Shown one piece after another: positions 1-64,000 of a stretch of DNA of 64,000 nt. The translations under genes were made by a program, and so were the position numbers. Source of the stretch: Lachnospiraceae bacterium (GTDB taxonomy: Bacteria; Bacillota; Clostridia; Lachnospirales; Lachnospiraceae); assembly GCA_017521605.1 (NCBI GenBank), contig JAFXCD010000041.1:39175-103174 (forward strand), written 5' to 3'. The stretch's first letter is position 1, and every line of letters begins with the position of its first letter. Under the pieces are notes generated by a model. That model was not told the DNA's origin. It did not search any database and saw only the letters and a list, made by a program, of their open reading frames with translations.

Positions 1-84
1 CTACGGATTTGCGGATATGAAACCTATGGAGGCTACACCGAATATGTTGTAAGGAACGGATTGGCTTGTTTGGACGCAGGATGA
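1..84 (+). CDS. 3' end of an unidentified gene (5' truncated)
   Basis: Frame 1 is open from the window edge to a TGA at 82-84 and gives only the last 27 residues, ending in VRNGLACLDAG. It lies 43 bases before fucU on the same strand, so it is probably part of the same sugar-utilisation operon. The fragment is too short to assign: an isomerase, kinase or aldolase of deoxysugar breakdown would fit the context, but no motif shows which. The following gap carries the fucU ribosome binding site. Confidence 0.5.
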   Translation, partial: LRICGYETYGGYTEYVVRNGLACLDAG

Positions 85-127
85 AAAATAGGATCCCGTA
101 AGGGAGCATTTACAGGAGGACGAAAAT

Positions 128-568
128 ATGTTAAAAGGAATATCACCCCTTCTTTCACCCATGCTTTTAAAGGTGTTGTGTGAAATGGGACATGGAGACA
201 CGATTGTGATTGCAGATGGTAACTTCCCGGCTGAAACCATGGGAAAGGAAGGCATCGTCATCCGTATGGATGGTCATGGAGTACCGGAGATTCTGGAAGC
301 CATTTTAGAGGTTTTCCCTCTTGACCAATATGTGGAAAAGCCTGTATATTTAATGGAGAGAGTGCCCGGGGACAATGCGGACGTTTCTATTTGGAAAACC
401 TATGAGAGCCAGATTGCAAAAGCAGAAGAGAGAGGTGTAAGCGTTATTGATAAACTGGAGCGCTTTGCATTCTATGAGGAAGCTAAGAAAGCTTATGCGG
501 TAATAGCTACCTCTGAAACAAGCCAGTATGCTAATGTTATATTGAAGAAAGGATGTGTACTTCTTTAG
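128..568 (+). CDS. fucU: L-fucose mutarotase (RbsD/FucU family)
   Basis: This 146-residue protein matches E. coli FucU along its length from memory: the opening MLKGISPLLSP, the EMGHGD motif with His22 (the catalytic histidine of the family) and the closing run of Tyr, Asn and the LLKKG-like end. FucU interconverts the alpha and beta anomers of L-fucose so that the isomerase can use it. RbsD, the ribose pyranase, is the close alternative, but the length and N-terminus favour FucU. An AGGAGG-type site lies about 8 bases before the ATG. It follows a truncated gene closely, so it is probably the last gene of a fucose operon lying mostly outside the window. Confidence 0.88.
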   Translation: MLKGISPLLSPMLLKVLCEMGHGDTIVIADGNFPAETMGKEGIVIRMDGHGVPEILEAILEVFPLDQYVEKPVYLMERVPGDNADVSIWKTYESQIAKAEERGVSVIDKLERFAFYEEAKKAYAVIATSETSQYANVILKKGCVLL

Positions 569-632
569 TATAATTGGTGATAGAAAGTCTGTGGGCATGA
601 ATTCATATTGCAGATAAAGGGGAGATAGAATT

Positions 633-1940
633 ATGAAAAAAAGAAGTGGTTTATTGTGTGTGTTATTTATTATGATTATGCTGTGTACAGCATGTGGTAA
701 AGAAACCGGTCAGGAAACGACGGGAAATGACGAGGGTGTCAATTTTCGGGATGAAAATGTGTTTGCAACCAATGAAGAGCTTTTTGATTTTGTAATGGAA
801 AATTGGAAAAATCATACTGAGGATGCCATATATGAGTATACAGGAAAAGAGATACAGACATTAATGAGTAAGGAGGATTTTACCGGTGTTTTCCAGAGAC
901 TTTCTGTCATTGGCGGAGAACTGCTGAGCGTTTCTGAACCGCAGGTTACTTCTTCCTTCGGAACGGATGTGTATACCGCAGTTGTAGAATTCAAAAATGT
1001 AACATTGAACTTAACTGTTTCCATGAAAGTGGCGAAAATATCCGGTTTTACTTACAATATCCATTTTAAGGATACCTTCGAAATACGTCATGATAATAAT
1101 ATTGTAGAAAAACATTTTGTTTTCAAAAACGATGGATGTGAGCTGAATGCGGTATATACTTATGTGGATGATGGAGAAAAGCACCCGGCGGTTCTGCTGA
1201 TTGCCGGTTCCGGTCCCAGTGATTACAATGAGACTATCGGTTTACTTTCACCCTTTCAGGATATTGCACAGGGATTGGCACAAAGAGGAGTAAATTCCCT
1301 TCGACTGGACAAGCGAACTTTGAATGGTACCCCCAATACCAAGGTGGGAGTGGAGGAGGAATATTTTGCAGATTGTCGAGAAGCCATTGCTTTTCTGAAA
1401 GAGCAAAATATTAGTAACTTGTATTTGTTGGGACATAGTCTGGGAGGACAGATAGCTCCGGAATTGGCAGCAAAGGATGAAGATATTGATGGTATGATAT
1501 TGTTTAACAGTACTCCACGTCATCTGGCAGATTTGGCCTGTGATCAGTATATTGCCATGGACCCTGGAAACAAGAATACATATATTGCCTGTGCAGAAGA
1601 AGCAAAGAAGGTACAGAATATGGAATCGGAAGTAAGATACTATTTCGGAGCGGACGACTATTATTGGTCTACCTACAATTTGTTAGATACTATTGAAAGC
1701 ATAAAGGCTGCTAACATTAATACACTGATTATTAACAGTACTTATGATAATCAGATTTTTCAGACCGATATAGATATATGGAAAGAACAGTTAGAAGATG
1801 ATGAAAATGTGACAATTCATGTATATGAGGATATCAGTCATTTTGGATATAAAATAGATACCAAAAATACGGTATTACTTTACAAAAAGTCGGATTTTCC
1901 TGTAGAATTATTGGAGGAGTTTGCCGGATTTTGTGAGTAA
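633..1940 (+). CDS. Secreted alpha/beta hydrolase lipoprotein with N-terminal DUF3887-like domain
   Basis: The 435-residue protein begins with a lipoprotein-like signal ending near Cys21 (MLCTAC; the lipobox is non-canonical at -3). Residues about 45-145 resemble the DUF3887 domain often fused to exported hydrolases. The rest is an alpha/beta hydrolase: an oxyanion-type AGSGP segment near residue 191, nucleophile elbow GHSLGG with Ser269, a candidate acid Asp372 in NSTYDNQ, and His403 in EDISHFG. It probably acts outside the membrane as an esterase or peptidase-like hydrolase; the substrate is unknown. It has its own ribosome binding site (GGGGAGA) and is not obviously cotranscribed with fucU for a functional reason. 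Confidence 0.8.
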   Translation: MKKRSGLLCVLFIMIMLCTACGKETGQETTGNDEGVNFRDENVFATNEELFDFVMENWKNHTEDAIYEYTGKEIQTLMSKEDFTGVFQRLSVIGGELLSVSEPQVTSSFGTDVYTAVVEFKNVTLNLTVSMKVAKISGFTYNIHFKDTFEIRHDNNIVEKHFVFKNDGCELNAVYTYVDDGEKHPAVLLIAGSGPSDYNETIGLLSPFQDIAQGLAQRGVNSLRLDKRTLNGTPNTKVGVEEEYFADCREAIAFLKEQNISNLYLLGHSLGGQIAPELAAKDEDIDGMILFNSTPRHLADLACDQYIAMDPGNKNTYIACAEEAKKVQNMESEVRYYFGADDYYWSTYNLLDTIESIKAANINTLIINSTYDNQIFQTDIDIWKEQLEDDENVTIHVYEDISHFGYKIDTKNTVLLYKKSDFPVELLEEFAGFCE

Positions 1941-2014
1941 CGATTTCTTTATGTAAATGGAGTAGTCTTTGGGAAGGTGTTTGTGATAATACAGACATAA
2001 AGGAGGTATGGTTT

Positions 2015-2269
2015 ATGTTTGATTTTCTGAAAAGCAGTAAACACGGTGGATTGGAAGTATATCTGGAACGCATTCAGATGAATATGGAAAATAATTATAA
2101 GGATGCGGCACAGATGAATCTGAACGAGATGGAAGAACTGTTCAAACAGCTGTCAGAGGCCGGTAAGCTGAATGACAAACAGAAGGAACGATATGAAAGC
2201 TTGATTCATTCCTTACGTATTCGTATGAAGAATTTTACGCATAAGGACCAGAAACCTTATTGGACTTAA
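2015..2269 (+). CDS. Small conserved-looking hypothetical protein
   Basis: This 84-residue, highly charged, probably helical protein (acidic first half, basic C-terminus) has no motif I recognise. It contains no signal peptide or membrane segment. A very strong AAAGGAGGT site at about 1999 lies at correct spacing from the ATG, and a perfect hairpin terminator follows 14 bases after the stop, so it is very likely a real gene. It may be read through from the hydrolase gene upstream; the 75-base gap shows no clear promoter. Confidence 0.7.
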   Translation: MFDFLKSSKHGGLEVYLERIQMNMENNYKDAAQMNLNEMEELFKQLSEAGKLNDKQKERYESLIHSLRIRMKNFTHKDQKPYWT

Positions 2270-2283
2270 ACTATAATCGTGAA

Positions 2284-2310
2284 AAAAGACCGGATATGCT
2301 CCGGTCTTTT
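2284..2310. terminator. Bidirectional rho-independent terminator
   Basis: Perfect 11-bp inverted repeat (AAAAGACCGGA / TCCGGTCTTTT) with a 5-base loop. A-rich on the left and T-rich on the right, it can end transcription from both convergent neighbours (the small gene at 2015 and the minus-strand gene ending at 2325). Confidence 0.85.
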
Positions 2311-2324
2311 GTTATTCTGTGTCA

Positions 2325-3239
2325 TTATTCAGCATCAGGACGGAATTTATCCGGATCCCAATCTTCATCGAAATAGAACTCATTATAATACATATTTACG
2401 TTTTCCTCTTCTTCATCAACTCCGAAGGTAACAACTATAAAAGACGTTGCTTCTTCATCTTCCAATTGTTGGTATGCATCCTCCATTGCGAAGGTGATTA
2501 GGAGGTCTTCATCTAATGAGTTAGAATATTTTTTGAAAATTTCTTCTAACTGCTCATAGGTATGGCAGGTTCTGAAAAAATCCCCGTTGAAACGTGTACC
2601 AAATGCTTGATGGTGAGGGGTAAATTTCATCAAAACTCCGCCAATAGTCGGGTTTGCAGAGTATTCAACCTCTTTTAATTCGTCCAATTGTTTTTCATAA
2701 TCAGAAAAATCAAGGGGTTTTCCGTTTACAAAAACAGCTGTATATCCGTAATCGCAGCCAAGTTGTATGGGAGAGTCTGTTTCAATGAAAGTATCACTAT
2801 CAAGTTTTTCGATATCTTCTGTGGATGATATGCCGAAATCAGAACGAATCTCGTTGTCTTCCATATCGTAGAAATAAAATACTTTAGAGATTAGGTTTCC
2901 ATGTTCATCTATCATCTCTTCCGCTATATCGGAATAGAACCTGTCGGTCCGGTCTTTTTCTTCTGCAAAAATATCACCTGCGTTTATAAGGCCACCGGAA
3001 CCATTAATGAATTTACCGTCTTCATCATATAATTGATAACTTCCTGAGGGACGGTATACATCAATGTCATCTTCGATCATCTTTCCTACAACAACTTGAA
3101 AATTTTTAGACAGATCATATTTCTGTCCTTCCACAGTAATTATGTTTGGCTGCTTCTTTCCGAAAAAGATAAAAGCAATAACACCACCGACGATACACAA
3201 TATCAGTATGAGTAATACTATTTTTGTTTTTTTCTTCAT
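2325..3239 (-). CDS. Membrane-anchored hypothetical protein
   Basis: The protein (304 residues from the preferred start) has a short lysine-rich N-terminus followed by one hydrophobic segment (residues about 6-26) and then a long, acidic, soluble part, so it is a bitopic or secreted protein with the bulk outside. No family is recognised. An in-frame ATG lies 15 bases upstream at 3254, but a GGGGGA ribosome binding site falls just after it and at proper spacing from the ATG at 3239, so the inner start is chosen. A TTGCAT-17-TATGCT promoter lies just upstream on the minus strand. The gene is monocistronic and convergent with the gene at 2015. Confidence 0.75.
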   Translation of the reverse strand: MKKKTKIVLLILILCIVGGVIAFIFFGKKQPNIITVEGQKYDLSKNFQVVVGKMIEDDIDVYRPSGSYQLYDEDGKFINGSGGLINAGDIFAEEKDRTDRFYSDIAEEMIDEHGNLISKVFYFYDMEDNEIRSDFGISSTEDIEKLDSDTFIETDSPIQLGCDYGYTAVFVNGKPLDFSDYEKQLDELKEVEYSANPTIGGVLMKFTPHHQAFGTRFNGDFFRTCHTYEQLEEIFKKYSNSLDEDLLITFAMEDAYQQLEDEEATSFIVVTFGVDEEEENVNMYYNEFYFDEDWDPDKFRPDAE

Positions 3240-3279
3240 AATAATTTCCCCCATTTAAGAAAGTAGTTTATCCTGCTAA

Positions 3280-3308
3280 AGCATAACATTATATTTATAA
3301 AAATGCAA
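3280..3308 (-). promoter_or_regulatory. Predicted sigma-A promoter for the gene ending at 2325
   Basis: On the minus strand, TTGCAT (3308-3303) and TATGCT (3285-3280) are separated by 17 bases, about 40 bases before the start codon at 3239. Confidence 0.6.
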
Positions 3309-3321
3309 ACAGAAGTAAATG

Positions 3322-3351
3322 TTTACAAATGATGAGCTTATGTGTCATAAT
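3322..3351 (+). promoter_or_regulatory. Predicted promoter for the DMT transporter gene
   Basis: TTTACA (3322-3327), 18-base spacer, CATAAT (3346-3351), about 40 bases before the start codon. The -35 overlaps a short palindrome GTAAA-TG-TTTAC (3315-3326) that could be an operator. It is divergent from the promoter at 3280-3308. Confidence 0.5.
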
Positions 3352-3390
3352 GACTAATAAAATGCTTAATAAGGAATTGGAGTAATGGGT

Positions 3391-4248
3391 ATGAATAAAC
3401 AAAGACAAGCGAAATTAATGATAAGCCTGTCCATGATTATTTTTGGTACCATAGGGGTGTTTTCCAGAAGTATTACCGTAACGTCGGGAGAGCTTGCTTT
3501 ATACAGAGCTATCTTGGCGGCAGTGCTGATCGGTGGGTATTTTCTGATAGCAGGGAAGAAGATTGATTTTAAGTCGATAAAAAAGGAATTGTGGCTTTTG
3601 TTACTTTCCGGTATGGCCATGGGTGTGAACTGGATTTTGCTGTTTGAAGCCTATAAGCATACTACCATTTCCATAGCGACCCTGAGCTATTATTTTGCAC
3701 CGGTGATTGTGATGGTGGTTTGCCCCATATTATTTCGGGAGAAGATTACCAAGAAGCAGCTTCTTTGCTTTGTAATGTCTACGGCAGGTCTGGTGCTTAT
3801 CATCGGATTTGATGGCGGAGGCGGAAGTAACCACTTTTTAGGAATTCTGCTGGGATTGGGAGCGGCAGTGTTTTATGCTACCGTAATCCTACTCAACAAA
3901 TTCATTAAGAATGTGGAAGGAATCCAAAGAACTTTTTTACAATTTCTGGCGGCCATTGTGATTTTGTTTCCCTATGTGTTGATTAGCGGGGACCTGAAGA
4001 TTGGAGAATTAGACCCAAAGGGTTGGTTTTGCCTTTTGACAGTAGGGCTGATACATACGGGAATTACTTATTGCATGTATTTTACGGCCATGAAGGAGCT
4101 AAAGGGACAGGAGGTGGCGATTTTAAGCTATCTGGACCCCCTGGTGGCAGTGGCTATATCCTTTATTGTACTGGGAGAACCCATGACAATCTTGCAGATG
4201 CTGGGTGGAGTATTGATACTGGGCTTCACTTTGTGGAATGAGCGATGA
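3391..4248 (+). CDS. DMT-superfamily (EamA) transporter
   Basis: This 285-residue integral membrane protein has about ten hydrophobic segments arranged as two EamA repeats, the standard size for the drug/metabolite transporter family. Such proteins export small metabolites such as amino acids or nucleotide-related compounds across the cytoplasmic membrane; the substrate cannot be read from the sequence. The second repeat keeps the typical KGQEVAILSYLDP and VLGEP elements of the carboxylate/amino-acid type. A GGAG site 8 bases before the ATG at 3391 favours it over the ATG at 3385. It has its own promoter and is followed by the separate livJ promoter. Confidence 0.85.
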   Translation: MNKQRQAKLMISLSMIIFGTIGVFSRSITVTSGELALYRAILAAVLIGGYFLIAGKKIDFKSIKKELWLLLLSGMAMGVNWILLFEAYKHTTISIATLSYYFAPVIVMVVCPILFREKITKKQLLCFVMSTAGLVLIIGFDGGGGSNHFLGILLGLGAAVFYATVILLNKFIKNVEGIQRTFLQFLAAIVILFPYVLISGDLKIGELDPKGWFCLLTVGLIHTGITYCMYFTAMKELKGQEVAILSYLDPLVAVAISFIVLGEPMTILQMLGGVLILGFTLWNER

Positions 4249-4255
4249 GAAAATG

Positions 4256-4285
4256 TTGACAAAAGTAAGGGTTTAGGTTTAAGAT
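4256..4285 (+). promoter_or_regulatory. Predicted promoter of the liv operon
   Basis: Perfect -35 TTGACA (4256-4261), 18-base spacer, -10 TAAGAT (4280-4285), about 37 bases before livJ, which also has an AGGAGG ribosome binding site at 4308. Confidence 0.65.
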
Positions 4286-4321
4286 AGTTCGAAAGTAACA
4301 AAATTATAGGAGGAAAGTATT

Positions 4322-5503
4322 ATGAAAAAGATTGTTAGTGTGTTACTTGCAACAGTACTTGCAATCGGATGCTTAACCGGATGTGGCGAAAAAGCAGCTG
4401 ATTCAGGTAATAACCAGCAGGCATCCAATTCGGGTGAATTGGTATTTAAGATTGGCGGTTCAGGTCCTTTGACCGGTGGCGCAGCAGCATATGGTGATGC
4501 TGTAAACAAGGGTGCCCAGATTGCAGTTGATGAAATCAATGCAGCAGGTGGTATCAATGGTGTTAAGCTTGAATGGAAGATGGAAGATGATGAGCATGAT
4601 GCTGAAAAGGGTGTAAATGCTTATAATAGCTTAAAGGACTGGGGTATGCAGATTATGATGGGTACCGTTACCAGTGCTCCCTGTATCGCAGTAGAAGCAG
4701 AAGCTTCTAACGATAACATGTTCCTGATCACTCCTTCAGGTACTGCTGTAGATTGTATCAGTGGCTCTAACGCATTCCGTTTGTGTTTCTCTGATCCTGC
4801 ACAGGGTACTAAGTCAGCAGAGTACATTGGAGTAAACAAGCTGGCTACCAAGGTTGCTGTTATTTATGACAGCTCTGACCCTTATTCAGCAGGTATCTGC
4901 GAAAGCTTTAAGGCAGAGGCTTCTAAGCAGGGTATTGAAGTTGTAGCAAGTGAAGCATTTACCGCAGATAGCAAGACTGACTTTAAGGTACAGTTACAGA
5001 AGGCAAAGGATAGCGGCGCAGAGTTATTATTCCTTCCCATTTACTATCAGGAAGCTTCATTAATACTGTCTCAGGCAAACGAAATGGGCTTTAGTCCTAA
5101 GATTTTCGGTTGTGACGGTTTAGATGGTATTCTTGGTGTAGAAAACTTTGATGTTTCTTTGGCAGAAGGTGTTATGTTACTGACTCCTTTCGCAGCAGAC
5201 GCACAGGATGAACTGACTAAGAAGTTCGTAGCTACTTATGCTGAGAAGTTCAATGGTGAAGTTCCTATGCAGTTCGCAGCAGATGCTTATGATGCTATCT
5301 ATGCAATCAAGGCAGCTATTGAAAAGTCAGGTGCTACTGCAGATATGTCAGCTTCTGAAATCTGCGATAAGATGAGTGCAGCAATGACTGAGATTACCTT
5401 AACAGGTCTTACCGGTACCATTACATGGGATGCTTCAGGCGAACCTAATAAGGAGCCTAAGGCAGTTGTTATTGAAAATGGTGCTTACAAGGCAATGCAG
5501 TAA
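4322..5503 (+). CDS. livJ: Branched-chain amino acid ABC transporter substrate-binding lipoprotein
   Basis: The 393-residue protein has a lipoprotein signal with lipobox LTGC (Cys21), a Gly/Asn/Ser linker, then the periplasmic-binding-protein type I fold of the Leu/Ile/Val receptor family (GPLTGGAAAYGDAVNKGA at the start of the domain). It would be tethered to the outer face of the membrane and deliver branched-chain amino acids, or a related compound, to LivHM. It heads a complete importer operon livJ-livH-livM-livG-livF. A terminator and a second promoter between livJ and livH suggest that the binding protein is made in excess. The gene is rich in codons typical of high expression. Confidence 0.92.
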   Translation: MKKIVSVLLATVLAIGCLTGCGEKAADSGNNQQASNSGELVFKIGGSGPLTGGAAAYGDAVNKGAQIAVDEINAAGGINGVKLEWKMEDDEHDAEKGVNAYNSLKDWGMQIMMGTVTSAPCIAVEAEASNDNMFLITPSGTAVDCISGSNAFRLCFSDPAQGTKSAEYIGVNKLATKVAVIYDSSDPYSAGICESFKAEASKQGIEVVASEAFTADSKTDFKVQLQKAKDSGAELLFLPIYYQEASLILSQANEMGFSPKIFGCDGLDGILGVENFDVSLAEGVMLLTPFAADAQDELTKKFVATYAEKFNGEVPMQFAADAYDAIYAIKAAIEKSGATADMSASEICDKMSAAMTEITLTGLTGTITWDASGEPNKEPKAVVIENGAYKAMQ

Positions 5504-5538
5504 GAAACGGTTGTTTTTAATAGTGAGTAAATAATAGA

Positions 5539-5578
5539 GGGATTCCTGAAACAGTAATGTTTTCAGGAGTCCCTTTTT
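5539..5578 (+). terminator. Intrinsic terminator between livJ and livH
   Basis: 13-bp stem (GGGATTCCTGAAA / TTTCAGGAGTCCC, one G-T pair), 9-base loop, followed by TTTTT. Its position inside the operon fits partial termination after the binding-protein gene. Confidence 0.8.
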
Positions 5579-5589
5579 ACATGATTTTC

Positions 5590-5619
5590 TTGCTATAAAT
5601 TAAGGGGATGTGTTATAAT
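5590..5619 (+). promoter_or_regulatory. Predicted internal promoter for livHMGF
   Basis: TTGCTA (5590-5595), 18-base spacer, perfect TATAAT (5614-5619), about 32 bases before livH and just after the intrinsic terminator. Confidence 0.6.
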
Positions 5620-5651
5620 CAACCATATTATAAACAAAGAAGGGGACAAAT

Positions 5652-6536
5652 ATGAGTTTTGTACAGTTTTTGATTAATGGTATCAGTCTGGGTAGCGTAT
5701 ATGCAATTATAGCATTGGGTTATACCATGGTATACGGTATTGCAAAGATGTTAAACTTTGCCCATGGTGATGTGATTATGATAGGAGCATATACCGTACT
5801 TACCCTGTTGACAGGAGTGGGTGTACATCCACTTATTGCAGTGATTATCGGTATGGTGGCCTGTACTGCTTTGGGAATTACAATTGAGAAGATTGCTTAT
5901 AAGCCTTTGCGAAATGCTTCTTCTTCTCTGGCAGTATTGATAACAGCTATCGGTGTCAGCTATTTTCTGCAGAATATTGCATTGTTAATTTTCGGAGCAG
6001 ATACAAAGTCCTTTATTAATATTATTACTCTGCCATCACTATCTTTGTCAGGAGGAGAGCTGGTGCTTACAGGTACTACCATAGTGACTATTATTGCTTG
6101 TATTATTATTATGATTGGTTTGACTCTGTTTGTAAATAAAACCAAGCCCGGAAGAGCCATGAAGGCGGTTTCAGAGGATCGTGGGGCAGCACAGCTGATG
6201 GGTGTTAATGTAAATGCAACCATTTCACTGACCTTTGCTATTGGTTCCGGTCTGGCAGCCATTGCAGGTGTACTGCTTTGTTCGGCATATCCCAGTCTGA
6301 CCCCCTATACCGGTGCGATGCCGGGTATTAAGGCGTTCGTAGCAGCGGTATTCGGTGGTATCGGTTCTATTCCGGGAGCTATGGTAGGAGGTATTTTGCT
6401 TGGTATTATTGAAATTTTGGGAAAAGCTTACATATCTTCTCAAGTAGCGGATGCTATCGTGTTTGCAGTGTTGATTATTGTGTTGTTGGTAAAACCTACC
6501 GGTTTGTTTGGCAAGAATATTCAAGAGAAAGTGTAG
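5652..6536 (+). CDS. livH: Branched-chain amino acid ABC transporter permease LivH
   Basis: This 294-residue polytopic membrane protein has the family opening (QFLINGISLGSVYAIIALG), the NFAHGDVIMIGAY segment diagnostic of LivH, and a late AAVFGGIGSIPGAMVGG loop that contacts the ATPases. It forms the transmembrane channel with LivM. An AGGGGACA ribosome binding site precedes the ATG; livM starts nine bases after its stop. Confidence 0.93.
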   Translation: MSFVQFLINGISLGSVYAIIALGYTMVYGIAKMLNFAHGDVIMIGAYTVLTLLTGVGVHPLIAVIIGMVACTALGITIEKIAYKPLRNASSSLAVLITAIGVSYFLQNIALLIFGADTKSFINIITLPSLSLSGGELVLTGTTIVTIIACIIIMIGLTLFVNKTKPGRAMKAVSEDRGAAQLMGVNVNATISLTFAIGSGLAAIAGVLLCSAYPSLTPYTGAMPGIKAFVAAVFGGIGSIPGAMVGGILLGIIEILGKAYISSQVADAIVFAVLIIVLLVKPTGLFGKNIQEKV

Positions 6537-6545
6537 GGGATTGCT

Positions 6546-7613
6546 ATGAAGAAAAATATTTTTAAGAACATGAACAAAACTACAAAAAGCAATCTGATTA
6601 CCTACGCGCTGGTGATTGTTGTATATATTATTGTACAGATATTGGTTAGCACCGGTAGTATTTCCAATTTGATGAAGGGTCTTCTAGTACCCCTTTGTGT
6701 ATATGTGATTGCAGCGATTTCTTTGAACCTGGTAGTAGGTATTTCCGGAGAGTTGAGTCTGGGACATGCAGGATTTATGTGTGTGGGTGCTTATTCCAGT
6801 TCCTTCTTTTCCGTACTGACCAAGGATGTCTTGCCGGAGATTATCAGATTTCCATTGGCAATATTAATTGGTGCAGCAGTGGCTGCGGTATTCGGTATCC
6901 TGATTGGTATTCCGGTATTAAAATTGCGTGGTGACTATCTGGCCATTGTTACACTGGCTTTTGGTGAAATTATTAAGAATCTGATGAATGTAATGTATAT
7001 CGGTCGTGACAGCAGAGGGTTACATTTTTCTGCCACGGATACTACAGCCTTAAATTTGGAAGAGGGAGGAAAGGTTATCGTAAAGGGCGCCCTTGGTATT
7101 ACCGGTACCCCGAAAAACTCCACCTTCACCATTGGCGTAGTATTGATATTGATTTCCCTGTTTATTATTTTGAATTTAATTAATTCCCGAAGTGGTCGTG
7201 CGATTATGGCTATTCGTGATAATCGAATTGCAGCAGAATCCGTAGGTATCAATATTACTAAGTATAAGCTCATGGCATTTACCATTTCTGCAGCACTTGC
7301 AGGTGTGGCAGGTGTATTATATGCCCACAACTTATCTACTCTGACGGTGAAGAAGTTTGATTACAATACTTCTATTCTGATACTGGTATTTGTAGTATTG
7401 GGTGGTATTGGTAATATCAGAGGCTCCGTGATTGCGGCAGTGCTATTGACTGTATTGCCTGAAGTATTGCGTGGACTTTCTGATTATCGTATGTTGATTT
7501 ATGCAATTGTTCTGATTGCAATGATGTTATTTAACTGGGCACCGGCAGCAATTAACTGGCGTGCGAAGTTGAAGGCAAAATTTAAGAAAAATAATGCGAG
7601 GGAGGCTGAATAA
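6546..7613 (+). CDS. livM: Branched-chain amino acid ABC transporter permease LivM
   Basis: The 355-residue membrane protein carries the LivM hallmarks: a longer N-terminal region, the LGHAGFMCVGAYSS segment, the GDYLAIVTLAFGEI motif and a VVLGGIGNIRGSVIAA coupling loop. It pairs with LivH as the second channel subunit. It sits tightly between livH and livG, with the livG ribosome binding site inside its last codons. Confidence 0.93.
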   Translation: MKKNIFKNMNKTTKSNLITYALVIVVYIIVQILVSTGSISNLMKGLLVPLCVYVIAAISLNLVVGISGELSLGHAGFMCVGAYSSSFFSVLTKDVLPEIIRFPLAILIGAAVAAVFGILIGIPVLKLRGDYLAIVTLAFGEIIKNLMNVMYIGRDSRGLHFSATDTTALNLEEGGKVIVKGALGITGTPKNSTFTIGVVLILISLFIILNLINSRSGRAIMAIRDNRIAAESVGINITKYKLMAFTISAALAGVAGVLYAHNLSTLTVKKFDYNTSILILVFVVLGGIGNIRGSVIAAVLLTVLPEVLRGLSDYRMLIYAIVLIAMMLFNWAPAAINWRAKLKAKFKKNNAREAE

Positions 7614-7615
7614 AT

Positions 7616-8374
7616 ATGGCAATGTTAGAAGTAAAGAATTTGTCCATTTCCTTCGGTGGTCTTCGCGCGGTGGATGGTTTTAATCTGAAAATTGAAAAGG
7701 GAATGCTTTATGGATTGATTGGTCCTAACGGAGCAGGTAAGACCACAGTATTTAACCTACTGACAGGTGTATATAAGCCTAACGAAGGCAAGGTTGTGCT
7801 GGATGGAAAGGATATTACAGGTAAATCTATTATTGATATTAACAAAGCAGGTATTGCAAGAACCTTCCAGAATATTCGTCTGTTTAAAGAATTGTCCGTG
7901 CTGGATAATGTAAAGGCCGGACTGCATAACCACAATCCGTATTCCACCTTAACCGGTATTTTGAGATTACCTAAGTATTATCAGGTGGAAAAGTCCATGA
8001 ATGAAAAGGCCATAGAAATATTAAAGGTGTTTGATTTGGATGGAGAGGCAAATATTTTAGCAAGTAATCTACCTTATGGTAAACAACGTAAGCTGGAGAT
8101 TGCCAGAGCTATTGCAACAGAGCCCAAGCTGCTTCTTTTGGATGAGCCGGCAGCAGGTATGAATCCCAACGAAACCATTGAACTGATGGATACCATCCGT
8201 TTCGTAAGGGAAAAGTTTGATACGACCATCCTTTTGATTGAACATGATATGAAGCTGGTAGGTGGTATTTGTGAAGAATTGACAGTATTGAACTTCGGTC
8301 AGGTGCTTACACAGGGAAAGACCGATAAAGTATTAAATGACCCTGCAGTAATTACTGCTTATCTGGGTGAATAG
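7616..8374 (+). CDS. livG: Branched-chain amino acid ABC transporter ATPase LivG
   Basis: A 252-residue ABC ATPase with Walker A GPNGAGKTT near residue 38, the LivG-type long insertion, a variant signature (YGKQRKLEIARA) and Walker B LLLDEPAAGMN near residue 175. It powers uptake through LivHM together with LivF. Its N-terminus MAMLEVK is shared with LivF. It starts two bases after livM, so translation is probably coupled. Confidence 0.93.
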   Translation: MAMLEVKNLSISFGGLRAVDGFNLKIEKGMLYGLIGPNGAGKTTVFNLLTGVYKPNEGKVVLDGKDITGKSIIDINKAGIARTFQNIRLFKELSVLDNVKAGLHNHNPYSTLTGILRLPKYYQVEKSMNEKAIEILKVFDLDGEANILASNLPYGKQRKLEIARAIATEPKLLLLDEPAAGMNPNETIELMDTIRFVREKFDTTILLIEHDMKLVGGICEELTVLNFGQVLTQGKTDKVLNDPAVITAYLGE

Positions 8375-8386
8375 GAGGAAAGCCAA

Positions 8387-9097
8387 ATGGCAATGTTGGA
8401 AGTAAAAGGATTGCAGGTATATTATGGTGTGATTCAGGCATTGAAGGACATTTCCTTCGAGGTAAATCAAGGCGAGGTTATTGCCTTAATCGGTGCTAAC
8501 GGTGCGGGTAAAACCACCACTCTACACACCTTGACCGGTCTTTTGCCGGCGAAGCAAGGTTCTATCATTTTTGAAGGAAAGGATATTACCAAGGTGCCTG
8601 CCCACAAAATTGTGGAGATGGGTATTGCACATGTGCCTGAGGGACGAAGAGTATTTTCCCAACTAAGCGTGTATGAAAACCTGAAGATGGGTGCTTATAC
8701 CAGAAAAGATAAAAAGGAAATCGCAGAGAATCTGGAGAATGTATACAAGCGTTTCCCCAGATTGGAGGAGCGTAAAAACCAAAGAGCCGGAACCTTGTCC
8801 GGTGGTGAACAGCAGATGCTGGCTATGGGACGTGCGCTTATGTCCAACCCCAAGATGATAGTAATGGATGAGCCCTCCATGGGTCTGTCTCCTATCTTTG
8901 TAAATGAAATTTTTGATATTATTGAGAAGGTAAGTGCCGGAGGAACCACGGTTCTTCTGGTAGAGCAGAATGCAAAGAAGGCGCTCTCTATCGCAGACAG
9001 AGCATATGTATTGGAAACCGGTAAAATCGTACTTTCCGGAGATGCCAAGGAACTTATGAATGATGATTCCATCAAGAAGGCATATCTGGGCGAATAA
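8387..9097 (+). CDS. livF: Branched-chain amino acid ABC transporter ATPase LivF
   Basis: A 236-residue ABC ATPase of LivF size, with Walker A GANGAGKTT, the AHVPEGRRVF segment typical of LivF, signature LSGGEQQMLAMGRA and Walker B MIVMDEPSMGLSP. It is the second ATPase of the importer. It follows livG by 12 bases with an AGGAGG-like site in the gap. Confidence 0.93.
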   Translation: MAMLEVKGLQVYYGVIQALKDISFEVNQGEVIALIGANGAGKTTTLHTLTGLLPAKQGSIIFEGKDITKVPAHKIVEMGIAHVPEGRRVFSQLSVYENLKMGAYTRKDKKEIAENLENVYKRFPRLEERKNQRAGTLSGGEQQMLAMGRALMSNPKMIVMDEPSMGLSPIFVNEIFDIIEKVSAGGTTVLLVEQNAKKALSIADRAYVLETGKIVLSGDAKELMNDDSIKKAYLGE

Positions 9098-9113
9098 GGA
9101 AAGGGGTAATACC

Positions 9114-9737
9114 ATGGATAATATCGTAATAACTATTGCAAGACAGTATGGTAGCGGTGGAAAAACTGTAGGACAGATGGTGGCGGAAGAACTGGGAATT
9201 CCTTTTTACAGCAGAGATATCCTCCGTCTGGCGTCGGAAGATAGTGGTATCAGTGAGGCATTGTTTGGTGAGGCTGATGAAAAGCTGAAGAAGGTTCCTT
9301 TCTTTAAAAGCTCCAAGGCAGCCTATGACGGAGATTTGATTCCTCCGGAGTCCGATGATTTTGTGTCTGACAAGAATCTGTTTAATTATCAGGCCAAGAT
9401 TATCAAGCAGCTGGCAGAAAGAGAATCCTGCGTTATTGTAGGAAGATGTGCCGATTACGTGTTGAAGGACTTTCCTAATGTAATGAGCGTCTTCGTATAT
9501 GCGGATGAGCAGTTCTGCTTCGATAGGGCTATGGAGCGCAACAGTATGACTCCCAAGGAGATGGAGAAGTACATTGCCAAGGTGGATAAGTACCGTGGCG
9601 ACTATTACAAATATTATACCGGTCAGGATTGGACTGATGCCAGAAACTATGACCTCTGCTTAAATTGCGGTGTGCTGGGCTTCGAGAAATGTAAAGAAGA
9701 GATACTGGCTTATCGTAAGGTACGATTTGGAGTGTAG
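9114..9737 (+). CDS. Cytidylate kinase-like family protein
   Basis: The protein (207 residues) opens with an unusual P-loop, ARQYGSGGKTVG, followed by LGIPFYSRDILRLAS, the pattern of the cytidylate-kinase-like family (Cytidylate_kin2) common in Clostridia. A later VGRCADYVL is also typical. The family is related to CMP kinase but its own substrate is not established. An upstream in-frame ATG inside livF is ignored because an AAGGAAAGGGG site precedes the ATG at 9114. It lies 16 bases after livF and before a terminator, so it is the last gene of the liv unit; why it travels with the importer is unknown. Confidence 0.82.
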   Translation: MDNIVITIARQYGSGGKTVGQMVAEELGIPFYSRDILRLASEDSGISEALFGEADEKLKKVPFFKSSKAAYDGDLIPPESDDFVSDKNLFNYQAKIIKQLAERESCVIVGRCADYVLKDFPNVMSVFVYADEQFCFDRAMERNSMTPKEMEKYIAKVDKYRGDYYKYYTGQDWTDARNYDLCLNCGVLGFEKCKEEILAYRKVRFGV

Positions 9738-9757
9738 AAAAGGAAATACATAAGTTG

Positions 9758-9787
9758 GTGGTAGAGTGTAAAGGCTCTACCACTTTT
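9758..9787 (+). terminator. Intrinsic terminator of the liv unit
   Basis: 9-bp perfect stem (GTGGTAGAG / CTCTACCAC) with an 8-base loop followed by TTTT. Confidence 0.7.
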
Positions 9788-9827
9788 ATGATATAGGAAA
9801 TTGTGCATTGAAATGAGGGAAGAGTAT

Positions 9828-10523
9828 ATGAGTAGGATATTGATTATTGAGGATGATGAGGATATTAACCGTTTATTATATAAAATCTTAAGCAGGGAAG
9901 GGTATCAGGTGGTGCAGGCCTTTTCCGGGACGGAGGGTAAGCTTCGTCTGGAGCAGGAGCTGCCGGACTTGATTTTGCTGGATTTGATGCTGCCGGGGAT
10001 GAAAGGTCAGGAGATTACGGAATTCGTCCGAAAGGAAAAGCAGAGTAATGTACCTATCATCATATTGTCAGCCAAATCCGCTTTGGAGGATAAGGTGGAG
10101 CTTCTGACTATGGGAGCGGATGATTATCTGACCAAGCCCTTTGAACCCCGGGAGGTATTGGTACGTGTCATGGCCCTGCTTCGAAGAGCTGGCTTGGGTG
10201 GTGTACAGAGCCAAAAGGAAGCGTCAGAAGAGTATGCCTACAAGAATCTGGTGCTAACCACAGAAAGCCGAAAGGTAACCGTCTGTGGAGAAGAGATTGC
10301 ACTGACACCCCATGAGTATGAGATATTGCTTCTTTTACTGCAACAGCCGGAGAAGGTATTCTCCAGAGATGCCCTGTATGAAAGTATATGGGGAGGCGGA
10401 TATCTGGGAGAGGACAATACTGTAAATGTGCATGTTAGTAATATTCGAAAGAAGCTGGCTGCAGTGGATGCAGAGCAGGAATATATCAAGACTGTATGGG
10501 GAATCGGCTTTAAATTGGCGTAA
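9828..10523 (+). CDS. OmpR/PhoB-family response regulator
   Basis: The protein (231 residues from this start) has a receiver domain with acidic pocket EDDED near the N-terminus, phosphoacceptor Asp52 in LLDLMLPG and the SAK lysine, followed by a winged-helix DNA-binding domain (residues about 130-230, with LTPHEYEILLLL and NVHVSNIRKKL). The ATG at 9828 is chosen because GAGGGA lies 7 bases upstream; an ATG at 9813 overlaps that site. It is followed by an ABC transporter and then a histidine kinase, the layout of antimicrobial-peptide or bacitracin sensing and resistance modules, so it probably controls the downstream transporter. Confidence 0.9.
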   Translation: MSRILIIEDDEDINRLLYKILSREGYQVVQAFSGTEGKLRLEQELPDLILLDLMLPGMKGQEITEFVRKEKQSNVPIIILSAKSALEDKVELLTMGADDYLTKPFEPREVLVRVMALLRRAGLGGVQSQKEASEEYAYKNLVLTTESRKVTVCGEEIALTPHEYEILLLLLQQPEKVFSRDALYESIWGGGYLGEDNTVNVHVSNIRKKLAAVDAEQEYIKTVWGIGFKLA

Positions 10524-10616
10524 GAGTTATCTTTACGAATTCTTTAAACTTTCTTGAGGACTTATTAATAGCCTTACGGATAAAATAAGTTTGTAAAGAA
10601 AAAGGAGGGAGATAGT

Positions 10617-11537
10617 ATGGAGAACATAATAGAAGCCAAAGGGCTGACGAAAAAGTATCCTAAATGTACAGCGCTACAAAATGTAAGCTTGGAAATTAAG
10701 CGCGGCGAAATCTACGGTCTGGTGGGAGCAAACGGTGCCGGCAAAACCACACTGCTGAAGATTCTGGTAGGACAAATTTTCTCTACAGATGGAGAGTTTG
10801 CATTATTTGGGACTCATGGAAAAAAGGAACTTGAGAATCAAAGAAAACGGTTAGGAGCCTTGATTGAAAATCCTGGTTTTTATCCTCAGCTTACCATCGA
10901 GCAGAATATGGAGTTTTACAGGCTGCAAAAGGGTGTGCCAGGGAAGCAAATTGTGGAAGATACCTTGAAGACGGTAGGGTTGTGGGAGGTACGGAACAAG
11001 AAAGGCAAGACCCTTTCTTTAGGTATGAAGCAAAGATTGGGGCTGGCCATTGCTTTGCTTGGTGAGCCGGAACTGCTCTTTTTGGATGAACCGGCAAACG
11101 GACTGGACCCGGCAGGGATTATCGAAATGCGCAATCTTTTGAAAAAGCTGAACCGGGAGAAAAATATTACTATTGTGATTTCCAGCCATATTTTAAGTGA
11201 GTTGGAGCATCTGGCAACGGTTTACGGATTTCTGGATAAGGGTAAAATGCTGGAGCAGATATCTGCCAAAGCCTTACATGAAAAGTGCGGGGATTATCTG
11301 GAGATTAAGGTAACTGATGCGGCAAAATATACTATGCTTTTGGAAAAGCAATTACAGCACACCTCCTATCTGGTGCTGGAGGATGGCATGGTACAAATTT
11401 TTGATATGAAGAAAGATAGGGAAACATACAGTGCCCTTGCGGGAGAGAATGGCATAGGAATCCTAGCTATGAACATGAAGCAAAACAGTCTGGAGGACTA
11501 TTATATGAATCTGACAAAGGGAGGGCTATTGGGATGA
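10617..11537 (+). CDS. ABC transporter ATPase (BcrA-type)
   Basis: A 306-residue ATPase with Walker A GANGAGKTT, signature LSLGMKQRLGLAIALL, Walker B LLFLDEPANGLDP and a C-terminal extension after residue about 215, the usual size for bacitracin/lantibiotic-type exporters. It would drive the membrane protein encoded next, whose start overlaps its stop by four bases. An AAGGAGGGAG ribosome binding site precedes the ATG. The 93-base leader shows no clear sigma-A promoter, so it may be read from the response regulator's transcript. Confidence 0.88.
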   Translation: MENIIEAKGLTKKYPKCTALQNVSLEIKRGEIYGLVGANGAGKTTLLKILVGQIFSTDGEFALFGTHGKKELENQRKRLGALIENPGFYPQLTIEQNMEFYRLQKGVPGKQIVEDTLKTVGLWEVRNKKGKTLSLGMKQRLGLAIALLGEPELLFLDEPANGLDPAGIIEMRNLLKKLNREKNITIVISSHILSELEHLATVYGFLDKGKMLEQISAKALHEKCGDYLEIKVTDAAKYTMLLEKQLQHTSYLVLEDGMVQIFDMKKDRETYSALAGENGIGILAMNMKQNSLEDYYMNLTKGGLLG

Positions 11538-12310
11538 GAAATTATATAAAGAGTGAATGGTATCGGGTAACTCATACCCTTACCATATATGTGTTTACAT
11601 TAAGTTTGGCAGGTCTGACACTGTTGATGAATTTGGCAATGTGGTTTTTGGATAAGGTAGATCCTACGTTCCACCATGGAACGGCTGCGTTTTCCTTGAG
11701 CAATCTGGTATGTTTGTTGGAAGTATTGTTTTTTGTGGGAGTTATCCTTGTGGATTTGCTGTTTGTGGGGGATAAGAAAAATGGTAGTTTAAAGAATTCC
11801 ATAGCGTTCGGTATTTCCAGAACAGATATTTTTCTGGGAAAATGCGTGGTAGGTATGTTTGTTTCCCTAATTAGTCTGGTAGTGATATTGGCAGTGTATT
11901 TAGGAAGTGCTAAGTTACTGCTTACTCCGGGAGTGGAACCGAATGCGGCGCGTATCACTTTGCAGGGGGTGGCATGTATGCTTCCTATGGCAGTAGCTTC
12001 TGAGATTTTGATTCTTGCTATGTGCATCCTCTTTGAGAAGGAGTTGGTGGCATCTATAGCATGGTATGCGGTTATGGTTGGTATCCCCCAGATTTGTTTT
12101 GTGTTCGGGTTAAAGTTTGATTCTGTAGCTAAAATAGCGGTATGGATGCCTCATAATTATCTAAGCAGTGAAGTTGTGGTAAACATGAGTGGCTGGAGCT
12201 GTCTGTGGCAGACCCCGGAGGGTGTGGCGAAATGTCTGATTTCCGGATTTATCGGTTTAATTGTGTTTTTAGCATTTGGCTTGATAGTCAGTAAAAGGCA
12301 GGAAGTGTAA
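11534..12310 (+). CDS. ABC-2 type transporter permease
   Basis: A 258-residue protein with about six hydrophobic segments and the large loop after the first, as in ABC-2 permeases of the BcrB type (GDKKNGSLKNSIAFGISR is the typical cytosolic motif after the second segment). It overlaps the ATPase gene (ATGA), implying coupled translation and a joint complex. The likely role is export of, or protection from, a peptide antibiotic; the substrate is not known. Confidence 0.85.
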   Translation: MRNYIKSEWYRVTHTLTIYVFTLSLAGLTLLMNLAMWFLDKVDPTFHHGTAAFSLSNLVCLLEVLFFVGVILVDLLFVGDKKNGSLKNSIAFGISRTDIFLGKCVVGMFVSLISLVVILAVYLGSAKLLLTPGVEPNAARITLQGVACMLPMAVASEILILAMCILFEKELVASIAWYAVMVGIPQICFVFGLKFDSVAKIAVWMPHNYLSSEVVVNMSGWSCLWQTPEGVAKCLISGFIGLIVFLAFGLIVSKRQEV

Positions 12311-12371
12311 ATGGGACTTGGTGAGTAAGGTGCTGAAGTCTGCGTAGTATGAGAGGAAAGGAGCGTGCAAA

Positions 12372-13268
12372 ATGGTATATCTGATTATAGCAATACTGGG
12401 CATAGCAGTAGTTTATCTTTTGGTGCGCCTTCTTTCTTTGAAGATGGCACTAAAAGGTGCCGGAAAGCAGCTGAAGGAAATCAACAGAGAACTGGAAGAG
12501 AATCGTATCGTGAAGCTGGCGGTACCGGATAAGGATGCGGAGATGCTTTTAACAGTAGTCAATGAATCCCTGCTGGCAATCCGTGAGCAAAAAAATGTGT
12601 ATGCCAAAAGGGAAAAGGAACTTAAGCAGCAGATTGAAAATATCAGTCATGATTTGCGTACGCCCCTGACCTCCATGTTAGGATATCTGCGTATTATGGA
12701 GACCGGCAATCTGAACCCGGAGGACCGGGAGGATTTGCAGACAGTTATACGAAAAGCAGAACGCCTGCAGGAGCTGATTACCCAGTTCTATGATTATACT
12801 AAGGTCACATCCACAGATTATTCGCTTTCCTTGGAGGGTATAGAGGTAACCAAGCTACTGCGGGAAGCTTTGGCGGATGCTTATCCGGAATTAGAGAAGC
12901 GGCAGTTAGAAGTGGAGGTAAAGATACCACAGGGAACGTTAGCGATTACGGGCAATGAGAATGCCATGCAAAGAGTTTTACAAAATCTGCTCCAAAATGC
13001 GGTACGATATGCAAAGAGCTATCTGGAAGTGTCTGTTTATGAGGGGGATGGAGAAGTGGAAATTACCTTTGCCAATGATGTGGAGGATATGAATGTATCG
13101 GATGTGGAGCGCCTGTTTGAGCGCTTCTACACGCCGGATGCCTCCCGTACCCAAGGCTCCACCGGACTTGGACTGACCATAGCCAAAGAGTTTGTAGAGA
13201 AAATGAAGGGAAGTATGGAAGCGGAACTGGTGGGGGAGAAACTTTGGATTCAGATGAGGTTTCATTAA
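12372..13268 (+). CDS. Sensor histidine kinase, small sensor type
   Basis: The 298-residue protein has a single N-terminal membrane segment (residues about 2-23), then a linker, a dimerisation domain with SHDLRTPLTS (His93), and an ATPase domain with N-box NLLQNAVRYA and G-box TGLGLTIAKEF. It has almost no extracytoplasmic sensor, so it probably reads a signal within the membrane or from the adjacent transporter, as proposed for BceS-like kinases. It should phosphorylate the regulator at 9828. A GGAAAGGAG site precedes the ATG. Confidence 0.88.
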   Translation: MVYLIIAILGIAVVYLLVRLLSLKMALKGAGKQLKEINRELEENRIVKLAVPDKDAEMLLTVVNESLLAIREQKNVYAKREKELKQQIENISHDLRTPLTSMLGYLRIMETGNLNPEDREDLQTVIRKAERLQELITQFYDYTKVTSTDYSLSLEGIEVTKLLREALADAYPELEKRQLEVEVKIPQGTLAITGNENAMQRVLQNLLQNAVRYAKSYLEVSVYEGDGEVEITFANDVEDMNVSDVERLFERFYTPDASRTQGSTGLGLTIAKEFVEKMKGSMEAELVGEKLWIQMRFH

Positions 13269-13276
13269 TAAAAACA

Positions 13277-13315
13277 GAACAAATGTTTGCAAAGCGTGTA
13301 GAAATGTGCTATACT
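13277..13315 (+). promoter_or_regulatory. LexA-repressed promoter of uvrBA
   Basis: GAACAAATGTTT at 13277-13288 fits the Gram-positive LexA/DinR operator (GAAC-N4-GTTY). It overlaps the -35 TTGCAA (13287-13292), which stands 17 bases from an extended -10, TGC-TATACT (13307-13315). LexA binding there would block polymerase, giving SOS induction of uvrB and uvrA. Confidence 0.75.
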
Positions 13316-13415
13316 ATAAAAGTGCATTTTTATACGCTTGTATTTTGTGTAAAAATGTATATGATATAGAGTAGTTAATGATAATTCTTAGATATAGACG
13401 ATTCAGGAGGCTTGT

Positions 13416-15419
13416 ATGGCACAGGAACAGGTTTTCAAACTTCATAGCGAATTTGCACCCACCGGTGACCAGCCACAGGCTATTGCCGAGCTGGTGGAGG
13501 GTTTTAAGCAAGGCAATCAGTTCCAGACTCTGCTAGGTGTAACCGGTTCCGGTAAGACCTTTACCATGGCCAATGTGATTGCGGCACTGAATAAGCCAAC
13601 CCTGATTATCGCTCACAATAAGACGCTTGCAGGACAGCTCTATGGGGAGTTTAAAGAATTTTTTCCGGAAAACGCAGTAGAGTACTTTGTGTCCTACTAC
13701 GATTATTACCAGCCGGAGGCCTATGTACCTTCTTCGGATACTTATATTGCCAAGGATTCCTCCATTAATGAGGAGATTGATAAGCTACGCTTGTCTGCTA
13801 CTGCTTCCCTTTCTGAAAGAAAGGATGTAATAGTGATAGCCAGTGTATCCTGCATTTATGGCTTGGGAAGTCCTGATGAATATCAGGATATGATTGTATC
13901 CTTACGTCCCGGTATGCTGAAGGACAGAGACCAGGTGCTTCGGGAACTGATTGATATCCAGTACGACAGAAATGATATGGACATACAACGTGGTACTTTC
14001 CGTGTGCGAGGGGATGTGGTGGAGATTTATCCTGCCCAGGGTGGAGACTATCTGATTCGTGTAGAGTTTTTCGGAGATGAAATCGATCGTATTACAGAGG
14101 TGGAGCCACTGACCGGTAAGGTTCATGCGGCACTGAATCATATTTCCGTTTTCCCGGCTTCCCATTATGTGGTGGCACCGGAGAAGATTAAGAAGGCCTG
14201 TGACAATATTGAGATAGAGCTAAAGGAAAGGATTCAGTATTTTAAGGGTGAGGATAAGCTGATTGAAGCCCAGCGTATTTCTGAGAGGACCAATTTTGAT
14301 ATCGAAATGCTTCGTGAAACCGGCTTTTGCTCCGGGATTGAGAATTATTCCAGGCATCTGAATTTCATGGAGCCCGGGGCTACGCCTATGACTCTGATGG
14401 ATTATTTCAAGGATGACTGTTTGATTATTATAGATGAGTCCCATATGACCATTCCACAGATTCGCGGTATGTTTGCGGGGGACCGTTCCAGAAAGCAGAC
14501 TCTGGTGGATTATGGGTTCCGTCTGCCTTCGGCACTGGACAACAGACCCTTAAATTTTGAAGAGTTTGAGAACCATATTGACCAGATGATGTTTGTGTCC
14601 GCTACCCCTTCTGTGTATGAGGAGGAGCATGAGCTCTTACGTACGGAGCAGATTATCCGTCCTACAGGGCTTTTGGACCCGCAAGTGGATGTGCGTTCGG
14701 TGGAGGGACAGATTGATGACTTGATCGGGGAAGTAAACAAGGAAGTGGAGAAGCATAATAAGGTGCTGATTACCACACTGACCAAGCGGATGGCTGAAGA
14801 TTTGACCGAATATATGAAGGATGTGGGCATCCGTGTAAGGTATCTTCATGCGGATATTGATACTCTGGAGCGTGCGGAGATTATCCGTGACATGCGTCTG
14901 GATGTGTTTGATGTGCTGGTAGGTATTAACCTGCTTCGAGAGGGTCTGGATATTCCGGAGATTTCCCTGGTGGCTATTTTGGACGCAGATAAAGAAGGCT
15001 TTCTGCGTAGTGCTACTTCCCTTATACAGACAGTGGGACGTGCGGCCCGCAATGCAGAAGGTCGTGTCATCATGTATGCAGATATGATTACGGATTCCAT
15101 GCGGATAGCACTGGATGAAACCAACAGACGTCGTGAGATTCAGATGAAGTACAATGAGGAGCATGGCATCACTCCTCAGACCATTAAGAAGGCAGTAAGG
15201 GACCTGATTAGTATCTCCAAGGCTATTGCAGCTGAAGAAGTGAAGTTTGAAAAGGATCCGGAATCCATGAATCGTAAGGAATTGGAGAAGCTTATCGGAG
15301 AGGTGCAGAAGAAGATGCAGAAAGCCGCTGCGGAATTGAATTTCGAAGCGGCTGCAGAGCTTCGTGATAAGATGCTGGAGCTGAAGAAAAAGCTTCAGGA
15401 ATTGGATGAAGAGGAATAG
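13416..15419 (+). CDS. uvrB: Excinuclease ABC subunit B
   Basis: A full-length 667-residue UvrB. It shows Walker [11 protein letters not shown], the beta-hairpin region [12 protein letters not shown] that clamps DNA, helicase motif II IIDESH, motif VI near QTVGRAARN, and the C-terminal UVR coiled-coil motif (about residues 626-661) that contacts UvrC. It verifies damage passed on by UvrA in nucleotide excision repair. It has an AGGAGG site and a LexA-controlled promoter and is followed by uvrA within 28 bases. Confidence 0.97.
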
Positions 15420-15447
15420 AGATTTATCAGAGAGAAAAGAGGAAATC

Positions 15448-18291
15448 ATGGAAGAAGTAAAGAAGATGCTTCCCCGCAAAGAGTTTATTAAAATAAGGGG
15501 AGCACATGAGCATAATTTGAAGGGAATTGATGTGGATATTCCCAGAAATGAGTTTGTAGTACTGACCGGTATGTCCGGGTCGGGTAAATCTTCATTGGCT
15601 TTTGATACTATCTATGCAGAGGGGCAGAGACGCTATATGGAATCCTTGTCTTCTTATGCACGTCAGTTTTTGGGACAGATGGAGAAGCCTAATGTAGATC
15701 AGATAGAGGGATTGTCACCGGCCATATCCATTGATCAGAAATCCACCAACCGTAATCCGCGTTCCACAGTAGGTACCGTGACGGAGATTTATGATTATTT
15801 TCGACTGTTGTATGCCCGTATCGGTATTCCTCACTGTCCCAAATGTGGCAGAGTCATTGCCAAGCAGACGGTGGACCAGATGGTGGACCAGATTATGGAG
15901 CAGGGCGAAGGTACTCGTCTGCAACTCCTGGCACCGGTGGTCAGAGGTAAAAAAGGACGACATGAAAAGGTTTTTGACAGAGCCAAGAGAAGTGGTTTCG
16001 TCAGAGTGCGAGTGGATGGTAGTCTATATGAGCTTTCTGAAGAAATTGAACTGGACAAGAATATTAAGCATAATATTGAAATCGTAGTGGATCGACTGAT
16101 TGTCCGAGAGGGCATCCAGAAACGTCTCACAGATTCTATTGAAACAGCACTGGATTTGGCAGAAGGACTGCTGATGGTTGATATTATTGATGGGGAAACG
16201 CTGACCTTTAGCCAGAGCTTTTCTTGTCCGGATTGTGGCGTAAGTATTAGTGAAGTGGAACCAAGAAGTTTTTCCTTCAACAATCCGTTTGGTGCTTGTC
16301 CTGATTGTTTCGGCTTGGGTTATAAGATGGAATTTGATGTGGAGCTTATGATTCCGGATATGAGCAAAAGCATCAATCAAGGAGCAATTGCAGTTATGGG
16401 CTGGCAGTCCTGTAATGATAAGGGTAGCTTTACCAATGCTATGCTAAGGGCACTTTGTGAACATTTTAAGTTTGATCTGGATACACCTTTTGAACAGTAT
16501 TCGGAAGAGATTAAGAAGATATTGTTATATGGTACGGATGAGTCTGTGGATGTGTATTATGAGGGTCAGCGTGGCAAAGGTGTTTATCCTATTACCTTTG
16601 ATGGATTGATTCGAAATGTGGAACGTCGGTACAAGGAGACCTTTTCCGAAAATGCTAAAGCGGAGTACGAGACTTTTATGCGGATTACCCCCTGTAAGCT
16701 TTGCAACGGAATGCGTCTGAAGCAGGAGGCCCTGGCTGTTACTGTATGTGATAAAAATATTTATGAGATTACCTCCATGTCCATTGGGAAGCTGGCAGAT
16801 TTTTTGGCTAAGATGCAGTTGACCAAGCAACAGGAGTTAATTGGCCATCAGATATTAAAAGAAATTCGTGCCAGAGTAGGCTTTTTGGTAAATGTAGGGC
16901 TGGATTATTTGTCTTTAGCCAGAGGAACAGCCAGTTTGTCCGGAGGTGAAGCCCAGCGTATACGTCTGGCTACCCAGATTGGTTCCGGTCTGGTAGGTGT
17001 ATGCTATATTTTGGATGAACCAAGTATTGGTTTGCACCAGAGGGACAATGACAAGCTTCTGGAAGCCTTGAAGCGTCTGAAGGATTTGGGTAATACCCTG
17101 ATTGTGGTAGAGCATGATGAGGATACCATGCGGGCGGCAGATTATATTGTGGATATTGGTCCCGGTGCCGGTTCCCATGGTGGAGAAGTGGTAGCCACAG
17201 GTACAGCAGAGGATATTATGAAGGTGCCGGAATCTATCACAGGTAAATATCTTAGTGGCGAATTAAAGATACCGGTACCCAAGATGAGAAGAAAAGCCAG
17301 TGGCAGTATAAAGGTGCTGGGAGCACAGGAAAACAATTTGAAAAATATTGACGTGGAATTCCCGGTGGGTGTAATGACCTGTGTAACCGGTGTGTCCGGC
17401 TCGGGTAAGAGCTCTCTTGTGAATGAAATTCTTTATAAGAAGCTGGCGCGTACATTAAACCGTGCCCGTACTATTCCTGGAAAACATAAAGGAATAGAGG
17501 GACTGGAGCAGCTGGATAAAGTAATAGATATTGACCAGTCACCTATTGGCAGAACACCCCGTTCAAATCCGGCTACCTATACAGGTGTGTTTGATATGAT
17601 ACGCGATTTGTTTGCAGCTACTCCGGATGCAAAAGCCAAGGGATATACTAAAGGACGATTCAGCTTTAATGTAAAGGGGGGGCGTTGTGAAGCCTGTAGC
17701 GGAGACGGTATTATCAAGATAGAAATGCATTTCCTGCCAGATGTGTATGTGCCTTGTGAGGTATGTGGCGGAAAGCGTTACAACCGAGAAACACTGGACG
17801 TTAAGTATAAAGGAAAGAGTATCTTTGATGTGTTAGATATGACGGTGGAGGAGGCAGTGACTTTCTTTGAAAATGTGCCTTCAGTAAAGCGTAAAATTGA
17901 AACCCTGAATGATGTTGGCTTGTCCTATATTAAGCTGGGACAACCTTCTACCACCCTTTCCGGCGGAGAAGCGCAACGTATCAAACTGGCTACAGAGCTT
18001 TCCCGCAGAAGTACAGGCAAAACAATATATATTTTAGATGAACCTACTACAGGACTTCATTTTGCGGATGTGCATAAGCTGATTGAGATTTTGCACCGTC
18101 TGGCAGATGGGGGCAATACAGTGGTTGTGATAGAACACAATCTGGATGTGATTAAGACAGCAGACTTTATTATTGATATCGGTCCGGAGGGTGGTGATGG
18201 AGGTGGTACGGTAATTGCGACCGGTACACCGGAGGAGATTGCAGAACATCCCATTTCCTATACAGGAAAATATGTAAAGAAAATGTTATAG
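15448..18291 (+). CDS. uvrA: Excinuclease ABC subunit A
   Basis: A 947-residue UvrA with two ABC modules (Walker [11 protein letters not shown] near residue 40 and [10 protein letters not shown] near residue 645), two LSGGEAQRI signatures, and the zinc-binding CxxC pairs (CPKCG, CPDCG, CEAC and CEVCGG). It detects helix-distorting DNA lesions as a dimer and loads UvrB. An in-frame ATG at 15406 lies inside uvrB, but an AGAGGA site fits the ATG at 15448. It is cotranscribed with uvrB and ends at a strong terminator. Confidence 0.97.
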
Positions 18292-18340
18292 GTGTAAAGT
18301 TTTGTATAAAATAGTCGATATATAATGTACAAAGCAGGGA

Positions 18341-18390
18341 CGCGAAAAAGTGAACGGAAGGAACCGTTCTCTTTTTCGCGTTATATTTTT
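18341..18390 (+). terminator. Intrinsic terminator of uvrBA
   Basis: 17-bp stem with one mismatch (left arm 18341-18357, right arm 18364-18380) and a 6-base loop, followed by a T-rich tract. This hairpin fills much of the 240-base gap between uvrA and mbl. Confidence 0.85.
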
Positions 18391-18419
18391 TAAATTTTTG
18401 TGAAAGCTTTTGGAAACAC

Positions 18420-18448
18420 TTGCATTTTCCTGTATCTGACTGTAAACT
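18420..18448 (+). promoter_or_regulatory. Weak candidate promoter for mbl
   Basis: TTGCAT (18420-18425), 17-base spacer, TAAACT (18443-18448), leaving a leader of about 80 bases before mbl. The -10 is a poor match, so this is tentative. Confidence 0.35.
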
Positions 18449-18531
18449 ATACATGGTGGGTAACTATTCGAATTTAAAAAATAATACGTAAAGAAGCGTA
18501 AATAAGAGATAGAGCAGGAAGGGAAAAGAGT

Positions 18532-19524
18532 ATGCAGTGTACAGACATCGGAATTGATTTGGGAACAGCCAGTATTCTGGTTTACATTAGAGGAAAGGGT
18601 GTCGTGTTGAAGGAGCCATCAGTGGTTGCTTTTGACAGAGACACCAACAAAATTAAGGCAATTGGTGAGGATGCAAGGCTTATGCTTGGTAGAACACCGG
18701 GTAATATTATTGCGGTAAGACCTTTACGCCAAGGTGTTATTTCCGATTATACCGTAACTGAGAAGATGATGAAGTATTTCATTCAGAAAGCATTGGGCAA
18801 GAGGATGTTCCGTAAACCCCGTATTGCAGTTTGTGTACCCAGTGGTGTTACTGAAGTAGAGAAGAAAGCGGTTGAAGATGCTACTTATCAGGCAGGTGCC
18901 AGAGAAGTATCCATTATTGAGGAGCCTATTGCAGCAGCAATTGGTGCCGGTATTGATATTTCCAAACCCTGTGGCAATATGATTGTAGACATCGGTGGTG
19001 GTACTTCTGATATTGCAGTTATATCTTTAGGAGGTACCGTAGTAAGTGCTTCCATCAAAGTGGCAGGGGATGATTTTGATGAAGCTATTGTACGATACAT
19101 GAGAAAGAAGCATAATCTTCTGATAGGTGAAAGAACTGCAGAGGATATGAAGATAAAGATTGGTTCCTGCTATCCCAGAGTGGAGGCAGATTATATGGAT
19201 GTTCGTGGGCGTAACCTGGTAACCGGTTTGCCTAAGACAGTAAGAGTATCTTCAGAAGAAACAGAAGAAGCATTGAAGGAAATTACAGCTCAGATTGTGG
19301 AAACCATTCATAGCGTTTTGGAAAAAACTCCTCCGGAGTTGGCAGCGGATATTGCAGACAGAGGTATTGTTCTTACCGGTGGTGGTAGCCTGCTCCGCGG
19401 TTTGGAAGAACTGATTTCATCTAAAACAGGTATCAATACCATGACAGCAGAAGATCCCATGACAGCAGTAGCAGTAGGCACAGGTAAGTATGTGGAATTC
19501 TTGGCCGGTTACAGAGAAGACTAA
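18532..19524 (+). CDS. mbl: MreB-family rod-shape protein (Mbl-like)
   Basis: A 330-residue bacterial actin. It has the phosphate 1 motif GIDLGTASI, the MreB-type RPLRQGVISDY segment, phosphate 2 DIGGGTSDIAVI and the adenosine motif LTGGGSLLRG. It forms membrane-bound filaments that steer cell-wall synthesis along the cylinder. The name Mbl rather than MreB is chosen because two FlhO/FlhP-like flagellar genes follow directly, the order known in Bacillus subtilis (mbl-flhO-flhP), and there is no mreC/mreD. Confidence 0.9.
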   Translation: MQCTDIGIDLGTASILVYIRGKGVVLKEPSVVAFDRDTNKIKAIGEDARLMLGRTPGNIIAVRPLRQGVISDYTVTEKMMKYFIQKALGKRMFRKPRIAVCVPSGVTEVEKKAVEDATYQAGAREVSIIEEPIAAAIGAGIDISKPCGNMIVDIGGGTSDIAVISLGGTVVSASIKVAGDDFDEAIVRYMRKKHNLLIGERTAEDMKIKIGSCYPRVEADYMDVRGRNLVTGLPKTVRVSSEETEEALKEITAQIVETIHSVLEKTPPELAADIADRGIVLTGGGSLLRGLEELISSKTGINTMTAEDPMTAVAVGTGKYVEFLAGYRED

Positions 19525-19590
19525 TTATACAAAAAGGCAATATCTCGATATTTTACAAAGGTAATCACTGATAATATAAAGGAGGGCATT

Positions 19591-20370
19591 ATGTTAAAAG
19601 GCTTATATACTGTTCACACAGGACTACGGAATGAACAGAATCGTATGGATATATTGACCAATAACCTGGCAAATGCCTCCACAGTAGGCTTTAAAAAGGA
19701 AGGCTCGACCAGTCAGAGCTTTGGAGATGTGTTGGCTTATAAGATTAAAGATAACTCAGTAGGTCTTGAGAATATTCAACGCATTGGTGTAAATAATCCG
19801 GGAGTAAAAATTGGAGAGAACTATACTGATTTTGGTCAGGGTTCATTCCGGGTGACCGGAAATACCTATGATCTGGCATTGTCCGGCGATGGATTTTTTG
19901 CAGTAGAGTACACTAATAGTGCAGGTGAAACGGATACCAAATATACCCGTTCCGGATCCTTTACTTTGGATGTGGAAGGATATCTGGTAACCAAGGATGG
20001 TCAATATGTATTAGGCACTAACAGCCAGCCTATTCAGTTAGACACGCTGGCAGATGCCCATATTGATGAATTGGGAAATATTACACAAAATGGACGTGTT
20101 GTAGCCCAGATTCAGGTGGCGGATTTTGAAGATTATGATTACTTGATGAAATATGGGGATACCTTCTATCAACCTAAGGAAGGTGCCAAAATGATTGAGG
20201 GTAGTGCTAAGATTAATTCTGGCTATTTGGAAATGTCCAACGTACAGGTGGTTACGGAGATGGTAAATATGATTAGTGTTACCAGAGCTTATGAGACCAA
20301 TCAGAAAATCATGCAGACCTATGATGCCAGTCTGGAAATTGCAGTAAATCAGCTTGGTAAGGTACAGTAG
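19591..20370 (+). CDS. Flagellar rod protein, FlgF/FlhO-like
   Basis: A 259-residue flagellar hook-basal-body protein. The N-terminal rod motif LTNNLANASTVGFK (residues about 23-36), the central GDGFFAVE and the C-terminal EMVNMISVTRAYETNQK are shared by FlgF, FlgG and FlgE. It is exported by the flagellar type III apparatus and builds the distal rod. The paired gene that follows is its paralogue. An AAAGGAGGGC site precedes the ATG. Confidence 0.87.
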   Translation: MLKGLYTVHTGLRNEQNRMDILTNNLANASTVGFKKEGSTSQSFGDVLAYKIKDNSVGLENIQRIGVNNPGVKIGENYTDFGQGSFRVTGNTYDLALSGDGFFAVEYTNSAGETDTKYTRSGSFTLDVEGYLVTKDGQYVLGTNSQPIQLDTLADAHIDELGNITQNGRVVAQIQVADFEDYDYLMKYGDTFYQPKEGAKMIEGSAKINSGYLEMSNVQVVTEMVNMISVTRAYETNQKIMQTYDASLEIAVNQLGKVQ

Positions 20371-20390
20371 TGAGAAAGGTGGGTGCATAA

Positions 20391-21209
20391 ATGGTTAGAA
20401 GTTTATGGACTGCGGCAACCGGTATGATTGCCCAACAGACGAATGTAGATACAATTGCAAATAACTTGTCAAATGTGAATACTACCGGATATAAAACAGA
20501 GGTGAATGAATTTAAGTCCCTGTTGTATCAGAATATCCAAACCAAAACCACCAAGGCAGACGGAACCATGAAACCAACCAGTGCCCAGGTGGGACTTGGT
20601 GTACGCAATTCAGCCATTACATCCATTTTTAAGCAGGGTAATTTGCTGGATACGGAGAGTGATTCGGCATTTGCCATTGATGGTAGAGGTTTTTTCAGTG
20701 TTATGGGAGAAGATGGTAAGGCCTATTATACCAGAAATGGTAATTTTCAGTGGACATTAGGACCCAATAATACCAATATGTTGTGTACTTCGGAAGGATT
20801 ACCTGTATTGGATATGAATGGCAAAAGCATAGCATTATCTCAGGAATATGTTGTGAGTGAAATAACAATAAATTCTAATGGTGAACTATGTTATCCGGAT
20901 GATACCAATAATGCGCAAAGTCTGGGAATGCGTATGGGCATTTATCAATTTAGCAATCCGGCAGGTTTAGAAAAGCAGTCGGATGGTTTGTTTGCAGAAA
21001 CAGCTGCCAGTGGGCAGCCATTAAGTGAGGCTACCAATACAAATCTTTCTCCCAGCCGCTTGGTACAGGGGTATTTGGAAGGATCTAATGTACAGGTAGT
21101 GGATGAAATGGTAAATATGATCGTGGCACAGAGAGCTTACGAATTGAATTCTAAAGCGATTACCGCTTCTGATGAAATGATGCAACAGGCGAATAATCTG
21201 AGACGTTAA
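20391..21209 (+). CDS. flgG: Flagellar rod protein, FlgG/FlhP-like
   Basis: A 272-residue paralogue of the preceding protein with the N-terminal IANNLSNVNTTGYK motif, the GRGFFSV central motif and C-terminal EMVNMIVAQRAYELNSK. The first residues (MVRSLWTAATGM) are typical of FlgG, the main distal-rod subunit. It follows the FlgF-like gene by 20 bases and precedes the rod-binding gene. Confidence 0.88.
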   Translation: MVRSLWTAATGMIAQQTNVDTIANNLSNVNTTGYKTEVNEFKSLLYQNIQTKTTKADGTMKPTSAQVGLGVRNSAITSIFKQGNLLDTESDSAFAIDGRGFFSVMGEDGKAYYTRNGNFQWTLGPNNTNMLCTSEGLPVLDMNGKSIALSQEYVVSEITINSNGELCYPDDTNNAQSLGMRMGIYQFSNPAGLEKQSDGLFAETAASGQPLSEATNTNLSPSRLVQGYLEGSNVQVVDEMVNMIVAQRAYELNSKAITASDEMMQQANNLRR

Positions 21210-21226
21210 CATAAGAGAGGGCAGTT

Positions 21227-21571
21227 ATGGACATTGGTAATATTTCAGGTATGTATTCAGATGTGCTGAGTACGAAGAACCAATCCACCACTAAGCTGGA
21301 GAATAAACTGAATACAGATTTGACTCAGGCTGCAGATGATGAGTTGATGGAGGCTTGTGAGCAGTTTGAGGCGTATTTTGTAGAGCAGATGTTTAAGTCC
21401 ATGATGAAAACAGTACCTAAGAATGAAGATATGTCAGCCGCTACATCAACTTTGACAGATTATTATAAAGATGAGATGTTACGGGAGCTGGCAACCGATT
21501 CTACAGAGACCAATAGTCTGGGGCTGGCACAAACACTTTATGAACAAATGAAGAGAAATTATGAATTATAA
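21227..21571 (+). CDS. Rod-binding protein (FlgJ N-terminal domain only)
   Basis: The 114-residue protein matches the rod-binding half of FlgJ: EACEQFEAYFVEQMFKSM and the TDYYKDEMLRELA segment. It has no muramidase domain, as is usual in Gram-positive bacteria, where the wall-opening enzyme is separate. It would cap the growing rod. It is the last gene of the mbl-rod group; a terminator follows directly. Confidence 0.85.
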   Translation: MDIGNISGMYSDVLSTKNQSTTKLENKLNTDLTQAADDELMEACEQFEAYFVEQMFKSMMKTVPKNEDMSAATSTLTDYYKDEMLRELATDSTETNSLGLAQTLYEQMKRNYEL

Positions 21572-21575
21572 TTTG

Positions 21576-21603
21576 AAAGGCTGCTGGGAAAGCAGCCTTT
21601 TTT
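21576..21603 (+). terminator. Intrinsic terminator after the rod genes
   Basis: Perfect 10-bp stem (AAAGGCTGCT / AGCAGCCTTT), 5-base loop, run of T. Confidence 0.88.
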
Positions 21604-21630
21604 GAGATACTATTCAGAGCTTTATAGTAT
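21602..21630 (+). promoter_or_regulatory. Candidate promoter for recD2
   Basis: TTGAGA (21602-21607), 17-base spacer, TAGTAT (21625-21630), 15 bases before the recD2 start. It overlaps the end of the terminator tract. The -10 match is only partial. Confidence 0.4.
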
Positions 21631-21644
21631 AAGGGAGTTTAAGA

Positions 21645-23867
21645 ATGGAGACACTTGCCGGTTATGTAGAGCATATAATATATCAAAAACAGGAAAATGG
21701 ATATACTGTTTTTGTACTGGTTTCGGAAGAAAAAGATATTACTTGTGTGGGTAATTGCAAAGGGCTGGCAGCTGGAGAAAATATAGAAATTACCGGAGAA
21801 TATGTTGAGCATCCGATTTATGGACAGCAGCTTAAGATTACATCTTATAAGGTTGTAGCTCCCAAGGATTCAGTGAGCGTTGAAAGGTATTTAAGCTCCG
21901 GAGCGGTAAAAGGAATAGGAGCAACGCTTGCCAAAAGGATTGTGAAACGTTTTGGTGATGATGCTTTTCGCATTATGGAAGAGGAACCGGAGCGATTGGC
22001 TGAGATTAAAGGAATCAGTGAAAGAATGGCCAGAGAAATAGCGGCACAGATGGAAGAGCGTAAGGATTTGCGTGATGCGTTGGTATATTTACAACAATTT
22101 GGTATTTCTAATGCACTGGCCATACGAATTTTTGATACCTATGGAACAAATTTATATGGTATTTTGAAGGAGAATCCATATAAGCTGGCAGAAGATATTG
22201 AAGGGATCGGGTTTAAAATTGCGGATGAAATTGCTTCAGTGATAGGAATACATGCGGATTCGGATTATCGTATACGAAGCGGAATCTTATATACCTTATT
22301 ACAAGCAGTGGGAGAAGGACATTGTTATTTACCGGTGGAACAGGTTTTGAAACGAGCGGAACAAATTCTGCAGGTTGAGGCAGTACATATTGAACCCCAA
22401 CTGGCCAATATGGTATTGGATAAAAAGCTGGTAATTAAAGAAGGAAAAGTATATGCGTACACTTATTACTATGCAGAATTGAGCTGTGCCAGAATGTTAT
22501 TTGATTTAAATATGCCTATGAGGGAATCCGAGGAGCGTGTGGAAAGTGTCGTTAAGGCAATTACAAAAGAAATACACATTGAGCTGGATGAATTACAACA
22601 GAAGGCAGTAATGGAAGCTATTCAAAATGGTGTGTTTATTTTGTCAGGAGGTCCCGGCACCGGAAAAACCACAACAATAAATACTATTATACGTTACTTT
22701 GAGAGAGAGGGGTATGATATTTATCTGGCGGCACCTACAGGCCGTGCAGCCAAAAGAATGACGGAAGCTACCGGATTTGAGTCACGTACCATACATCGGA
22801 TGCTGGAATTAAATGGAGCCTTGTCTGATGAGAATAAACGAAGTGTACGATTCGAGCGTAATATGGAAAACCCCTTGGAAGCAGATGTGGTTATTATAGA
22901 TGAAATGTCCATGGTGGATTTACCTTTGTTTCAGGCATTGTTAAAGGCTATTACACCTGGAACAAGACTGATTATGGTGGGAGATGTAAATCAGTTGCCA
23001 AGTGTAGGGCCGGGCCAGATTTTGCGGGATATTATTAGTTCAGGAGCCTATCCTACAGTAGTGCTGCAGAAGATTTTTCGACAAGCCGGTGAAAGTGATA
23101 TAGTTGTCAATGCTCATCATATAAACCGAGGAGAACCAATCCAACTAAATAATAAAAGCAAAGATTTTTTCTTTCTTGAACGCAGTGATGTCCATGTGAT
23201 TTATAAACATATGATTCAACTGATTCGGGATAAGTTGCCGAAATATGTAAATGCCACACCTTATGATATTCAGGTATTGACACCTATGCGGAAGGGGAAT
23301 CTTGGTATCGAAGTGCTGAATGGTATTTTGCAGAAGTATTTAAACCCACCGGATGTAGGAAAAAGAGAACATATCAGTGGAGAAACCATTTATCGGGAAG
23401 GCGACAAGGTGATGCAGATAAGAAATAATTATCAGCTGGAATGGGAAGTGGTGAGTAGATATGGCATCCCGGTGGACAAAGGAATGGGTGTGTTTAATGG
23501 TGATATGGGGCGTATTTTGGAAATTCGGGAAAATGCTTCTGAATTAGTGGTGGAATATGATGAAGGGCGTCGGGTTGCCTATCCTTTTTCTTTGTTGGAA
23601 GAATTGGAACTGGCCTATGCAATAACCATACATAAATCGCAAGGTAGTGAATATCCGGCTGTGGTGTTACCTTTATTGACAGGGCCTAAACTATTGTTTA
23701 ACAGGAACTTGCTGTATACAGGGGTGACACGTGCCAAAAATTGTGTTACTATTTTGGGGAGCAGCGATACGGTTTATGATATGATTGCCAATGAAAGCGA
23801 AAACAGGAGATATACTTCTTTGGACCTTCGGATACGGGAGTTGGAGGGCATGGAGGATACCTTATAA
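21645..23867 (+). CDS. recD2: RecD2-type ATP-dependent DNA helicase
   Basis: A 740-residue superfamily 1B helicase. It has an N-terminal OB-like part and helix-hairpin-helix region (residues about 85-200), Walker A GGPGTGKTT (335-343), motif II VIIDEMSM (about 416-423) and a C-terminal AITIHKSQGSEYP motif near residue 660. RecD2 proteins occur without RecBC and act in replication-fork repair and mismatch-related processes as 5'-3' helicases. It is probably the first gene of a long run into comFC and beyond. Confidence 0.92.
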   Translation: METLAGYVEHIIYQKQENGYTVFVLVSEEKDITCVGNCKGLAAGENIEITGEYVEHPIYGQQLKITSYKVVAPKDSVSVERYLSSGAVKGIGATLAKRIVKRFGDDAFRIMEEEPERLAEIKGISERMAREIAAQMEERKDLRDALVYLQQFGISNALAIRIFDTYGTNLYGILKENPYKLAEDIEGIGFKIADEIASVIGIHADSDYRIRSGILYTLLQAVGEGHCYLPVEQVLKRAEQILQVEAVHIEPQLANMVLDKKLVIKEGKVYAYTYYYAELSCARMLFDLNMPMRESEERVESVVKAITKEIHIELDELQQKAVMEAIQNGVFILSGGPGTGKTTTINTIIRYFEREGYDIYLAAPTGRAAKRMTEATGFESRTIHRMLELNGALSDENKRSVRFERNMENPLEADVVIIDEMSMVDLPLFQALLKAITPGTRLIMVGDVNQLPSVGPGQILRDIISSGAYPTVVLQKIFRQAGESDIVVNAHHINRGEPIQLNNKSKDFFFLERSDVHVIYKHMIQLIRDKLPKYVNATPYDIQVLTPMRKGNLGIEVLNGILQKYLNPPDVGKREHISGETIYREGDKVMQIRNNYQLEWEVVSRYGIPVDKGMGVFNGDMGRILEIRENASELVVEYDEGRRVAYPFSLLEELELAYAITIHKSQGSEYPAVVLPLLTGPKLLFNRNLLYTGVTRAKNCVTILGSSDTVYDMIANESENRRYTSLDLRIRELEGMEDTL

Positions 23868-23900
23868 GGAATGGGGAGGACTTGCGGATAGGAGTTGCAG

Positions 23901-24614
23901 TTGTACAAATTTTTAGATGTATTAGGTGATTTGTTGTTTCCGGCCAGATGTCCTGTTTGTGATAATGTGGTTCCCGGGTGGGATGAAGGAATTTGTAGTG
24001 AGTGCCTGAAAAGTATACGCTATGTAGAACTTCCCAGATGCCTGAAATGTGGGAAGCATATAGAGGAAGAGGCGAAAGAATTTTGCACAGATTGTGATGA
24101 AAGAAAGCATTATTATAAACAGGGAAGGGCATTGTTTTATTATAAGGATATTGCGAAAGCGATATATCGTTACAAATATAAAGGACGAAAAGCCTATGCA
24201 CGTGTTTTTGGCAGGGAAATGGTCTATTTTCTGGGGGATTATATAAATTCTTTGAGAGCAGAAGCAATAATACCGGTACCTTTATATAAAAGAAAGGTGC
24301 GTAGACGGGGATATAATCAGGCGACTCTGTTGGCAAAAATATTGGGAGAAACACTAAATATACCGGTTTATGAGAATTTGGTGATTCGTAATAGAAATAC
24401 AAAGCCATTAAAGCTTTTAAATCCTGAAGAAAGGCTAAATAATTTGAAAAAGGCTTTTATTCTGATGGAAAATGGTGTAAAATTAAAAAGAGTAATTATA
24501 GTTGATGACATATATACTACTGGTAGTACCATTGATACCATTGCCAAATTACTTTTGGAGCGAGGCATAGAGGAGGTATATTTTGTGGCTTTGGCGATTG
24601 GAGAGAGTACATAA
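23901..24614 (+). CDS. comFC: ComFC-like phosphoribosyltransferase-domain protein
   Basis: The 237-residue protein has an N-terminal zinc-ribbon-like segment with four CxxC pairs (RCPVC, CSEC, CLKC, CTDC; residues about 16-75) and a C-terminal phosphoribosyltransferase fold with the PRPP loop VIIVDDIYTTGSTI. ComFC/GntX proteins take part in DNA uptake in competent bacteria, but are also found where competence is not known. The start is a TTG. The one at 23901 is preferred over 23895 because GGAG (23891-23894) then has a 6-base spacing. The next gene is yvyF, as in the B. subtilis comF operon. Confidence 0.88.
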   Translation: MYKFLDVLGDLLFPARCPVCDNVVPGWDEGICSECLKSIRYVELPRCLKCGKHIEEEAKEFCTDCDERKHYYKQGRALFYYKDIAKAIYRYKYKGRKAYARVFGREMVYFLGDYINSLRAEAIIPVPLYKRKVRRRGYNQATLLAKILGETLNIPVYENLVIRNRNTKPLKLLNPEERLNNLKKAFILMENGVKLKRVIIVDDIYTTGSTIDTIAKLLLERGIEEVYFVALAIGEST

Positions 24615-24641
24615 GAATAGCAACCAATGGAGGTATATACT

Positions 24642-25058
24642 ATGAATGTAAGGACTTGTAGAAAATGTGGAAGATTATTTAATTATATTGCAGGGTATCA
24701 GATTTGTCCTGCCTGTAAAGAAGCATTGGAAGAAAAGTTTCAGGAAGTGAAAGAATATGTTAGAGATCATAAAGGAGTAGGGATTAACGAGGTGGCAGAA
24801 GTATGTGATGTGGATCCCAATATGATTCGTCAATGGTTACGAGAAGAGAGATTAGAGCTTGCAGAAGATTCCGGAATTATGCTGGCTTGTGAGTCTTGCG
24901 GAGGGTTAATCCGTTCCGGAAGATATTGTGATAAATGCAAAAATAATCTGGTAAATGGATTTAATAGTGTGTTACAGGGCAGGAAGCCGGCTGAGCCCAC
25001 TTCACCAAGTCGTCGTTCAGCTGAAGCAAGAATGAGATTTTTATCAGATGATAAATAG
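24642..25058 (+). CDS. yvyF: YvyF-like flagellar-operon protein
   Basis: The protein (138 residues) has an N-terminal zinc ribbon (CRKCGR and CPAC), a central helix-turn-helix-like stretch (GINEVAEVCDVDPNMIRQWL) and a second zinc ribbon (CESCGG and CDKC). This is the pattern of the YvyF family found in flagellar operons of Firmicutes. An ATG at 24627 overlaps the TGGAGG ribosome binding site, so the ATG at 24642 is used. It follows comFC, the same order as comFC-yvyF-flgM in B. subtilis, but flgM and the hook-associated genes are absent here. Confidence 0.85.
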   Translation: MNVRTCRKCGRLFNYIAGYQICPACKEALEEKFQEVKEYVRDHKGVGINEVAEVCDVDPNMIRQWLREERLELAEDSGIMLACESCGGLIRSGRYCDKCKNNLVNGFNSVLQGRKPAEPTSPSRRSAEARMRFLSDDK

Positions 25059-25067
25059 GAGAAGGAT

Positions 25068-25454
25068 ATGATAAACGAAGAAAAAGTAATCCTAATGACC
25101 AGGCTGACTTCTTATGAGAAAAGAGAAGGTAAGGAGAATGTGGCAATTAGTAAGTATTTTCGGGGTGATTTTATATCCTTGCATTTGCTGAAGGCAGTGT
25201 TAGTGGCAACAGTTTGCTATTTTATTGGTTTGGGTCTTTACTTGCTGTATTATGTGGAAGAACTTTTGGAAAATATATATACCCTGGATTATTTGGTATT
25301 AGCTAAAAATGCTATTAGTATTTATGTGATTTTTGTGGTAGTTTATTGCCTGCTTAGTTATGTGATTTTTGCTCATCGCTTTGCGAAAGCAAAAAAAGGT
25401 GTGCGGAGGTATTACCATAATCTGAAAAAATTAAGTTCGATGAATCGCCAGTAA
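25068..25454 (+). CDS. Two-pass membrane protein of unknown function
   Basis: The 128-residue protein has two hydrophobic segments (about residues 40-65 and 80-105) flanked by lysine-rich cytosolic ends. No family is recognised. It starts ten bases after yvyF and ends 20 bases before a larger unknown membrane protein, with ribosome binding sites at both starts, so it belongs to the run leading into cdaA. Confidence 0.7.
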   Translation: MINEEKVILMTRLTSYEKREGKENVAISKYFRGDFISLHLLKAVLVATVCYFIGLGLYLLYYVEELLENIYTLDYLVLAKNAISIYVIFVVVYCLLSYVIFAHRFAKAKKGVRRYYHNLKKLSSMNRQ

Positions 25455-25473
25455 GTATGGCTGAGAGGAAAAG

Positions 25474-26559
25474 ATGAGAAATTTAATTGAATTACGTGAT
25501 GAAATAAAAAGAATATATTATCGCTTTGAGTTTGCTATAGTGCCGGTACTTAAGTTTATGCTGGCCTTTTGGGCGCTAAGTATAGTTAGTGGAAAGCTTG
25601 GGTATATGTACCAGTTGGATAATTTGGGGTTAATACTTATTGTTTCTCTTTTATGTTCCTTTTTGCCCAATGGGTTTATTATCTTGTTTGGAGTGGCTTT
25701 AAGCATTGCTCATATTTATGCGTTATCTCTGGAAGTTGCAATAGTGGGACTGGCTGTTTATTTATTGTTATTCCTTTTGCTTTTTCGATTGGGAACAGGT
25801 ACACGAGATTCATTGATTATTGTTTTTACGGTACTGTGTTCAGCTATGAAAATTCCTTATGTAATCCCTATTGCAGTAGGTCTTTTGGCAACGCCGGCAT
25901 CTGTTTTTGCAGTGATATGCGGTTTGACTGGATATCATATGTTGCATCATGTGGTAACCCATGCGCAAAGTATAAGCAATATGGGAGAAGAAGAGGCTGT
26001 TGCAAAAATAAGATTGATAGTGGATGGTTTGATTCATAATAAGGAAATGCTGGTAATGATTATTGCATTTGCCATTACGATTATAGTAGTTTATATTATC
26101 AGAAGACTATCCATTGACTATTCGTGGACAATCGCCATGGTGTCCGGCGCTATTCTGAATGTAATTATTATTTTGGTGGGGGATTTGATGTATGATACCA
26201 ATAGTTCTCTGGTAGGGGCTGCAATAGGATCCCTTTTAGCAGTTGCAGTTGGTAAAATTTTGGAGTTTATGCGTTTTAGTGTAGATTACAGCAGAGTAGA
26301 GAATGTGCAGTTTGAAGATGACGAATACTATTACTATGTGAAGGCTATTCCCAAGATTACAATGACAGCACCCACTAAGACCGTAAAGCATATCAATGTA
26401 CAACGACAAGGGGGAAGTGAAAGACGCGTTGTGACGGAAAGAACAGGTACGAATAGAAAAGAGTCTTATGGAAAACAACGTGTAAGTGGAAAAAGTGTAA
26501 CCATAGGGAAAAACAATCGAACAGAAGAGGTGGAGGATTTTTTCGAAGATTTAGATTGA
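25474..26559 (+). CDS. Multi-pass membrane protein of unknown function with basic C-terminal tail
   Basis: The 361-residue protein has about eight or nine hydrophobic segments in residues 20-270 and then a hydrophilic tail of about 85 residues. The tail holds a DDEYYYYVKAIPK stretch and a Lys/Arg/Thr/Gly-rich end. The tail is probably cytosolic and disordered. No family is recognised. The gene lies 28 bases before cdaA and is probably cotranscribed, which makes a link with c-di-AMP signalling or cell-wall assembly possible but unproven. Confidence 0.72.
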   Translation: MRNLIELRDEIKRIYYRFEFAIVPVLKFMLAFWALSIVSGKLGYMYQLDNLGLILIVSLLCSFLPNGFIILFGVALSIAHIYALSLEVAIVGLAVYLLLFLLLFRLGTGTRDSLIIVFTVLCSAMKIPYVIPIAVGLLATPASVFAVICGLTGYHMLHHVVTHAQSISNMGEEEAVAKIRLIVDGLIHNKEMLVMIIAFAITIIVVYIIRRLSIDYSWTIAMVSGAILNVIIILVGDLMYDTNSSLVGAAIGSLLAVAVGKILEFMRFSVDYSRVENVQFEDDEYYYYVKAIPKITMTAPTKTVKHINVQRQGGSERRVVTERTGTNRKESYGKQRVSGKSVTIGKNNRTEEVEDFFEDLD

Positions 26560-26587
26560 AAGATTATTATATAAATGGGTAATTGAA

Positions 26588-27460
26588 ATGACACAGGCAA
26601 AAGAGATTTTATCAAGTTTAAGAAGAGCATTTGAAGGCATTGAGATAGGTGATATATTAGAGATTCTGATTATCACTTATTTGGTGTATCATATTGTACT
26701 TTGGATTAAGACCACAAAAGCATGGGTTTTGCTGAAGGGTCTTGTTGTAGTGGGAATCTTTTGGGCCATTGCCTATGTATTTAAGATGCATACTATTTTG
26801 TGGTTAGGAAAGAATATACTTGGATATGCAGTAATGGCTATGCTCATTGTATTACAGCCGGAGCTTCGAAAAGCTTTGGAGGAATTGGGAAAAAAGAACC
26901 TGGTATCCGTGTTGTCTTTTGATTCCGGGAAAAGGGAAAGCGGAGAGATTAATGAGAAAACCGTAAACGAAATTACCATGGCCTGTGTGGAAATGAGTAA
27001 AGTAAAGACAGGTGCTTTAATAGTTATTGAAAGAGAACAGGCTTTGACAGATTACGAAAATACAGGTATTGATATAGATGCTATTGTCAGTAGTGAATTA
27101 CTAATTAATATTTTTGAACATAATACACCTTTGCATGATGGTGCGGTAATTATCAGAGGAAATCGTGTGACAGCAGCCACTTGTTATTTGCCATTAACTG
27201 ATAAGGTGAATATCAGTAAGGCATTGGGTACCAGACATCGTGCAGGAGTTGGTATTTCGGAGGCGGCGGATTCCATAACGGTTATTGTCTCTGAAGAAAC
27301 AGGCAGAATAAGTGTGGCTGTGGATGGCAATCTTTATCGTAATATAGATGGTGAAAAATTGAAAGAAACGTTAATGGATTTGCTAAAGCTGAATATAGTA
27401 GAAAAGGAAACAAAAAATAAGAGATTAAAAACCAAAAAGGAAAGAAAGGGTAAAGCCTAA
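26588..27460 (+). CDS. cdaA: Diadenylate cyclase CdaA
   Basis: The 290-residue protein has three membrane segments in the first 90 residues and a DAC domain with the catalytic DGA (184-186) and GTRHRAG (214-220) motifs. It makes cyclic di-AMP from two ATP at the membrane; c-di-AMP controls potassium and osmolyte transport and cell-wall balance. The order cdaA-cdaR-glmM is the conserved Firmicutes operon. The C-terminus is a lysine-rich tail. The ribosome binding site is weak, suggesting coupling to upstream genes. Confidence 0.95.
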   Translation: MTQAKEILSSLRRAFEGIEIGDILEILIITYLVYHIVLWIKTTKAWVLLKGLVVVGIFWAIAYVFKMHTILWLGKNILGYAVMAMLIVLQPELRKALEELGKKNLVSVLSFDSGKRESGEINEKTVNEITMACVEMSKVKTGALIVIEREQALTDYENTGIDIDAIVSSELLINIFEHNTPLHDGAVIIRGNRVTAATCYLPLTDKVNISKALGTRHRAGVGISEAADSITVIVSEETGRISVAVDGNLYRNIDGEKLKETLMDLLKLNIVEKETKNKRLKTKKERKGKA

Positions 27461-27462
27461 GT

Positions 27463-28788
27463 ATGAAAAAGTGTAAGAAGCTTTTATTTAATAATTGGGG
27501 CCTAAAGTTGATTTCCCTATCCATAGCTTTTGCTCTTTGGTTTGTGGTAATCAGTATAAATGACCCTGTTGATGACAAGACATTTACCAATATCAAGGTA
27601 TCGTTGGAAAATACAGAGTTACTGACAGATAAAGGTAAAGTATATGAGGTGTTAGAGGGAACCAATCAGTTAAGAACAGTTACTTTTAATGCACCTAAGT
27701 CTGTGAGGGAAAAAATCGAGGCTTCAGATATTATTGCAGAAGCAGATTTTAATGATATGACCAGCACGGATACGGTGCCTATTAAGTTTTCGTGTCCCAA
27801 GTACAGTAATGATGTAACCGATATTACAGGAAATATAAGCTATGTTAAATTAAATGTGGAAGAAAAGATTAGTAAGTGGATTGACATAAAGTATAATCCC
27901 ATTGGTGATGTGGCTGAAGGATATGTCATAAACAGCGTATCACTGGATCAAAACAGATTGGAAATAATCGGTCCGGCATCTAAAGTCGGTGAAGTGACAA
28001 GAGCGGTTGTGGATGTGAACGTGACAGATATAATGAGTGATATTTATGCACGTGGTAGTATTCAGTTAAAAAATGCTGATGGCAAAACTTTAGATTTTGA
28101 TAGTATAACGAAAAATATTGACAATGTAAAGGTTTCTGTTGTGGTTTATCCGACCAAGGAAATACCGGTGGTTTATACGACTACGGGAGTTCCCGGTAAG
28201 GGATATATGAAAACCGGTGAGATTGAAGCCGAACCCAAAGTAATAAAGGTGGCAGGGCCGGCTACACTTCTTAATAATATTAATGAATTGGAAGTGCCAC
28301 AGGAGGAGTTGGATGTAACCGGCGCAACAGAGAATGTAGAAAAGGATGTAAACTTAAGAAGGCTATTACCGGCAGGATTAAGCTTTGCAGACAAGTCTTT
28401 TGATGGAAAAGCGAAGGTTACGGTATTTATTGAGAAAGTAGCTGAAGCAGAATTGGAAATTACCAAGTTGAATCTGCAGATTACCAATAAGCCTGTCAAT
28501 AAAGTAATAGAATATGCTGAAAATGTGGAGATTCCAAGTCTGAAAATACGCGGATTAGAGAGATATGTATCCTTGGTTAATGTAGATACTTTGAGAGGAA
28601 TTGTGGATATTGGGGCCTGGATGAATGAGAATCACATGGGGGATTTATCCTCCGGTACATATCAGATTCCGGTAGAATTTGCATTAACATCAAAGATTGA
28701 ACAAGTGGAGCCGGTATTGGTAACACTGGAAGTTATGACGCCGGAAGAATTTGCCAATAAAGCAAATGCGAATAGTATGAGTGAATGA
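27463..28788 (+). CDS. cdaR: CdaA regulator, YbbR-domain protein
   Basis: The 441-residue protein has one N-terminal membrane segment (about residues 15-32, followed by VVISINDPVDD) and a long extracytoplasmic part of YbbR-type repeats. In related bacteria CdaR binds CdaA and modulates its activity from outside the membrane. It starts two bases after cdaA and is followed by glmM. Confidence 0.92.
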   Translation: MKKCKKLLFNNWGLKLISLSIAFALWFVVISINDPVDDKTFTNIKVSLENTELLTDKGKVYEVLEGTNQLRTVTFNAPKSVREKIEASDIIAEADFNDMTSTDTVPIKFSCPKYSNDVTDITGNISYVKLNVEEKISKWIDIKYNPIGDVAEGYVINSVSLDQNRLEIIGPASKVGEVTRAVVDVNVTDIMSDIYARGSIQLKNADGKTLDFDSITKNIDNVKVSVVVYPTKEIPVVYTTTGVPGKGYMKTGEIEAEPKVIKVAGPATLLNNINELEVPQEELDVTGATENVEKDVNLRRLLPAGLSFADKSFDGKAKVTVFIEKVAEAELEITKLNLQITNKPVNKVIEYAENVEIPSLKIRGLERYVSLVNVDTLRGIVDIGAWMNENHMGDLSSGTYQIPVEFALTSKIEQVEPVLVTLEVMTPEEFANKANANSMSE

Positions 28789-28822
28789 CAGTGAAGAAGG
28801 ACTAAAATGTAGGAGGCAGAAA

Positions 28823-30172
28823 ATGGCTAGATTATTTGGTACAGATGGTGTGAGAGGTATTGCAAATGAAGAATTAACTCCCCTGATGGCGATGCAGCTG
28901 GGTCAGGCAGGAGCTTATGTATTATCGAAGGAGAATGCACACAAGCCTACTATTATGGTAGGATGTGATACCCGAATTTCAGGAGATATGCTGGCAAATG
29001 CTTTGATGGCGGGGGCATGCTCTGTTGGGGCAAATTGTGTGTTTGTAGGTGTGATTCCAACACCGGCAGTGGCTTACCTGACCAGAAAGTATAAAGTGGA
29101 CGCAGGTGTTGTTATTTCAGCATCCCACAATCCGGTAGAGTTTAATGGTATTAAGTTTTTTGATGGAAACGGATATAAGCTTCCTGATGCTTTGGAGGAC
29201 GAAATAGAAGAACTTCTGAAGAATAATATGCAGGGCGTTAAATTTCCAATTGGTCCCGGAGTTGGTAAAATAAAGTATCGTACAGATGCCAGAGAAGAAT
29301 ATGTAAATAAGGCTATTCAGTCAGTGAATGTTGATTTGAGTGGTCTGAAAATAGTGGTTGATTGTGCGGAAGGTGCATCCTACTATACTTCTGTAGAGGC
29401 ACTAAAGGAATTGGGAGGAAATATAGTTTCTATCCATAATAACCCGGACGGGACAAATATAAATGCAAACTGTGGTTCTACACATATGGAAGAATTGCAG
29501 GCAAGAGTTGTTTTCGAGAAGGCTAATATAGGCTTGGCTTTTGATGGTGATGCAGACCGTATGCTGGCAGTGGATGAGAATGGTAAAGTGGTAGATGGTG
29601 ACCAGATTATGGCCATTGTAGGCAATTATATGAGAAGCCGGGGTAAATTAAAAAATGATACCATTGTGGCTACAGTTATGAGTAATCTGGGATTCTTCCT
29701 GATGGCTGAGAAAGAAAATCTGGTAGTGGAGCAGACCAAGGTTGGTGACAGATATGTACTGGAAAGAATGAAGGAAATTGGTGCTTCATTGGGTGGAGAA
29801 CAATCCGGTCATGTAATCTTTTTAGATGAGAATACAACCGGTGACGGATTATTAAGTGCCTTGCATTTGCTACAGGTAATGGTAGAGACAGGCAAACCAT
29901 TATCAGAACTGGCTACAATTATGGAAGTATTGCCTCAGGCGCTGGTAAATGCCAAGGTTGCTAATCATAAGAAGGAGAAGTATATGGAGTTTCCTGAGAT
30001 AGCACAGGCAATTCGGGATTTAGAAAAGAAATATGCAGGCGAAGGTCGTGTGTTAATTCGTCCTTCCGGAACGGAACCTTTGGTACGTGTAATGATTGAA
30101 GGTAAGGATATTAATGTGATCAAAGAAGATGCACAAGTATTGGCTAAATTGATTCAAGATATTATGTTTTAA
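28823..30172 (+). CDS. glmM: Phosphoglucosamine mutase
   Basis: A 449-residue enzyme starting MARLFGTDGVRG, with the phosphoserine loop SASHNP (Ser101), metal-binding DGDADR near residue 242, sugar-binding GGEQSGH and phosphate-binding RPSGTEP. It converts glucosamine-6-phosphate to glucosamine-1-phosphate on the way to UDP-GlcNAc and peptidoglycan, and in related bacteria it binds and inhibits CdaA. The ATG at 28823 follows an AGGAGG site; an ATG at 28781 within cdaR is not used. Confidence 0.95.
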   Translation: MARLFGTDGVRGIANEELTPLMAMQLGQAGAYVLSKENAHKPTIMVGCDTRISGDMLANALMAGACSVGANCVFVGVIPTPAVAYLTRKYKVDAGVVISASHNPVEFNGIKFFDGNGYKLPDALEDEIEELLKNNMQGVKFPIGPGVGKIKYRTDAREEYVNKAIQSVNVDLSGLKIVVDCAEGASYYTSVEALKELGGNIVSIHNNPDGTNINANCGSTHMEELQARVVFEKANIGLAFDGDADRMLAVDENGKVVDGDQIMAIVGNYMRSRGKLKNDTIVATVMSNLGFFLMAEKENLVVEQTKVGDRYVLERMKEIGASLGGEQSGHVIFLDENTTGDGLLSALHLLQVMVETGKPLSELATIMEVLPQALVNAKVANHKKEKYMEFPEIAQAIRDLEKKYAGEGRVLIRPSGTEPLVRVMIEGKDINVIKEDAQVLAKLIQDIMF

Positions 30173-30176
30173 CGGC

Positions 30177-30238
30177 TACAATAATCATATCACAAAAAGT
30201 AGTTGTGAATCTGAGTTAATCGTGATATGATTGTTGTA
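30177..30238. repeat. 17-bp inverted repeat around the HPr promoter
   Basis: Left arm TACAATAATCATATCAC (30177-30193) pairs with GTGATATGATTGTTGTA (30222-30238) with one G-T wobble; the spacer is 28 bases. The right arm contains the -10 of the promoter at 30203-30231. No T tract follows, so it does not look like a simple terminator. It could be a long operator or a transcript hairpin. Confidence 0.75.
30203..30231 (+). promoter_or_regulatory. Predicted promoter of the HPr gene
   Basis: TTGTGA (30203-30208), 17-base spacer, extended -10 TGA-TATGAT (30226-30231), about 25 bases before the HPr start, with GGAGG at 30243. Confidence 0.65.
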
Positions 30239-30255
30239 TAGACGGAGGTAGGGAA

Positions 30256-30519
30256 ATGGTTAACCAGAAGGTTGTTATTAAAAATCCAACAGGCTTACAT
30301 CTAAGACCGGCAGGTGTCCTATGTAAGGAGGCAATGAACTATAAATCATTGATTACGTTTCAATTTAGGGATAGTACAGCAAATGCTAAGAGTGTTCTTA
30401 GTGTATTAGGTGCATGTGTAAAGTGTGGAGACGAGATTGAGTTTTACTGTGAGGGCGCAGATGAGAAGGAAGCCCTTGCTGCATTGGTTGCGGCAGTGGA
30501 AGATGGTCTCGGTGAATAA
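30256..30519 (+). CDS. ptsH: HPr-family phosphocarrier protein
   Basis: The 87-residue protein has the active-site motif GLHLRPAG with His15, the residue phosphorylated by enzyme I, and a Ser46 in NAKSVLSVL, the site used by HPr kinase for carbon catabolite control. It is therefore probably a working PTS HPr, though the sequence around Ser46 departs from the usual KSIMGVMSL. A regulatory paralogue is the alternative. No other PTS gene is nearby. It has its own promoter inside an inverted repeat. Confidence 0.85.
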   Translation: MVNQKVVIKNPTGLHLRPAGVLCKEAMNYKSLITFQFRDSTANAKSVLSVLGACVKCGDEIEFYCEGADEKEALAALVAAVEDGLGE

Positions 30520-30533
30520 TCGCAATAATTGTA

Positions 30534-30558
30534 CGGCCCATCCCATACGGATGGGCTG
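30534..30558 (+). terminator. Possible terminator or attenuator hairpin between HPr and leuA
   Basis: 8-bp GC-rich stem (GCCCATCC / GGATGGGC), extended by two further pairs, 5-base loop, but followed by TGTTAGTATT rather than a T run. It would be a weak terminator. Confidence 0.45.
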
Positions 30559-30597
30559 TGTTAGTATTATATATGGAACTGATGGAGGAAAAGAGTT

Positions 30598-32271
30598 ATG
30601 TTGAATTATACCAGGTATTGCAAAAATCCGGTGGTAGATTATCCGGAGAGAGAATGGCCAAATAAGGAAATTGAAAAAGCGCCCATTTGGTGTAGTGTGG
30701 ATTTACGCGATGGTAACCAGGCGTTAATCGATCCTATGGTAGTGGAAGAAAAAATAGAAATGTTTCAATTTTTGGTTGATTTGGGATTTAAGGAGATTGA
30801 AATAGGATTTCCGGCAGCAAGCCAGATAGAATTTGACTTTTTGCGCCAGTTAATTGATCGTAAGATGATTCCGGATGATGTGGTTGTGCAGGTTCTGGTT
30901 CAGTGTCGCGAAGAATTAATCGACCGCACTTTTGAAGCAATTGAAGGCTGTAAGCAGGCAGTGGTACATATTTATAATTCTACGTCTACACTCCAAAGAG
31001 ATGTGGTATTTCATATGGACAGGGAACATATTATTGATATTGCTGTTCAGGGTACCAGAATGGTAAAAGAACGTGCAAAATCCTTCCCCGGAAAGATTAT
31101 TTTGGAGTACTCTCCGGAAAGTTTTACAGGAACAGAGCTGGATTTTGCATTAGATATCTGTAATGCTGTACAGAGAGAGTGGCAACCCACACCGGAGAGT
31201 CCTATGATAGTGAATCTGCCATCTACAGTGGAAATGAATACTCCCAATGTATATGCAGATCAGATAGAATGGATGATTAAACATTTGGAAAATAGGGAGA
31301 GTCTGATTATTAGTGTACATCCTCATAATGACAGAGGTACCGGTGTGGCAAGTGCGGAACTGGCTCTTTTGGCAGGGGCAGACCGAGTGGAAGGAACCTT
31401 GTTTGGAAATGGTGAGCGTACCGGTAATGTGGATATATTAAATATTGCATATAATATGTTTTCACAGGGCATAAATCCGGAGTTGAATATTGAACATGTC
31501 AATGATATTATCGAAATTTATGAACGTTGTTGCAAGATACCGATTCATCCCAGACATCCTTATGCAGGTAAGTTGGTGTTTACTGCATTCTCCGGTTCTC
31601 ATCAGGATGCAATTAATAAGGGTGTAACAGCCATGAAGGAACGTAACAACAAATACTGGCAGGTACCTTATCTTCCCATTGATCCTGCTGATATCGGAAG
31701 ACAGTACGAACCCATTGTACGTATTAATTCACAATCCGGTAAAGGCGGAGTTGCATTTGTTATGGATACCTACTTTGGATTCAAATTACCTAAGGCAATG
31801 CATAAGGAATTTGCAAAGGTTATTCAGAAGCTCTCCGAAAAGCAGGGTGAAGTATCTCCTGAACAGATTATGGAAGCGTTCCGCACAGAGTATCTGGATA
31901 AGAAGGAGCCTATTCACTTCCGTAGCATGAAAGTAGATGATTTGGGAGAAGAGGCACATGAAGATTTCGATACCAAAGTAACTGTTGTCTATACAGATCA
32001 TGGTATGGAAAAAACCTTCCAGGCAACCGGTAATGGTCCTATTGATGCGGTTAAGCGTGGACTTGCATTGGATTTGGGTATGAAGGTAAAGATTTTAGAT
32101 TACGAAGAACATGCATTACAAAGTGGTTCTAATTCACAGGCGGCAGCATATATTCATTTGTTAGATAGTGAAACCGGAAACATTACTTATGGTGTGGGTG
32201 TTAGCTCCAATATTACAAGGGCTTCTGTGAGAGCTATTTTCTCAGCAGTAAATAGATTGGAATTGGGTTAG
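30598..32271 (+). CDS. leuA: 2-isopropylmalate synthase
   Basis: A 557-residue enzyme of the longer LeuA type. It has the metal and substrate motif SVDLRDGNQALIDPM, the histidines of HPHNDRGTG, and a C-terminal LeuA regulatory domain (about residues 430-557) that binds leucine for feedback control. It condenses 2-oxoisovalerate with acetyl-CoA, the first committed step of leucine synthesis. It stands alone, without leuBCD. No T-box or leucine-rich leader peptide is seen in the 78-base gap before it. Confidence 0.95.
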   Translation: MLNYTRYCKNPVVDYPEREWPNKEIEKAPIWCSVDLRDGNQALIDPMVVEEKIEMFQFLVDLGFKEIEIGFPAASQIEFDFLRQLIDRKMIPDDVVVQVLVQCREELIDRTFEAIEGCKQAVVHIYNSTSTLQRDVVFHMDREHIIDIAVQGTRMVKERAKSFPGKIILEYSPESFTGTELDFALDICNAVQREWQPTPESPMIVNLPSTVEMNTPNVYADQIEWMIKHLENRESLIISVHPHNDRGTGVASAELALLAGADRVEGTLFGNGERTGNVDILNIAYNMFSQGINPELNIEHVNDIIEIYERCCKIPIHPRHPYAGKLVFTAFSGSHQDAINKGVTAMKERNNKYWQVPYLPIDPADIGRQYEPIVRINSQSGKGGVAFVMDTYFGFKLPKAMHKEFAKVIQKLSEKQGEVSPEQIMEAFRTEYLDKKEPIHFRSMKVDDLGEEAHEDFDTKVTVVYTDHGMEKTFQATGNGPIDAVKRGLALDLGMKVKILDYEEHALQSGSNSQAAAYIHLLDSETGNITYGVGVSSNITRASVRAIFSAVNRLELG

Positions 32272-32324
32272 TATATAGTTTAAATGTATTATGGGATATG
32301 AAATTTTGGATTTTGGAGGGTAAA

Positions 32325-33845
32325 ATGCAAAATTTGAAAGGGTTGATTGGTCGTTATATGACAATTGTGACCGCATCCATTGTTTTCGTAATCATTAGTG
32401 TATCTTTTGTGGTTCAGATGTTGGATGCCCAGCATGAAGCACGTACGGCTGCGGATGACATGATTATTCAGATGGATAGTGTTTTGAATAATCAATGGGA
32501 AAATGTAAGCGAAGACGAGATGTCTAATATTTTCACATTATTAAGAGTGAATGATGATGTGGAATATTTTGCGGTGGATGCCGGTACGAATATGGTTATA
32601 GGTTCCACAATGCAGGATGTTCCGGGAAAAAATGTTGCGGATATTGGACTGAAAATGTCGGAAATCAAGCGAGACAAAAACGGTTTTCATGAAAAAATTA
32701 ATGGGAATTCAGTATTTGTTGTATTTAAGCGTGTGGGAGAATACTGGCTTGGACGAAGTGTTACCAATAAGGCTTTATATAGTAATGTGACATGGAACAT
32801 TCTGGGGTTGGCAGTATGTTGTATTTTGATGGGAATTGTACAGGTTGTATTGGTCACAAAGTATCTAAATAATTGCGTTGTAGAAGGAATTCAAGAGGTT
32901 AATAAGAAACTGAAGTCTATATCGGACGGAAAGCTGACAGAGAATGTTAATGTGAGTAAGAGCCTGGAGTTCGAAGAATTGAGTCAGTATATTAACGAGA
33001 TGGTGCGTAGCCTTATGGCCGGAAACCGCAGATTATCTTATGTATTGAGCAAATCCCATATGCGAATAGGAACATATGAATTTAATGATTTTACAAAAAA
33101 GGTATTAGTGACAGAACAGATTGCGCCCATTTTGGAATTAAATGAAGAGGAGATGGAAGTACTACTCTCTGATAAAAATGAGTTTAAAACTTATGTTAAT
33201 TATGTTCGACGTTATGTGTTTGATGAGGAAGAGAATGTTTATTACTATAGACGATATAGTGAGAAGTATATTCGAGTCGAAGAGTTGTATGAAAATGCAA
33301 AAACCTTTGGTATATTGATTGATGTAACTGATGAAATTTTAAAGAGAAAGCAAATAGAGAAGGAAAGAGATATTGATTTGCTGACTGGTCTGTATAATCG
33401 GAGAGGACTGGAAAATCAATTAGAAAAGCTCTTTAAGTATCCTGACAGAATGGGATATGGTGCCATCATCATGATAGATGCTGATGGACTGAAAGGCATT
33501 AATGATAAATACGGTCACGAAGAAGGTGACAGTTATATCAAAAAGATAGGTAATATTATTAAGGGATTTGGTGTGAATGAAGCATTGGCTTCCCGACAGG
33601 GTGGCGATGAGTTCGTGCTTGTATTGTATGGTTATAACAATGAAGAAGAACTGTCCAATACTATAGGTACTCTTAAGTATATTCAGAATAATAGCACGGT
33701 TCATTTGAGTAATAGTGAGGATGTACCTTTACAGTTTTCTTTTGGTTATACTATGTTTTTCGATCGTTCAGATTATGTGGAAATGATGAAAGAAGCAGAT
33801 GAAAAAATGTATGCAGATAAAAGAATGCGAAAGAATCAAAAATAA
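32325..33845 (+). CDS. Membrane diguanylate cyclase with extracytoplasmic sensor
   Basis: The protein (506 residues) has a membrane segment near residues 12-35, an extracytoplasmic sensing region of about 120 residues (Cache-like by layout), a second membrane segment near residue 160-185, a HAMP-like stretch, a PAS-like region, and a C-terminal GGDEF domain with an intact GGDEF signature. It probably makes cyclic di-GMP in response to an outside signal. No RxxD inhibitory site is visible just before the signature, so product inhibition may be absent. GGAGGG before the ATG at 32325 decides the start over one at 32298. Confidence 0.88.
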   Translation: MQNLKGLIGRYMTIVTASIVFVIISVSFVVQMLDAQHEARTAADDMIIQMDSVLNNQWENVSEDEMSNIFTLLRVNDDVEYFAVDAGTNMVIGSTMQDVPGKNVADIGLKMSEIKRDKNGFHEKINGNSVFVVFKRVGEYWLGRSVTNKALYSNVTWNILGLAVCCILMGIVQVVLVTKYLNNCVVEGIQEVNKKLKSISDGKLTENVNVSKSLEFEELSQYINEMVRSLMAGNRRLSYVLSKSHMRIGTYEFNDFTKKVLVTEQIAPILELNEEEMEVLLSDKNEFKTYVNYVRRYVFDEEENVYYYRRYSEKYIRVEELYENAKTFGILIDVTDEILKRKQIEKERDIDLLTGLYNRRGLENQLEKLFKYPDRMGYGAIIMIDADGLKGINDKYGHEEGDSYIKKIGNIIKGFGVNEALASRQGGDEFVLVLYGYNNEEELSNTIGTLKYIQNNSTVHLSNSEDVPLQFSFGYTMFFDRSDYVEMMKEADEKMYADKRMRKNQK

Positions 33846-33857
33846 GAGTGTAGATAA

Positions 33858-33892
33858 TACAAAAGCTGTTGCAAGTAGCAACAGCTTTTGTA
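33858..33892. terminator. Bidirectional terminator
   Basis: Perfect 15-bp stem (TACAAAAGCTGTTGC / GCAACAGCTTTTGTA) with a 5-base loop, placed between the convergent diguanylate cyclase and PAP2-like genes. Confidence 0.85.
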
Positions 33893-33896
33893 CTAA

Positions 33897-34352
33897 TTAT
33901 CGATAGAATAAAAATGCAATAAAAATACCAAGTATAGCACCAATGAGTACCTGCAGAGGAGTGTGTCCTACAAACTCTTTTAGTTTGTCGTGGGCAGAAA
34001 TTTCCTTGCGGCCCATATCCTCGAAGGTTTTAATAATATCATTGAGTAGTTTGGCCTGTATACCGGTTTCGCGACGAACACCTCGTGCATCATACATAAC
34101 AATAATGGCAAAGATAACAGCAATAGCGAATTGGTAGCTGCTTGCACCAAATTCAAAATAAATGGCGGTGGCCAGAGCTGTTACGGTAGAGGAGTGAGAA
34201 CTGGGCATTCCGCCGCTTCCTACCATTCTTTCCAATAGAAATTCTTTGGATAATATAAAGTGTATAATGGTTTTGATTACTTGGGCAACAAACCAGCTGG
34301 TGGCAGCTACCATAAAAATTTTATTTTGAAAAAGCTCTGTAAAAAAATTCAT
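33897..34352 (-). CDS. Divergent PAP2 family membrane protein
   Basis: The 151-residue membrane protein carries the GGMPSSHSS motif and the later DARGVRRETGIQA segment that define the divergent PAP2 (DUF212) family. These are related to lipid phosphatases and may dephosphorylate a lipid or polyprenyl phosphate; the substrate is not established. It has about four membrane segments. It is divergent from the glycan locus that begins next door. Confidence 0.85.
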   Translation of the reverse strand: MNFFTELFQNKIFMVAATSWFVAQVIKTIIHFILSKEFLLERMVGSGGMPSSHSSTVTALATAIYFEFGASSYQFAIAVIFAIIVMYDARGVRRETGIQAKLLNDIIKTFEDMGRKEISAHDKLKEFVGHTPLQVLIGAILGIFIAFLFYR

Positions 34353-34385
34353 AATAAACTGGTTCCTTTGTGATTGATAAAATAT

Positions 34386-34414
34386 AGTATAACCTATTTG
34401 TGGTTATATGGCTA
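34386..34414 (-). promoter_or_regulatory. Weak candidate promoter for the PAP2-like gene, with dyad
   Basis: On the minus strand, TATACT (34391-34386) lies 17 bases from TAGCCA (34414-34409). A 7-bp dyad TATAACC / GGTTATA (34388-34408) overlaps it. Confidence 0.3.
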
Positions 34415-34467
34415 GATTTTCTGGCGAAAAAAATAAAAATAATGGTAAAGGTTTTGCCAAGATAGCC

Positions 34468-34496
34468 TTGCATTGAAGGAATACAGAGAGTATACT
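34468..34496 (+). promoter_or_regulatory. Predicted promoter at the start of the glycan locus
   Basis: TTGCAT (34468-34473), exactly 17 bases, TATACT (34491-34496), about 33 bases before the glycosyltransferase gene. Confidence 0.65.
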
Positions 34497-34528
34497 TGAA
34501 AAGAAGAAATGGGAAAGGTGGGACAAGT

Positions 34529-35458
34529 ATGGGGTTGTTGAGTGTGATTGTTCCCTGTTTTAACGAAGAAGAGAATATTAATGATTTTTATTCGGAATTA
34601 ATGAAGAATGCTTCTTTTTTTGAACAAGAAGATTTAGAATTGGAAATTTGGTTTATAGATGACGGTTCCAAGGATGGGACTGTGAGTGCAATTAAGAAGT
34701 TAAAGGAAAAGGACCAAAGGGTCAGAATGTTGTCTTTTTCCAGAAACTTTGGTAAGGAAGCTGCTATGTTTGCCGGTTTGGAAAAAGCAAAGGGAGACTA
34801 TGTGGTTATTATGGATGTGGATTTGCAGGATCCACCATCATTGTTGCCGCAGATGTATTCTCATATTAAGGAAGGATATGATTCGGTGGCAACCAGGAGA
34901 GTGACTAGGAAAGGAGAACCGCCGATTCGTTCTTTTTTTGCCAGATGCTTTTATAGGCTTATGAAGCATATTTCCAAGACGGAGATTATGGATGGTGCCA
35001 GAGATTATCGCATGATGACAAGACAGATGGTGGACGCCATATTGCAAATGCAGGAGTATAACCGGTTTACAAAAGGAATATATGGTTGGGTTGGTTTTGA
35101 AACGAAGTGGCTGGAGTATGAAAATGTAGAGCGTACAAAGGGTGAAACCAAGTGGAACTTTTGGAAGCTGCTTATATATTCGGTGGAAGGAATTACGGCA
35201 TTTTCTACAGCACCTCTTATGTTTGCCTCTTTTATGGGGGTGTTGTTTTGTGTATTGGCCTTTGCCATGATTATCTTCACTATTTTCAGAAAGATTGTTT
35301 TTGGAGACCCGGTGTCCGGCTGGCCTTCTTTGGTTTGTATTATTTCCCTGGTTAGCGGTGTGCAGTTGTTTTGTCTGGGGATACTGGGACAATACTTGTC
35401 CAAAACATATATGGAAGTTAAAAAGCGTCCAATTTATTTGGTAAAAGAAGAAATATAA
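34529..35458 (+). CDS. GtrB/dolichol-phosphate mannosyltransferase-like glycosyltransferase
   Basis: The protein (309 residues) has a GT2 domain (SVIVPCFNEEENI near the start, IMDVDLQDPP as the metal-binding motif) followed by two C-terminal membrane segments (about residues 230-300). This is the layout of GtrB-type enzymes, which load a sugar onto polyprenyl phosphate at the inner face for later use outside. AAAGGTGGG at proper spacing selects the ATG at 34529 over 34496. It has its own promoter and may serve the nearby glycan locus. Confidence 0.87.
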   Translation: MGLLSVIVPCFNEEENINDFYSELMKNASFFEQEDLELEIWFIDDGSKDGTVSAIKKLKEKDQRVRMLSFSRNFGKEAAMFAGLEKAKGDYVVIMDVDLQDPPSLLPQMYSHIKEGYDSVATRRVTRKGEPPIRSFFARCFYRLMKHISKTEIMDGARDYRMMTRQMVDAILQMQEYNRFTKGIYGWVGFETKWLEYENVERTKGETKWNFWKLLIYSVEGITAFSTAPLMFASFMGVLFCVLAFAMIIFTIFRKIVFGDPVSGWPSLVCIISLVSGVQLFCLGILGQYLSKTYMEVKKRPIYLVKEEI

Positions 35459-35583
35459 AGGGATATGTAGAGAATCCGCGATAAGCCGCGACCAATGAGA
35501 ATTGTAATTACCTGTAGATATGCTACCATAGGGAGAGAAGTTGTAAAAAAGCAATGTCAGACATTTGAAAGGGGAATTACATC

Positions 35584-35961
35584 ATGGAGATTGCGAAGGT
35601 AGAGGATTATGAACTGGAAATGTATATTGCGAAAATCATGCTGGACATGGGTGTGCCGGCCCATTTAAAGGGATACCATTATCTTAGGGAGGCAATTATG
35701 CTTTCTGCAAGGAATATGGAGTTAGTAAGTAGCGTGACGAAGCTGTTGTATCCAACAATTGCCAAACACTTTAAAACAACGGACCAAAAGGTGGAGAGGG
35801 CTATACGAAATGCCATAGAGGTATCCTGGGTCAGAGGTAATACAGATTCTTTTGAAGAGGTTTTTGGTTATTCTGCCTTACAGGGAAAAAAACGTCCTAC
35901 AAATAGCGAATATATATCACATATAGCGGATAAGCTACGATTGACTATTAAAGCCATGTAA
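35584..35961 (+). CDS. Stand-alone Spo0A C-terminal DNA-binding domain
   Basis: The 125-residue protein corresponds to the effector domain of the sporulation regulator Spo0A and nothing else. It has MGVPAHLKGYHYLREAIM, the LYPTIAKHFKTT helix-turn-helix part, the recognition-helix region KVERAIRNAIEVSW, and the closing PTNSEYISHIADKLRL. The receiver domain with its phosphorylated aspartate is absent and there is no upstream sequence for one. It could bind 0A-box-like DNA without phosphorylation. It has a GAAAGGGG site and ends before a strong terminator, so it is transcribed apart from the glycan genes that follow. Confidence 0.88.
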   Translation: MEIAKVEDYELEMYIAKIMLDMGVPAHLKGYHYLREAIMLSARNMELVSSVTKLLYPTIAKHFKTTDQKVERAIRNAIEVSWVRGNTDSFEEVFGYSALQGKKRPTNSEYISHIADKLRLTIKAM

Positions 35962-35992
35962 AAGATAAATAGCTATAGAGGTTTTTGTGAAC

Positions 35993-36024
35993 CATAAGGG
36001 GAAGGAGGTATCCTTCCCTTTATG
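35993..36024 (+). terminator. Intrinsic terminator after the Spo0A-like gene
   Basis: 14-bp stem (CATAAGGGGAAGGA / TCCTTCCCTTTATG, one G-T pair), 4-base loop, followed by TGTTTTA. Confidence 0.75.
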
Positions 36025-36032
36025 TGTTTTAC

Positions 36033-36062
36033 TTGTCTATATAGGTAAACCTGTGGTATAAT
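36033..36062 (+). promoter_or_regulatory. Predicted main promoter of the glycan operon
   Basis: TTGTCT (36033-36038), 18-base spacer, perfect TATAAT (36057-36062), about 35 bases before the first membrane-protein gene. The next 16 kb of genes are closely spaced or overlapping and no further promoter or terminator was noticed until 52.1 kb. Confidence 0.6.
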
Positions 36063-36096
36063 AAGATGTCAGAGTTTGCCAAGGAGACTAAAGTTC

Positions 36097-37107
36097 ATGA
36101 TTGTGTTGGCCTGGATTTTGTTGATAGGTGCCCCTATCCTTTTGGGATTGGGTGTTATGACAATAATTGATTGGAGAAGTGAACGCAGATTTATTGGATT
36201 TGCGGATTGTTTTGTGTGCGGTTTTTTGGGATGTATCGGTATTACACAGATAGCACATTGCCTAGGACTGTTTGGTAAAGTATCTTTGAAGATGACAGGG
36301 AAAATCTGGTTGGTACTCTTGGTAAGCTTTACCTTGCTCATGGCGGTTGTGGGATTATCGAGGATTTGGAAAAATAAGTTCCAAAATAAGGAGATTTTAC
36401 AGCGTTCTGTGGTGGAAAAGGGTCTTCCTATAATTGTTTTGGGGATGTTTTTCCTGCAGAGCTTATATGTTTTTTGTAGGAATCCTATTACTATACCGGG
36501 GGATATCATACCGGAAACTGTACAGAGTTTTTTGGCACAGGATGGAATTTATCAGGTTATGCCATTAACGGGAGATCAAAGTGAGTTAGGAATGCCCTTG
36601 CGATATACTATATTGTGTTTGCCAACTTTGTATGCAGTAATAGCGGATATATTTAAAGCGGACGCAAGATTAGTGATTTATCATTTGGTTCCGGTTGTAG
36701 TTCTGGGAGCATCTTATTTGACTTATTTCCGCTTAGGTGAAAGCTTGTTTGGGAAAAGCAGATTAAAGGAGTGCTACATTTTTTTGTTGGCGGTGGGTAT
36801 ATTGTTTTTATTCTCTGATCAAGCAGTTTTTTTAGATGGTTATGGAGCATTACATGCCGGATATATGGGGACATCCATTCGTAATCTGGTATTGGTTCCG
36901 TATGTTATAAGCGCTATGCTGGATAGAAAATACTGGAAAGCGATTCTTTGTATATTAGCGGAAGCTTGTATCGCATGGACCTTTTATGGCTTTGGTGTAT
37001 GCATTGTGATTACCATGGGTATGCTGTTCTTAGATATCCTGGAACATAAGGTTCCTTGGATAGGAAAAATGCTGCAAATCTTTTCTGATAAGGAGGAGCA
37101 GGCATGA
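36097..37107 (+). CDS. Multi-pass membrane protein of unknown function
   Basis: The protein (336 residues) has about eight hydrophobic segments and no motif I recognise. Its place at the head of the glycan operon and its polytopic form suggest a role in polymerisation, ligation or modification of the glycan, but a Wzy or flippase assignment cannot be supported. A TTG 21 bases upstream is possible, but AAGGAGA fits the ATG at 36097. It overlaps the next gene by four bases (ATGA), so the two products probably act together. Confidence 0.72.
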   Translation: MIVLAWILLIGAPILLGLGVMTIIDWRSERRFIGFADCFVCGFLGCIGITQIAHCLGLFGKVSLKMTGKIWLVLLVSFTLLMAVVGLSRIWKNKFQNKEILQRSVVEKGLPIIVLGMFFLQSLYVFCRNPITIPGDIIPETVQSFLAQDGIYQVMPLTGDQSELGMPLRYTILCLPTLYAVIADIFKADARLVIYHLVPVVVLGASYLTYFRLGESLFGKSRLKECYIFLLAVGILFLFSDQAVFLDGYGALHAGYMGTSIRNLVLVPYVISAMLDRKYWKAILCILAEACIAWTFYGFGVCIVITMGMLFLDILEHKVPWIGKMLQIFSDKEEQA

Positions 37108-38000
37108 GTATGGTGTGGAATTGTATGGAACGGGCATGGGAAGGTGCAGTACGCTATATGAGTCAGAATCATTTGATTGTTATTCTGGCGACAGTGCTTT
37201 TAGTTTTATGGTTGATGGAGAAGAAAAATGTTACTACCGGACAAAATAGAGTTCTGGTTTATAGTTTATTGATGATGTTACTGTTGCTTTGTCCAATAAC
37301 AGCAGCAGGAGTTATGATTTATCAGACGGGATTTTATGATTATGAATGGGCATGGAGTATGGTTCCCTTAACCATAATAATCGCATATGGTTTTGTGTTA
37401 TTGTGGACTCGGAAGGCTTCACGAAAGTATAAAGTGTTATTGGCTTTGGTTGTTTTGAGTATTGGCTGTCTGTGCGGAAATCAGGGACAGATACAAAGGG
37501 TAGCAGCTGAGGAAAGCGAGGAAAGGGCAGACACAGGAGAAATTATGCAGTTACTGGATTCCCGGAATATACAAGAGAAGCTTGTGGTGTGGGCGCCAAG
37601 AGGGATAATGCAGGAAATGCGTCGCAGGGATGGACATATTTTACTGGTATATGGGCGTGATATGTGGGATGAAAAAGCGGGAGCCTATGATTACGAGGCA
37701 TATAGCCAGGAGTTAGAAGAAGCGTATCTTTGGATGGAAAAGGGAACAGAATATTGTAGATTGACAGTAGGACATGATAAACCTGAAAAAGCGTTGGAAA
37801 CTTTTGTTAAGGAAGCCGGATGGGATACAGAAGCTAAGCAACACATACGAAGTATCTTGCAGGCAGGAACCAATTTGATTGTGTTGCCCAATTTGTTAAG
37901 TGATTATGTGGGGAAGAACTTGGAGGAGCTGGCAGAAGCGGAAGGAAAAGTACTTCAGGAAGCATATACGCAAAGATATATCATATATGTGATACGCTAG
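37104..38000 (+). CDS. Membrane protein of unknown function with soluble C-terminal half
   Basis: The 298-residue protein has four hydrophobic segments in the first 130 residues and then a hydrophilic half with no recognised motif. Translation is coupled to the preceding membrane protein through ATGA overlap. The pair could once have been one long membrane protein with an outer domain, but no frameshift evidence supports a broken gene: both starts and the overlap look normal. Confidence 0.7.
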   Translation: MSMVWNCMERAWEGAVRYMSQNHLIVILATVLLVLWLMEKKNVTTGQNRVLVYSLLMMLLLLCPITAAGVMIYQTGFYDYEWAWSMVPLTIIIAYGFVLLWTRKASRKYKVLLALVVLSIGCLCGNQGQIQRVAAEESEERADTGEIMQLLDSRNIQEKLVVWAPRGIMQEMRRRDGHILLVYGRDMWDEKAGAYDYEAYSQELEEAYLWMEKGTEYCRLTVGHDKPEKALETFVKEAGWDTEAKQHIRSILQAGTNLIVLPNLLSDYVGKNLEELAEAEGKVLQEAYTQRYIIYVIR

Positions 38001-38009
38001 GAGAACAGT

Positions 38010-38768
38010 ATGAGAGAATTGGTTAGTATTATTGTGCCGGTATATCATGCACAGAAGTATATAAAAGAAACTATCGACAGTGTATGTGCTCAGACATATG
38101 ATGCGTGGGAACTCCTTTTGGTAGTAGATGGGGAACAGGATCCTACCATTCCGGTAATAAAGGAAGTTATTGAGAATGAAGAGGAAAGCAGAATCCGCCT
38201 GATTATACAGGAACAGAACAAGGGAGCTGCTTTAGCACGGAACAGAGGTGTGCAGGAGTCAGCCGGAAGATATATTGCTTATTTGGATGCAGATGATTTG
38301 TGGGAATCGGACAAGCTGGAGAAGGAATTGGACTTTATGCGACGAAAAGAAGCGGAATTCGTGTTTACCGGTTATGAATTTGGTGACGAAAATGCAGTGG
38401 GAACAGGTAAAGTTGTAAGGGTGCCGGAGAAGCTGACATACAGGCAGGCACTTAAAAATACCACTATATTTACCTCTACAGTAATGTTTGATACAGAAAG
38501 GATTAGTAAAGACATATTGGAAATGCCCAATATGAAAAGTGAGGATACAGCCCTTTGGTGGAAGGTACTTCGAAATGGTTACGCTGCCTATGGGTTGGAT
38601 GAGAATCTGGTGACTTATCGAAGACCGGCAAAATCTTTATCATCCAATAAACTGTCGGCTATTCGTAGAATTTGGGATTTGTATCGAAAAGCGGAAAAAC
38701 TATCAATTCCCTATAGTTGCTATAATTTTTGTTTTTGGGCTATAAAAGCGGTTTTGAGGAGAGTTTAA
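38010..38768 (+). CDS. Glycosyltransferase family 2
   Basis: A 252-residue GT-A enzyme: the nucleotide-sugar-binding opening LVSIIVPVYHAQKYI and the metal-binding motif YLDADDLWE near residue 93. It lacks membrane segments and should act at the inner face on a lipid-linked glycan. The acceptor and donor are unknown. It starts ten bases after the preceding gene, with AGGAGA as ribosome binding site. Confidence 0.87.
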   Translation: MRELVSIIVPVYHAQKYIKETIDSVCAQTYDAWELLLVVDGEQDPTIPVIKEVIENEEESRIRLIIQEQNKGAALARNRGVQESAGRYIAYLDADDLWESDKLEKELDFMRRKEAEFVFTGYEFGDENAVGTGKVVRVPEKLTYRQALKNTTIFTSTVMFDTERISKDILEMPNMKSEDTALWWKVLRNGYAAYGLDENLVTYRRPAKSLSSNKLSAIRRIWDLYRKAEKLSIPYSCYNFCFWAIKAVLRRV

Positions 38769-38795
38769 GTAATAATTTTAGGAGAACACAGAAGA

Positions 38796-40211
38796 ATGCG
38801 GAAACTGGAAACGTATAAGAGATTAATATTACTGGCATTGTCAGGAATTGGTTTGTTGATTTATGTGGCAATATTCTATATTTTCTGGAAAACCAATTTT
38901 GCACCCAGTATTACAACACTTACCGGGGTGAAATATTATTATAGAGCTGATTTGCTGGAGGTTGGATTTTACGGATTGATATTATTTTTCCTTTCGCGTA
39001 TGTATGGTGGTATGCGAATCGGTTATTTAAAGAATGCGGAAGTGGTTTTTTCGCAAGTGTTTGCTACGTTGGCTTCCAATGTTCTGATGTATGCAGAATT
39101 ATCTATTATGGCAAAGAAGTTATTCATATTGGATATGTTTTTGCTGATGACAGGTATACAGATTGTAGTCACTATTATTTGGAACAATGTTGCATACTGG
39201 ATATATAAATCGATTTTTCCACCCCGTAAAATGCTTTTGGTACATGGAGAGCGGTCTATTGAGAGTATATTGAACAAATTTTCGGGCAGAAAAGATAAAT
39301 ATGATATTGTAAAATGTTTGGAGATTTCTCATGGTGTTGAGTATTTAAGGGAGGAAATTGCCAGGGGATATGAATCGGGAGAATACAATGCAGTGGTTCT
39401 TTGGGATATCTCAACGGAAGACAGAAATCAATTGTTTAAATACTGTTACGGGAAATCTATTCGTGTGTATACAATGCCCAAGATTACGGATGTTATTGTT
39501 CTGGGTGCGGAAGAGTTACACTTATTTGATACACCTATTTTGTTGACCAGAGAATACAGCTTGACCATGGAGCAATGTTTTGCAAAACGTTTAGTGGATA
39601 TTATCTGTTCTGCTGTTTTGCTCATTATTACATCGCCCATTATGTTGATTACAGCCATTGCGATTAAGCTGTATGACGGGGGGCCGGTACTGTATAAGCA
39701 GGTTCGATGTACACAGCATCAGCGAGAGTTTAAGATTATGAAGTTCCGAAGCATGAGAACAGATGCGGAAAAGGACGGAGTAGCCAGACTGGCAACCAAA
39801 AATGATGATCGAATCACACCCATAGGGAAATTTATCCGCAAAGTAAGAATTGATGAATTGCCCCAGTTAATTAATATTTTTAAGGGAGATATGTCTTTTA
39901 TCGGACCCAGACCGGAGCGCCCGGAGATTATTGCCCAGTATATGGAGATTATGCCGGAATTTGCTTTCCGTACCAAGGTAAAAGCAGGACTGGCAGGTTA
40001 TGCCCAAGTATATGGTAAGTATAATACAACACCATATGATAAGTTAAAACTGGATTTAACATATATTGAAAACTATTCTTTCTGGCTGGATATTCAGTTA
40101 ATGTTGCTGACCTTAAAAATACTATTCTGGCCGGATAGTACGGAAGGCGTGGAGAATGAACAAATCACGGCCTTAAAGGAGGATATGAAAAGAAACAAGG
40201 AAGAAGACTGA
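38796..40211 (+). CDS. Polyprenyl-phosphate sugar-1-phosphate transferase (WcaJ/CpsE-like)
   Basis: The 471-residue protein has four N-terminal membrane segments, a middle soluble region, then one segment near residue 270-290 followed by the bacterial sugar transferase domain (KRLVDIICSAVLL, MKFRSMRTDAEKDG, KVRIDELPQL and SFIGPRPERPE). This is the layout of enzymes that start exopolysaccharide repeats by moving a hexose-1-phosphate to undecaprenyl phosphate. It is one of two such transferases in the locus. Confidence 0.9.
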   Translation: MRKLETYKRLILLALSGIGLLIYVAIFYIFWKTNFAPSITTLTGVKYYYRADLLEVGFYGLILFFLSRMYGGMRIGYLKNAEVVFSQVFATLASNVLMYAELSIMAKKLFILDMFLLMTGIQIVVTIIWNNVAYWIYKSIFPPRKMLLVHGERSIESILNKFSGRKDKYDIVKCLEISHGVEYLREEIARGYESGEYNAVVLWDISTEDRNQLFKYCYGKSIRVYTMPKITDVIVLGAEELHLFDTPILLTREYSLTMEQCFAKRLVDIICSAVLLIITSPIMLITAIAIKLYDGGPVLYKQVRCTQHQREFKIMKFRSMRTDAEKDGVARLATKNDDRITPIGKFIRKVRIDELPQLINIFKGDMSFIGPRPERPEIIAQYMEIMPEFAFRTKVKAGLAGYAQVYGKYNTTPYDKLKLDLTYIENYSFWLDIQLMLLTLKILFWPDSTEGVENEQITALKEDMKRNKEED

Positions 40212-40227
40212 CGAAAGGAGCGGATGA

Positions 40228-41007
40228 ATGACATTACAGCTATTGGTAGCAGCAGTGAATAAAGAGCCATTGGAACTGGCACAGGAAATGCAGCTGGACA
40301 GTGCTGCGATTGTTGTCAGTCAGGGAGAGCATTATGCCTATGAGGAGATTTCCTATAAGGGGCATAAAATACGCTATTTTGCCACGGCAGAACGAGGCGT
40401 GGGATTGAACCGAAATACCAGTCTGATGCGTGCAGAAGGGGATATCATTCTCTTTGCGGATGAAGATATTGTTTACCGGGAAGGCTATAGGGAGGCTGTG
40501 TTACAGGAGTTTAACATGCATCCGGAGGCAGATATACTATTATTTAATGTGAAGGCTGTATCCGGAAGAGAAACCTATCATACGGAAAGTTTTGGAAGAG
40601 TCAGGTGGTATAATTGCGGACGATATCCTACTTATAGCCTTGCAGCAAGAAGAGAAAAGATTCATAAGAATAATATTACGTTTTCCCTGTTGTTTGGTGG
40701 AGGGGCCAAATACAGCAATGGTGAAGACAGCCTGTTTATCAGAGATTGTCTGAAGAAGGGTTTAAAAATATATAAGGTACCTGTAACAATTGGTGAAGAA
40801 AAAGAAAGACCCTCCACATGGTTTCAGGGCTATAACGAAAAGTTTTTCTTTGACAGGGGAGTGCTTTACAGCCACTTGTATGGAAAACTGAATCGTATAA
40901 TGGGACTACGTTTTTTACTGGTTCATAAAAAAGTGATGTGTAATGAGATTCCTTTAAAGAAGGCCTACAGAATAATGGTGCAGGGAATGAAGGAAGGTAG
41001 ATGTTAA
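40228..41007 (+). CDS. Glycosyltransferase, GT2-like
   Basis: The 259-residue protein has a GT-A-like core: a short N-terminal strand region, GVGLNRNTSLMRAEGDIILFADEDI near residues 56-82 with its acidic DED metal site, and a GEDSLFIRDC motif near residue 171. The N-terminus is shorter than in classic GT2 enzymes. It probably adds one sugar in the glycan pathway; specificity is unknown. AAAGGAG precedes the ATG. Confidence 0.75.
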   Translation: MTLQLLVAAVNKEPLELAQEMQLDSAAIVVSQGEHYAYEEISYKGHKIRYFATAERGVGLNRNTSLMRAEGDIILFADEDIVYREGYREAVLQEFNMHPEADILLFNVKAVSGRETYHTESFGRVRWYNCGRYPTYSLAARREKIHKNNITFSLLFGGGAKYSNGEDSLFIRDCLKKGLKIYKVPVTIGEEKERPSTWFQGYNEKFFFDRGVLYSHLYGKLNRIMGLRFLLVHKKVMCNEIPLKKAYRIMVQGMKEGRC

Positions 41008-41010
41008 ATA

Positions 41011-41856
41011 ATGCGAGATATATTGTTCAGTATACTGGTGGTGTCTTTAAATGCCGGAAATAAGCTGGTGCAAACTATGGAAAGTATTCTGGAGCAGGAT
41101 AATGCAGAGTATGAGGTGCTGGTAAAGGATGGTGGCTCCAAGGATGGTTCCGTAGAAGCTCTTGAGGAATTCTTAGAAAAACAGTCAGAACAGTTAAGAC
41201 AAAGAATACGAATTGTTAAAGAGCCTGATAAAAGCATTTATGATGGAATGAATCAGGCAACCGGTTACGCAAAAGGAGAATATTATTATTTCCTGAATTG
41301 CGGGGACAGCTTTTGGGATAAGCAGGCATTGAAACAGGTATCAGAGGAAATTCGGAAAGATAAAGAAAGTGACAAAGAACATTTGATTTATTACGGAAAT
41401 ATATATGATGTATTACGTAGTCAGGTGGTGCAGTCAAACCCCGGCATAGATGCGTTTGCCTGTTATCGGAATTTGCCCTGTCATCAGGCTTGTATTTACC
41501 ATTACAGCCTTTTTGAGGAGAGGGGATATGAACCTAAGTACAGGGTGCGTGGAGATTATGAACATTTTCTATGGAGTTATTTTGTAAAGATGGCTAACCC
41601 ACAATATGTAGATGTGGTTTTGGCAGCCTATGAAGGTGGCGGTTTCTCTGAGACAAAAGAAAACAGAGAGCGCTCCCGCTTAGAGCATAAGGAGATTACG
41701 GAAAAATACATGTCCAAGCAGGAATTGTTTAAATATAAGCTTATTTTGTTGCTGACATTGGCACCCTTGCGGACAAAGCTGGCAGAAAGCCCCAGGTTTG
41801 CAGGGGTTTACCAGACCATGAAGAAGTGTATTTATAAACAAAATATAGCGAAATGA
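41011..41856 (+). CDS. Glycosyltransferase family 2, WcaE-like
   Basis: A 281-residue GT2 enzyme with SILVVSLNAGNKL at the start, KDGGSKDGS for nucleotide binding and EPDKSIYDGMNQA with FLNCGDSFWD as the metal site, the pattern of the colanic acid WcaE group. It closely resembles the later enzyme at 45287 in these motifs, so the two may add similar sugars. It starts four bases after the preceding stop. Confidence 0.85.
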   Translation: MRDILFSILVVSLNAGNKLVQTMESILEQDNAEYEVLVKDGGSKDGSVEALEEFLEKQSEQLRQRIRIVKEPDKSIYDGMNQATGYAKGEYYYFLNCGDSFWDKQALKQVSEEIRKDKESDKEHLIYYGNIYDVLRSQVVQSNPGIDAFACYRNLPCHQACIYHYSLFEERGYEPKYRVRGDYEHFLWSYFVKMANPQYVDVVLAAYEGGGFSETKENRERSRLEHKEITEKYMSKQELFKYKLILLLTLAPLRTKLAESPRFAGVYQTMKKCIYKQNIAK

Positions 41857-41877
41857 TAAATGAAAGAGGGATACATT

Positions 41878-43755
41878 GTGAAAGATTTAAATGATGTAAA
41901 GGTGGGTATATTACAGGTACCTTTAACACGCATAATAATGTTGATAGTTTGTGACATTTTTGGAATACTATTAGCTTCCGTGTTATCGCTTTATGTGAGA
42001 TATGATTTCCAGTTTTTGGAGATACCGCAGAATTTCTGGTATACGGCAATCGGTTCTATACTTCCTAATATTGTTATAACATTGATAATATTTCACATTT
42101 TTCATTTGTATAATAGTGTGTGGAGATATGCATCTGATACAGAGCTTGTGAATTGTTTGATTGCAGTAATAATGTGTGCAATGATGCAACCCATACTGTT
42201 TTGGATTGAGGGTGTACGTATGCCCTCCAGCTATCCGCTGTTTTACGGTTTTTTTCTAATGTTGTTTTCCTGTGGAACCCGTTTTGGATATCGCTTGCTT
42301 AGAGCATTTCAAGGATTTAGGTTACGAGAATTAGGTAATAAGAAGAAGGTTACTTGTATGATAATTGGTGGTGGTGCTGCCGGTAATGCCATTATCAAAG
42401 AGATTACGAGCAGCCGTTATCTGAATATGAGAGTGGCGTGTGTTATTGATGATAATCCGGGCTGCCAGGGAAAATACCTGCGTGGAGTACCCATTGTGGG
42501 AGGCAGAGATGAGATCGCAGCCTGCGTGGAAAGATATGGCATAGATGAGATTATCATAGCTATTCCTTCGGCCAGCAAGGCGACTCTGAAGCCGCTTTTG
42601 GAGATTTGTAAGGAAACCGGCTGTCATATCCAGATTTTGCCCGGTATGTATCAGATTATCAGAGGAGAAGTAAGTGTATCCCAATTGAGGGAGGTACAGA
42701 TAGAGGATTTGCTGGGAAGAGAGCCTATTGCAGTAAATACCGAAGAAATTTTGGATTATGTACAGAATAAGACAGTTTTGGTTACCGGTGCAGGTGGTTC
42801 TATCGGAAGTGAATTGTCACGACAGATAGCAACTCACAGACCGAAACGCCTGATTCTGTTGGATATTTATGAAAATGGTGTGTATGAGGTACAGCAGGAA
42901 TTGCAAACAAAACTTCCTGAGTTGGATTTGGTAGTATTGATTGCATCTGTAAGAAATACAGCACGTATGAATTCTATTTTTAAAGAATATCGTCCGGATA
43001 TTGTATATCATGCCGCAGCCCATAAGCATGTTCCCTTGATGGAAGGAAGTCCTAATGAAGCCATCAAGAATAATGTGCTGGGAACCTTAAAAACAGCGAA
43101 AGCAGCTGATAAATATGGTACCAAACGTTTTGTATTGATATCAACAGATAAAGCAGTGAATCCCACAAATGTAATGGGAGCGTCTAAGCGCATTGCTGAA
43201 ATGATGATTCAGAATTTAAATCAGCATTCTGAAACAGAATATGTGGCGGTACGATTTGGTAATGTACTTGGAAGCAGCGGAAGTGTAGTACCTTTGTTTA
43301 AAAAGCAGATTGAAGAAGGCGGACCGGTAACTGTAACACATCCGGATATTATCCGTTACTTTATGACTATACCGGAAGCAGTATCCTTGGTACTACAGGC
43401 CGGCGCTTATGCCAGAGGAGGAGAAATCTTTGTACTGGATATGGGCGAACCCATGAAAATATTGGATTTGGCCAAAAATATGATTAAGCTTTCCGGATAT
43501 AGAGTGAATGAAGATATTAAGATTAAATTTACAGGATTGCGTCCAGGTGAGAAGATGTATGAAGAGCTGCTTATGAAGGAAGAGGGCTTAAAGGAAACCG
43601 CAAATAAGATGATTTATATCGGAAAGCCTATAGATTTTGACGGAGACTGTTTTGAACAGCAGTTGCAGGAATTGGAGCAGGCTTCTATTGAAGAAGCGGA
43701 TAATGTCAGAGAGTTAATTAAGGAATTAGTACCCACATATCAGTATGAAAAGTAA
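41878..43755 (+). CDS. Membrane NDP-sugar 4,6-dehydratase/epimerase (WbpM/CapD family)
   Basis: The protein (625 residues) has four N-terminal membrane segments (to about residue 115), a first Rossmann-like domain (MIIGGGAAGNAI), and a catalytic short-chain dehydrogenase domain with TGAGGSIGSE near residue 304. The active site reads STDKAVNPTNVMGASKR, with Met in the place of the usual Tyr, as is normal for the WbpM/FlaA1 group. The likely reaction is 4,6-dehydration of UDP-GlcNAc to supply 6-deoxy amino sugars. AGAGGG favours the GTG at 41878 over an ATG at 41860. Confidence 0.9.
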   Translation: MKDLNDVKVGILQVPLTRIIMLIVCDIFGILLASVLSLYVRYDFQFLEIPQNFWYTAIGSILPNIVITLIIFHIFHLYNSVWRYASDTELVNCLIAVIMCAMMQPILFWIEGVRMPSSYPLFYGFFLMLFSCGTRFGYRLLRAFQGFRLRELGNKKKVTCMIIGGGAAGNAIIKEITSSRYLNMRVACVIDDNPGCQGKYLRGVPIVGGRDEIAACVERYGIDEIIIAIPSASKATLKPLLEICKETGCHIQILPGMYQIIRGEVSVSQLREVQIEDLLGREPIAVNTEEILDYVQNKTVLVTGAGGSIGSELSRQIATHRPKRLILLDIYENGVYEVQQELQTKLPELDLVVLIASVRNTARMNSIFKEYRPDIVYHAAAHKHVPLMEGSPNEAIKNNVLGTLKTAKAADKYGTKRFVLISTDKAVNPTNVMGASKRIAEMMIQNLNQHSETEYVAVRFGNVLGSSGSVVPLFKKQIEEGGPVTVTHPDIIRYFMTIPEAVSLVLQAGAYARGGEIFVLDMGEPMKILDLAKNMIKLSGYRVNEDIKIKFTGLRPGEKMYEELLMKEEGLKETANKMIYIGKPIDFDGDCFEQQLQELEQASIEEADNVRELIKELVPTYQYEK

Positions 43756-43769
43756 GGATGGTAAAAACT

Positions 43770-44375
43770 ATGTATGTAGTGGTGAAACGAGGGATAGATT
43801 TTGTTCTGTCCTGTGTAGGACTCATTATTTTGCTGCCTATATTCTTAATTCTGGTACTGGCAATCAAGCTGGATTCGCCCGGACCGGTGATTTTTAAACA
43901 AAAGAGAGTGGGTATACATAAAAGCCATTTCTATATTTGGAAATTTCGGACCATGGATATTAATACACCAAAGGATATGCCCACACATATGCTACAAAAC
44001 CCGGAACAATATATTACTAAAATGGGTAAGTTCTTAAGAAAAACCAGTTTGGATGAGCTGCCGCAGATTTTTAACATAATAAAAGGGGATATGGCTATTG
44101 TAGGGCCCAGACCTGCTCTTTGGAACCAGTACGACCTGCTGGAGGAAAGAGATAAATACGGTGCCAATGATGTACGCCCGGGGCTTACCGGATGGGCCCA
44201 GATTAACGGTAGGGATGAGCTGGAGATTCCGGTAAAAGCCAGATTAGATGGTGAGTATGTAGAAAAAATGGGGCCATTGCTGGATTTAAAATGCTTTTTT
44301 GGTACCTTTATCAGTGTTTTGAAAGCAGATGGGGTAGTGGAAGGCGGTACCGGCAGTACAAAGAAGAGAGGGTAG
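43770..44375 (+). CDS. Small sugar-phosphate transferase (PglC/WbaP catalytic type)
   Basis: The protein (201 residues) consists of one N-terminal membrane segment and the bacterial sugar transferase domain: KRGIDFVLSCVGLI, YIWKFRTMD, LRKTSLDELPQIFNIIKGDMA and VGPRPAL. It is the minimal form of the family, like PglC, which moves a (di)N-acetyl sugar phosphate to undecaprenyl phosphate. It directly follows the WbpM-like dehydratase, which often makes the substrate of such enzymes. TAAGGATGG favours the ATG at 43770 over 43758. Confidence 0.88.
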   Translation: MYVVVKRGIDFVLSCVGLIILLPIFLILVLAIKLDSPGPVIFKQKRVGIHKSHFYIWKFRTMDINTPKDMPTHMLQNPEQYITKMGKFLRKTSLDELPQIFNIIKGDMAIVGPRPALWNQYDLLEERDKYGANDVRPGLTGWAQINGRDELEIPVKARLDGEYVEKMGPLLDLKCFFGTFISVLKADGVVEGGTGSTKKRG

Positions 44376-44381
44376 CTTGGG

Positions 44382-45287
44382 ATGAAGAGGATATTGATTA
44401 CAGGTTTGAATAGTTATATAGGGACCAATGTAGACAGATATCTTCAGGAATATAATGCATCACAAGGCAGTGAATGCTATCGTGTAGAGCGGATTTCCCA
44501 AAAGGATGAGAATTGGGCGCAGTTGGACTTCGGTACATATGATACCATACTGGATGTAACCGGTATTGCCCATGCGGATGTGGGAAAAGTATCAGACCGG
44601 GAGAAGGAGAATTACTATCAGGTAAACTGTGATTTGGCTGTAAAGACAGCACAAAAAGCAAAAAGAGAAGGGGTAAAGCAGTTTATATACTTGAGCAGTA
44701 TTATTGTCTATGGAGAAAGTGCTCCGGTAGGAAAGAAAAAGCATATAACAAAGGAAACCATTCCGGAACCTGCGAATTTTTATGGAGATAGTAAGTTACA
44801 AGCGGAAAAAGGGTTGCAACCCTTAGAAGATGAGAGTTTTAAGGTATCTATTGTGAGATTACCCTTTGTATATGGAACCGGAAGTAAGGGCAATTACAGG
44901 GTGATGGCAAAGCTTGCCAAAAGGTTGCCTGTATTTCCCACTATACCTAATGAAAGAAGTATGATATATATAGAGAATCTGAATGAATTCTTAAGACTAC
45001 TGATAGAACAGCAAGGAGGAGGCTTATGGTTTCCGCAAAATGCAAAGTATAGTTCCACGGTGGAAATAGTGAGGGAGATTGCAGCTGCACATCAAAAGAA
45101 AATCTTTTTTTGCAGCCTACTGAATCCGGTGATTCGATTGATGAGTAAGCTTCCCGGAAAGATTGGGAAAATAACCAATAAGGCATTTGGTAATCTTACC
45201 TATGATTCGGGGTTGAGTGAGGGTATAGAAGGGTATTGTATCTATTCAACTACAGAAAGTATAAGAAGAACTGAGGAGAAGAATTAG
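44382..45287 (+). CDS. NAD-dependent sugar epimerase/reductase (extended SDR)
   Basis: A 301-residue short-chain dehydrogenase with the cofactor motif ITGLNSYIGTNV and the catalytic YGDSKLQAEK (Tyr and Lys), plus a Ser in YLSSIIVYGES. It belongs with UDP-sugar 4-epimerases and reductases of surface glycan loci. Its place after the dehydratase and the small transferase suggests a role in making the same 6-deoxy amino sugar, for example reduction or epimerisation at C4. The exact reaction is not readable. Its stop overlaps the next start by one base. Confidence 0.82.
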   Translation: MKRILITGLNSYIGTNVDRYLQEYNASQGSECYRVERISQKDENWAQLDFGTYDTILDVTGIAHADVGKVSDREKENYYQVNCDLAVKTAQKAKREGVKQFIYLSSIIVYGESAPVGKKKHITKETIPEPANFYGDSKLQAEKGLQPLEDESFKVSIVRLPFVYGTGSKGNYRVMAKLAKRLPVFPTIPNERSMIYIENLNEFLRLLIEQQGGGLWFPQNAKYSSTVEIVREIAAAHQKKIFFCSLLNPVIRLMSKLPGKIGKITNKAFGNLTYDSGLSEGIEGYCIYSTTESIRRTEEKN

Positions 45288-46027
45288 TGAAAGTATCCAT
45301 TGTAACCATTGCGTACAATAGTGAGACGGAAATTGAAGCAACCATAGAATCTGTACTTAGGCAGGATTATGAGAACCTGGAGTATTGGATTATTGACGGC
45401 TGCAGTAAGGATAAGACCGTGGAAAAAGCGGAACAGTTCAGGGAGAGTTTCCGGCAAAGAAATGTAGATTATCATATTGTCAGTGAGCCGGATAAGGGGA
45501 TATACGATGCGATGAACAAGGGAATTGCACTTGCCCAAGGAGAGATTATCGGGCTCATAAACAGTGGAGACAGATACGAACCGGATGCAGTAAGTACTGC
45601 AGTAAAGACTTTTAGAGAATCGGGGTGTGATTTAATGTATGGCAATATTGCCATTTATAAATCAGACGGAAGGTGCTTTGAGAAAAAGGCAAGACAGAGG
45701 AAGCGGTATCAAACCTCCAGGGACTGGAATCATCCCACCATGTTTGTAAAGAGTGAGTTGTACAAGCAATACCCCTTTCAGAATAAAGGAATTCATGATG
45801 ATTACGCGTTTTATTTGAAGATGCGTAAGCAAAATCGTAAAATAGCAGTGGCAGATAAAAGGATGGCTGCTTTTACGATGGGTGGTGCCAGTAATCAGAA
45901 AAATATGAAAGCAGCGTGGAAAAGAATACAGGACAGATATCGGTTCTGTTATCGGGAAAACGGTTACAGCAGGTTGTATTTTCTGGAATGTTTATTGATA
46001 GAAGCGGCAAAGTGGATTTTGGGTTAA
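45287..46027 (+). CDS. Glycosyltransferase family 2, WcaE-like
   Basis: A 246-residue GT2 enzyme (KVSIVTIAYNSE, IIDGCSKDKT, EPDKGIYDAMNKG and GLINSGDRYE) of the same group as the one at 41011. The start is a GTG overlapping the previous stop codon. It would transfer one sugar in repeat assembly; specificity is unknown. Confidence 0.87.
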   Translation: MKVSIVTIAYNSETEIEATIESVLRQDYENLEYWIIDGCSKDKTVEKAEQFRESFRQRNVDYHIVSEPDKGIYDAMNKGIALAQGEIIGLINSGDRYEPDAVSTAVKTFRESGCDLMYGNIAIYKSDGRCFEKKARQRKRYQTSRDWNHPTMFVKSELYKQYPFQNKGIHDDYAFYLKMRKQNRKIAVADKRMAAFTMGGASNQKNMKAAWKRIQDRYRFCYRENGYSRLYFLECLLIEAAKWILG

Positions 46028-46045
46028 AAGATTTTGAGGTGACAA

Positions 46046-48211
46046 ATGAAAAAAATTCTATTAGGTATCCTGTCAATTGTGCTGGTAGGAGCTATGGTAA
46101 TGTCTCCGGCACACACATATGAATCAAAAGCTTTTACGGAAGAGGAAGCAGAATGGATTGCAGAGGCAAAATCTGTTCTGTATGATATGTTGAAAGAAAA
46201 AGATGTGACAGCGGTTGTGTATCTTGCGGATCAGTATTCGGTAAAGGCAGAAGCATCTGAAGATAGTAAAACTATTATAAAGGTACCCAGTGGACAGTCT
46301 GTTCGGATACAGGATGTGGAGCTGACAGAAGAGTATGAAGCCTGGGTGAAGGTGAGTTTTGCAAGACAGGAGCAGGAATATGCTGGTTATGTACAGCGAA
46401 AGAATCTGGCCTGTTCGGATGAGCTGTTTTTAGAGTGGGAAATGAATTATGGCATGAATCCGGGAGCCTATGCAATGATGTTTGCGTTGGGCGAAGAGGC
46501 AGGTCCCCGTGTTTATGAGGATATTGAGCAATTCCCGGCCAGCTATAAAGAAGCGTTGACAGCTTTGAAGGAAGCGCATCCCAACTGGGTGTTTGTAAAG
46601 ATGGATACCGGTTTGGATTGGAATACCGTGGTGGCAGAGGAATTAATGGGTGGTCGAAGCCTGATTTCTGCTTCGATGGGTGGATACCTACAAGAAGGTA
46701 AATTCAGTAATGGTTGGTCCTATGCCACAGAAGAAGCTTTGGAATACTATCTGGACCCCAGAAACAGCCTGAAGGAAAAGGAGATTTTCCAGTTTGAGCA
46801 GTTGACCTTCAATGAGTCTTATCATATGAATTGTGAAGCTGCAGTGCAGAGCTTTCTGGATAATACCTTTATGAAGGGGAATGTACCCCAGACAGTGATG
46901 ACCTATGCTCATGTATTCTGGGCCATTGGTAAGGAACAAAATATCAGTCCCTTCCATCTGGCCAGCCGTGTATACCAGGAGCAGGGGCAGGGAACCTCTC
47001 CACTGATATCCGGTACTTATCCGGGATACGAGGGATATTATAATTACTTCAATATCGGAGCCAGTGGAAAAACCGATCAGGAAGTTATCGAGAATGGATT
47101 GGCTTATGCAAAGGAGCATAATTGGTATGAGCCTTACTACTCACTATATTATGGTTCTATTATCATTGGTTCCAATTATATTGCAAAGGGGCAGGATACC
47201 CTGTATTTGCAGAAATTTGATGTGGATGACAGTAATAACGGACTGTTTTGGCATCAGTACATGCAGAATATTACTGCACCCACCAGTGAAGCCAGAAGTA
47301 TCTACAAATTGTATGAGGAAACCAATTCGGTGGACAACCTGTTTGTATTTAAGATTCCGGTATATAACAACATGCCTGAAGCAGCCAGTCCCATGCCGGA
47401 AAACTCTGACAGAGTGATTCTTTCTACTCCGGAGGGGTACGGGGAGGCTGTTGTGTATGTGGACGGAATCCCCTATGCAGCAGAGACAAGAAATGGCTAT
47501 ACCATAGCAAGAGGTGCTGGTCTGGAAGGCAAAACTGCTATTATGTATCAGTATGATGGGGCAGGTATCCCGATAGGAATGTCTGTGTGGACCTTGGAGA
47601 ATGCCGGAAACTACTATAAAGCTACTGAGGTGGAAGGGTTGAAGGATTTGCTGACCTATCATGGATTCTCAGTACGAATAACAGGAAGAGCCGGAATACG
47701 CTTTAAGACAGGTATCGGAACAAGCATGAGAGAACAGCTTTTGGGTGACGGAATCTCAGGATATCGATTGAAAGAATACGGAACACTCGTTATGAATAAT
47801 GCCAATCGAGGAACCTATCCCATGATTAAGGGAGGCGAAAAGGTGGCACAGGGTATTGCTTATGGAATGGCAAGTGATGGAAGCTTAGTAGATAATATTT
47901 ATGAGACTGTAAATAATCGATATCGATTCACATCCGTATTGGTTGGAATGCCTGCGGAACAATATAAAACGGATTTTGCGTTTAGAGGTTACACGGTACT
48001 CACAAAGGATGAGGAAGAGCTTATTTTATATGGTCCCATTGTGTATAGAAGTATTTATACATTATCGGAACAGGCACTTTCCTTGAATTTGTATCAGGAA
48101 GGTTCGGCAGCATGGAGTTTCTTAAAACAAATAATAGCAGATGGAGATAATCTATCCCAGAATGCGACACAACCAGGGACTGCCAATGAGGGCACAGGGG
48201 CGACAGAATAA
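46046..48211 (+). CDS. Secreted SH3-domain N-acetylglucosaminidase
   Basis: A 721-residue exported protein: signal peptide (residues 1-24), a bacterial SH3-like domain (about 55-122), a glucosaminidase domain (about 255-395; VYQEQGQG with Glu312 as the probable catalytic acid, then YNYFNIGA), and a C-terminal region of about 300 residues without a recognised fold. It should cut peptidoglycan between GlcNAc and MurNAc outside the cell. Its place inside a glycan operon suggests wall opening or remodelling during glycan attachment. Confidence 0.85.
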
Positions 48212-48261
48212 GCTACAGTCCCCACGAAACAGACAACTGCTGCCACAGGAGAAGGAACAGA

Positions 48262-49923
48262 GTGATTATGAAAAGAAAAAAAGTAATAAGTATGATTTGT
48301 ATAATGTCCATGGCAATGACTATGTCAGGCTGTGGTGTAAAGAACCTTATGAACTCAAGGGAAGAAGCGCAGCCGATTATTGTGGAACAGGAGAAGGTGG
48401 AAGTACAGGAAGAAGAACCGGTGCAGATACCGGATACTCAATACAATGCAGAAACTGAGCAGAATGTAGATTTTAAGACTATTGCCAGGCTATATGTACA
48501 AAATCAGCAAAAGAAAGAAGCAAGGGATATTCTGGAAGCAGGATATCAACTGGAGCAGGATGCGGAAGTTTATCAGATGTTACAGGAGCTGACGGTGAAT
48601 GCTGCAGAGGAAGAGGAAATGGCTGCACAGCTGGATTTGCTTATTCAGAATCTTGATATTCCGGAATATTCCAATGAAAGCATAAGTATGCTGTTTTCCG
48701 ATGAATGGTTTCAGGCTATGAAGCCGGGCACCAATAAAGGAATAAGAAGTTATTATAGAGAAAAGGGAGATACCACCCTTTACTTAGAGGTGGGCTTCAA
48801 TGAGAAGAACCAACGCATGACTTCTATTTGGAAATGCAAGGGAGAAGAGATACTGGTTATCAACCAGACAGCAGATTCCATACAAAGCTTAAAAACCGGT
48901 TTAGTAAACGGCAAATATCAAGGTGAGTTTGAAATGTGGACCTGCGTAGCTTCTGCCGGGGATGTGTTTCATGAAGAAGGCACCTTTAAGGATGGGCTCT
49001 GGGTAGGGTCTTATACTGCAGAGGTAAAGTGGGGAAAGGCTCCTGCTGATATTATGTCTCTTTGGATGATGAAGGAAGATATGGAATTCGTGACCTACAA
49101 GGGAGATTTCGGAGCAAGTGGACGTACCGCATTGAAACAGCCGGAAGCCACATCGGAGCAGGCAGACAAAACCGTTGTATATGCCTACACTTCTGATAAG
49201 AAGAATTATTTATTTTTGAATGCTGAGGAAAGTGCGTCAGATTATGTATTTAGTAATCTGACCATGGGGATGCCGGAATACCCGGCCTTTGAAAAATATG
49301 AACCGGTACCGTCTAATCAGGGTGATCAGGTTATAATATTAAACAAGACAGTAGCCCTTTCTGATTTGCAGGTGAGAATCTACGAAGGGGATGTAGAGGT
49401 ATATGACGGCAGTAGTTGGATAGCAGTAGGAAAGGTAAATCAGGAACTGTTGGAGGAGCCGAAAGAGAGTGAAGGTGAGAAGAAGGAGATTTATGCAAAT
49501 CGAGGAGAAGGCAAAGTATTAGAGCCGGAAGCAACAGCAACACCCAAGCCTACAGAAAAACCGAAACCCACGACAACACCAAAGCCCACGGCAACCCCAG
49601 TACCGACGCCGGCACCAACGCCTGTACCGACACCGGCACCGACGCCTGTACCGACCCCTGAGCCGACACCGGCACCAACGCCTGTACCGACACCTGAGCC
49701 GACACCGGCACCGACGCCTGTACCGACCCCTGAGCCGACACCGGCACCAACGCCTGTACCGACCCCTGAGCCGACACCGGCACCGACGCCTGTACCGACC
49801 CCTGAGCCGACACCGGCACCAACGCCTGTACCAACCCCTGAGCCGACACCGGTGCCGGAACCTACAGCACCGCCTGCAGGTGGTAATGATACAGATGTGG
49901 AGTGGACTCCGGATATTATGTAA
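48262..49923 (+). CDS. Lipoprotein with TPR-like and MORN-like parts and a Pro-Thr stalk
   Basis: The 553-residue protein has a lipoprotein signal (lipobox MSGC, Cys24), a short helical repeat-like region (about 75-125), a middle region with [11 protein letters not shown] and [11 protein letters not shown] that resembles MORN repeats (about 210-255), and a C-terminal low-complexity stretch of Pro-Thr dipeptides alternating with Val, Ala and Glu (about 430-535). The stalk could span the cell wall or carry O-glycans. No function is established. The start may be GTG at 48262 or ATG at 48268. It follows the glucosaminidase by 50 bases. Confidence 0.78.
49600..49857 (+). repeat. 36-bp tandem coding repeat ([12 protein letters not shown])
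   Basis: GC-rich tandem repeats encode a 12-residue unit, about six to seven copies, with smaller 12- to 24-bp periodicity inside. Copies are near identical, with synonymous C/A changes (accgac / accaac), so copy number may vary by slippage. Confidence 0.9.
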
Positions 49924-49941
49924 TAACAGAAAGGCTGTCAC

Positions 49942-51162
49942 GTGAAAGTTTTACAGATTAACAGTCATTATGACCAGGGTGGTGCTGCACGCATTGTGGC
50001 CACCCTGCATAGACAATTATTGAAAAATGGCATAGATGCTTATGTGGCATATGGCAGAGGAGAGATTTCAAAGGAGGATAATGTCTTATACTTTGGAAAT
50101 ACTGTCGGTGTATATTTGTCCGCTTTTTTAAGTCGTTTTACAGGATGGAACGGATACTTTAACCATATGGCCACCAGCAAGCTGATACGCTTGATAACCA
50201 AAATACAACCGGATATTATTCATATTCATGTTTTGCATGGGTACTATATAAATGTACCCATGCTATTTCGTCATATAAATAAACATAAGATTCCATGTGT
50301 ATGGACCTTCCATGATTGTCACGCCTTTGTGGGAAATTGTGGTTATTTTTTTGATTGTCGAAAGTGGGAAACAGGGTGTGATAATTGCCCTTATATCAAA
50401 AACTATCCTACCAGTCAGTGGTTTGATCATACAAAGAAAATGTGGAAGCATAAGAAAACACTTTTTACAGAGGGAGATAATAAAGTGATAGTAACGCCTT
50501 CCCGGTGGCTGACGGAAGAGGCTTCCAAATCCTATTTTGGGAAATACCCATGCAAAACCATTCATAACGGAATCAATACAGAAGAGCTTTTTTATCCCAG
50601 AGACCGAAAGAAGTGCCGTGAGAAGTATGGATATGCTCAGGAAGAAAAGCTGGTATTAGGTATTGCAGTAGGATATCGTGATCCACGCAAGGGTGCTCAA
50701 TATATTTTGCAAATGGCAAAGGATTTGCAGGACAAGGTAAAGGTAATACTTATCGGATGGAATCATGAAAACGATAAGATGCTGGAAGGCTTGACCAATA
50801 TAGTGCCCATAGAGAATACAAAGGATGTGGAAACGCTGGCAGAGTATTACAGCATGGTGGATTTATTTGTGATTCCCTCTTTGGCGGAAAATTACGCTAC
50901 CACTACTTTGGAGGCTATGGCCTGTGGAACACCGGTGGTGGGATTTGCAGCAGGAGGAATACCGGAACAGCTGGCGGATGACAAAGGTATAGCAGTAGAA
51001 GTGGCTAATCAGAAAGCGTTTGCGGCAGCAGTTGAGAAAGCTTTGATAGAGTCGGAATGTGTGTTAAGAGGAGAAGAACTCGTGGAAAAAATACGGGAAG
51101 AAAACTCCAATGAAAAGATGGTAGAAGAATACAGCAGAGTATATGAGGAACTGCTGAAATAG
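49942..51162 (+). CDS. Glycosyltransferase family 4
   Basis: A 406-residue GT-B enzyme. The N-terminal domain has NSHYDQGGAARIVATLHR and a cysteine-rich loop (CGYFFDCR, GCDNC) seen in some colanic-acid-type transferases. The C-terminal nucleotide-sugar domain has PSLAENYATTTLEAMACGTP with the EX7E-type acidic pair. It is retaining and would extend the glycan on its lipid carrier. The start is a GTG preceded by AGAAAGG. Confidence 0.88.
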   Translation: MKVLQINSHYDQGGAARIVATLHRQLLKNGIDAYVAYGRGEISKEDNVLYFGNTVGVYLSAFLSRFTGWNGYFNHMATSKLIRLITKIQPDIIHIHVLHGYYINVPMLFRHINKHKIPCVWTFHDCHAFVGNCGYFFDCRKWETGCDNCPYIKNYPTSQWFDHTKKMWKHKKTLFTEGDNKVIVTPSRWLTEEASKSYFGKYPCKTIHNGINTEELFYPRDRKKCREKYGYAQEEKLVLGIAVGYRDPRKGAQYILQMAKDLQDKVKVILIGWNHENDKMLEGLTNIVPIENTKDVETLAEYYSMVDLFVIPSLAENYATTTLEAMACGTPVVGFAAGGIPEQLADDKGIAVEVANQKAFAAAVEKALIESECVLRGEELVEKIREENSNEKMVEEYSRVYEELLK

Positions 51163-51174
51163 GAGAAAAGATAA

Positions 51175-52116
51175 ATGAAAGTATCTGTCTGCATGGGAAT
51201 CTATAATGGTGAAAAGTTCATAGAAAAACAGTTGCAAACCATATATAAGCAAAGCAGACCTGCAGATGAAGTTATCCTATGTGATGACTGCTCCAAGGAT
51301 AAATCTGTGGAAATTGTAAGGAAGTTTATCAGTGCCAACAAGCTGGAAGAGACCTGGAAGTTGTATCAAAACATAGAAAATAAAGGATATCCGGGAAATT
51401 TCTATTATGCTATGAGTTTGTGTACGGGAGATGTGGTTTTCCTGGCAGACCAGGATGATGTGTGGGTAGAAAATAAAATCAGTAACATGATGCGGATTAT
51501 GGAAACACATCCACATGTGGAATTATTGGCCAGCAGATGGGGAATTATGGATGCAGAAGATAATGTGTTGAAAGAAATTTCAAGAGGACACATGCCTCAA
51601 AAAGAAGAGCACAGGGATATAACAATAGAGGGTATTCTGTATTGTAATGACTGGCCGGGAATGTGTTCATGCTATCGAAAGGAATTAGGCCATAGAGTTA
51701 TTGAACGAGTAGGAGAGTCTAAAATACCGCATGACATAGCACTGGGAATGCTGGCTGCAGAGAAGGGAAATTTTTGGTGTGTGAGTCAAATAAATCAGTA
51801 CCATCGAAGACATGATGCAAATGTGGCAATGGAAGAGCATAGAGCAAGAAAGCTACTGAATAAGAAGAGAAAGCTACTGGAAATAGAGATATATTTGAAA
51901 TGGCTTGAGGAATTAGTGACGAGTAAGCTTTTTGAAAAAGAGGAAAGCAGAATAACAATTACCAATAAACAGCAGATTATGAAAGAGCGACTAAATAATT
52001 TACAAAATGGTTACAGAACCAGGATAATAAAACAGTATTTAGGAAATAGAAAAGATATCAGACTTTCAACAGCTGTATGTGATTTTATTATCTGTTGCAG
52101 GCAGGATAAGGAATAA
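51175..52116 (+). CDS. Glycosyltransferase family 2, rhamnosyltransferase-like
   Basis: A 313-residue GT2 enzyme with SVCMGIYNGEKFI, ILCDDCSKDKS and the metal site FLADQDDVW, a form common among rhamnosyltransferases. The donor is not proven. It is the last gene before a gap with a new promoter, so it probably ends the first glycan transcript, although no clear terminator hairpin was found after it. Confidence 0.85.
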   Translation: MKVSVCMGIYNGEKFIEKQLQTIYKQSRPADEVILCDDCSKDKSVEIVRKFISANKLEETWKLYQNIENKGYPGNFYYAMSLCTGDVVFLADQDDVWVENKISNMMRIMETHPHVELLASRWGIMDAEDNVLKEISRGHMPQKEEHRDITIEGILYCNDWPGMCSCYRKELGHRVIERVGESKIPHDIALGMLAAEKGNFWCVSQINQYHRRHDANVAMEEHRARKLLNKKRKLLEIEIYLKWLEELVTSKLFEKEESRITITNKQQIMKERLNNLQNGYRTRIIKQYLGNRKDIRLSTAVCDFIICCRQDKE

Positions 52117-52174
52117 GTATGAGTAACATAGTCCCGACAAGAACTTTTATGAAAATATAGGGATTTCTTCTGTG

Positions 52175-52203
52175 TTGCAAATATATGGATGATGTGTTAA
52201 GAT
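52175..52203 (+). promoter_or_regulatory. Predicted second promoter of the glycan locus
   Basis: TTGCAA (52175-52180), exactly 17 bases, TAAGAT (52198-52203), about 52 bases before the exporter permease gene. Confidence 0.55.
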
Positions 52204-52255
52204 TAAATGTATGCTCAAATAATTGTGCAAATAGTAAAGAGTGTGGAGAATAAAT

Positions 52256-53035
52256 GTGAGAGCGCTTAATGATATCAAAAAATATAGAAGTTATATATTA
52301 TATTCTGCTAAGTCGCAGTTAAAAGCAGAAGTTGCAAATTCGTATTTAAACTGGATATGGTGGATATTGGAACCATTTTGTTTTATGTTAATATACACAA
52401 TAATATTCGGTTATATTTTTGAGTCAGGTGAGCAGTACTTTCCGGTATATATATTTATCGGTAATACAATGTGGGCTTTTTTCAGTAAGACGCTGGCAGC
52501 AAGTGTGACAATGATACGAAACAATGAAACAATCATTGCAAAAGTATATTTACCTAAATATATATTATTAATGGTAGAAATGCTGGTAAATGGCTTCAAG
52601 ATGTTAGTATCATTTGGATTGACAGCAATAATGATGGTTATATTCCAGATACCCATCAGTTTAAATATATTATTTGTTATACCAATAATGATAATCTTTT
52701 TCATGGTGACCTTTGCATTTGGGGTTTTGTTAATGCATGGGGGAGTATATATTGATGATTTGGCACATATAATAGGTATTTTTCTGAATATGATGATGTA
52801 TTTTACAGGTATTTTCTTTTCAATAGAGAACAGAGTGCCGGAACCGATGTGTAGTATATTGGGAATCGGAAATCCCGTAGCGTTTTTATTAACATCAACC
52901 AGACAGGCTGTTATGTATAAAACAACACCGGATTTGGGTATTTTAGCAATTTGGTTTGTAGTTGCAGTAATCTTAGCTGTTATAGGTGTTACAGTAGTTT
53001 ACAAAAAAGAAAACACATATGTAAAGATTATGTAG
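52256..53035 (+). CDS. wzm: Polysaccharide ABC exporter permease (Wzm/TagG-like)
   Basis: The protein (259 residues) has six membrane segments and the ABC-2 layout of polysaccharide exporters (SQLKAEVANSYLNWIWWILEPF near the start). With the ATPase that follows, it would carry a finished lipid-linked glycan or teichoic-type polymer across the membrane. The start is a GTG: GTGGAG lies 7 bases before 52256, while a GTG at 52241 overlaps that site. Confidence 0.88.
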   Translation: MRALNDIKKYRSYILYSAKSQLKAEVANSYLNWIWWILEPFCFMLIYTIIFGYIFESGEQYFPVYIFIGNTMWAFFSKTLAASVTMIRNNETIIAKVYLPKYILLMVEMLVNGFKMLVSFGLTAIMMVIFQIPISLNILFVIPIMIIFFMVTFAFGVLLMHGGVYIDDLAHIIGIFLNMMMYFTGIFFSIENRVPEPMCSILGIGNPVAFLLTSTRQAVMYKTTPDLGILAIWFVVAVILAVIGVTVVYKKENTYVKIM

Positions 53036-53044
53036 AGGTGAATA

Positions 53045-53770
53045 ATGTCAGAGTATGCAATAAAAGTAAATGATGTATATTTATCATATTGTGCCAGAAA
53101 AGGTGTTTCTGTACGAAACCTTTTCAAGAAGAATGCTGTAGTAGAGCATGAATTTCAAGCACTCAAAGGGATTGATTTTGCCTTGGAAAAGGGAAAAATA
53201 TTAGGTGTTGTAGGTAGGAATGGTAGTGGTAAATCTACGCTGTTAAGAGCAATAGGGGGTATTTTCAGTGTTGACAAAGGTAGCATCGATTTGTGTGGAA
53301 ACAAAGTGTCACTGCTATCCATTGGTGTGGGGTTTAACTACTTGCTATCAGGAAGAGAAAATGTGATTTTGTCAGGTATGCTGACCGGTTTTACAATGGA
53401 TGAGATTGCTGCAAAAATGGATAGTATTATAGAGTTTGCAGAGATCGGAGATTTTATAGATAAGCCTGTGAATACATATTCCAGCGGTATGTATTCAAAG
53501 CTGGCATTTTCGTTGGCAACAGAATTAAATACAGACATTTTACTTATTGATGAAGTACTAAGTGTAGGTGATGAGCATTTTGCCAAAAAGAGCTACTGTC
53601 GTATGAAAGAGCTTATTAAGGACAAAAATCATACGGTTGTAATAGTGTCTCATAATTTAAATACTTTAGAGGAATTGTGTGATGAGATTCTGTGGATTCA
53701 TGATGGTGAGATGAAAATGATAGGGGCTCCGGAAACGGTATTGGAAGAATACAGAAAGTATATGAATTAA
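53045..53770 (+). CDS. wzt: Polysaccharide ABC exporter ATPase (Wzt/TagH-like)
   Basis: A 241-residue ATPase with Walker A GRNGSGKST (57-65), signature YSSGMYSKLAFSLA and Walker B ILLIDEVLSVGD, all typical of polysaccharide exporters. It lacks the C-terminal carbohydrate-binding domain found in long Wzt proteins, so it probably does not recognise a chain-end cap. It follows the permease by nine bases. Confidence 0.9.
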   Translation: MSEYAIKVNDVYLSYCARKGVSVRNLFKKNAVVEHEFQALKGIDFALEKGKILGVVGRNGSGKSTLLRAIGGIFSVDKGSIDLCGNKVSLLSIGVGFNYLLSGRENVILSGMLTGFTMDEIAAKMDSIIEFAEIGDFIDKPVNTYSSGMYSKLAFSLATELNTDILLIDEVLSVGDEHFAKKSYCRMKELIKDKNHTVVIVSHNLNTLEELCDEILWIHDGEMKMIGAPETVLEEYRKYMN

Positions 53771-53790
53771 TTTACGAAAGGGAAAAGAAA

Positions 53791-54192
53791 ATGAATGTAG
53801 AATGGTTTTATGCACAGCAACATGGAGATGCAAGGGGGCAATTAGTTTCGTTGGAAGAGAATAAAGAGATTCCTTTTAATATAAAACGTGTCTACTATAT
53901 TTATGATACATTAGAAGGGGTGCGAAGAGGATTTCATGCACATAAAGAACTAAAACAATTACTAATTTGTATACATGGCACTTGTAAAGTGTTATTAGAT
54001 GATGGTTATGATAAAGAAATCGTATCTTTAGATGAACCTAACAAGGGAATATTTATTCAAAGCAATATTTGGCGAGAAATGTATGATTTTTCACCGGACG
54101 CCGTACTTTTAGTTTTGGCTTCGGAGATTTATGATGAATCTGATTATATTAGAGATTACGAACAGTTTATTAGATATGTGAAGGGTAACTAA
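53791..54192 (+). CDS. fdtA: dTDP-4-keto-6-deoxyglucose 3,4-ketoisomerase (FdtA/QdtA-like)
   Basis: The 133-residue cupin matches the FdtA/QdtA family: RGFHAHKELKQLL with His49 and His51, the pair used in catalysis, then GTCKVLLDDG. It moves the keto group of dTDP-4-keto-6-deoxyglucose from C4 to C3, ready for amination. FdtA (galacto product) and QdtA (gluco product) differ little, so the stereochemistry is uncertain. An FdtB-like transaminase lies two genes on, an acyltransferase four genes on. Confidence 0.87.
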   Translation: MNVEWFYAQQHGDARGQLVSLEENKEIPFNIKRVYYIYDTLEGVRRGFHAHKELKQLLICIHGTCKVLLDDGYDKEIVSLDEPNKGIFIQSNIWREMYDFSPDAVLLVLASEIYDESDYIRDYEQFIRYVKGN

Positions 54193-54200
54193 TATTACAC

Positions 54201-55676
54201 ATGAATGAGAAACTATTTAATAAGGATTTTGAATATAGAAGAACCAGGATATTAAAAAATTATGGGAAGATGAAACAACTTGCCGGTTACTATATTTCAA
54301 GAAATGATTGGGAACATGCACTTCAAACCATATTTGTTGCCAGTGGATATATGTATACTTTAAATCAGATGCAGTATGATGAAGAACTGGAAAATATGGT
54401 AATCCTTATAGCAAATAGTATCCTTGATGAAGTTTCAATATTGAATTATAGTTATTCCGATGAAACAGTAATATATTATGATAGTTTCGGAAGTGTTGAT
54501 AGAGGACTTACAAAAATATATTTAAAGGCATTGCAGGATTTGGGATATAAAGTGAAATATATATCCCCAATACAGAACGAAAAAATATTAGAAATTACGG
54601 AATCATTAGGTGTTTGTGAAATTTTATGCATAGAGGGCAATACGTATCAGGAACGAATGATTTCACTAAAAGAGATAGTGATGAAATCAGAAGCAAAGTA
54701 TGCATTTCTTTATATGACTCCGGATGATTTGGTGGCAACAGCAGTCTTTTCTTTGTTTAAGGGAGGACTGTTGCGTTTGTTGATTAATTTGACGGATCAT
54801 TCGTTTTGGGTCGGAAGAGTAGCCTGTGATATTATTATTAATTTTAGAGAGTTTGGTGCAAAGGTTTGCAGAGATTATAGAGGAGTTCCGGACGAGCAAA
54901 TAGCATATATACCATTTTATCCATGTGTTGTGGAAAATAAATATCAGGGATTAGAGTTTTCGAACAATAGTAATAAGCTTATATTTTCGGGAGGAGCTTT
55001 ATATAAGACCGAAAGCAGAGATAATCAATATTATAGGTTGGTAGAGGACATATTAAATAATTATCCGGATACTAATTTTTTGTATTTAGGAACCGGGGAT
55101 ACCGGGAAGATAAAAGGATTGGTTAAAAAATTTCCCGGAAGAGCTTGTTTTTCTAATGAACGAAGCGATTTTTATGAGATAATGAAACAGTGTACAATGT
55201 ATTTATCGACCTATCCATACAATGGTGGCTTGATGACTCAGTACGCATTGCTTGCTCAAAAAGTACCGGTGACTCTGGTGGCGCCGGGAATGGAGAGAGA
55301 GTTGTCTGTTCAGGATGAACAGAGTTTTTGGAATTTCGATTCTTATGACCAGTGTATGAAAGAGATTGACAGACTATTAAGAAACCCCGATTATCGTAAA
55401 GAAAAAGAAGGACAGTTAAAGCAATTTTTAATAGGTCATAAAGAGTTTTCAGAAGAGTTGAAGCATTTATTGGATTGTGGGAAATCCATACGTACAATAA
55501 GTACAAAGAGATATGAGTTTGATGGGTTTGTAAGGTATCCGTTAGAATATTATGAGGGAATAAAGTATTATAGATTATTTCTGCGGAAAAATAGTTTGTT
55601 TATGTTTAAAAAGTTTCCTGCGCAGTGTTTTTGGGGTGTGATAGGACTTTTAATAGAAAAAAAGTATAAAAAATAA
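54201..55676 (+). CDS. Putative GT-B glycosyltransferase, unassigned family
   Basis: The 491-residue protein shows no family I can name. Its first 80 residues are helical, followed by two Rossmann-like halves. The second half has IFSGGALYKTE, FLYLGTGDTGK and a late MYLSTYPYNGGLMTQYAL, which look like the nucleotide-sugar side of a GT-B enzyme. It sits between the ketoisomerase and the transaminase of amino-sugar synthesis, eight bases after one and 18 before the other, so it may transfer that sugar. Its codons are AT-rich. Confidence 0.65.
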   Translation: MNEKLFNKDFEYRRTRILKNYGKMKQLAGYYISRNDWEHALQTIFVASGYMYTLNQMQYDEELENMVILIANSILDEVSILNYSYSDETVIYYDSFGSVDRGLTKIYLKALQDLGYKVKYISPIQNEKILEITESLGVCEILCIEGNTYQERMISLKEIVMKSEAKYAFLYMTPDDLVATAVFSLFKGGLLRLLINLTDHSFWVGRVACDIIINFREFGAKVCRDYRGVPDEQIAYIPFYPCVVENKYQGLEFSNNSNKLIFSGGALYKTESRDNQYYRLVEDILNNYPDTNFLYLGTGDTGKIKGLVKKFPGRACFSNERSDFYEIMKQCTMYLSTYPYNGGLMTQYALLAQKVPVTLVAPGMERELSVQDEQSFWNFDSYDQCMKEIDRLLRNPDYRKEKEGQLKQFLIGHKEFSEELKHLLDCGKSIRTISTKRYEFDGFVRYPLEYYEGIKYYRLFLRKNSLFMFKKFPAQCFWGVIGLLIEKKYKK

Positions 55677-55694
55677 CCAGATGGAGGAATTAAA

Positions 55695-56795
55695 ATGAAA
55701 ATACCATATTTAAATTTAGCAACAATTCACGATCCGATTAAAGAGGAACTTAAGGAGAAGTTTAATCAAGTGCTTGATTCGGAATGGTTTATACAGGGTA
55801 CTGCCTGTACAAAATTTGAGGAAGAATTTGCAGCATATTGTGGTGCTAAATATTGTGTGGGTGTGGGTAACGGATTGGATGCGATTCGTGTTATTTTACA
55901 AGCTTATGGAATTGGCGAAGGTGATGAGGTAATTGTACCTGCCAATACTTTTATAGCAACTGTATTAGCAGTAAGCTATGTAGGAGCAACTCCGGTTTTG
56001 GTTGATGCAGATGAAAAGACTTATAATATTGATATTTCAAAAATAGAAGAAGCAATTACAGATAAAACAAAGGCCATTATAGTTGTACACTTGTATGGTA
56101 GAGTTGTTGATGTTAATGCTGTCAGAAAAATTGCAGATAAGTATGGTTTGAAAGTTATTGAGGACTCAGCACAGGCTCATGGTGCAGTTTGTGAAGGTAA
56201 AAGAACAGGTAATCTGGGAGATGCTGCTGCATTTAGTTTCTATCCGGGAAAGAATTTAGGCGCTTTGGGAGATGGTGGAGCAGTTACTACAAATGATAAA
56301 GCCTTGGCTGATAATATTAGAGCTATATGCACATATGGTTCTTTTGAAAAGTATAATCATCAGTTTAAGGGATGCAACTCCAGATTAGATGAGGTTCAGG
56401 CAGCACTTTTATCAGTAAAATTGAAATGCCTGGAAGGTTGGAATGAAGAACGAAAGAGTATTGCAGAGCAGTTCAATCAAAAAATCAATAATGATTTATT
56501 TGTACTGCCGCAAATAGATGATAGAGATGGTCATGTATTCCATATTTATCCATTATTATGTCAGGACAGACAAAAGTTAATTGCTTATTTGGAAGAGAAA
56601 GGAATCGGAACCAATGTACATTATCCTATTCCGATACCCAAGCAGGGAGCATATAAGGAAATGGTGCAGGATATGGTAAAGTATCCTATTACTGAAAAAA
56701 TATGTGCTAATGAGGTGAGTATCCCACTGTATCCTGGTCTGCAGCAGGAGCAGATTGATTATATTATCGACGCATTAAACGATTATAAGGGTTAG
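55695..56795 (+). CDS. fdtB: dTDP-3-amino-3,6-dideoxyhexose transaminase (FdtB/QdtB-like)
   Basis: A 366-residue DegT/DnrJ/EryC1 aminotransferase with the pyridoxal-binding Lys186 in [15 protein letters not shown] and the EDSAQAHGA motif. With the ketoisomerase encoded upstream it would aminate C3 to give dTDP-3-amino-3,6-dideoxyhexose. Its opening ([15 protein letters not shown]) is typical of the FdtB/QdtB group rather than of C4 aminotransferases. Confidence 0.88.
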
Positions 56796-56824
56796 AATAT
56801 TCGCTGTGAATGTGAGGAGTAACT

Positions 56825-59176
56825 ATGGGTAGAATAGCTGTTATAAGGGCTTTGGCTTTTATAAGTAGCATTATAGGACGTGTGATTGCATTGCCCTTTG
56901 TGGTATTGTTTCATATTGCGAGATTTGTGGTCAGGGGGATACGTGAATTAAGGCGTATCTCTCTGGAAAAGAAAGCAGATAAGCGGAAGCGAAAAAGGGA
57001 ACAAAAAGAATTACGTCAAAAGCGAAGAGAAGAAAAACGTCAGAAACGAAAAGAAGAAGCTCTAAAGAAAAAAGAGTATAAGGAAAAGCGAAAAGAAGAG
57101 ATTTTAGAGCAAAAGAAGCTACGTAAAGAACAAAAGCAATTGCGTAAAGAGCAAAAAAAATTACGTAAAGAGCAAAAACTACTTGAGTCAGAACAGCGGA
57201 AATTGATTAAGGAACAAAAACGTAAAGAGGCTGTAGAACGTAGAAAAGCAAAACAAGAAAATAAAAGGTTGCTAAAAGAAGAAAAGCTGAAAATACGGCA
57301 AGCCAGATTGCATGATAAAGCAGTTGAAAGAGAAGCTAAGAGGAAAAAAAGAGAAGAAGAACAGATAGCACGAATTAAGCGCTGGGAAGCATCTTGGACA
57401 GAACGTTTTGCGAATTCCTCCTTAAAAGGTAATAATTCATTATGGGCAGTAATTTTTAGAAAGATATACTGGGGCTGTCACTGGATACTTCAAAAGGGAT
57501 ATTGGGGTAGCCATTGGCTGTTTAGAAAGATATATTGGGGCTGCCACTGGATACTTCAAAAAGGCTACTGGGGTTGTCACTGGGTGTATAGAAAGGTATA
57601 CTGGGGCTGTCGATGGGTACTTCAAAAAGGTTACTGGGGTTGCCACTGGTTATTCAGAAAGGTATACTGGGGCTGTCACTGGTTATTCAGAAAGCTATAT
57701 TGGGGTTGCAGATATATAGTTCAAAAAGGATACTGGGTATGCCATGGTATTTGGCAGAAAGTATATTGGAAGTGTCGAATATTTGTTGAAAAAATATACT
57801 GGAAAGTACGTACATTGTACCAGAAATGTTATTGGAAAGTTAGAACAATATTTGAAAAAATATACTGGAAAATACATGGTTGGTTTAATAAGGTTTATTG
57901 GAAATTACGTGGATATTATAATAAAGTATATTGGGTTTATTATGCTAAGAGCCGTCAGTTATACAATGCACTTACAAAAAATGAGTATATGGATTTATTT
58001 TTTGTGTTTTTAAGAGGATATCTTAAAAAAGGTGGTATGCAAACGCAATGTCTTGCAATAATTGGTGTAAAGGAATATTTTGAAAAGCAGAAAAGTATTT
58101 CAGAATATCAAGTTATTGAAGCAGGAACAGAACGAGTAGTATGTTTGCCTGACTTTTTTGAAAAGAGTGAAGAGCAAATCGAAAAGTACAACTCGCCGGA
58201 TATTTATGTGGCTAGTATTGAGAATGTTGACTTGATTGGTGCAAGTAATGTAATTATAGCAAATGATAAGCTGTTGAATGACGCAGTTGCTGATGATAAA
58301 GAACAACGTATTGATATACGATATTCTGCAATCAAAAAAGTAATCAATAAGGTTGCTGTCATAGAGGATTATGATGTGGAAGACGTATTTGAAAAGGGTA
58401 TTTATCTGGTTGGAGCGGCCTCTTTTAATTACTATCATTTGGTGGTGGAAATCCTTTCCAGATTGACATTTGTAGATTATTTGGAAGAATATCGGGAATA
58501 TCCTATATTAGTAGATGAAGTGGTCATGCGTATTCCACAATTTAAGAGTGCATTAGATTGTATTAATCGTTATAATCATCCGATTATTGTGGTAGAAAAA
58601 GAGAAAAAATATCATGTTGAGAAATTAGTTTTACCTTCTTCAAATGTGTGGATGCCAACTAATTTATATAATCGAAATGATATTAGGGTAGATGATTTTT
58701 TGATTGCGGATTCTGTGTTGCATAATATCAGAAATGCTGTAGGAGTGTGGGAAGAGCGAGAACCCTGGAGAAAAATATTTATTTCAAGAAAGAATACTCA
58801 AGCAGTAAGATTAAGTAATGAAACAAAAGTTCGACAGATATTTGCAGAAAACGGATTTGAAATAGTATATACGGAGGAGATGACATTCCGCCAACAGATA
58901 GAATGCTTCGGACAGGCAAAATGTATTGTTGCCACATCAGGTGCGGCTTTGACAAATACAATATTCTGTCAGAAGAGTGCAATCATTGGATGCATTATAC
59001 CTTCGGAACATCGATTTTATATGTATTCCACGATTGCATATTTGTTGGGATTAAAACCCTTGTTTTTAGATGCTAAGATTACTGATAAAACAGCATATGC
59101 TGCAGCAGATACATTTGTGTTAGATGAAGGTTATGTAAAGCGATATGCGAAAAGAATTAACAATATGTTGAAATAG
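56825..59176 (+). CDS. Membrane-anchored GT61-like transferase with charged helix and YW hendecad repeats
   Basis: This 783-residue protein has four parts. Residues about 8-36 are hydrophobic, a likely membrane anchor. Residues 45-190 are almost wholly Lys, Arg, Glu and Gln, with five heptads of the type KKLRKEQ at 97-131, so probably one long helix or coiled coil. Residues 213-377 are fifteen 11-residue repeats K-x-Y-W-x6-x, mostly rich in Trp, Cys and His. Residues about 395-783 are a GT61 (DUF563) domain with NYYH (535-538), ISRK (653-656) and SGAALTN (705-711). The transferase part should add a sugar to the glycan made by the neighbours; the repeats have no known function. GAGGAG precedes the ATG. 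Confidence 0.82.
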   Translation: MGRIAVIRALAFISSIIGRVIALPFVVLFHIARFVVRGIRELRRISLEKKADKRKRKREQKELRQKRREEKRQKRKEEALKKKEYKEKRKEEILEQKKLRKEQKQLRKEQKKLRKEQKLLESEQRKLIKEQKRKEAVERRKAKQENKRLLKEEKLKIRQARLHDKAVEREAKRKKREEEQIARIKRWEASWTERFANSSLKGNNSLWAVIFRKIYWGCHWILQKGYWGSHWLFRKIYWGCHWILQKGYWGCHWVYRKVYWGCRWVLQKGYWGCHWLFRKVYWGCHWLFRKLYWGCRYIVQKGYWVCHGIWQKVYWKCRIFVEKIYWKVRTLYQKCYWKVRTIFEKIYWKIHGWFNKVYWKLRGYYNKVYWVYYAKSRQLYNALTKNEYMDLFFVFLRGYLKKGGMQTQCLAIIGVKEYFEKQKSISEYQVIEAGTERVVCLPDFFEKSEEQIEKYNSPDIYVASIENVDLIGASNVIIANDKLLNDAVADDKEQRIDIRYSAIKKVINKVAVIEDYDVEDVFEKGIYLVGAASFNYYHLVVEILSRLTFVDYLEEYREYPILVDEVVMRIPQFKSALDCINRYNHPIIVVEKEKKYHVEKLVLPSSNVWMPTNLYNRNDIRVDDFLIADSVLHNIRNAVGVWEEREPWRKIFISRKNTQAVRLSNETKVRQIFAENGFEIVYTEEMTFRQQIECFGQAKCIVATSGAALTNTIFCQKSAIIGCIIPSEHRFYMYSTIAYLLGLKPLFLDAKITDKTAYAAADTFVLDEGYVKRYAKRINNMLK
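57461..57955 (+). repeat. Fifteen tandem 33-bp coding repeats (K-x-Y-W hendecads)
   Basis: Each unit begins with a Lys codon and then x-TAY-TGG. Units 1-7 mostly alternate between KIYWGCHWILQ-like and KGYWGCHWLFR-like forms, giving a 66-bp higher-order period; units 10-14 replace the Gly at position 5 with Lys (YWKC, YWKV, YWKI, YWKL). DNA copies differ at many third positions, so the array is not freshly duplicated throughout. Confidence 0.93.
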
Positions 59177-59189
59177 AAAGGATAAAGAA

Positions 59190-60059
59190 ATGATTCTTGG
59201 TAAAAATAGTTATGTTGATGATAGTGCAATAATTGGAGAAGATGTGGTTATTGGTAACAATGTCACCATTCAGGATAATGTTGTAATTGGTGCCGGGAGC
59301 CAAATAAGAGATGGCGTTATCATTGGTGCAGATAGCCAGTTTGGTGAAAATACGTTTATTGATTATGGTACGATCATTCGTGAAAATGTAAAGGTTGGTG
59401 ACAACGCTTTTATTGGAGCAAGATGTATTCTTGGGGAGTATTTGGTTGATTTTATCCAAGCAAGGGATAAGCAGAAACATAGTACAGTGATTGGGGATAA
59501 TGCAGTTATTAGAAGTGAGACCATTTTATATGGTGAAAATAACATAGGTGATAATTTCCAAACAGGTCATCGTGTAACCATAAGAGAAAAGAGCAAGATC
59601 GGAAGAAATGTAAGAATCGGTACTTTGTCAGATATTCAAGGAGATTGTCTGATAGGAGATTATGTAAATATGCATAGTAATGTGCATATTGGACAAAAAA
59701 GTATTATCAAGAATTATGTTTGGATTTTCCCGTATGTTGTATTGACCAATGATCCTAATCCTCCTTCTGAACAGTTGATGGGAGTAACCTTAGAGGAATT
59801 TTCTATTGTTGCAACAGGAAGTATTGTTCTGCCGGGTAAGGTGATCGGAAGGGATGCATTAGTAGGTGCAGGAACCATAGTGAATAAAGATGTGTCTGAG
59901 GGAAAGGTTGCAGTAGGTAATCCGGTAAAAGAGTTGGGCGATGTGACTAATATCAAGAATAAAACAACAGGTGAACCAAGCTATCCTTGGCGTTATTATT
60001 TTGATAGAGGTATGCCATGGAATGGAATTGGTTATGATGAATGGGAAAAGGGAAAGTAG
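59190..60059 (+). CDS. Hexapeptide-repeat acyltransferase
   Basis: The 289-residue protein is built of many [IV]-G-x4 hexapeptides (IGEDVVIGNNVTIQDNVVIG onwards), forming a left-handed beta helix, with a late GAGTIVNKDVSEGKVAVGNPVKEL typical of sugar N-acyltransferases. The likely job is N-acetylation of the 3-amino (or 4-amino) dTDP-sugar made by the neighbours. It is longer than the usual FdtC/QdtC size, with an inserted stretch near residues 88-100. It starts 14 bases after the repeat protein. Confidence 0.83.
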   Translation: MILGKNSYVDDSAIIGEDVVIGNNVTIQDNVVIGAGSQIRDGVIIGADSQFGENTFIDYGTIIRENVKVGDNAFIGARCILGEYLVDFIQARDKQKHSTVIGDNAVIRSETILYGENNIGDNFQTGHRVTIREKSKIGRNVRIGTLSDIQGDCLIGDYVNMHSNVHIGQKSIIKNYVWIFPYVVLTNDPNPPSEQLMGVTLEEFSIVATGSIVLPGKVIGRDALVGAGTIVNKDVSEGKVAVGNPVKELGDVTNIKNKTTGEPSYPWRYYFDRGMPWNGIGYDEWEKGK

Positions 60060-60106
60060 TTAAATTGTAAGGTAAAACTATAAGGCTGAATAGAAAGAGA
60101 TAGATT

Positions 60107-62182
60107 ATGTTATCAAATACTCCTAAAGTGACCGTTGGCGTTATTGCTAATGATAATTATATTATAGACATGATTAATTCTATTTTGTTTCAAAATTATG
60201 GAAATATCGAATTGATAGTATCTATTAATCAGACTAGTGATGTTTCTATTTGCACAGTTTTTGATTGTATTAATTCTAATGCAAAAGATAATATTAATTC
60301 GATAAACATTAATTATTCTAAGGAAAAATTAGATGTTCAACATCATAGAGAATATATAGTTAATAATGCCACAGGGGATTATTTGATTGTACTAAAAGAT
60401 TATGAATCATTCTATACAGAGACTTCATTAACTGAAGTATTAAAAAGTTTCACATCGGATACAGATTATGTGGTGGGAAATACCGTTGTATATAACGAAA
60501 GTAATGAATATGAATTTGTGACAGACGTTTTAAGTGATTATGAAGCAAAGGAAGAATCATTCGATGTATCACGATATATGCATGTATTTCGAAGAGGAAT
60601 CAATGCGTTTACGGAAGGACTTCAATATGAAAAATGTAGTCAGCCGATTATGCGTTACAGAAAAGGTACATGTATTAGTAAAGAAGATACATTTTTGTTG
60701 GTAAATGATGAGTTACTTATTAATGATAAAAAATTTAATTTTCAAAATAATTTGCTTAATTTTACAAATTCAAATAAAATCTGGGAAATTATCAAAGATT
60801 TGGTTGGAGCAAATGATATCAGTAAGGAAGAAATATTTAATAAGATAAGTAAAGAAATAGAATATATTGTTGGAAAACAGAAAAATGGTTATTGGGATTT
60901 GACAGAAAGTGACATTTGCTATATTGCACACTTGCTTAAATTGAGAGAATTTATTAGTGATGATAATATAATTAAGAGAAGATTGAAAATATTATCATAT
61001 TATAGAAAAGTGCATAAGCAAATCACCAGAAAAATTCGCATTGTTTTTTTTGCGCAGGAATACGCAGTATGGCCTTGCATGAGGCCATTGTATGAAGCAG
61101 CACGTATTGATTCCAGATATATTACAGAATTGGTATTTGTGCCCTTTAACCATTATAATAAATCCAATGACGCGTATCAAGATTTAGAACTGTATAGAAA
61201 AGCTGGTTACGATATAAAAAATTATAGTGAATATAATTTGTGTCAGTCAAGTCCGGATATTGCTATTTTTGTAAAGCCATATAATTTTGTTCCTAAAGGT
61301 TTTTATATTGATGATATACACAAGGTTATACGTCGCTGTGTATATATTCAATATGGTATTATGATTGACTCAGAAGATAAAGAAATAATTAGATTGAGAT
61401 ATAAATTGCCAATGCAATATTTGGCTTGGTTTGTATTGGCTGCAGACTTGTGGGATTACAATGCCGCCCAAAAATATGGTTATACAAAGGGATTGAATTA
61501 TTTGAATGTTGGTTTGCCAAGATATGATGAGATACATAGGGTGAAGGAAAAAGACTATATTGAGGAGATTACCCCAATAAGACAACTGGCTAAAGGAAGA
61601 AAGGTTATCTTGTGGAATTCACATCATTCTATTGAGAAAGATGGTATGTTTGGTACATGGTTACAATATGGTGAATACATAATTAACTATATAAAGAACA
61701 CTCCTGATTTGTATTTTGTATGGCGTCCACATCCACTTTTTTTTGGTGCTTTAGAAAGAAATTTGGAAGCAAATAAAGAGGATAAAGGTGAATTTTGGGA
61801 TAGGATTGGTCAAATTGAAAATATATATTTGGATACAAGTTCCGATTATTTGCCGGCTCTATTAGTTTCGGATGCTTTGATTAGTGATATGTCTTCTTTG
61901 GTTAAAGAGTATTTATTGTTAGATAAGCCTATACTTTTAATGTTAAAGCGAGAAGATAGTTTGCCGAATGAAGACTTGAAGAATGTACTTTATTTAGTTA
62001 GAGAAGATGATGATATTGCGACTTTTGGTAAAATGATTATTGAAAATAAGGATTATAAAAGAGATATACGAAAGAAGTATTTATTGGATAATTACAATTC
62101 GGATAATAAGAAAACAGTGTCAAAACTATTATTGGATAAATTTGCGAAAGAGATAAAGGAAGAAGTAAAGGGTGATTTATAG
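60107..62182 (+). CDS. Fused degenerate GT-A plus TagF-like glycerophosphotransferase
   Basis: The 691-residue protein begins with a GT2-like half (KVTVGVIANDNYIIDMINSIL, about residues 7-150) in which the expected DxD metal site is not clear (LIVLKDYESFY). The C-terminal half (about 310-680) resembles CDP-glycerol glycerophosphotransferases: RRCVYIQYGI, WNSHHS, WRPHPLFF and SDMSSLVKEYLLLDKPILL. It could add glycerol phosphate or another polyol phosphate or sugar to the glycan. The DNA is very AT-rich compared with rmlB downstream. Confidence 0.75.
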   Translation: MLSNTPKVTVGVIANDNYIIDMINSILFQNYGNIELIVSINQTSDVSICTVFDCINSNAKDNINSININYSKEKLDVQHHREYIVNNATGDYLIVLKDYESFYTETSLTEVLKSFTSDTDYVVGNTVVYNESNEYEFVTDVLSDYEAKEESFDVSRYMHVFRRGINAFTEGLQYEKCSQPIMRYRKGTCISKEDTFLLVNDELLINDKKFNFQNNLLNFTNSNKIWEIIKDLVGANDISKEEIFNKISKEIEYIVGKQKNGYWDLTESDICYIAHLLKLREFISDDNIIKRRLKILSYYRKVHKQITRKIRIVFFAQEYAVWPCMRPLYEAARIDSRYITELVFVPFNHYNKSNDAYQDLELYRKAGYDIKNYSEYNLCQSSPDIAIFVKPYNFVPKGFYIDDIHKVIRRCVYIQYGIMIDSEDKEIIRLRYKLPMQYLAWFVLAADLWDYNAAQKYGYTKGLNYLNVGLPRYDEIHRVKEKDYIEEITPIRQLAKGRKVILWNSHHSIEKDGMFGTWLQYGEYIINYIKNTPDLYFVWRPHPLFFGALERNLEANKEDKGEFWDRIGQIENIYLDTSSDYLPALLVSDALISDMSSLVKEYLLLDKPILLMLKREDSLPNEDLKNVLYLVREDDDIATFGKMIIENKDYKRDIRKKYLLDNYNSDNKKTVSKLLLDKFAKEIKEEVKGDL

Positions 62183-62239
62183 TAAAGGATTTGTGAGATA
62201 AATTTTGTGGTGAAGTATTTTGGGAAGAGGAGAATACAT

Positions 62240-63322
62240 ATGAGAACATATTTAGTAACAGGCGGTGCCGGATTTATCGGCTCCAACTATATTCATTACA
62301 TGTTTAAGAAGTATGATAATGACATCCGTATTATTAATGTGGATGCATTAACATATGCAGGCAATCTGGAGAATTTGAAGGAAGTAGAAGGACGTAGCAA
62401 CTATACCTTTGTAAAAGCAGATATTTGTGACAAAGAGGCAATTGCCAAGATTTTTGCAGAAAACGATATTGACAGAGTGGTACATTTTGCAGCGGAGAGC
62501 CATGTGGACAGAAGTATCCGTAACCCGGAAGTATTTGTACAGACCAATGTATTAGGCACAGCAGTAATGTTAAACTGTGCGAAAGCAGCATGGGAACTTG
62601 AGGATGGAAGCTTTAAGGATGGAAAGAAATTTCTCCATGTTTCCACAGATGAGGTATATGGTTCCTTGCCGGATGATGAAAATGCATTCTTCTATGAGAC
62701 CACCCCTTATGATCCTCACAGTCCTTACTCTGCAAGTAAGGCCAGCTCAGACATGCTGGTAAAGGCCTATATGGATACTTATAAGTTCCCTGCCAATATT
62801 ACCAACTGTTCCAATAATTATGGTCCTTATCAGTTCCCTGAGAAGCTGATACCACTGATTATTAACAATGCATTACAAGGCAAGAAGCTTCCTGTATACG
62901 GCGATGGTAAGAATGTACGTGACTGGTTGTTTGTAGAAGACCATGCCAAGGCAATCGACATGGTACAGGAACAGGGCAGATTGTTTGAAACCTACAATGT
63001 GGGTGGACATAATGAAAAGCAGAATATAGAAATTATTAACATTATCATAGAGACCCTGCAGGAGATGTTGCCGGAGGGAGATCCCAGAAAGGCATTGGTA
63101 AGCAAGGATTTGATTACTTACGTGGAAGACCGTAAGGGTCATGACCGTCGTTATGCCATTGCACCGGATAAGATTAAGTCAGAAATCGGCTGGTATCCGG
63201 AGACCATGTTTAAGGAAGGTATCAGGAGAACAATTGGCTGGTTCTTTGAGAATGAGGAATGGATGAAGAATGTAACCAGTGGTGACTATCAGAAATACTA
63301 TACTGATATGTACGAAAAGTAA
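62240..63322 (+). CDS. rmlB: dTDP-glucose 4,6-dehydratase
   Basis: A 360-residue extended SDR enzyme with TGGAGFIGSNY at the N-terminus, VDRSIRNPEVF, STDEVYG and the catalytic YSASKASSDM (Tyr and Lys). It makes dTDP-4-keto-6-deoxyglucose, the common precursor for the FdtA/FdtB and WecE branches seen here and for dTDP-rhamnose. AAGAGGAG fits the ATG at 62240; a GTG at 62207 is not needed. rmlA, rmlC and rmlD are not in the window. Base composition returns to that of the housekeeping genes. Confidence 0.95.
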   Translation: MRTYLVTGGAGFIGSNYIHYMFKKYDNDIRIINVDALTYAGNLENLKEVEGRSNYTFVKADICDKEAIAKIFAENDIDRVVHFAAESHVDRSIRNPEVFVQTNVLGTAVMLNCAKAAWELEDGSFKDGKKFLHVSTDEVYGSLPDDENAFFYETTPYDPHSPYSASKASSDMLVKAYMDTYKFPANITNCSNNYGPYQFPEKLIPLIINNALQGKKLPVYGDGKNVRDWLFVEDHAKAIDMVQEQGRLFETYNVGGHNEKQNIEIINIIIETLQEMLPEGDPRKALVSKDLITYVEDRKGHDRRYAIAPDKIKSEIGWYPETMFKEGIRRTIGWFFENEEWMKNVTSGDYQKYYTDMYEK

Positions 63323-63337
63323 GAGCGGAGAGAAGTG

Positions 63338-64000
63338 ATGATAAAATTTAATGTTCCCCCATTTACAGGGAAAGAGTTAGAGTATATGAAAATTGCCATT
63401 TCAGAAGGTAAGATTTGTGGAGATGGGTGCTTTACTAAAAAATGTAACGAATGGATTGAGAATAATACAAAAACAGAGAAAGCATTATTGACAACATCTT
63501 GTACACATGCGTTGGAAATGGCAGCTTTATTATCCGATGTTCGTCCCGGAGATGAGGTTATTATGCCATCATTTACCTTTGTTTCAACAGCTGATGCTTT
63601 TGTGTTGAGAGGGGCTAAAATAGTTTTTGTTGATATCAGACCGGATACAATGAACATTGATGAGTCATTAATAGAAGAAGCTATTACACCTAAAACGAAA
63701 GTGATTGTTCCGGTGCATTATGCAGGAGTTTCATGTGAAATGGATACCATAATGGATATAGCGAGTAGACACGGTCTGAAAGTTGTGGAAGATGCAGCTC
63801 AAGGTGTTATGAGCTCGTATAAAGGCAAGGCATTAGGAACTATAGGTGATTTTGGTTGTTATAGTTTTCATGAAACAAAGAATTATTCCATGGGAGAAGG
63901 AGGAGCATTGCTGATTAGGGATAAAAAGGATGTTGAACCTGCCGAGATTATTCGAGAAAAGGGAACTAATCGTAGCAAGTTTTTCCGTGGACAGATTGAT
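63338..64000 (+). CDS. wecE: dTDP-4-amino-4,6-dideoxygalactose transaminase (3' truncated)
   Basis: The reading frame is open from ATG 63338 to the window edge, giving 221 residues of a DegT/DnrJ/EryC1 aminotransferase. It matches E. coli WecE/RffA closely from memory: FNVPPFTGKELEYM, GKICGDG, LTTSCTHALEMAALL, MPSFTFVSTADAFVLRGAK, the pyridoxal Lys181 in FHETKNYS, and IIREKGTNRSKFFRGQ. It would aminate C4 of the RmlB product to give dTDP-4-amino-4,6-dideoxygalactose. It follows rmlB by 15 bases. Confidence 0.9.
   Translation, partial: MIKFNVPPFTGKELEYMKIAISEGKICGDGCFTKKCNEWIENNTKTEKALLTTSCTHALEMAALLSDVRPGDEVIMPSFTFVSTADAFVLRGAKIVFVDIRPDTMNIDESLIEEAITPKTKVIVPVHYAGVSCEMDTIMDIASRHGLKVVEDAAQGVMSSYKGKALGTIGDFGCYSFHETKNYSMGEGGALLIRDKKDVEPAEIIREKGTNRSKFFRGQID

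Follow-up and report, generated by a model that had tools for sequence, protein, structure and literature searches.

To our knowledge, rulers built on repeat number are known for only a few glycosyltransferases. The fucosyltransferase (FucT) of Helicobacter pylori carries 2-10 DDLRINY repeats followed by two amphipathic helices, as described in PMC4202792, and the repeat number is stated in PMC3858298, which cites others on this point, to determine how many O-chain units are glycosylated. For the Klebsiella O-polysaccharides studied in PMC11231755, a coiled-coil ruler, bearing the terminating enzyme at its distal end, is given as the mark of ABC-dependent assembly. PglH of Campylobacter jejuni is reported to use a basic amphipathic ruler helix both for membrane attachment and for contact with the pyrophosphate of the lipid-linked glycan (PMC5792488). 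Amphipathic helices are also described as the means of membrane attachment in MG517.

The window analysed here, i.e. the whole stretch of 64,000 nucleotides from a Lachnospiraceae bacterium, contains a glycosyltransferase gene with a tandem repeat, surrounded by the following genes.

52241..53035, + strand: ABC-2 type permease of a conserved cassette (Pfam PF01061), probably Wzm-like
53045..53770, + strand: ABC ATPase of the cassette, 241 aa (Pfam PF00005), probably Wzt-like
53791..54192, + strand: FdtA-like sugar isomerase (Pfam PF05523, E 1.4e-53)
54201..55676, + strand: 491-aa protein, probable glycosyltransferase, without a Pfam match, 44-49% identical among three genomes
55695..56795, + strand: DegT/DnrJ/EryC1 aminotransferase (Pfam PF01041, E 1.4e-120), FdtB-like by position
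56825..59176, + strand: 783-aa GT61 glycosyltransferase bearing the repeat neck (Pfam PF04577 Glyco_transf_61, E 3.7e-21, residues 536-720)
59190..60059, + strand: hexapeptide-repeat transferase (Pfam PF00132), FdtC-like by position

Like the H. pylori alpha-1,3-fucosyltransferase and beta-1,4-galactosyltransferase, the product of the gene at 56825 is a predicted surface-polysaccharide glycosyltransferase with a number-variable tandem repeat outside the catalytic part. However, the FucT unit is a seven-residue acidic DDLR[IV]NY repeat located towards the C-terminus, whereas that of the window protein is an 11-residue, basic and aromatic KxYW unit placed N-terminal to GT61, and the two are unlike by eye. 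With WbdD and WbbB, as these are described in PMC11231755, it shares an ABC-exporter locus and a long extension between the catalytic domain and the membrane-associated part, but it belongs to GT61 instead of being a methyltransferase or kinase, has a presumed N-terminal anchor, and its extension is rich in Trp and Tyr. The PglH helix differs from the window array in being single, internal and free of tandem repetition, in a GT-B enzyme of another GT family. The ABC exporters known to read a terminator have an extra C-terminal glycan-binding domain on the ATPase, and the locus is in this respect unlike those of the WbdD type, its cassette ATPase matching ABC_tran alone above the cut-off (15 other matches fell below theirs). 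Apolipoproteins, alpha-synuclein and perilipins have amphipathic repeats that share with the array the exact 11-residue period, the basic residues and the membrane-surface role here proposed for it, but these repeats are not known to contain an invariant Trp or a KxYW motif.

The protein is predicted, with a PF04577 score of 76.3 bits against a cut-off of 27, to be an N-terminally extended enzyme of glycosyltransferase family 61. Searches by sequence for a solved relative returned none at E up to 10 and, in a second search, one chance match (E 0.89). A hydrophobic N-terminus, a basic charged stretch, the array and the GT61 domain follow each other as listed below.

56825..56956, + strand: hydrophobic N-terminal stretch, residues 1-44, presumed membrane anchor by the octanol scale, basic on its C-terminal side
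56957..57394, + strand: Lys/Arg/Glu-charged stretch by composition, residues 45-190, partly in LRKEQK-type heptads
57461..57955, + strand: the array, residues 213-377, with fifteen K-x-Y-W units of 11 residues each
57461..57724, + strand: units 1-8, YWG type, Cys at position 6 in seven of eight, partly arranged as 66-nt pairs
57758..57922, + strand: units 10-14, YWK type by the unit list
57923..57955, + strand: unit 15, the last, at a near-fixed distance from the catalytic region and the only unit seen in orthologue G634
57980..59176, + strand: C-terminal GT61 region, residues 386-783, conserved in orthologues, with the Pfam match at 58430-58984

Residues 12-30 reach -8.9 kcal/mol on the octanol scale, and residues 45-190 carry a net charge of +33, contain neither Pro nor Gly, and are encoded in part by a heptad-like 21-nt tandem repeat (57106-57177). 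The sequence-only reading of this locus had counted fifteen units at residues 213-377, and the unit list of the frame bears this out exactly, each unit being 11 residues long without any indel. K1, Y3 and W4 are invariant (15/15), position 5 is G in eight units, K in five and V in two, position 6 is C in nine of the fifteen, position 7 is H in eight and R in six, and position 8 is W in seven. The motif G-C-H/R-W, said to follow YW in most units, was found in only six of them (units 1 and 3-7); unit 2 has Ser in place of the Cys, and unit 15 retains KxYW alone. The array contains no Pro, has a net charge of +30, and its longest run of YW at a spacing of 11 is 15, whereas shuffling the residues 10,000 times never gave more than three.

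Two orthologues, one from the same genus (G170) and one from another genus (G634), occur in the same seven-gene order, which brings the members known here to three, one having a single unit. Their C-terminal GT61 regions are 61-66% identical (PF04577 scores of the two orthologues, 74.2 and 75.1 bits), and the N-terminal stretch of the window protein is matched at 22 of 40 residues in G170 and at 10 of 36 aligned residues in G634. The array of G170 has eight units with K/R, Y/F and W kept at the same three positions (8/8), W4 being invariant, and a net charge of +18; the single unit of G634 stands at the place of window unit 15, and between the last YW and the start of the C-terminal region the three proteins have 17, 18 and 17 residues. 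The array, judged by sequence, is a coding, length-variable neck, because orthologues in the same gene order have eight units and one. Recurrence next to the same genes, which had been proposed as a check, was thus found in G170. Individual units cannot be paired between the window and G170, since the comparison in register (4.67 of 11) is no better than shifted ones (4.33-5.20). Metal or disulfide chemistry, another early suggestion, was rejected as a conserved function: the G170 units have no Cys, and Ser replaces it in window unit 2.

At the DNA level, Tandem Repeats Finder described the first part of the array best as a 66-nt unit (score 333, 57455-57709). Among units 1-8, pS is 0.62, pN 0.21 and dN/dS 0.18, the pairs not being independent, and among units 9-14 dN/dS is 0.48. 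The differences within units 1-8 are mostly synonymous per site, which implies that the frame is used and that the protein repeat has been kept by selection. An assembly artefact as the source of the array was rejected on the same ground, together with the differences in DNA among the units and the existence of a separate array in a second genome. If the assembly rests on short reads, the exact unit number may still be wrong, units 1, 3 and 5 being nearly alike (27-31 of 33 bases in common). Two zones, as distinguished before, are present, but their history accounts for them better than the functional division then proposed: the K-type units 11-14 gave the top scores against G170 units, and the DNA of the G-type zone is the most alike within the array. 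The K-type zone near the enzyme would accordingly be the type common to the window and G170, while the G-type zone with its many Cys resembles the product of a recent amplification of 66-nt pairs and is presumably young.

The unit appears to be undescribed, and the claim that no known family contains it has stood up against Pfam, NCBIfam and PDB sequences. Residues 213-377 matched no Pfam family at E up to 10, window positions 57395-57990 no NCBIfam family at E up to 1, and PDB sequences yielded nothing significant (best E 0.15 for the window array region, 0.41 for the N-terminal part of G170). Judged by title and start of abstract, none of the publications listed by our literature searches fitted an undecapeptide, 11-residue or Trp-rich repeat in a glycosyltransferase. 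A pattern of three units, each with Trp preceded by Tyr or Phe, matched 25 of 138 genus genomes, and its reversed control nine of 138, so that most matches at the genus level are near what chance would give; G170 had six overlapping places, G124 five, 22 others one each, and G000 its array plus one at C41, the array itself matching once in the window's own genome. In the stricter samples of order, class and phylum (overlapping sets of 392, 311 and 319 genomes) it matched four, two and two genomes, the own one among them, which leaves five others. When the first match in 23 other genus genomes and in these five was checked for frame, another frame was open for longer than the YW/FW frame in 28 of 28, many YW/FW frames contained a stop, and in none did all three units place Lys or Arg two positions ahead of the aromatic residue. 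The YW frame of the window, by comparison, is open for 741-786 aa and that of G170 for 604 aa, other frames reaching at most 88 and 73 aa. No array besides those of the window and G170 was found in the genome samples up to phylum level.

Viral contigs contained at least 120 stretches matching the pattern, and a scan of 192 loci for runs of at least three gave 89 entries, of which the best 25 were considered; in five viral loci checked, an alternative frame of 475-810 aa exceeded the YW frame, which measured 64-134 aa, and querying viral contigs with the array by peptide pattern gave no match. Scanning genome contigs with the whole protein gave two loci, in Chitinophagaceae and Rufibacter, related in the GT61 part only (37%) and with zero and one YW in their GT61 frames. 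In plasmid records the catalytic region had 15 GT61-type matches, none reaching 60% identity; a match of the array to a Streptococcus plasmid (E 4e-3), annotated as an RHS repeat protein, was taken as chance. Of 99 relatives, 14, the own genome among them, had weak matches to the whole protein (E 2e-6 to 1e-3 outside the own genome). These map to the GT61 part, to the N-terminal plus charged stretch or, in the case of G059 (26%) and G026 (19%), to the array, but these last two did not look like relatives.

Our first choice, held with somewhat less than even confidence, is that the array forms a length-variable neck between membrane anchor and GT61 domain, most likely mainly helical and membrane-interfacial, that positions the enzyme. 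Its aromatic and strongly basic units would rest, mainly as helix, in the interface of the cytoplasmic leaflet, with Tyr and Trp in the interface and Lys, Arg and His on lipid phosphates or on the pyrophosphate of a lipid-linked glycan, and the catalytic domain would thereby be kept close to its membrane-bound acceptor; PglH and MG517, with their membrane-attaching amphipathic helices, are precedents. The cytoplasmic side is presumed because of nucleotide-sugar use and the positive charge that follows the anchor. Tandem duplication would have altered the unit number to one in G634, eight in G170 and fifteen in the window, in a direction that can be only presumed.

On the Wimley-White scale, the interface energy of the window array is -41.5 kcal/mol over 165 residues, and none of 2078 segments from the 52 other window ORFs was as favourable; the G170 array reached -12.2 over 88 residues, with 30 of 2848 segments as favourable. 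The nonpolar positions 9, 2, 6, 10 and 3 cluster on an 11/3 wheel in both proteins, and positions 10, 2, 3 and 6 fit a/d/e/h of a hendecad by wheel reading. It counts against a helix that the moment of the array on the Fauchere-Pliska scale has its maxima at about 65 and 164 degrees per residue instead of about 100. On the Kyte-Doolittle scale, three of the five unit sets gave p 0.02-0.05 for the 3/11 moment and the other two 0.06-0.09, but the moment was unremarkable in all five on the Fauchere-Pliska (p 0.46-0.87) and Eisenberg (p 0.31-0.41) scales, partly because the invariant Trp 4 faces the side that is otherwise polar; treating this residue as neutral still left p at 0.06-0.47 on the Fauchere-Pliska scale. 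A helix in the YWG zone would be weakened by Gly, which occurs eight times at position 5 and four times at position 2. The membrane-interface helix of the sequence-only reading is thus sustained as regards interface affinity, but not as regards a regular helix, the 3-per-11 moment being notable on Kyte-Doolittle only.

The charged heptads and the array could instead form a long, possibly dimeric coiled-coil stalk, a molecular ruler or spacer setting the glycan lengths that can be reached, for which the Klebsiella coiled-coil ruler (PMC11231755) and FucT repeat number (PMC3858298, citing others) are precedents. An ABC-exporter cassette adjoins the gene, heptad-like 21-nt repeats precede the array, and the three orthologues differ in the length of the region before the domain (385, 198 and 103 aa) but hardly in that of the domain region (397-400 aa). 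We nevertheless consider this rather unlikely: the cassette ATPase shows no match above the cut-off beyond ABC_tran, we know of no GT61 enzyme that acts as a chain terminator, and ordinary coiled coils contain far fewer aromatic residues than the array does. The boldest reading, and a still less likely one, is a new kind of evolvable ruler in which a Trp-laddered helix lies on the membrane and its unit count, altered by tandem duplication, sets the reach of GT61 along a lipid-linked glycan, hence the length or decoration pattern of the ABC-exported polysaccharide.

Trp 4, invariant in both arrays (15/15, 8/8), flanked by Lys and Arg/His, and yet opposite the aliphatic face on the 11/3 wheel, should contact something other than the partner of that face, and a ladder of Trp every 11 residues may hold the growing polymer or its undecaprenyl carrier near the active site; with no carbohydrate-binding or other Pfam family matched, and one unit sufficing for G634, such a track seems improbable. 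Of similarly low probability is a beta-solenoid or meander in which each unit is a strand or half of a hairpin (22-residue pairs): beta-prone residues are many, I/V and G alternate at position 2 in units 1-6, and the strand-like 5-per-11 harmonic exceeds the 3-per-11 one in five of five sets on the Fauchere-Pliska scale, but it is never significant (p 0.093-0.68) and a helix with two nonpolar faces gives the same frequency, the unit junctions, where Lys precedes I, V, L or C in 11 of 15 window units, would be poor turns, and the equivalent neck of G634 looks helical by eye. Very improbable is neutral expansion by slippage of a tolerated linker merely connecting anchor and domain, which would suit a length free to vary down to one unit in G634 and the rarity of the array (G170 being the only other case in the genome samples), given K, Y and W strict in every window unit, the same three positions kept in G170, and a dN/dS of 0.18 in units 1-8, though 0.48 in units 9-14.

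The repeat-bearing glycosyltransferases named above have other repeats and belong to other catalytic families than the window GT61. The three orthologues, with one gene order and 1, 8 and 15 units, make the relation of unit number to membrane binding or glycan length directly testable, and their differing counts in related bacteria suggest an adjustable neck that would hold the enzyme at the membrane.

The 783-residue GT61 glycosyltransferase encoded by the ORF at 56825..59176 (plus strand) carries fifteen consecutive K-x-Y-W units at residues 213-377, exactly the number and position proposed by an earlier sequence-only reading. At this spacing, none of 10,000 shuffles of the same residues brought more than three YW pairs into register. 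The features of the protein and of its surroundings are as follows.

57461-57955 (residues 213-377), plus strand: K-x-Y-W array, 15 eleven-residue units, all sharing K1, Y3 and W4
57106-57177: 21-nt tandem repeat, LRKEQK-type heptads in part of a charged stretch
Upstream of the GT61 gene: ABC-2 permease, ABC ATPase, FdtA-like isomerase, 491-aa protein without a Pfam match, DegT aminotransferase
Downstream of the GT61 gene: hexapeptide-repeat transferase

The only Pfam domain of the protein at E up to 0.1 is Glyco_transf_61 (E 3.7e-21, residues 536-720). The array is preceded by a hydrophobic N-terminus (residues 12-30, -8.9 kcal/mol on the octanol scale) and by a charged stretch (residues 45-190; 64 Lys/Arg, 31 Asp/Glu, net +33, no Pro or Gly), so that two unlike repeat periods, the 21-nt heptads and then the 11-residue units, adjoin in one neck. 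The earlier suggestion that the unit belongs to no known family agrees with our searches of Pfam, NCBIfam and PDB sequences, none of which gave a significant match: the array alone matched nothing in Pfam even at E up to 10, the array region returned nothing above cut-off in NCBIfam, and its best PDB sequence match was a chain whose name suggests a designed coiled coil (E 0.15).

The array also appears rare. A three-unit DNA pattern, blind to other spacings and to fewer than three perfect units (such as the single unit of G634, a genome of another genus), was applied to 138 genomes of the genus, 392 of the order, 311 of the class and 319 of the phylum, the sets overlapping and the genus pattern being looser (Y or F before W); once the matches had been read, only the window's own genome and G170, from the same genus, were found to have the array. 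A profile built from the window and G170 proteins matched only those two among the 138 genus genomes (E up to 1e-10), the own genome and G634 among 397 family-sampled genomes (E up to 1e-20), and no further orthologue among 195 relatives of G634, itself included.

Arrays beside glycosyltransferases in related genomes had been named as support for the sequence-only reading, and G170 has one of 8 units within the same seven-gene order, an order identical in the window, G170 and G634. Compared across the three genomes, the GT61 region is 61-66% identical, and FdtA, DegT, the hexapeptide protein and the products of both ABC genes reach 69-81%. The 491-aa protein (54201-55676) has 44-49% identity and diverges faster than its neighbours in this conserved cassette. 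The length before the GT61 region is 385 residues in the window protein, 198 in G170 and 103 in G634; over the first 40 residues, the window protein shares 55% identity with that of G170, whereas the G634 protein shares 28% and 20% with these two. The first G170 unit begins R-I-F-W, and all eight units keep W, with K or R at position 1 and Y or F at position 3; none has Cys. G634 has one YW, 17 residues before the domain, and the last YW lies 17 (window) and 18 (G170) residues before it in the others. The simplest history would be an ancestor with one unit beside the domain, followed by tandem growth on the anchor side; unit loss from a longer ancestor is the alternative.

Within the window array, units 1-8 are YWG (G-type), mostly with Cys and a second Trp, and units 10-14 are YWK (K-type). 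Tandem Repeats Finder favours a 66-nt unit, a pair of 11-residue units, in the first part (score 333, 57455-57709) and gives weaker 33-nt rows in the second. Identity among units at the DNA level peaks within units 1-7 (31/33 bases for units 1 and 3). Against the G170 units, the top mean BLOSUM62 scores are those of window units 11, 12, 13 and 14 (36.4, 31.0, 24.9 and 27.2), with 16.8 to 23.4 for units 1-9, 23.5 for unit 10 and 18.6 for unit 15, units 11 and 12 standing well apart from the other units and unit 13 only slightly. Because units 11-14 score best against G170 and DNA identity is greatest in units 1-7, the K-type unit probably represents the older form common to both genomes, and the G-type zone probably arose by recent amplification. 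Single units of the two arrays could not be paired with one another, as in-register identity was not the best among the shifts tried. Between units 1-8, synonymous and non-synonymous divergence are 0.62 and 0.21 per site (dN/dS 0.18), with dN/dS of 0.48 among units 9-14 and 0.24 among units 1-14, the pairs not being independent and the 0.00 values of units 2, 4 and 6, saturated at synonymous sites, being unusable. The trend is unambiguous: codons drift, whereas the protein unit is maintained.

dTDP-linked 3-acetamido-3,6-dideoxyhexoses are made by a known route that employs FdtA together with a DegT aminotransferase and a hexapeptide acyltransferase. Given such genes and those of an ABC exporter beside it, the GT61 enzyme is most likely a transferase that attaches a sugar to a polysaccharide exported by the ABC system. 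Farther out, both flanks include glycosyltransferases, sugar transferases, epimerases or dehydratases. Proteins of the glycan cluster without a Pfam match at the thresholds used are, besides the 491-aa one, those at 37104-38000 (298 aa), 46046-48211 (721 aa) and 48262-49923 (553 aa). The ORF at 60107-62182 combines a weak GT2-like N-terminus with a CDP-glycerol glycerophosphotransferase-type match, and by eye a long protein some genes past the cassette in G634 (locus L065, 17436-19475) resembles it. Near the cluster, a 125-aa ORF (35584-35961) holds little beyond the DNA-binding C-terminal domain of Spo0A (residues 15-118), with no receiver domain in that ORF. Together with the very large size of the family in the genome set, this gene hints at a Lachnospiraceae-type member of the Clostridia. 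In the G170 locus (L062), a 696-aa ORF (2737-4827, minus strand), read by eye only, looks like an unusual fusion of a multi-spanning membrane protein with a P-loop kinase-like domain (GDSGVGKS). Judged by eye and length only, G170 seemingly has two neighbouring ABC exporter pairs (13217-14767 and 15849-17957), with ATPases of 241 and 435 aa, and the long C-terminal part of the latter may be a glycan-binding domain.

How the array folds was approached with hydrophobicity scales. Plotted on an 11/3 helical wheel, positions 9, 2, 6, 10 and 3 are adjacent and mostly nonpolar in both the window and G170 proteins; the opposite side holds K1, position 5, H/R7, Q/E11 and also the invariant W4, joined in the G-type by W8. 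With Kyte-Doolittle values, the 3/11 moment gave column-shuffle p values, uncorrected across many tests and for sets excluding window unit 15 and G170 units 1 and 8, of 0.031 (window units 1-14), 0.020 (G-type units 1-8), 0.047 (G170), 0.089 (K-type alone) and 0.062 (K-type plus G170); none of the five unit sets reached significance on the Fauchere-Pliska or Eisenberg scale. With W4 set neutral, p was 0.035-0.11 (Kyte-Doolittle) and 0.06-0.47 (Fauchere-Pliska). The largest harmonic on the Fauchere-Pliska and Eisenberg scales was 2/11 or 5/11, never 3/11, and the best single angle for the window array was 65.5 degrees. The 5/11 harmonic, not significant in the moment test either, would fit equally a strand and a helix that is nonpolar on two faces. 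Since the amphipathicity tests are mixed across scales, a helix stays our preference and not a result; this slightly lowers our confidence in the full model and raises it for the rival of a beta structure.

Interface affinity is stronger evidence than these moment tests. On the Wimley-White interface scale the window array scores -41.5 kcal/mol over 165 residues, at a net charge of +30, lower than all 2078 overlapping segments from 52 other window ORFs (plus-strand ORFs picked from 70, with minus-strand, nested and the array's own ORF dropped). The 88-residue G170 array scores -12.2 kcal/mol, and 30 of 2848 segments are as low or lower. We favour a model in which the array neck, lying in the inner-leaflet interface, would tether the GT61 domain and orient it towards a lipid-linked acceptor. 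It may be likened to two precedents for helix attachment of a glycosyltransferase: in PglH, according to passages of PMC5792488, a basic amphipathic helix both anchors the enzyme to the membrane and holds the acceptor pyrophosphate, and for MG517 the abstract of PMC6506492 describes substantially reduced glycolipid synthesis after partial truncation of such a helix. A membrane neck alone does not account for the invariant Trp of the polar side, which calls for a partner, be it a second helix, the glycan or the lipid carrier.

Among the alternatives, a ruler function of the array is the most appealing. According to passages of PMC11231755, a coiled-coil ruler with the terminating enzyme at its distal end marks this ABC-dependent assembly for Klebsiella O-polysaccharides, and a passage of PMC3858298, citing others, has repeat length in H. 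pylori FucT setting the number of units glycosylated; the short ATPase of the present cassette, however, disfavours a WbdD-type terminator. The array is real and coding, varies in length, and has no described counterpart in the libraries searched. It represents a repeat-built neck on an enzyme of a known family, without precedent in sequence and with precedents in principle.
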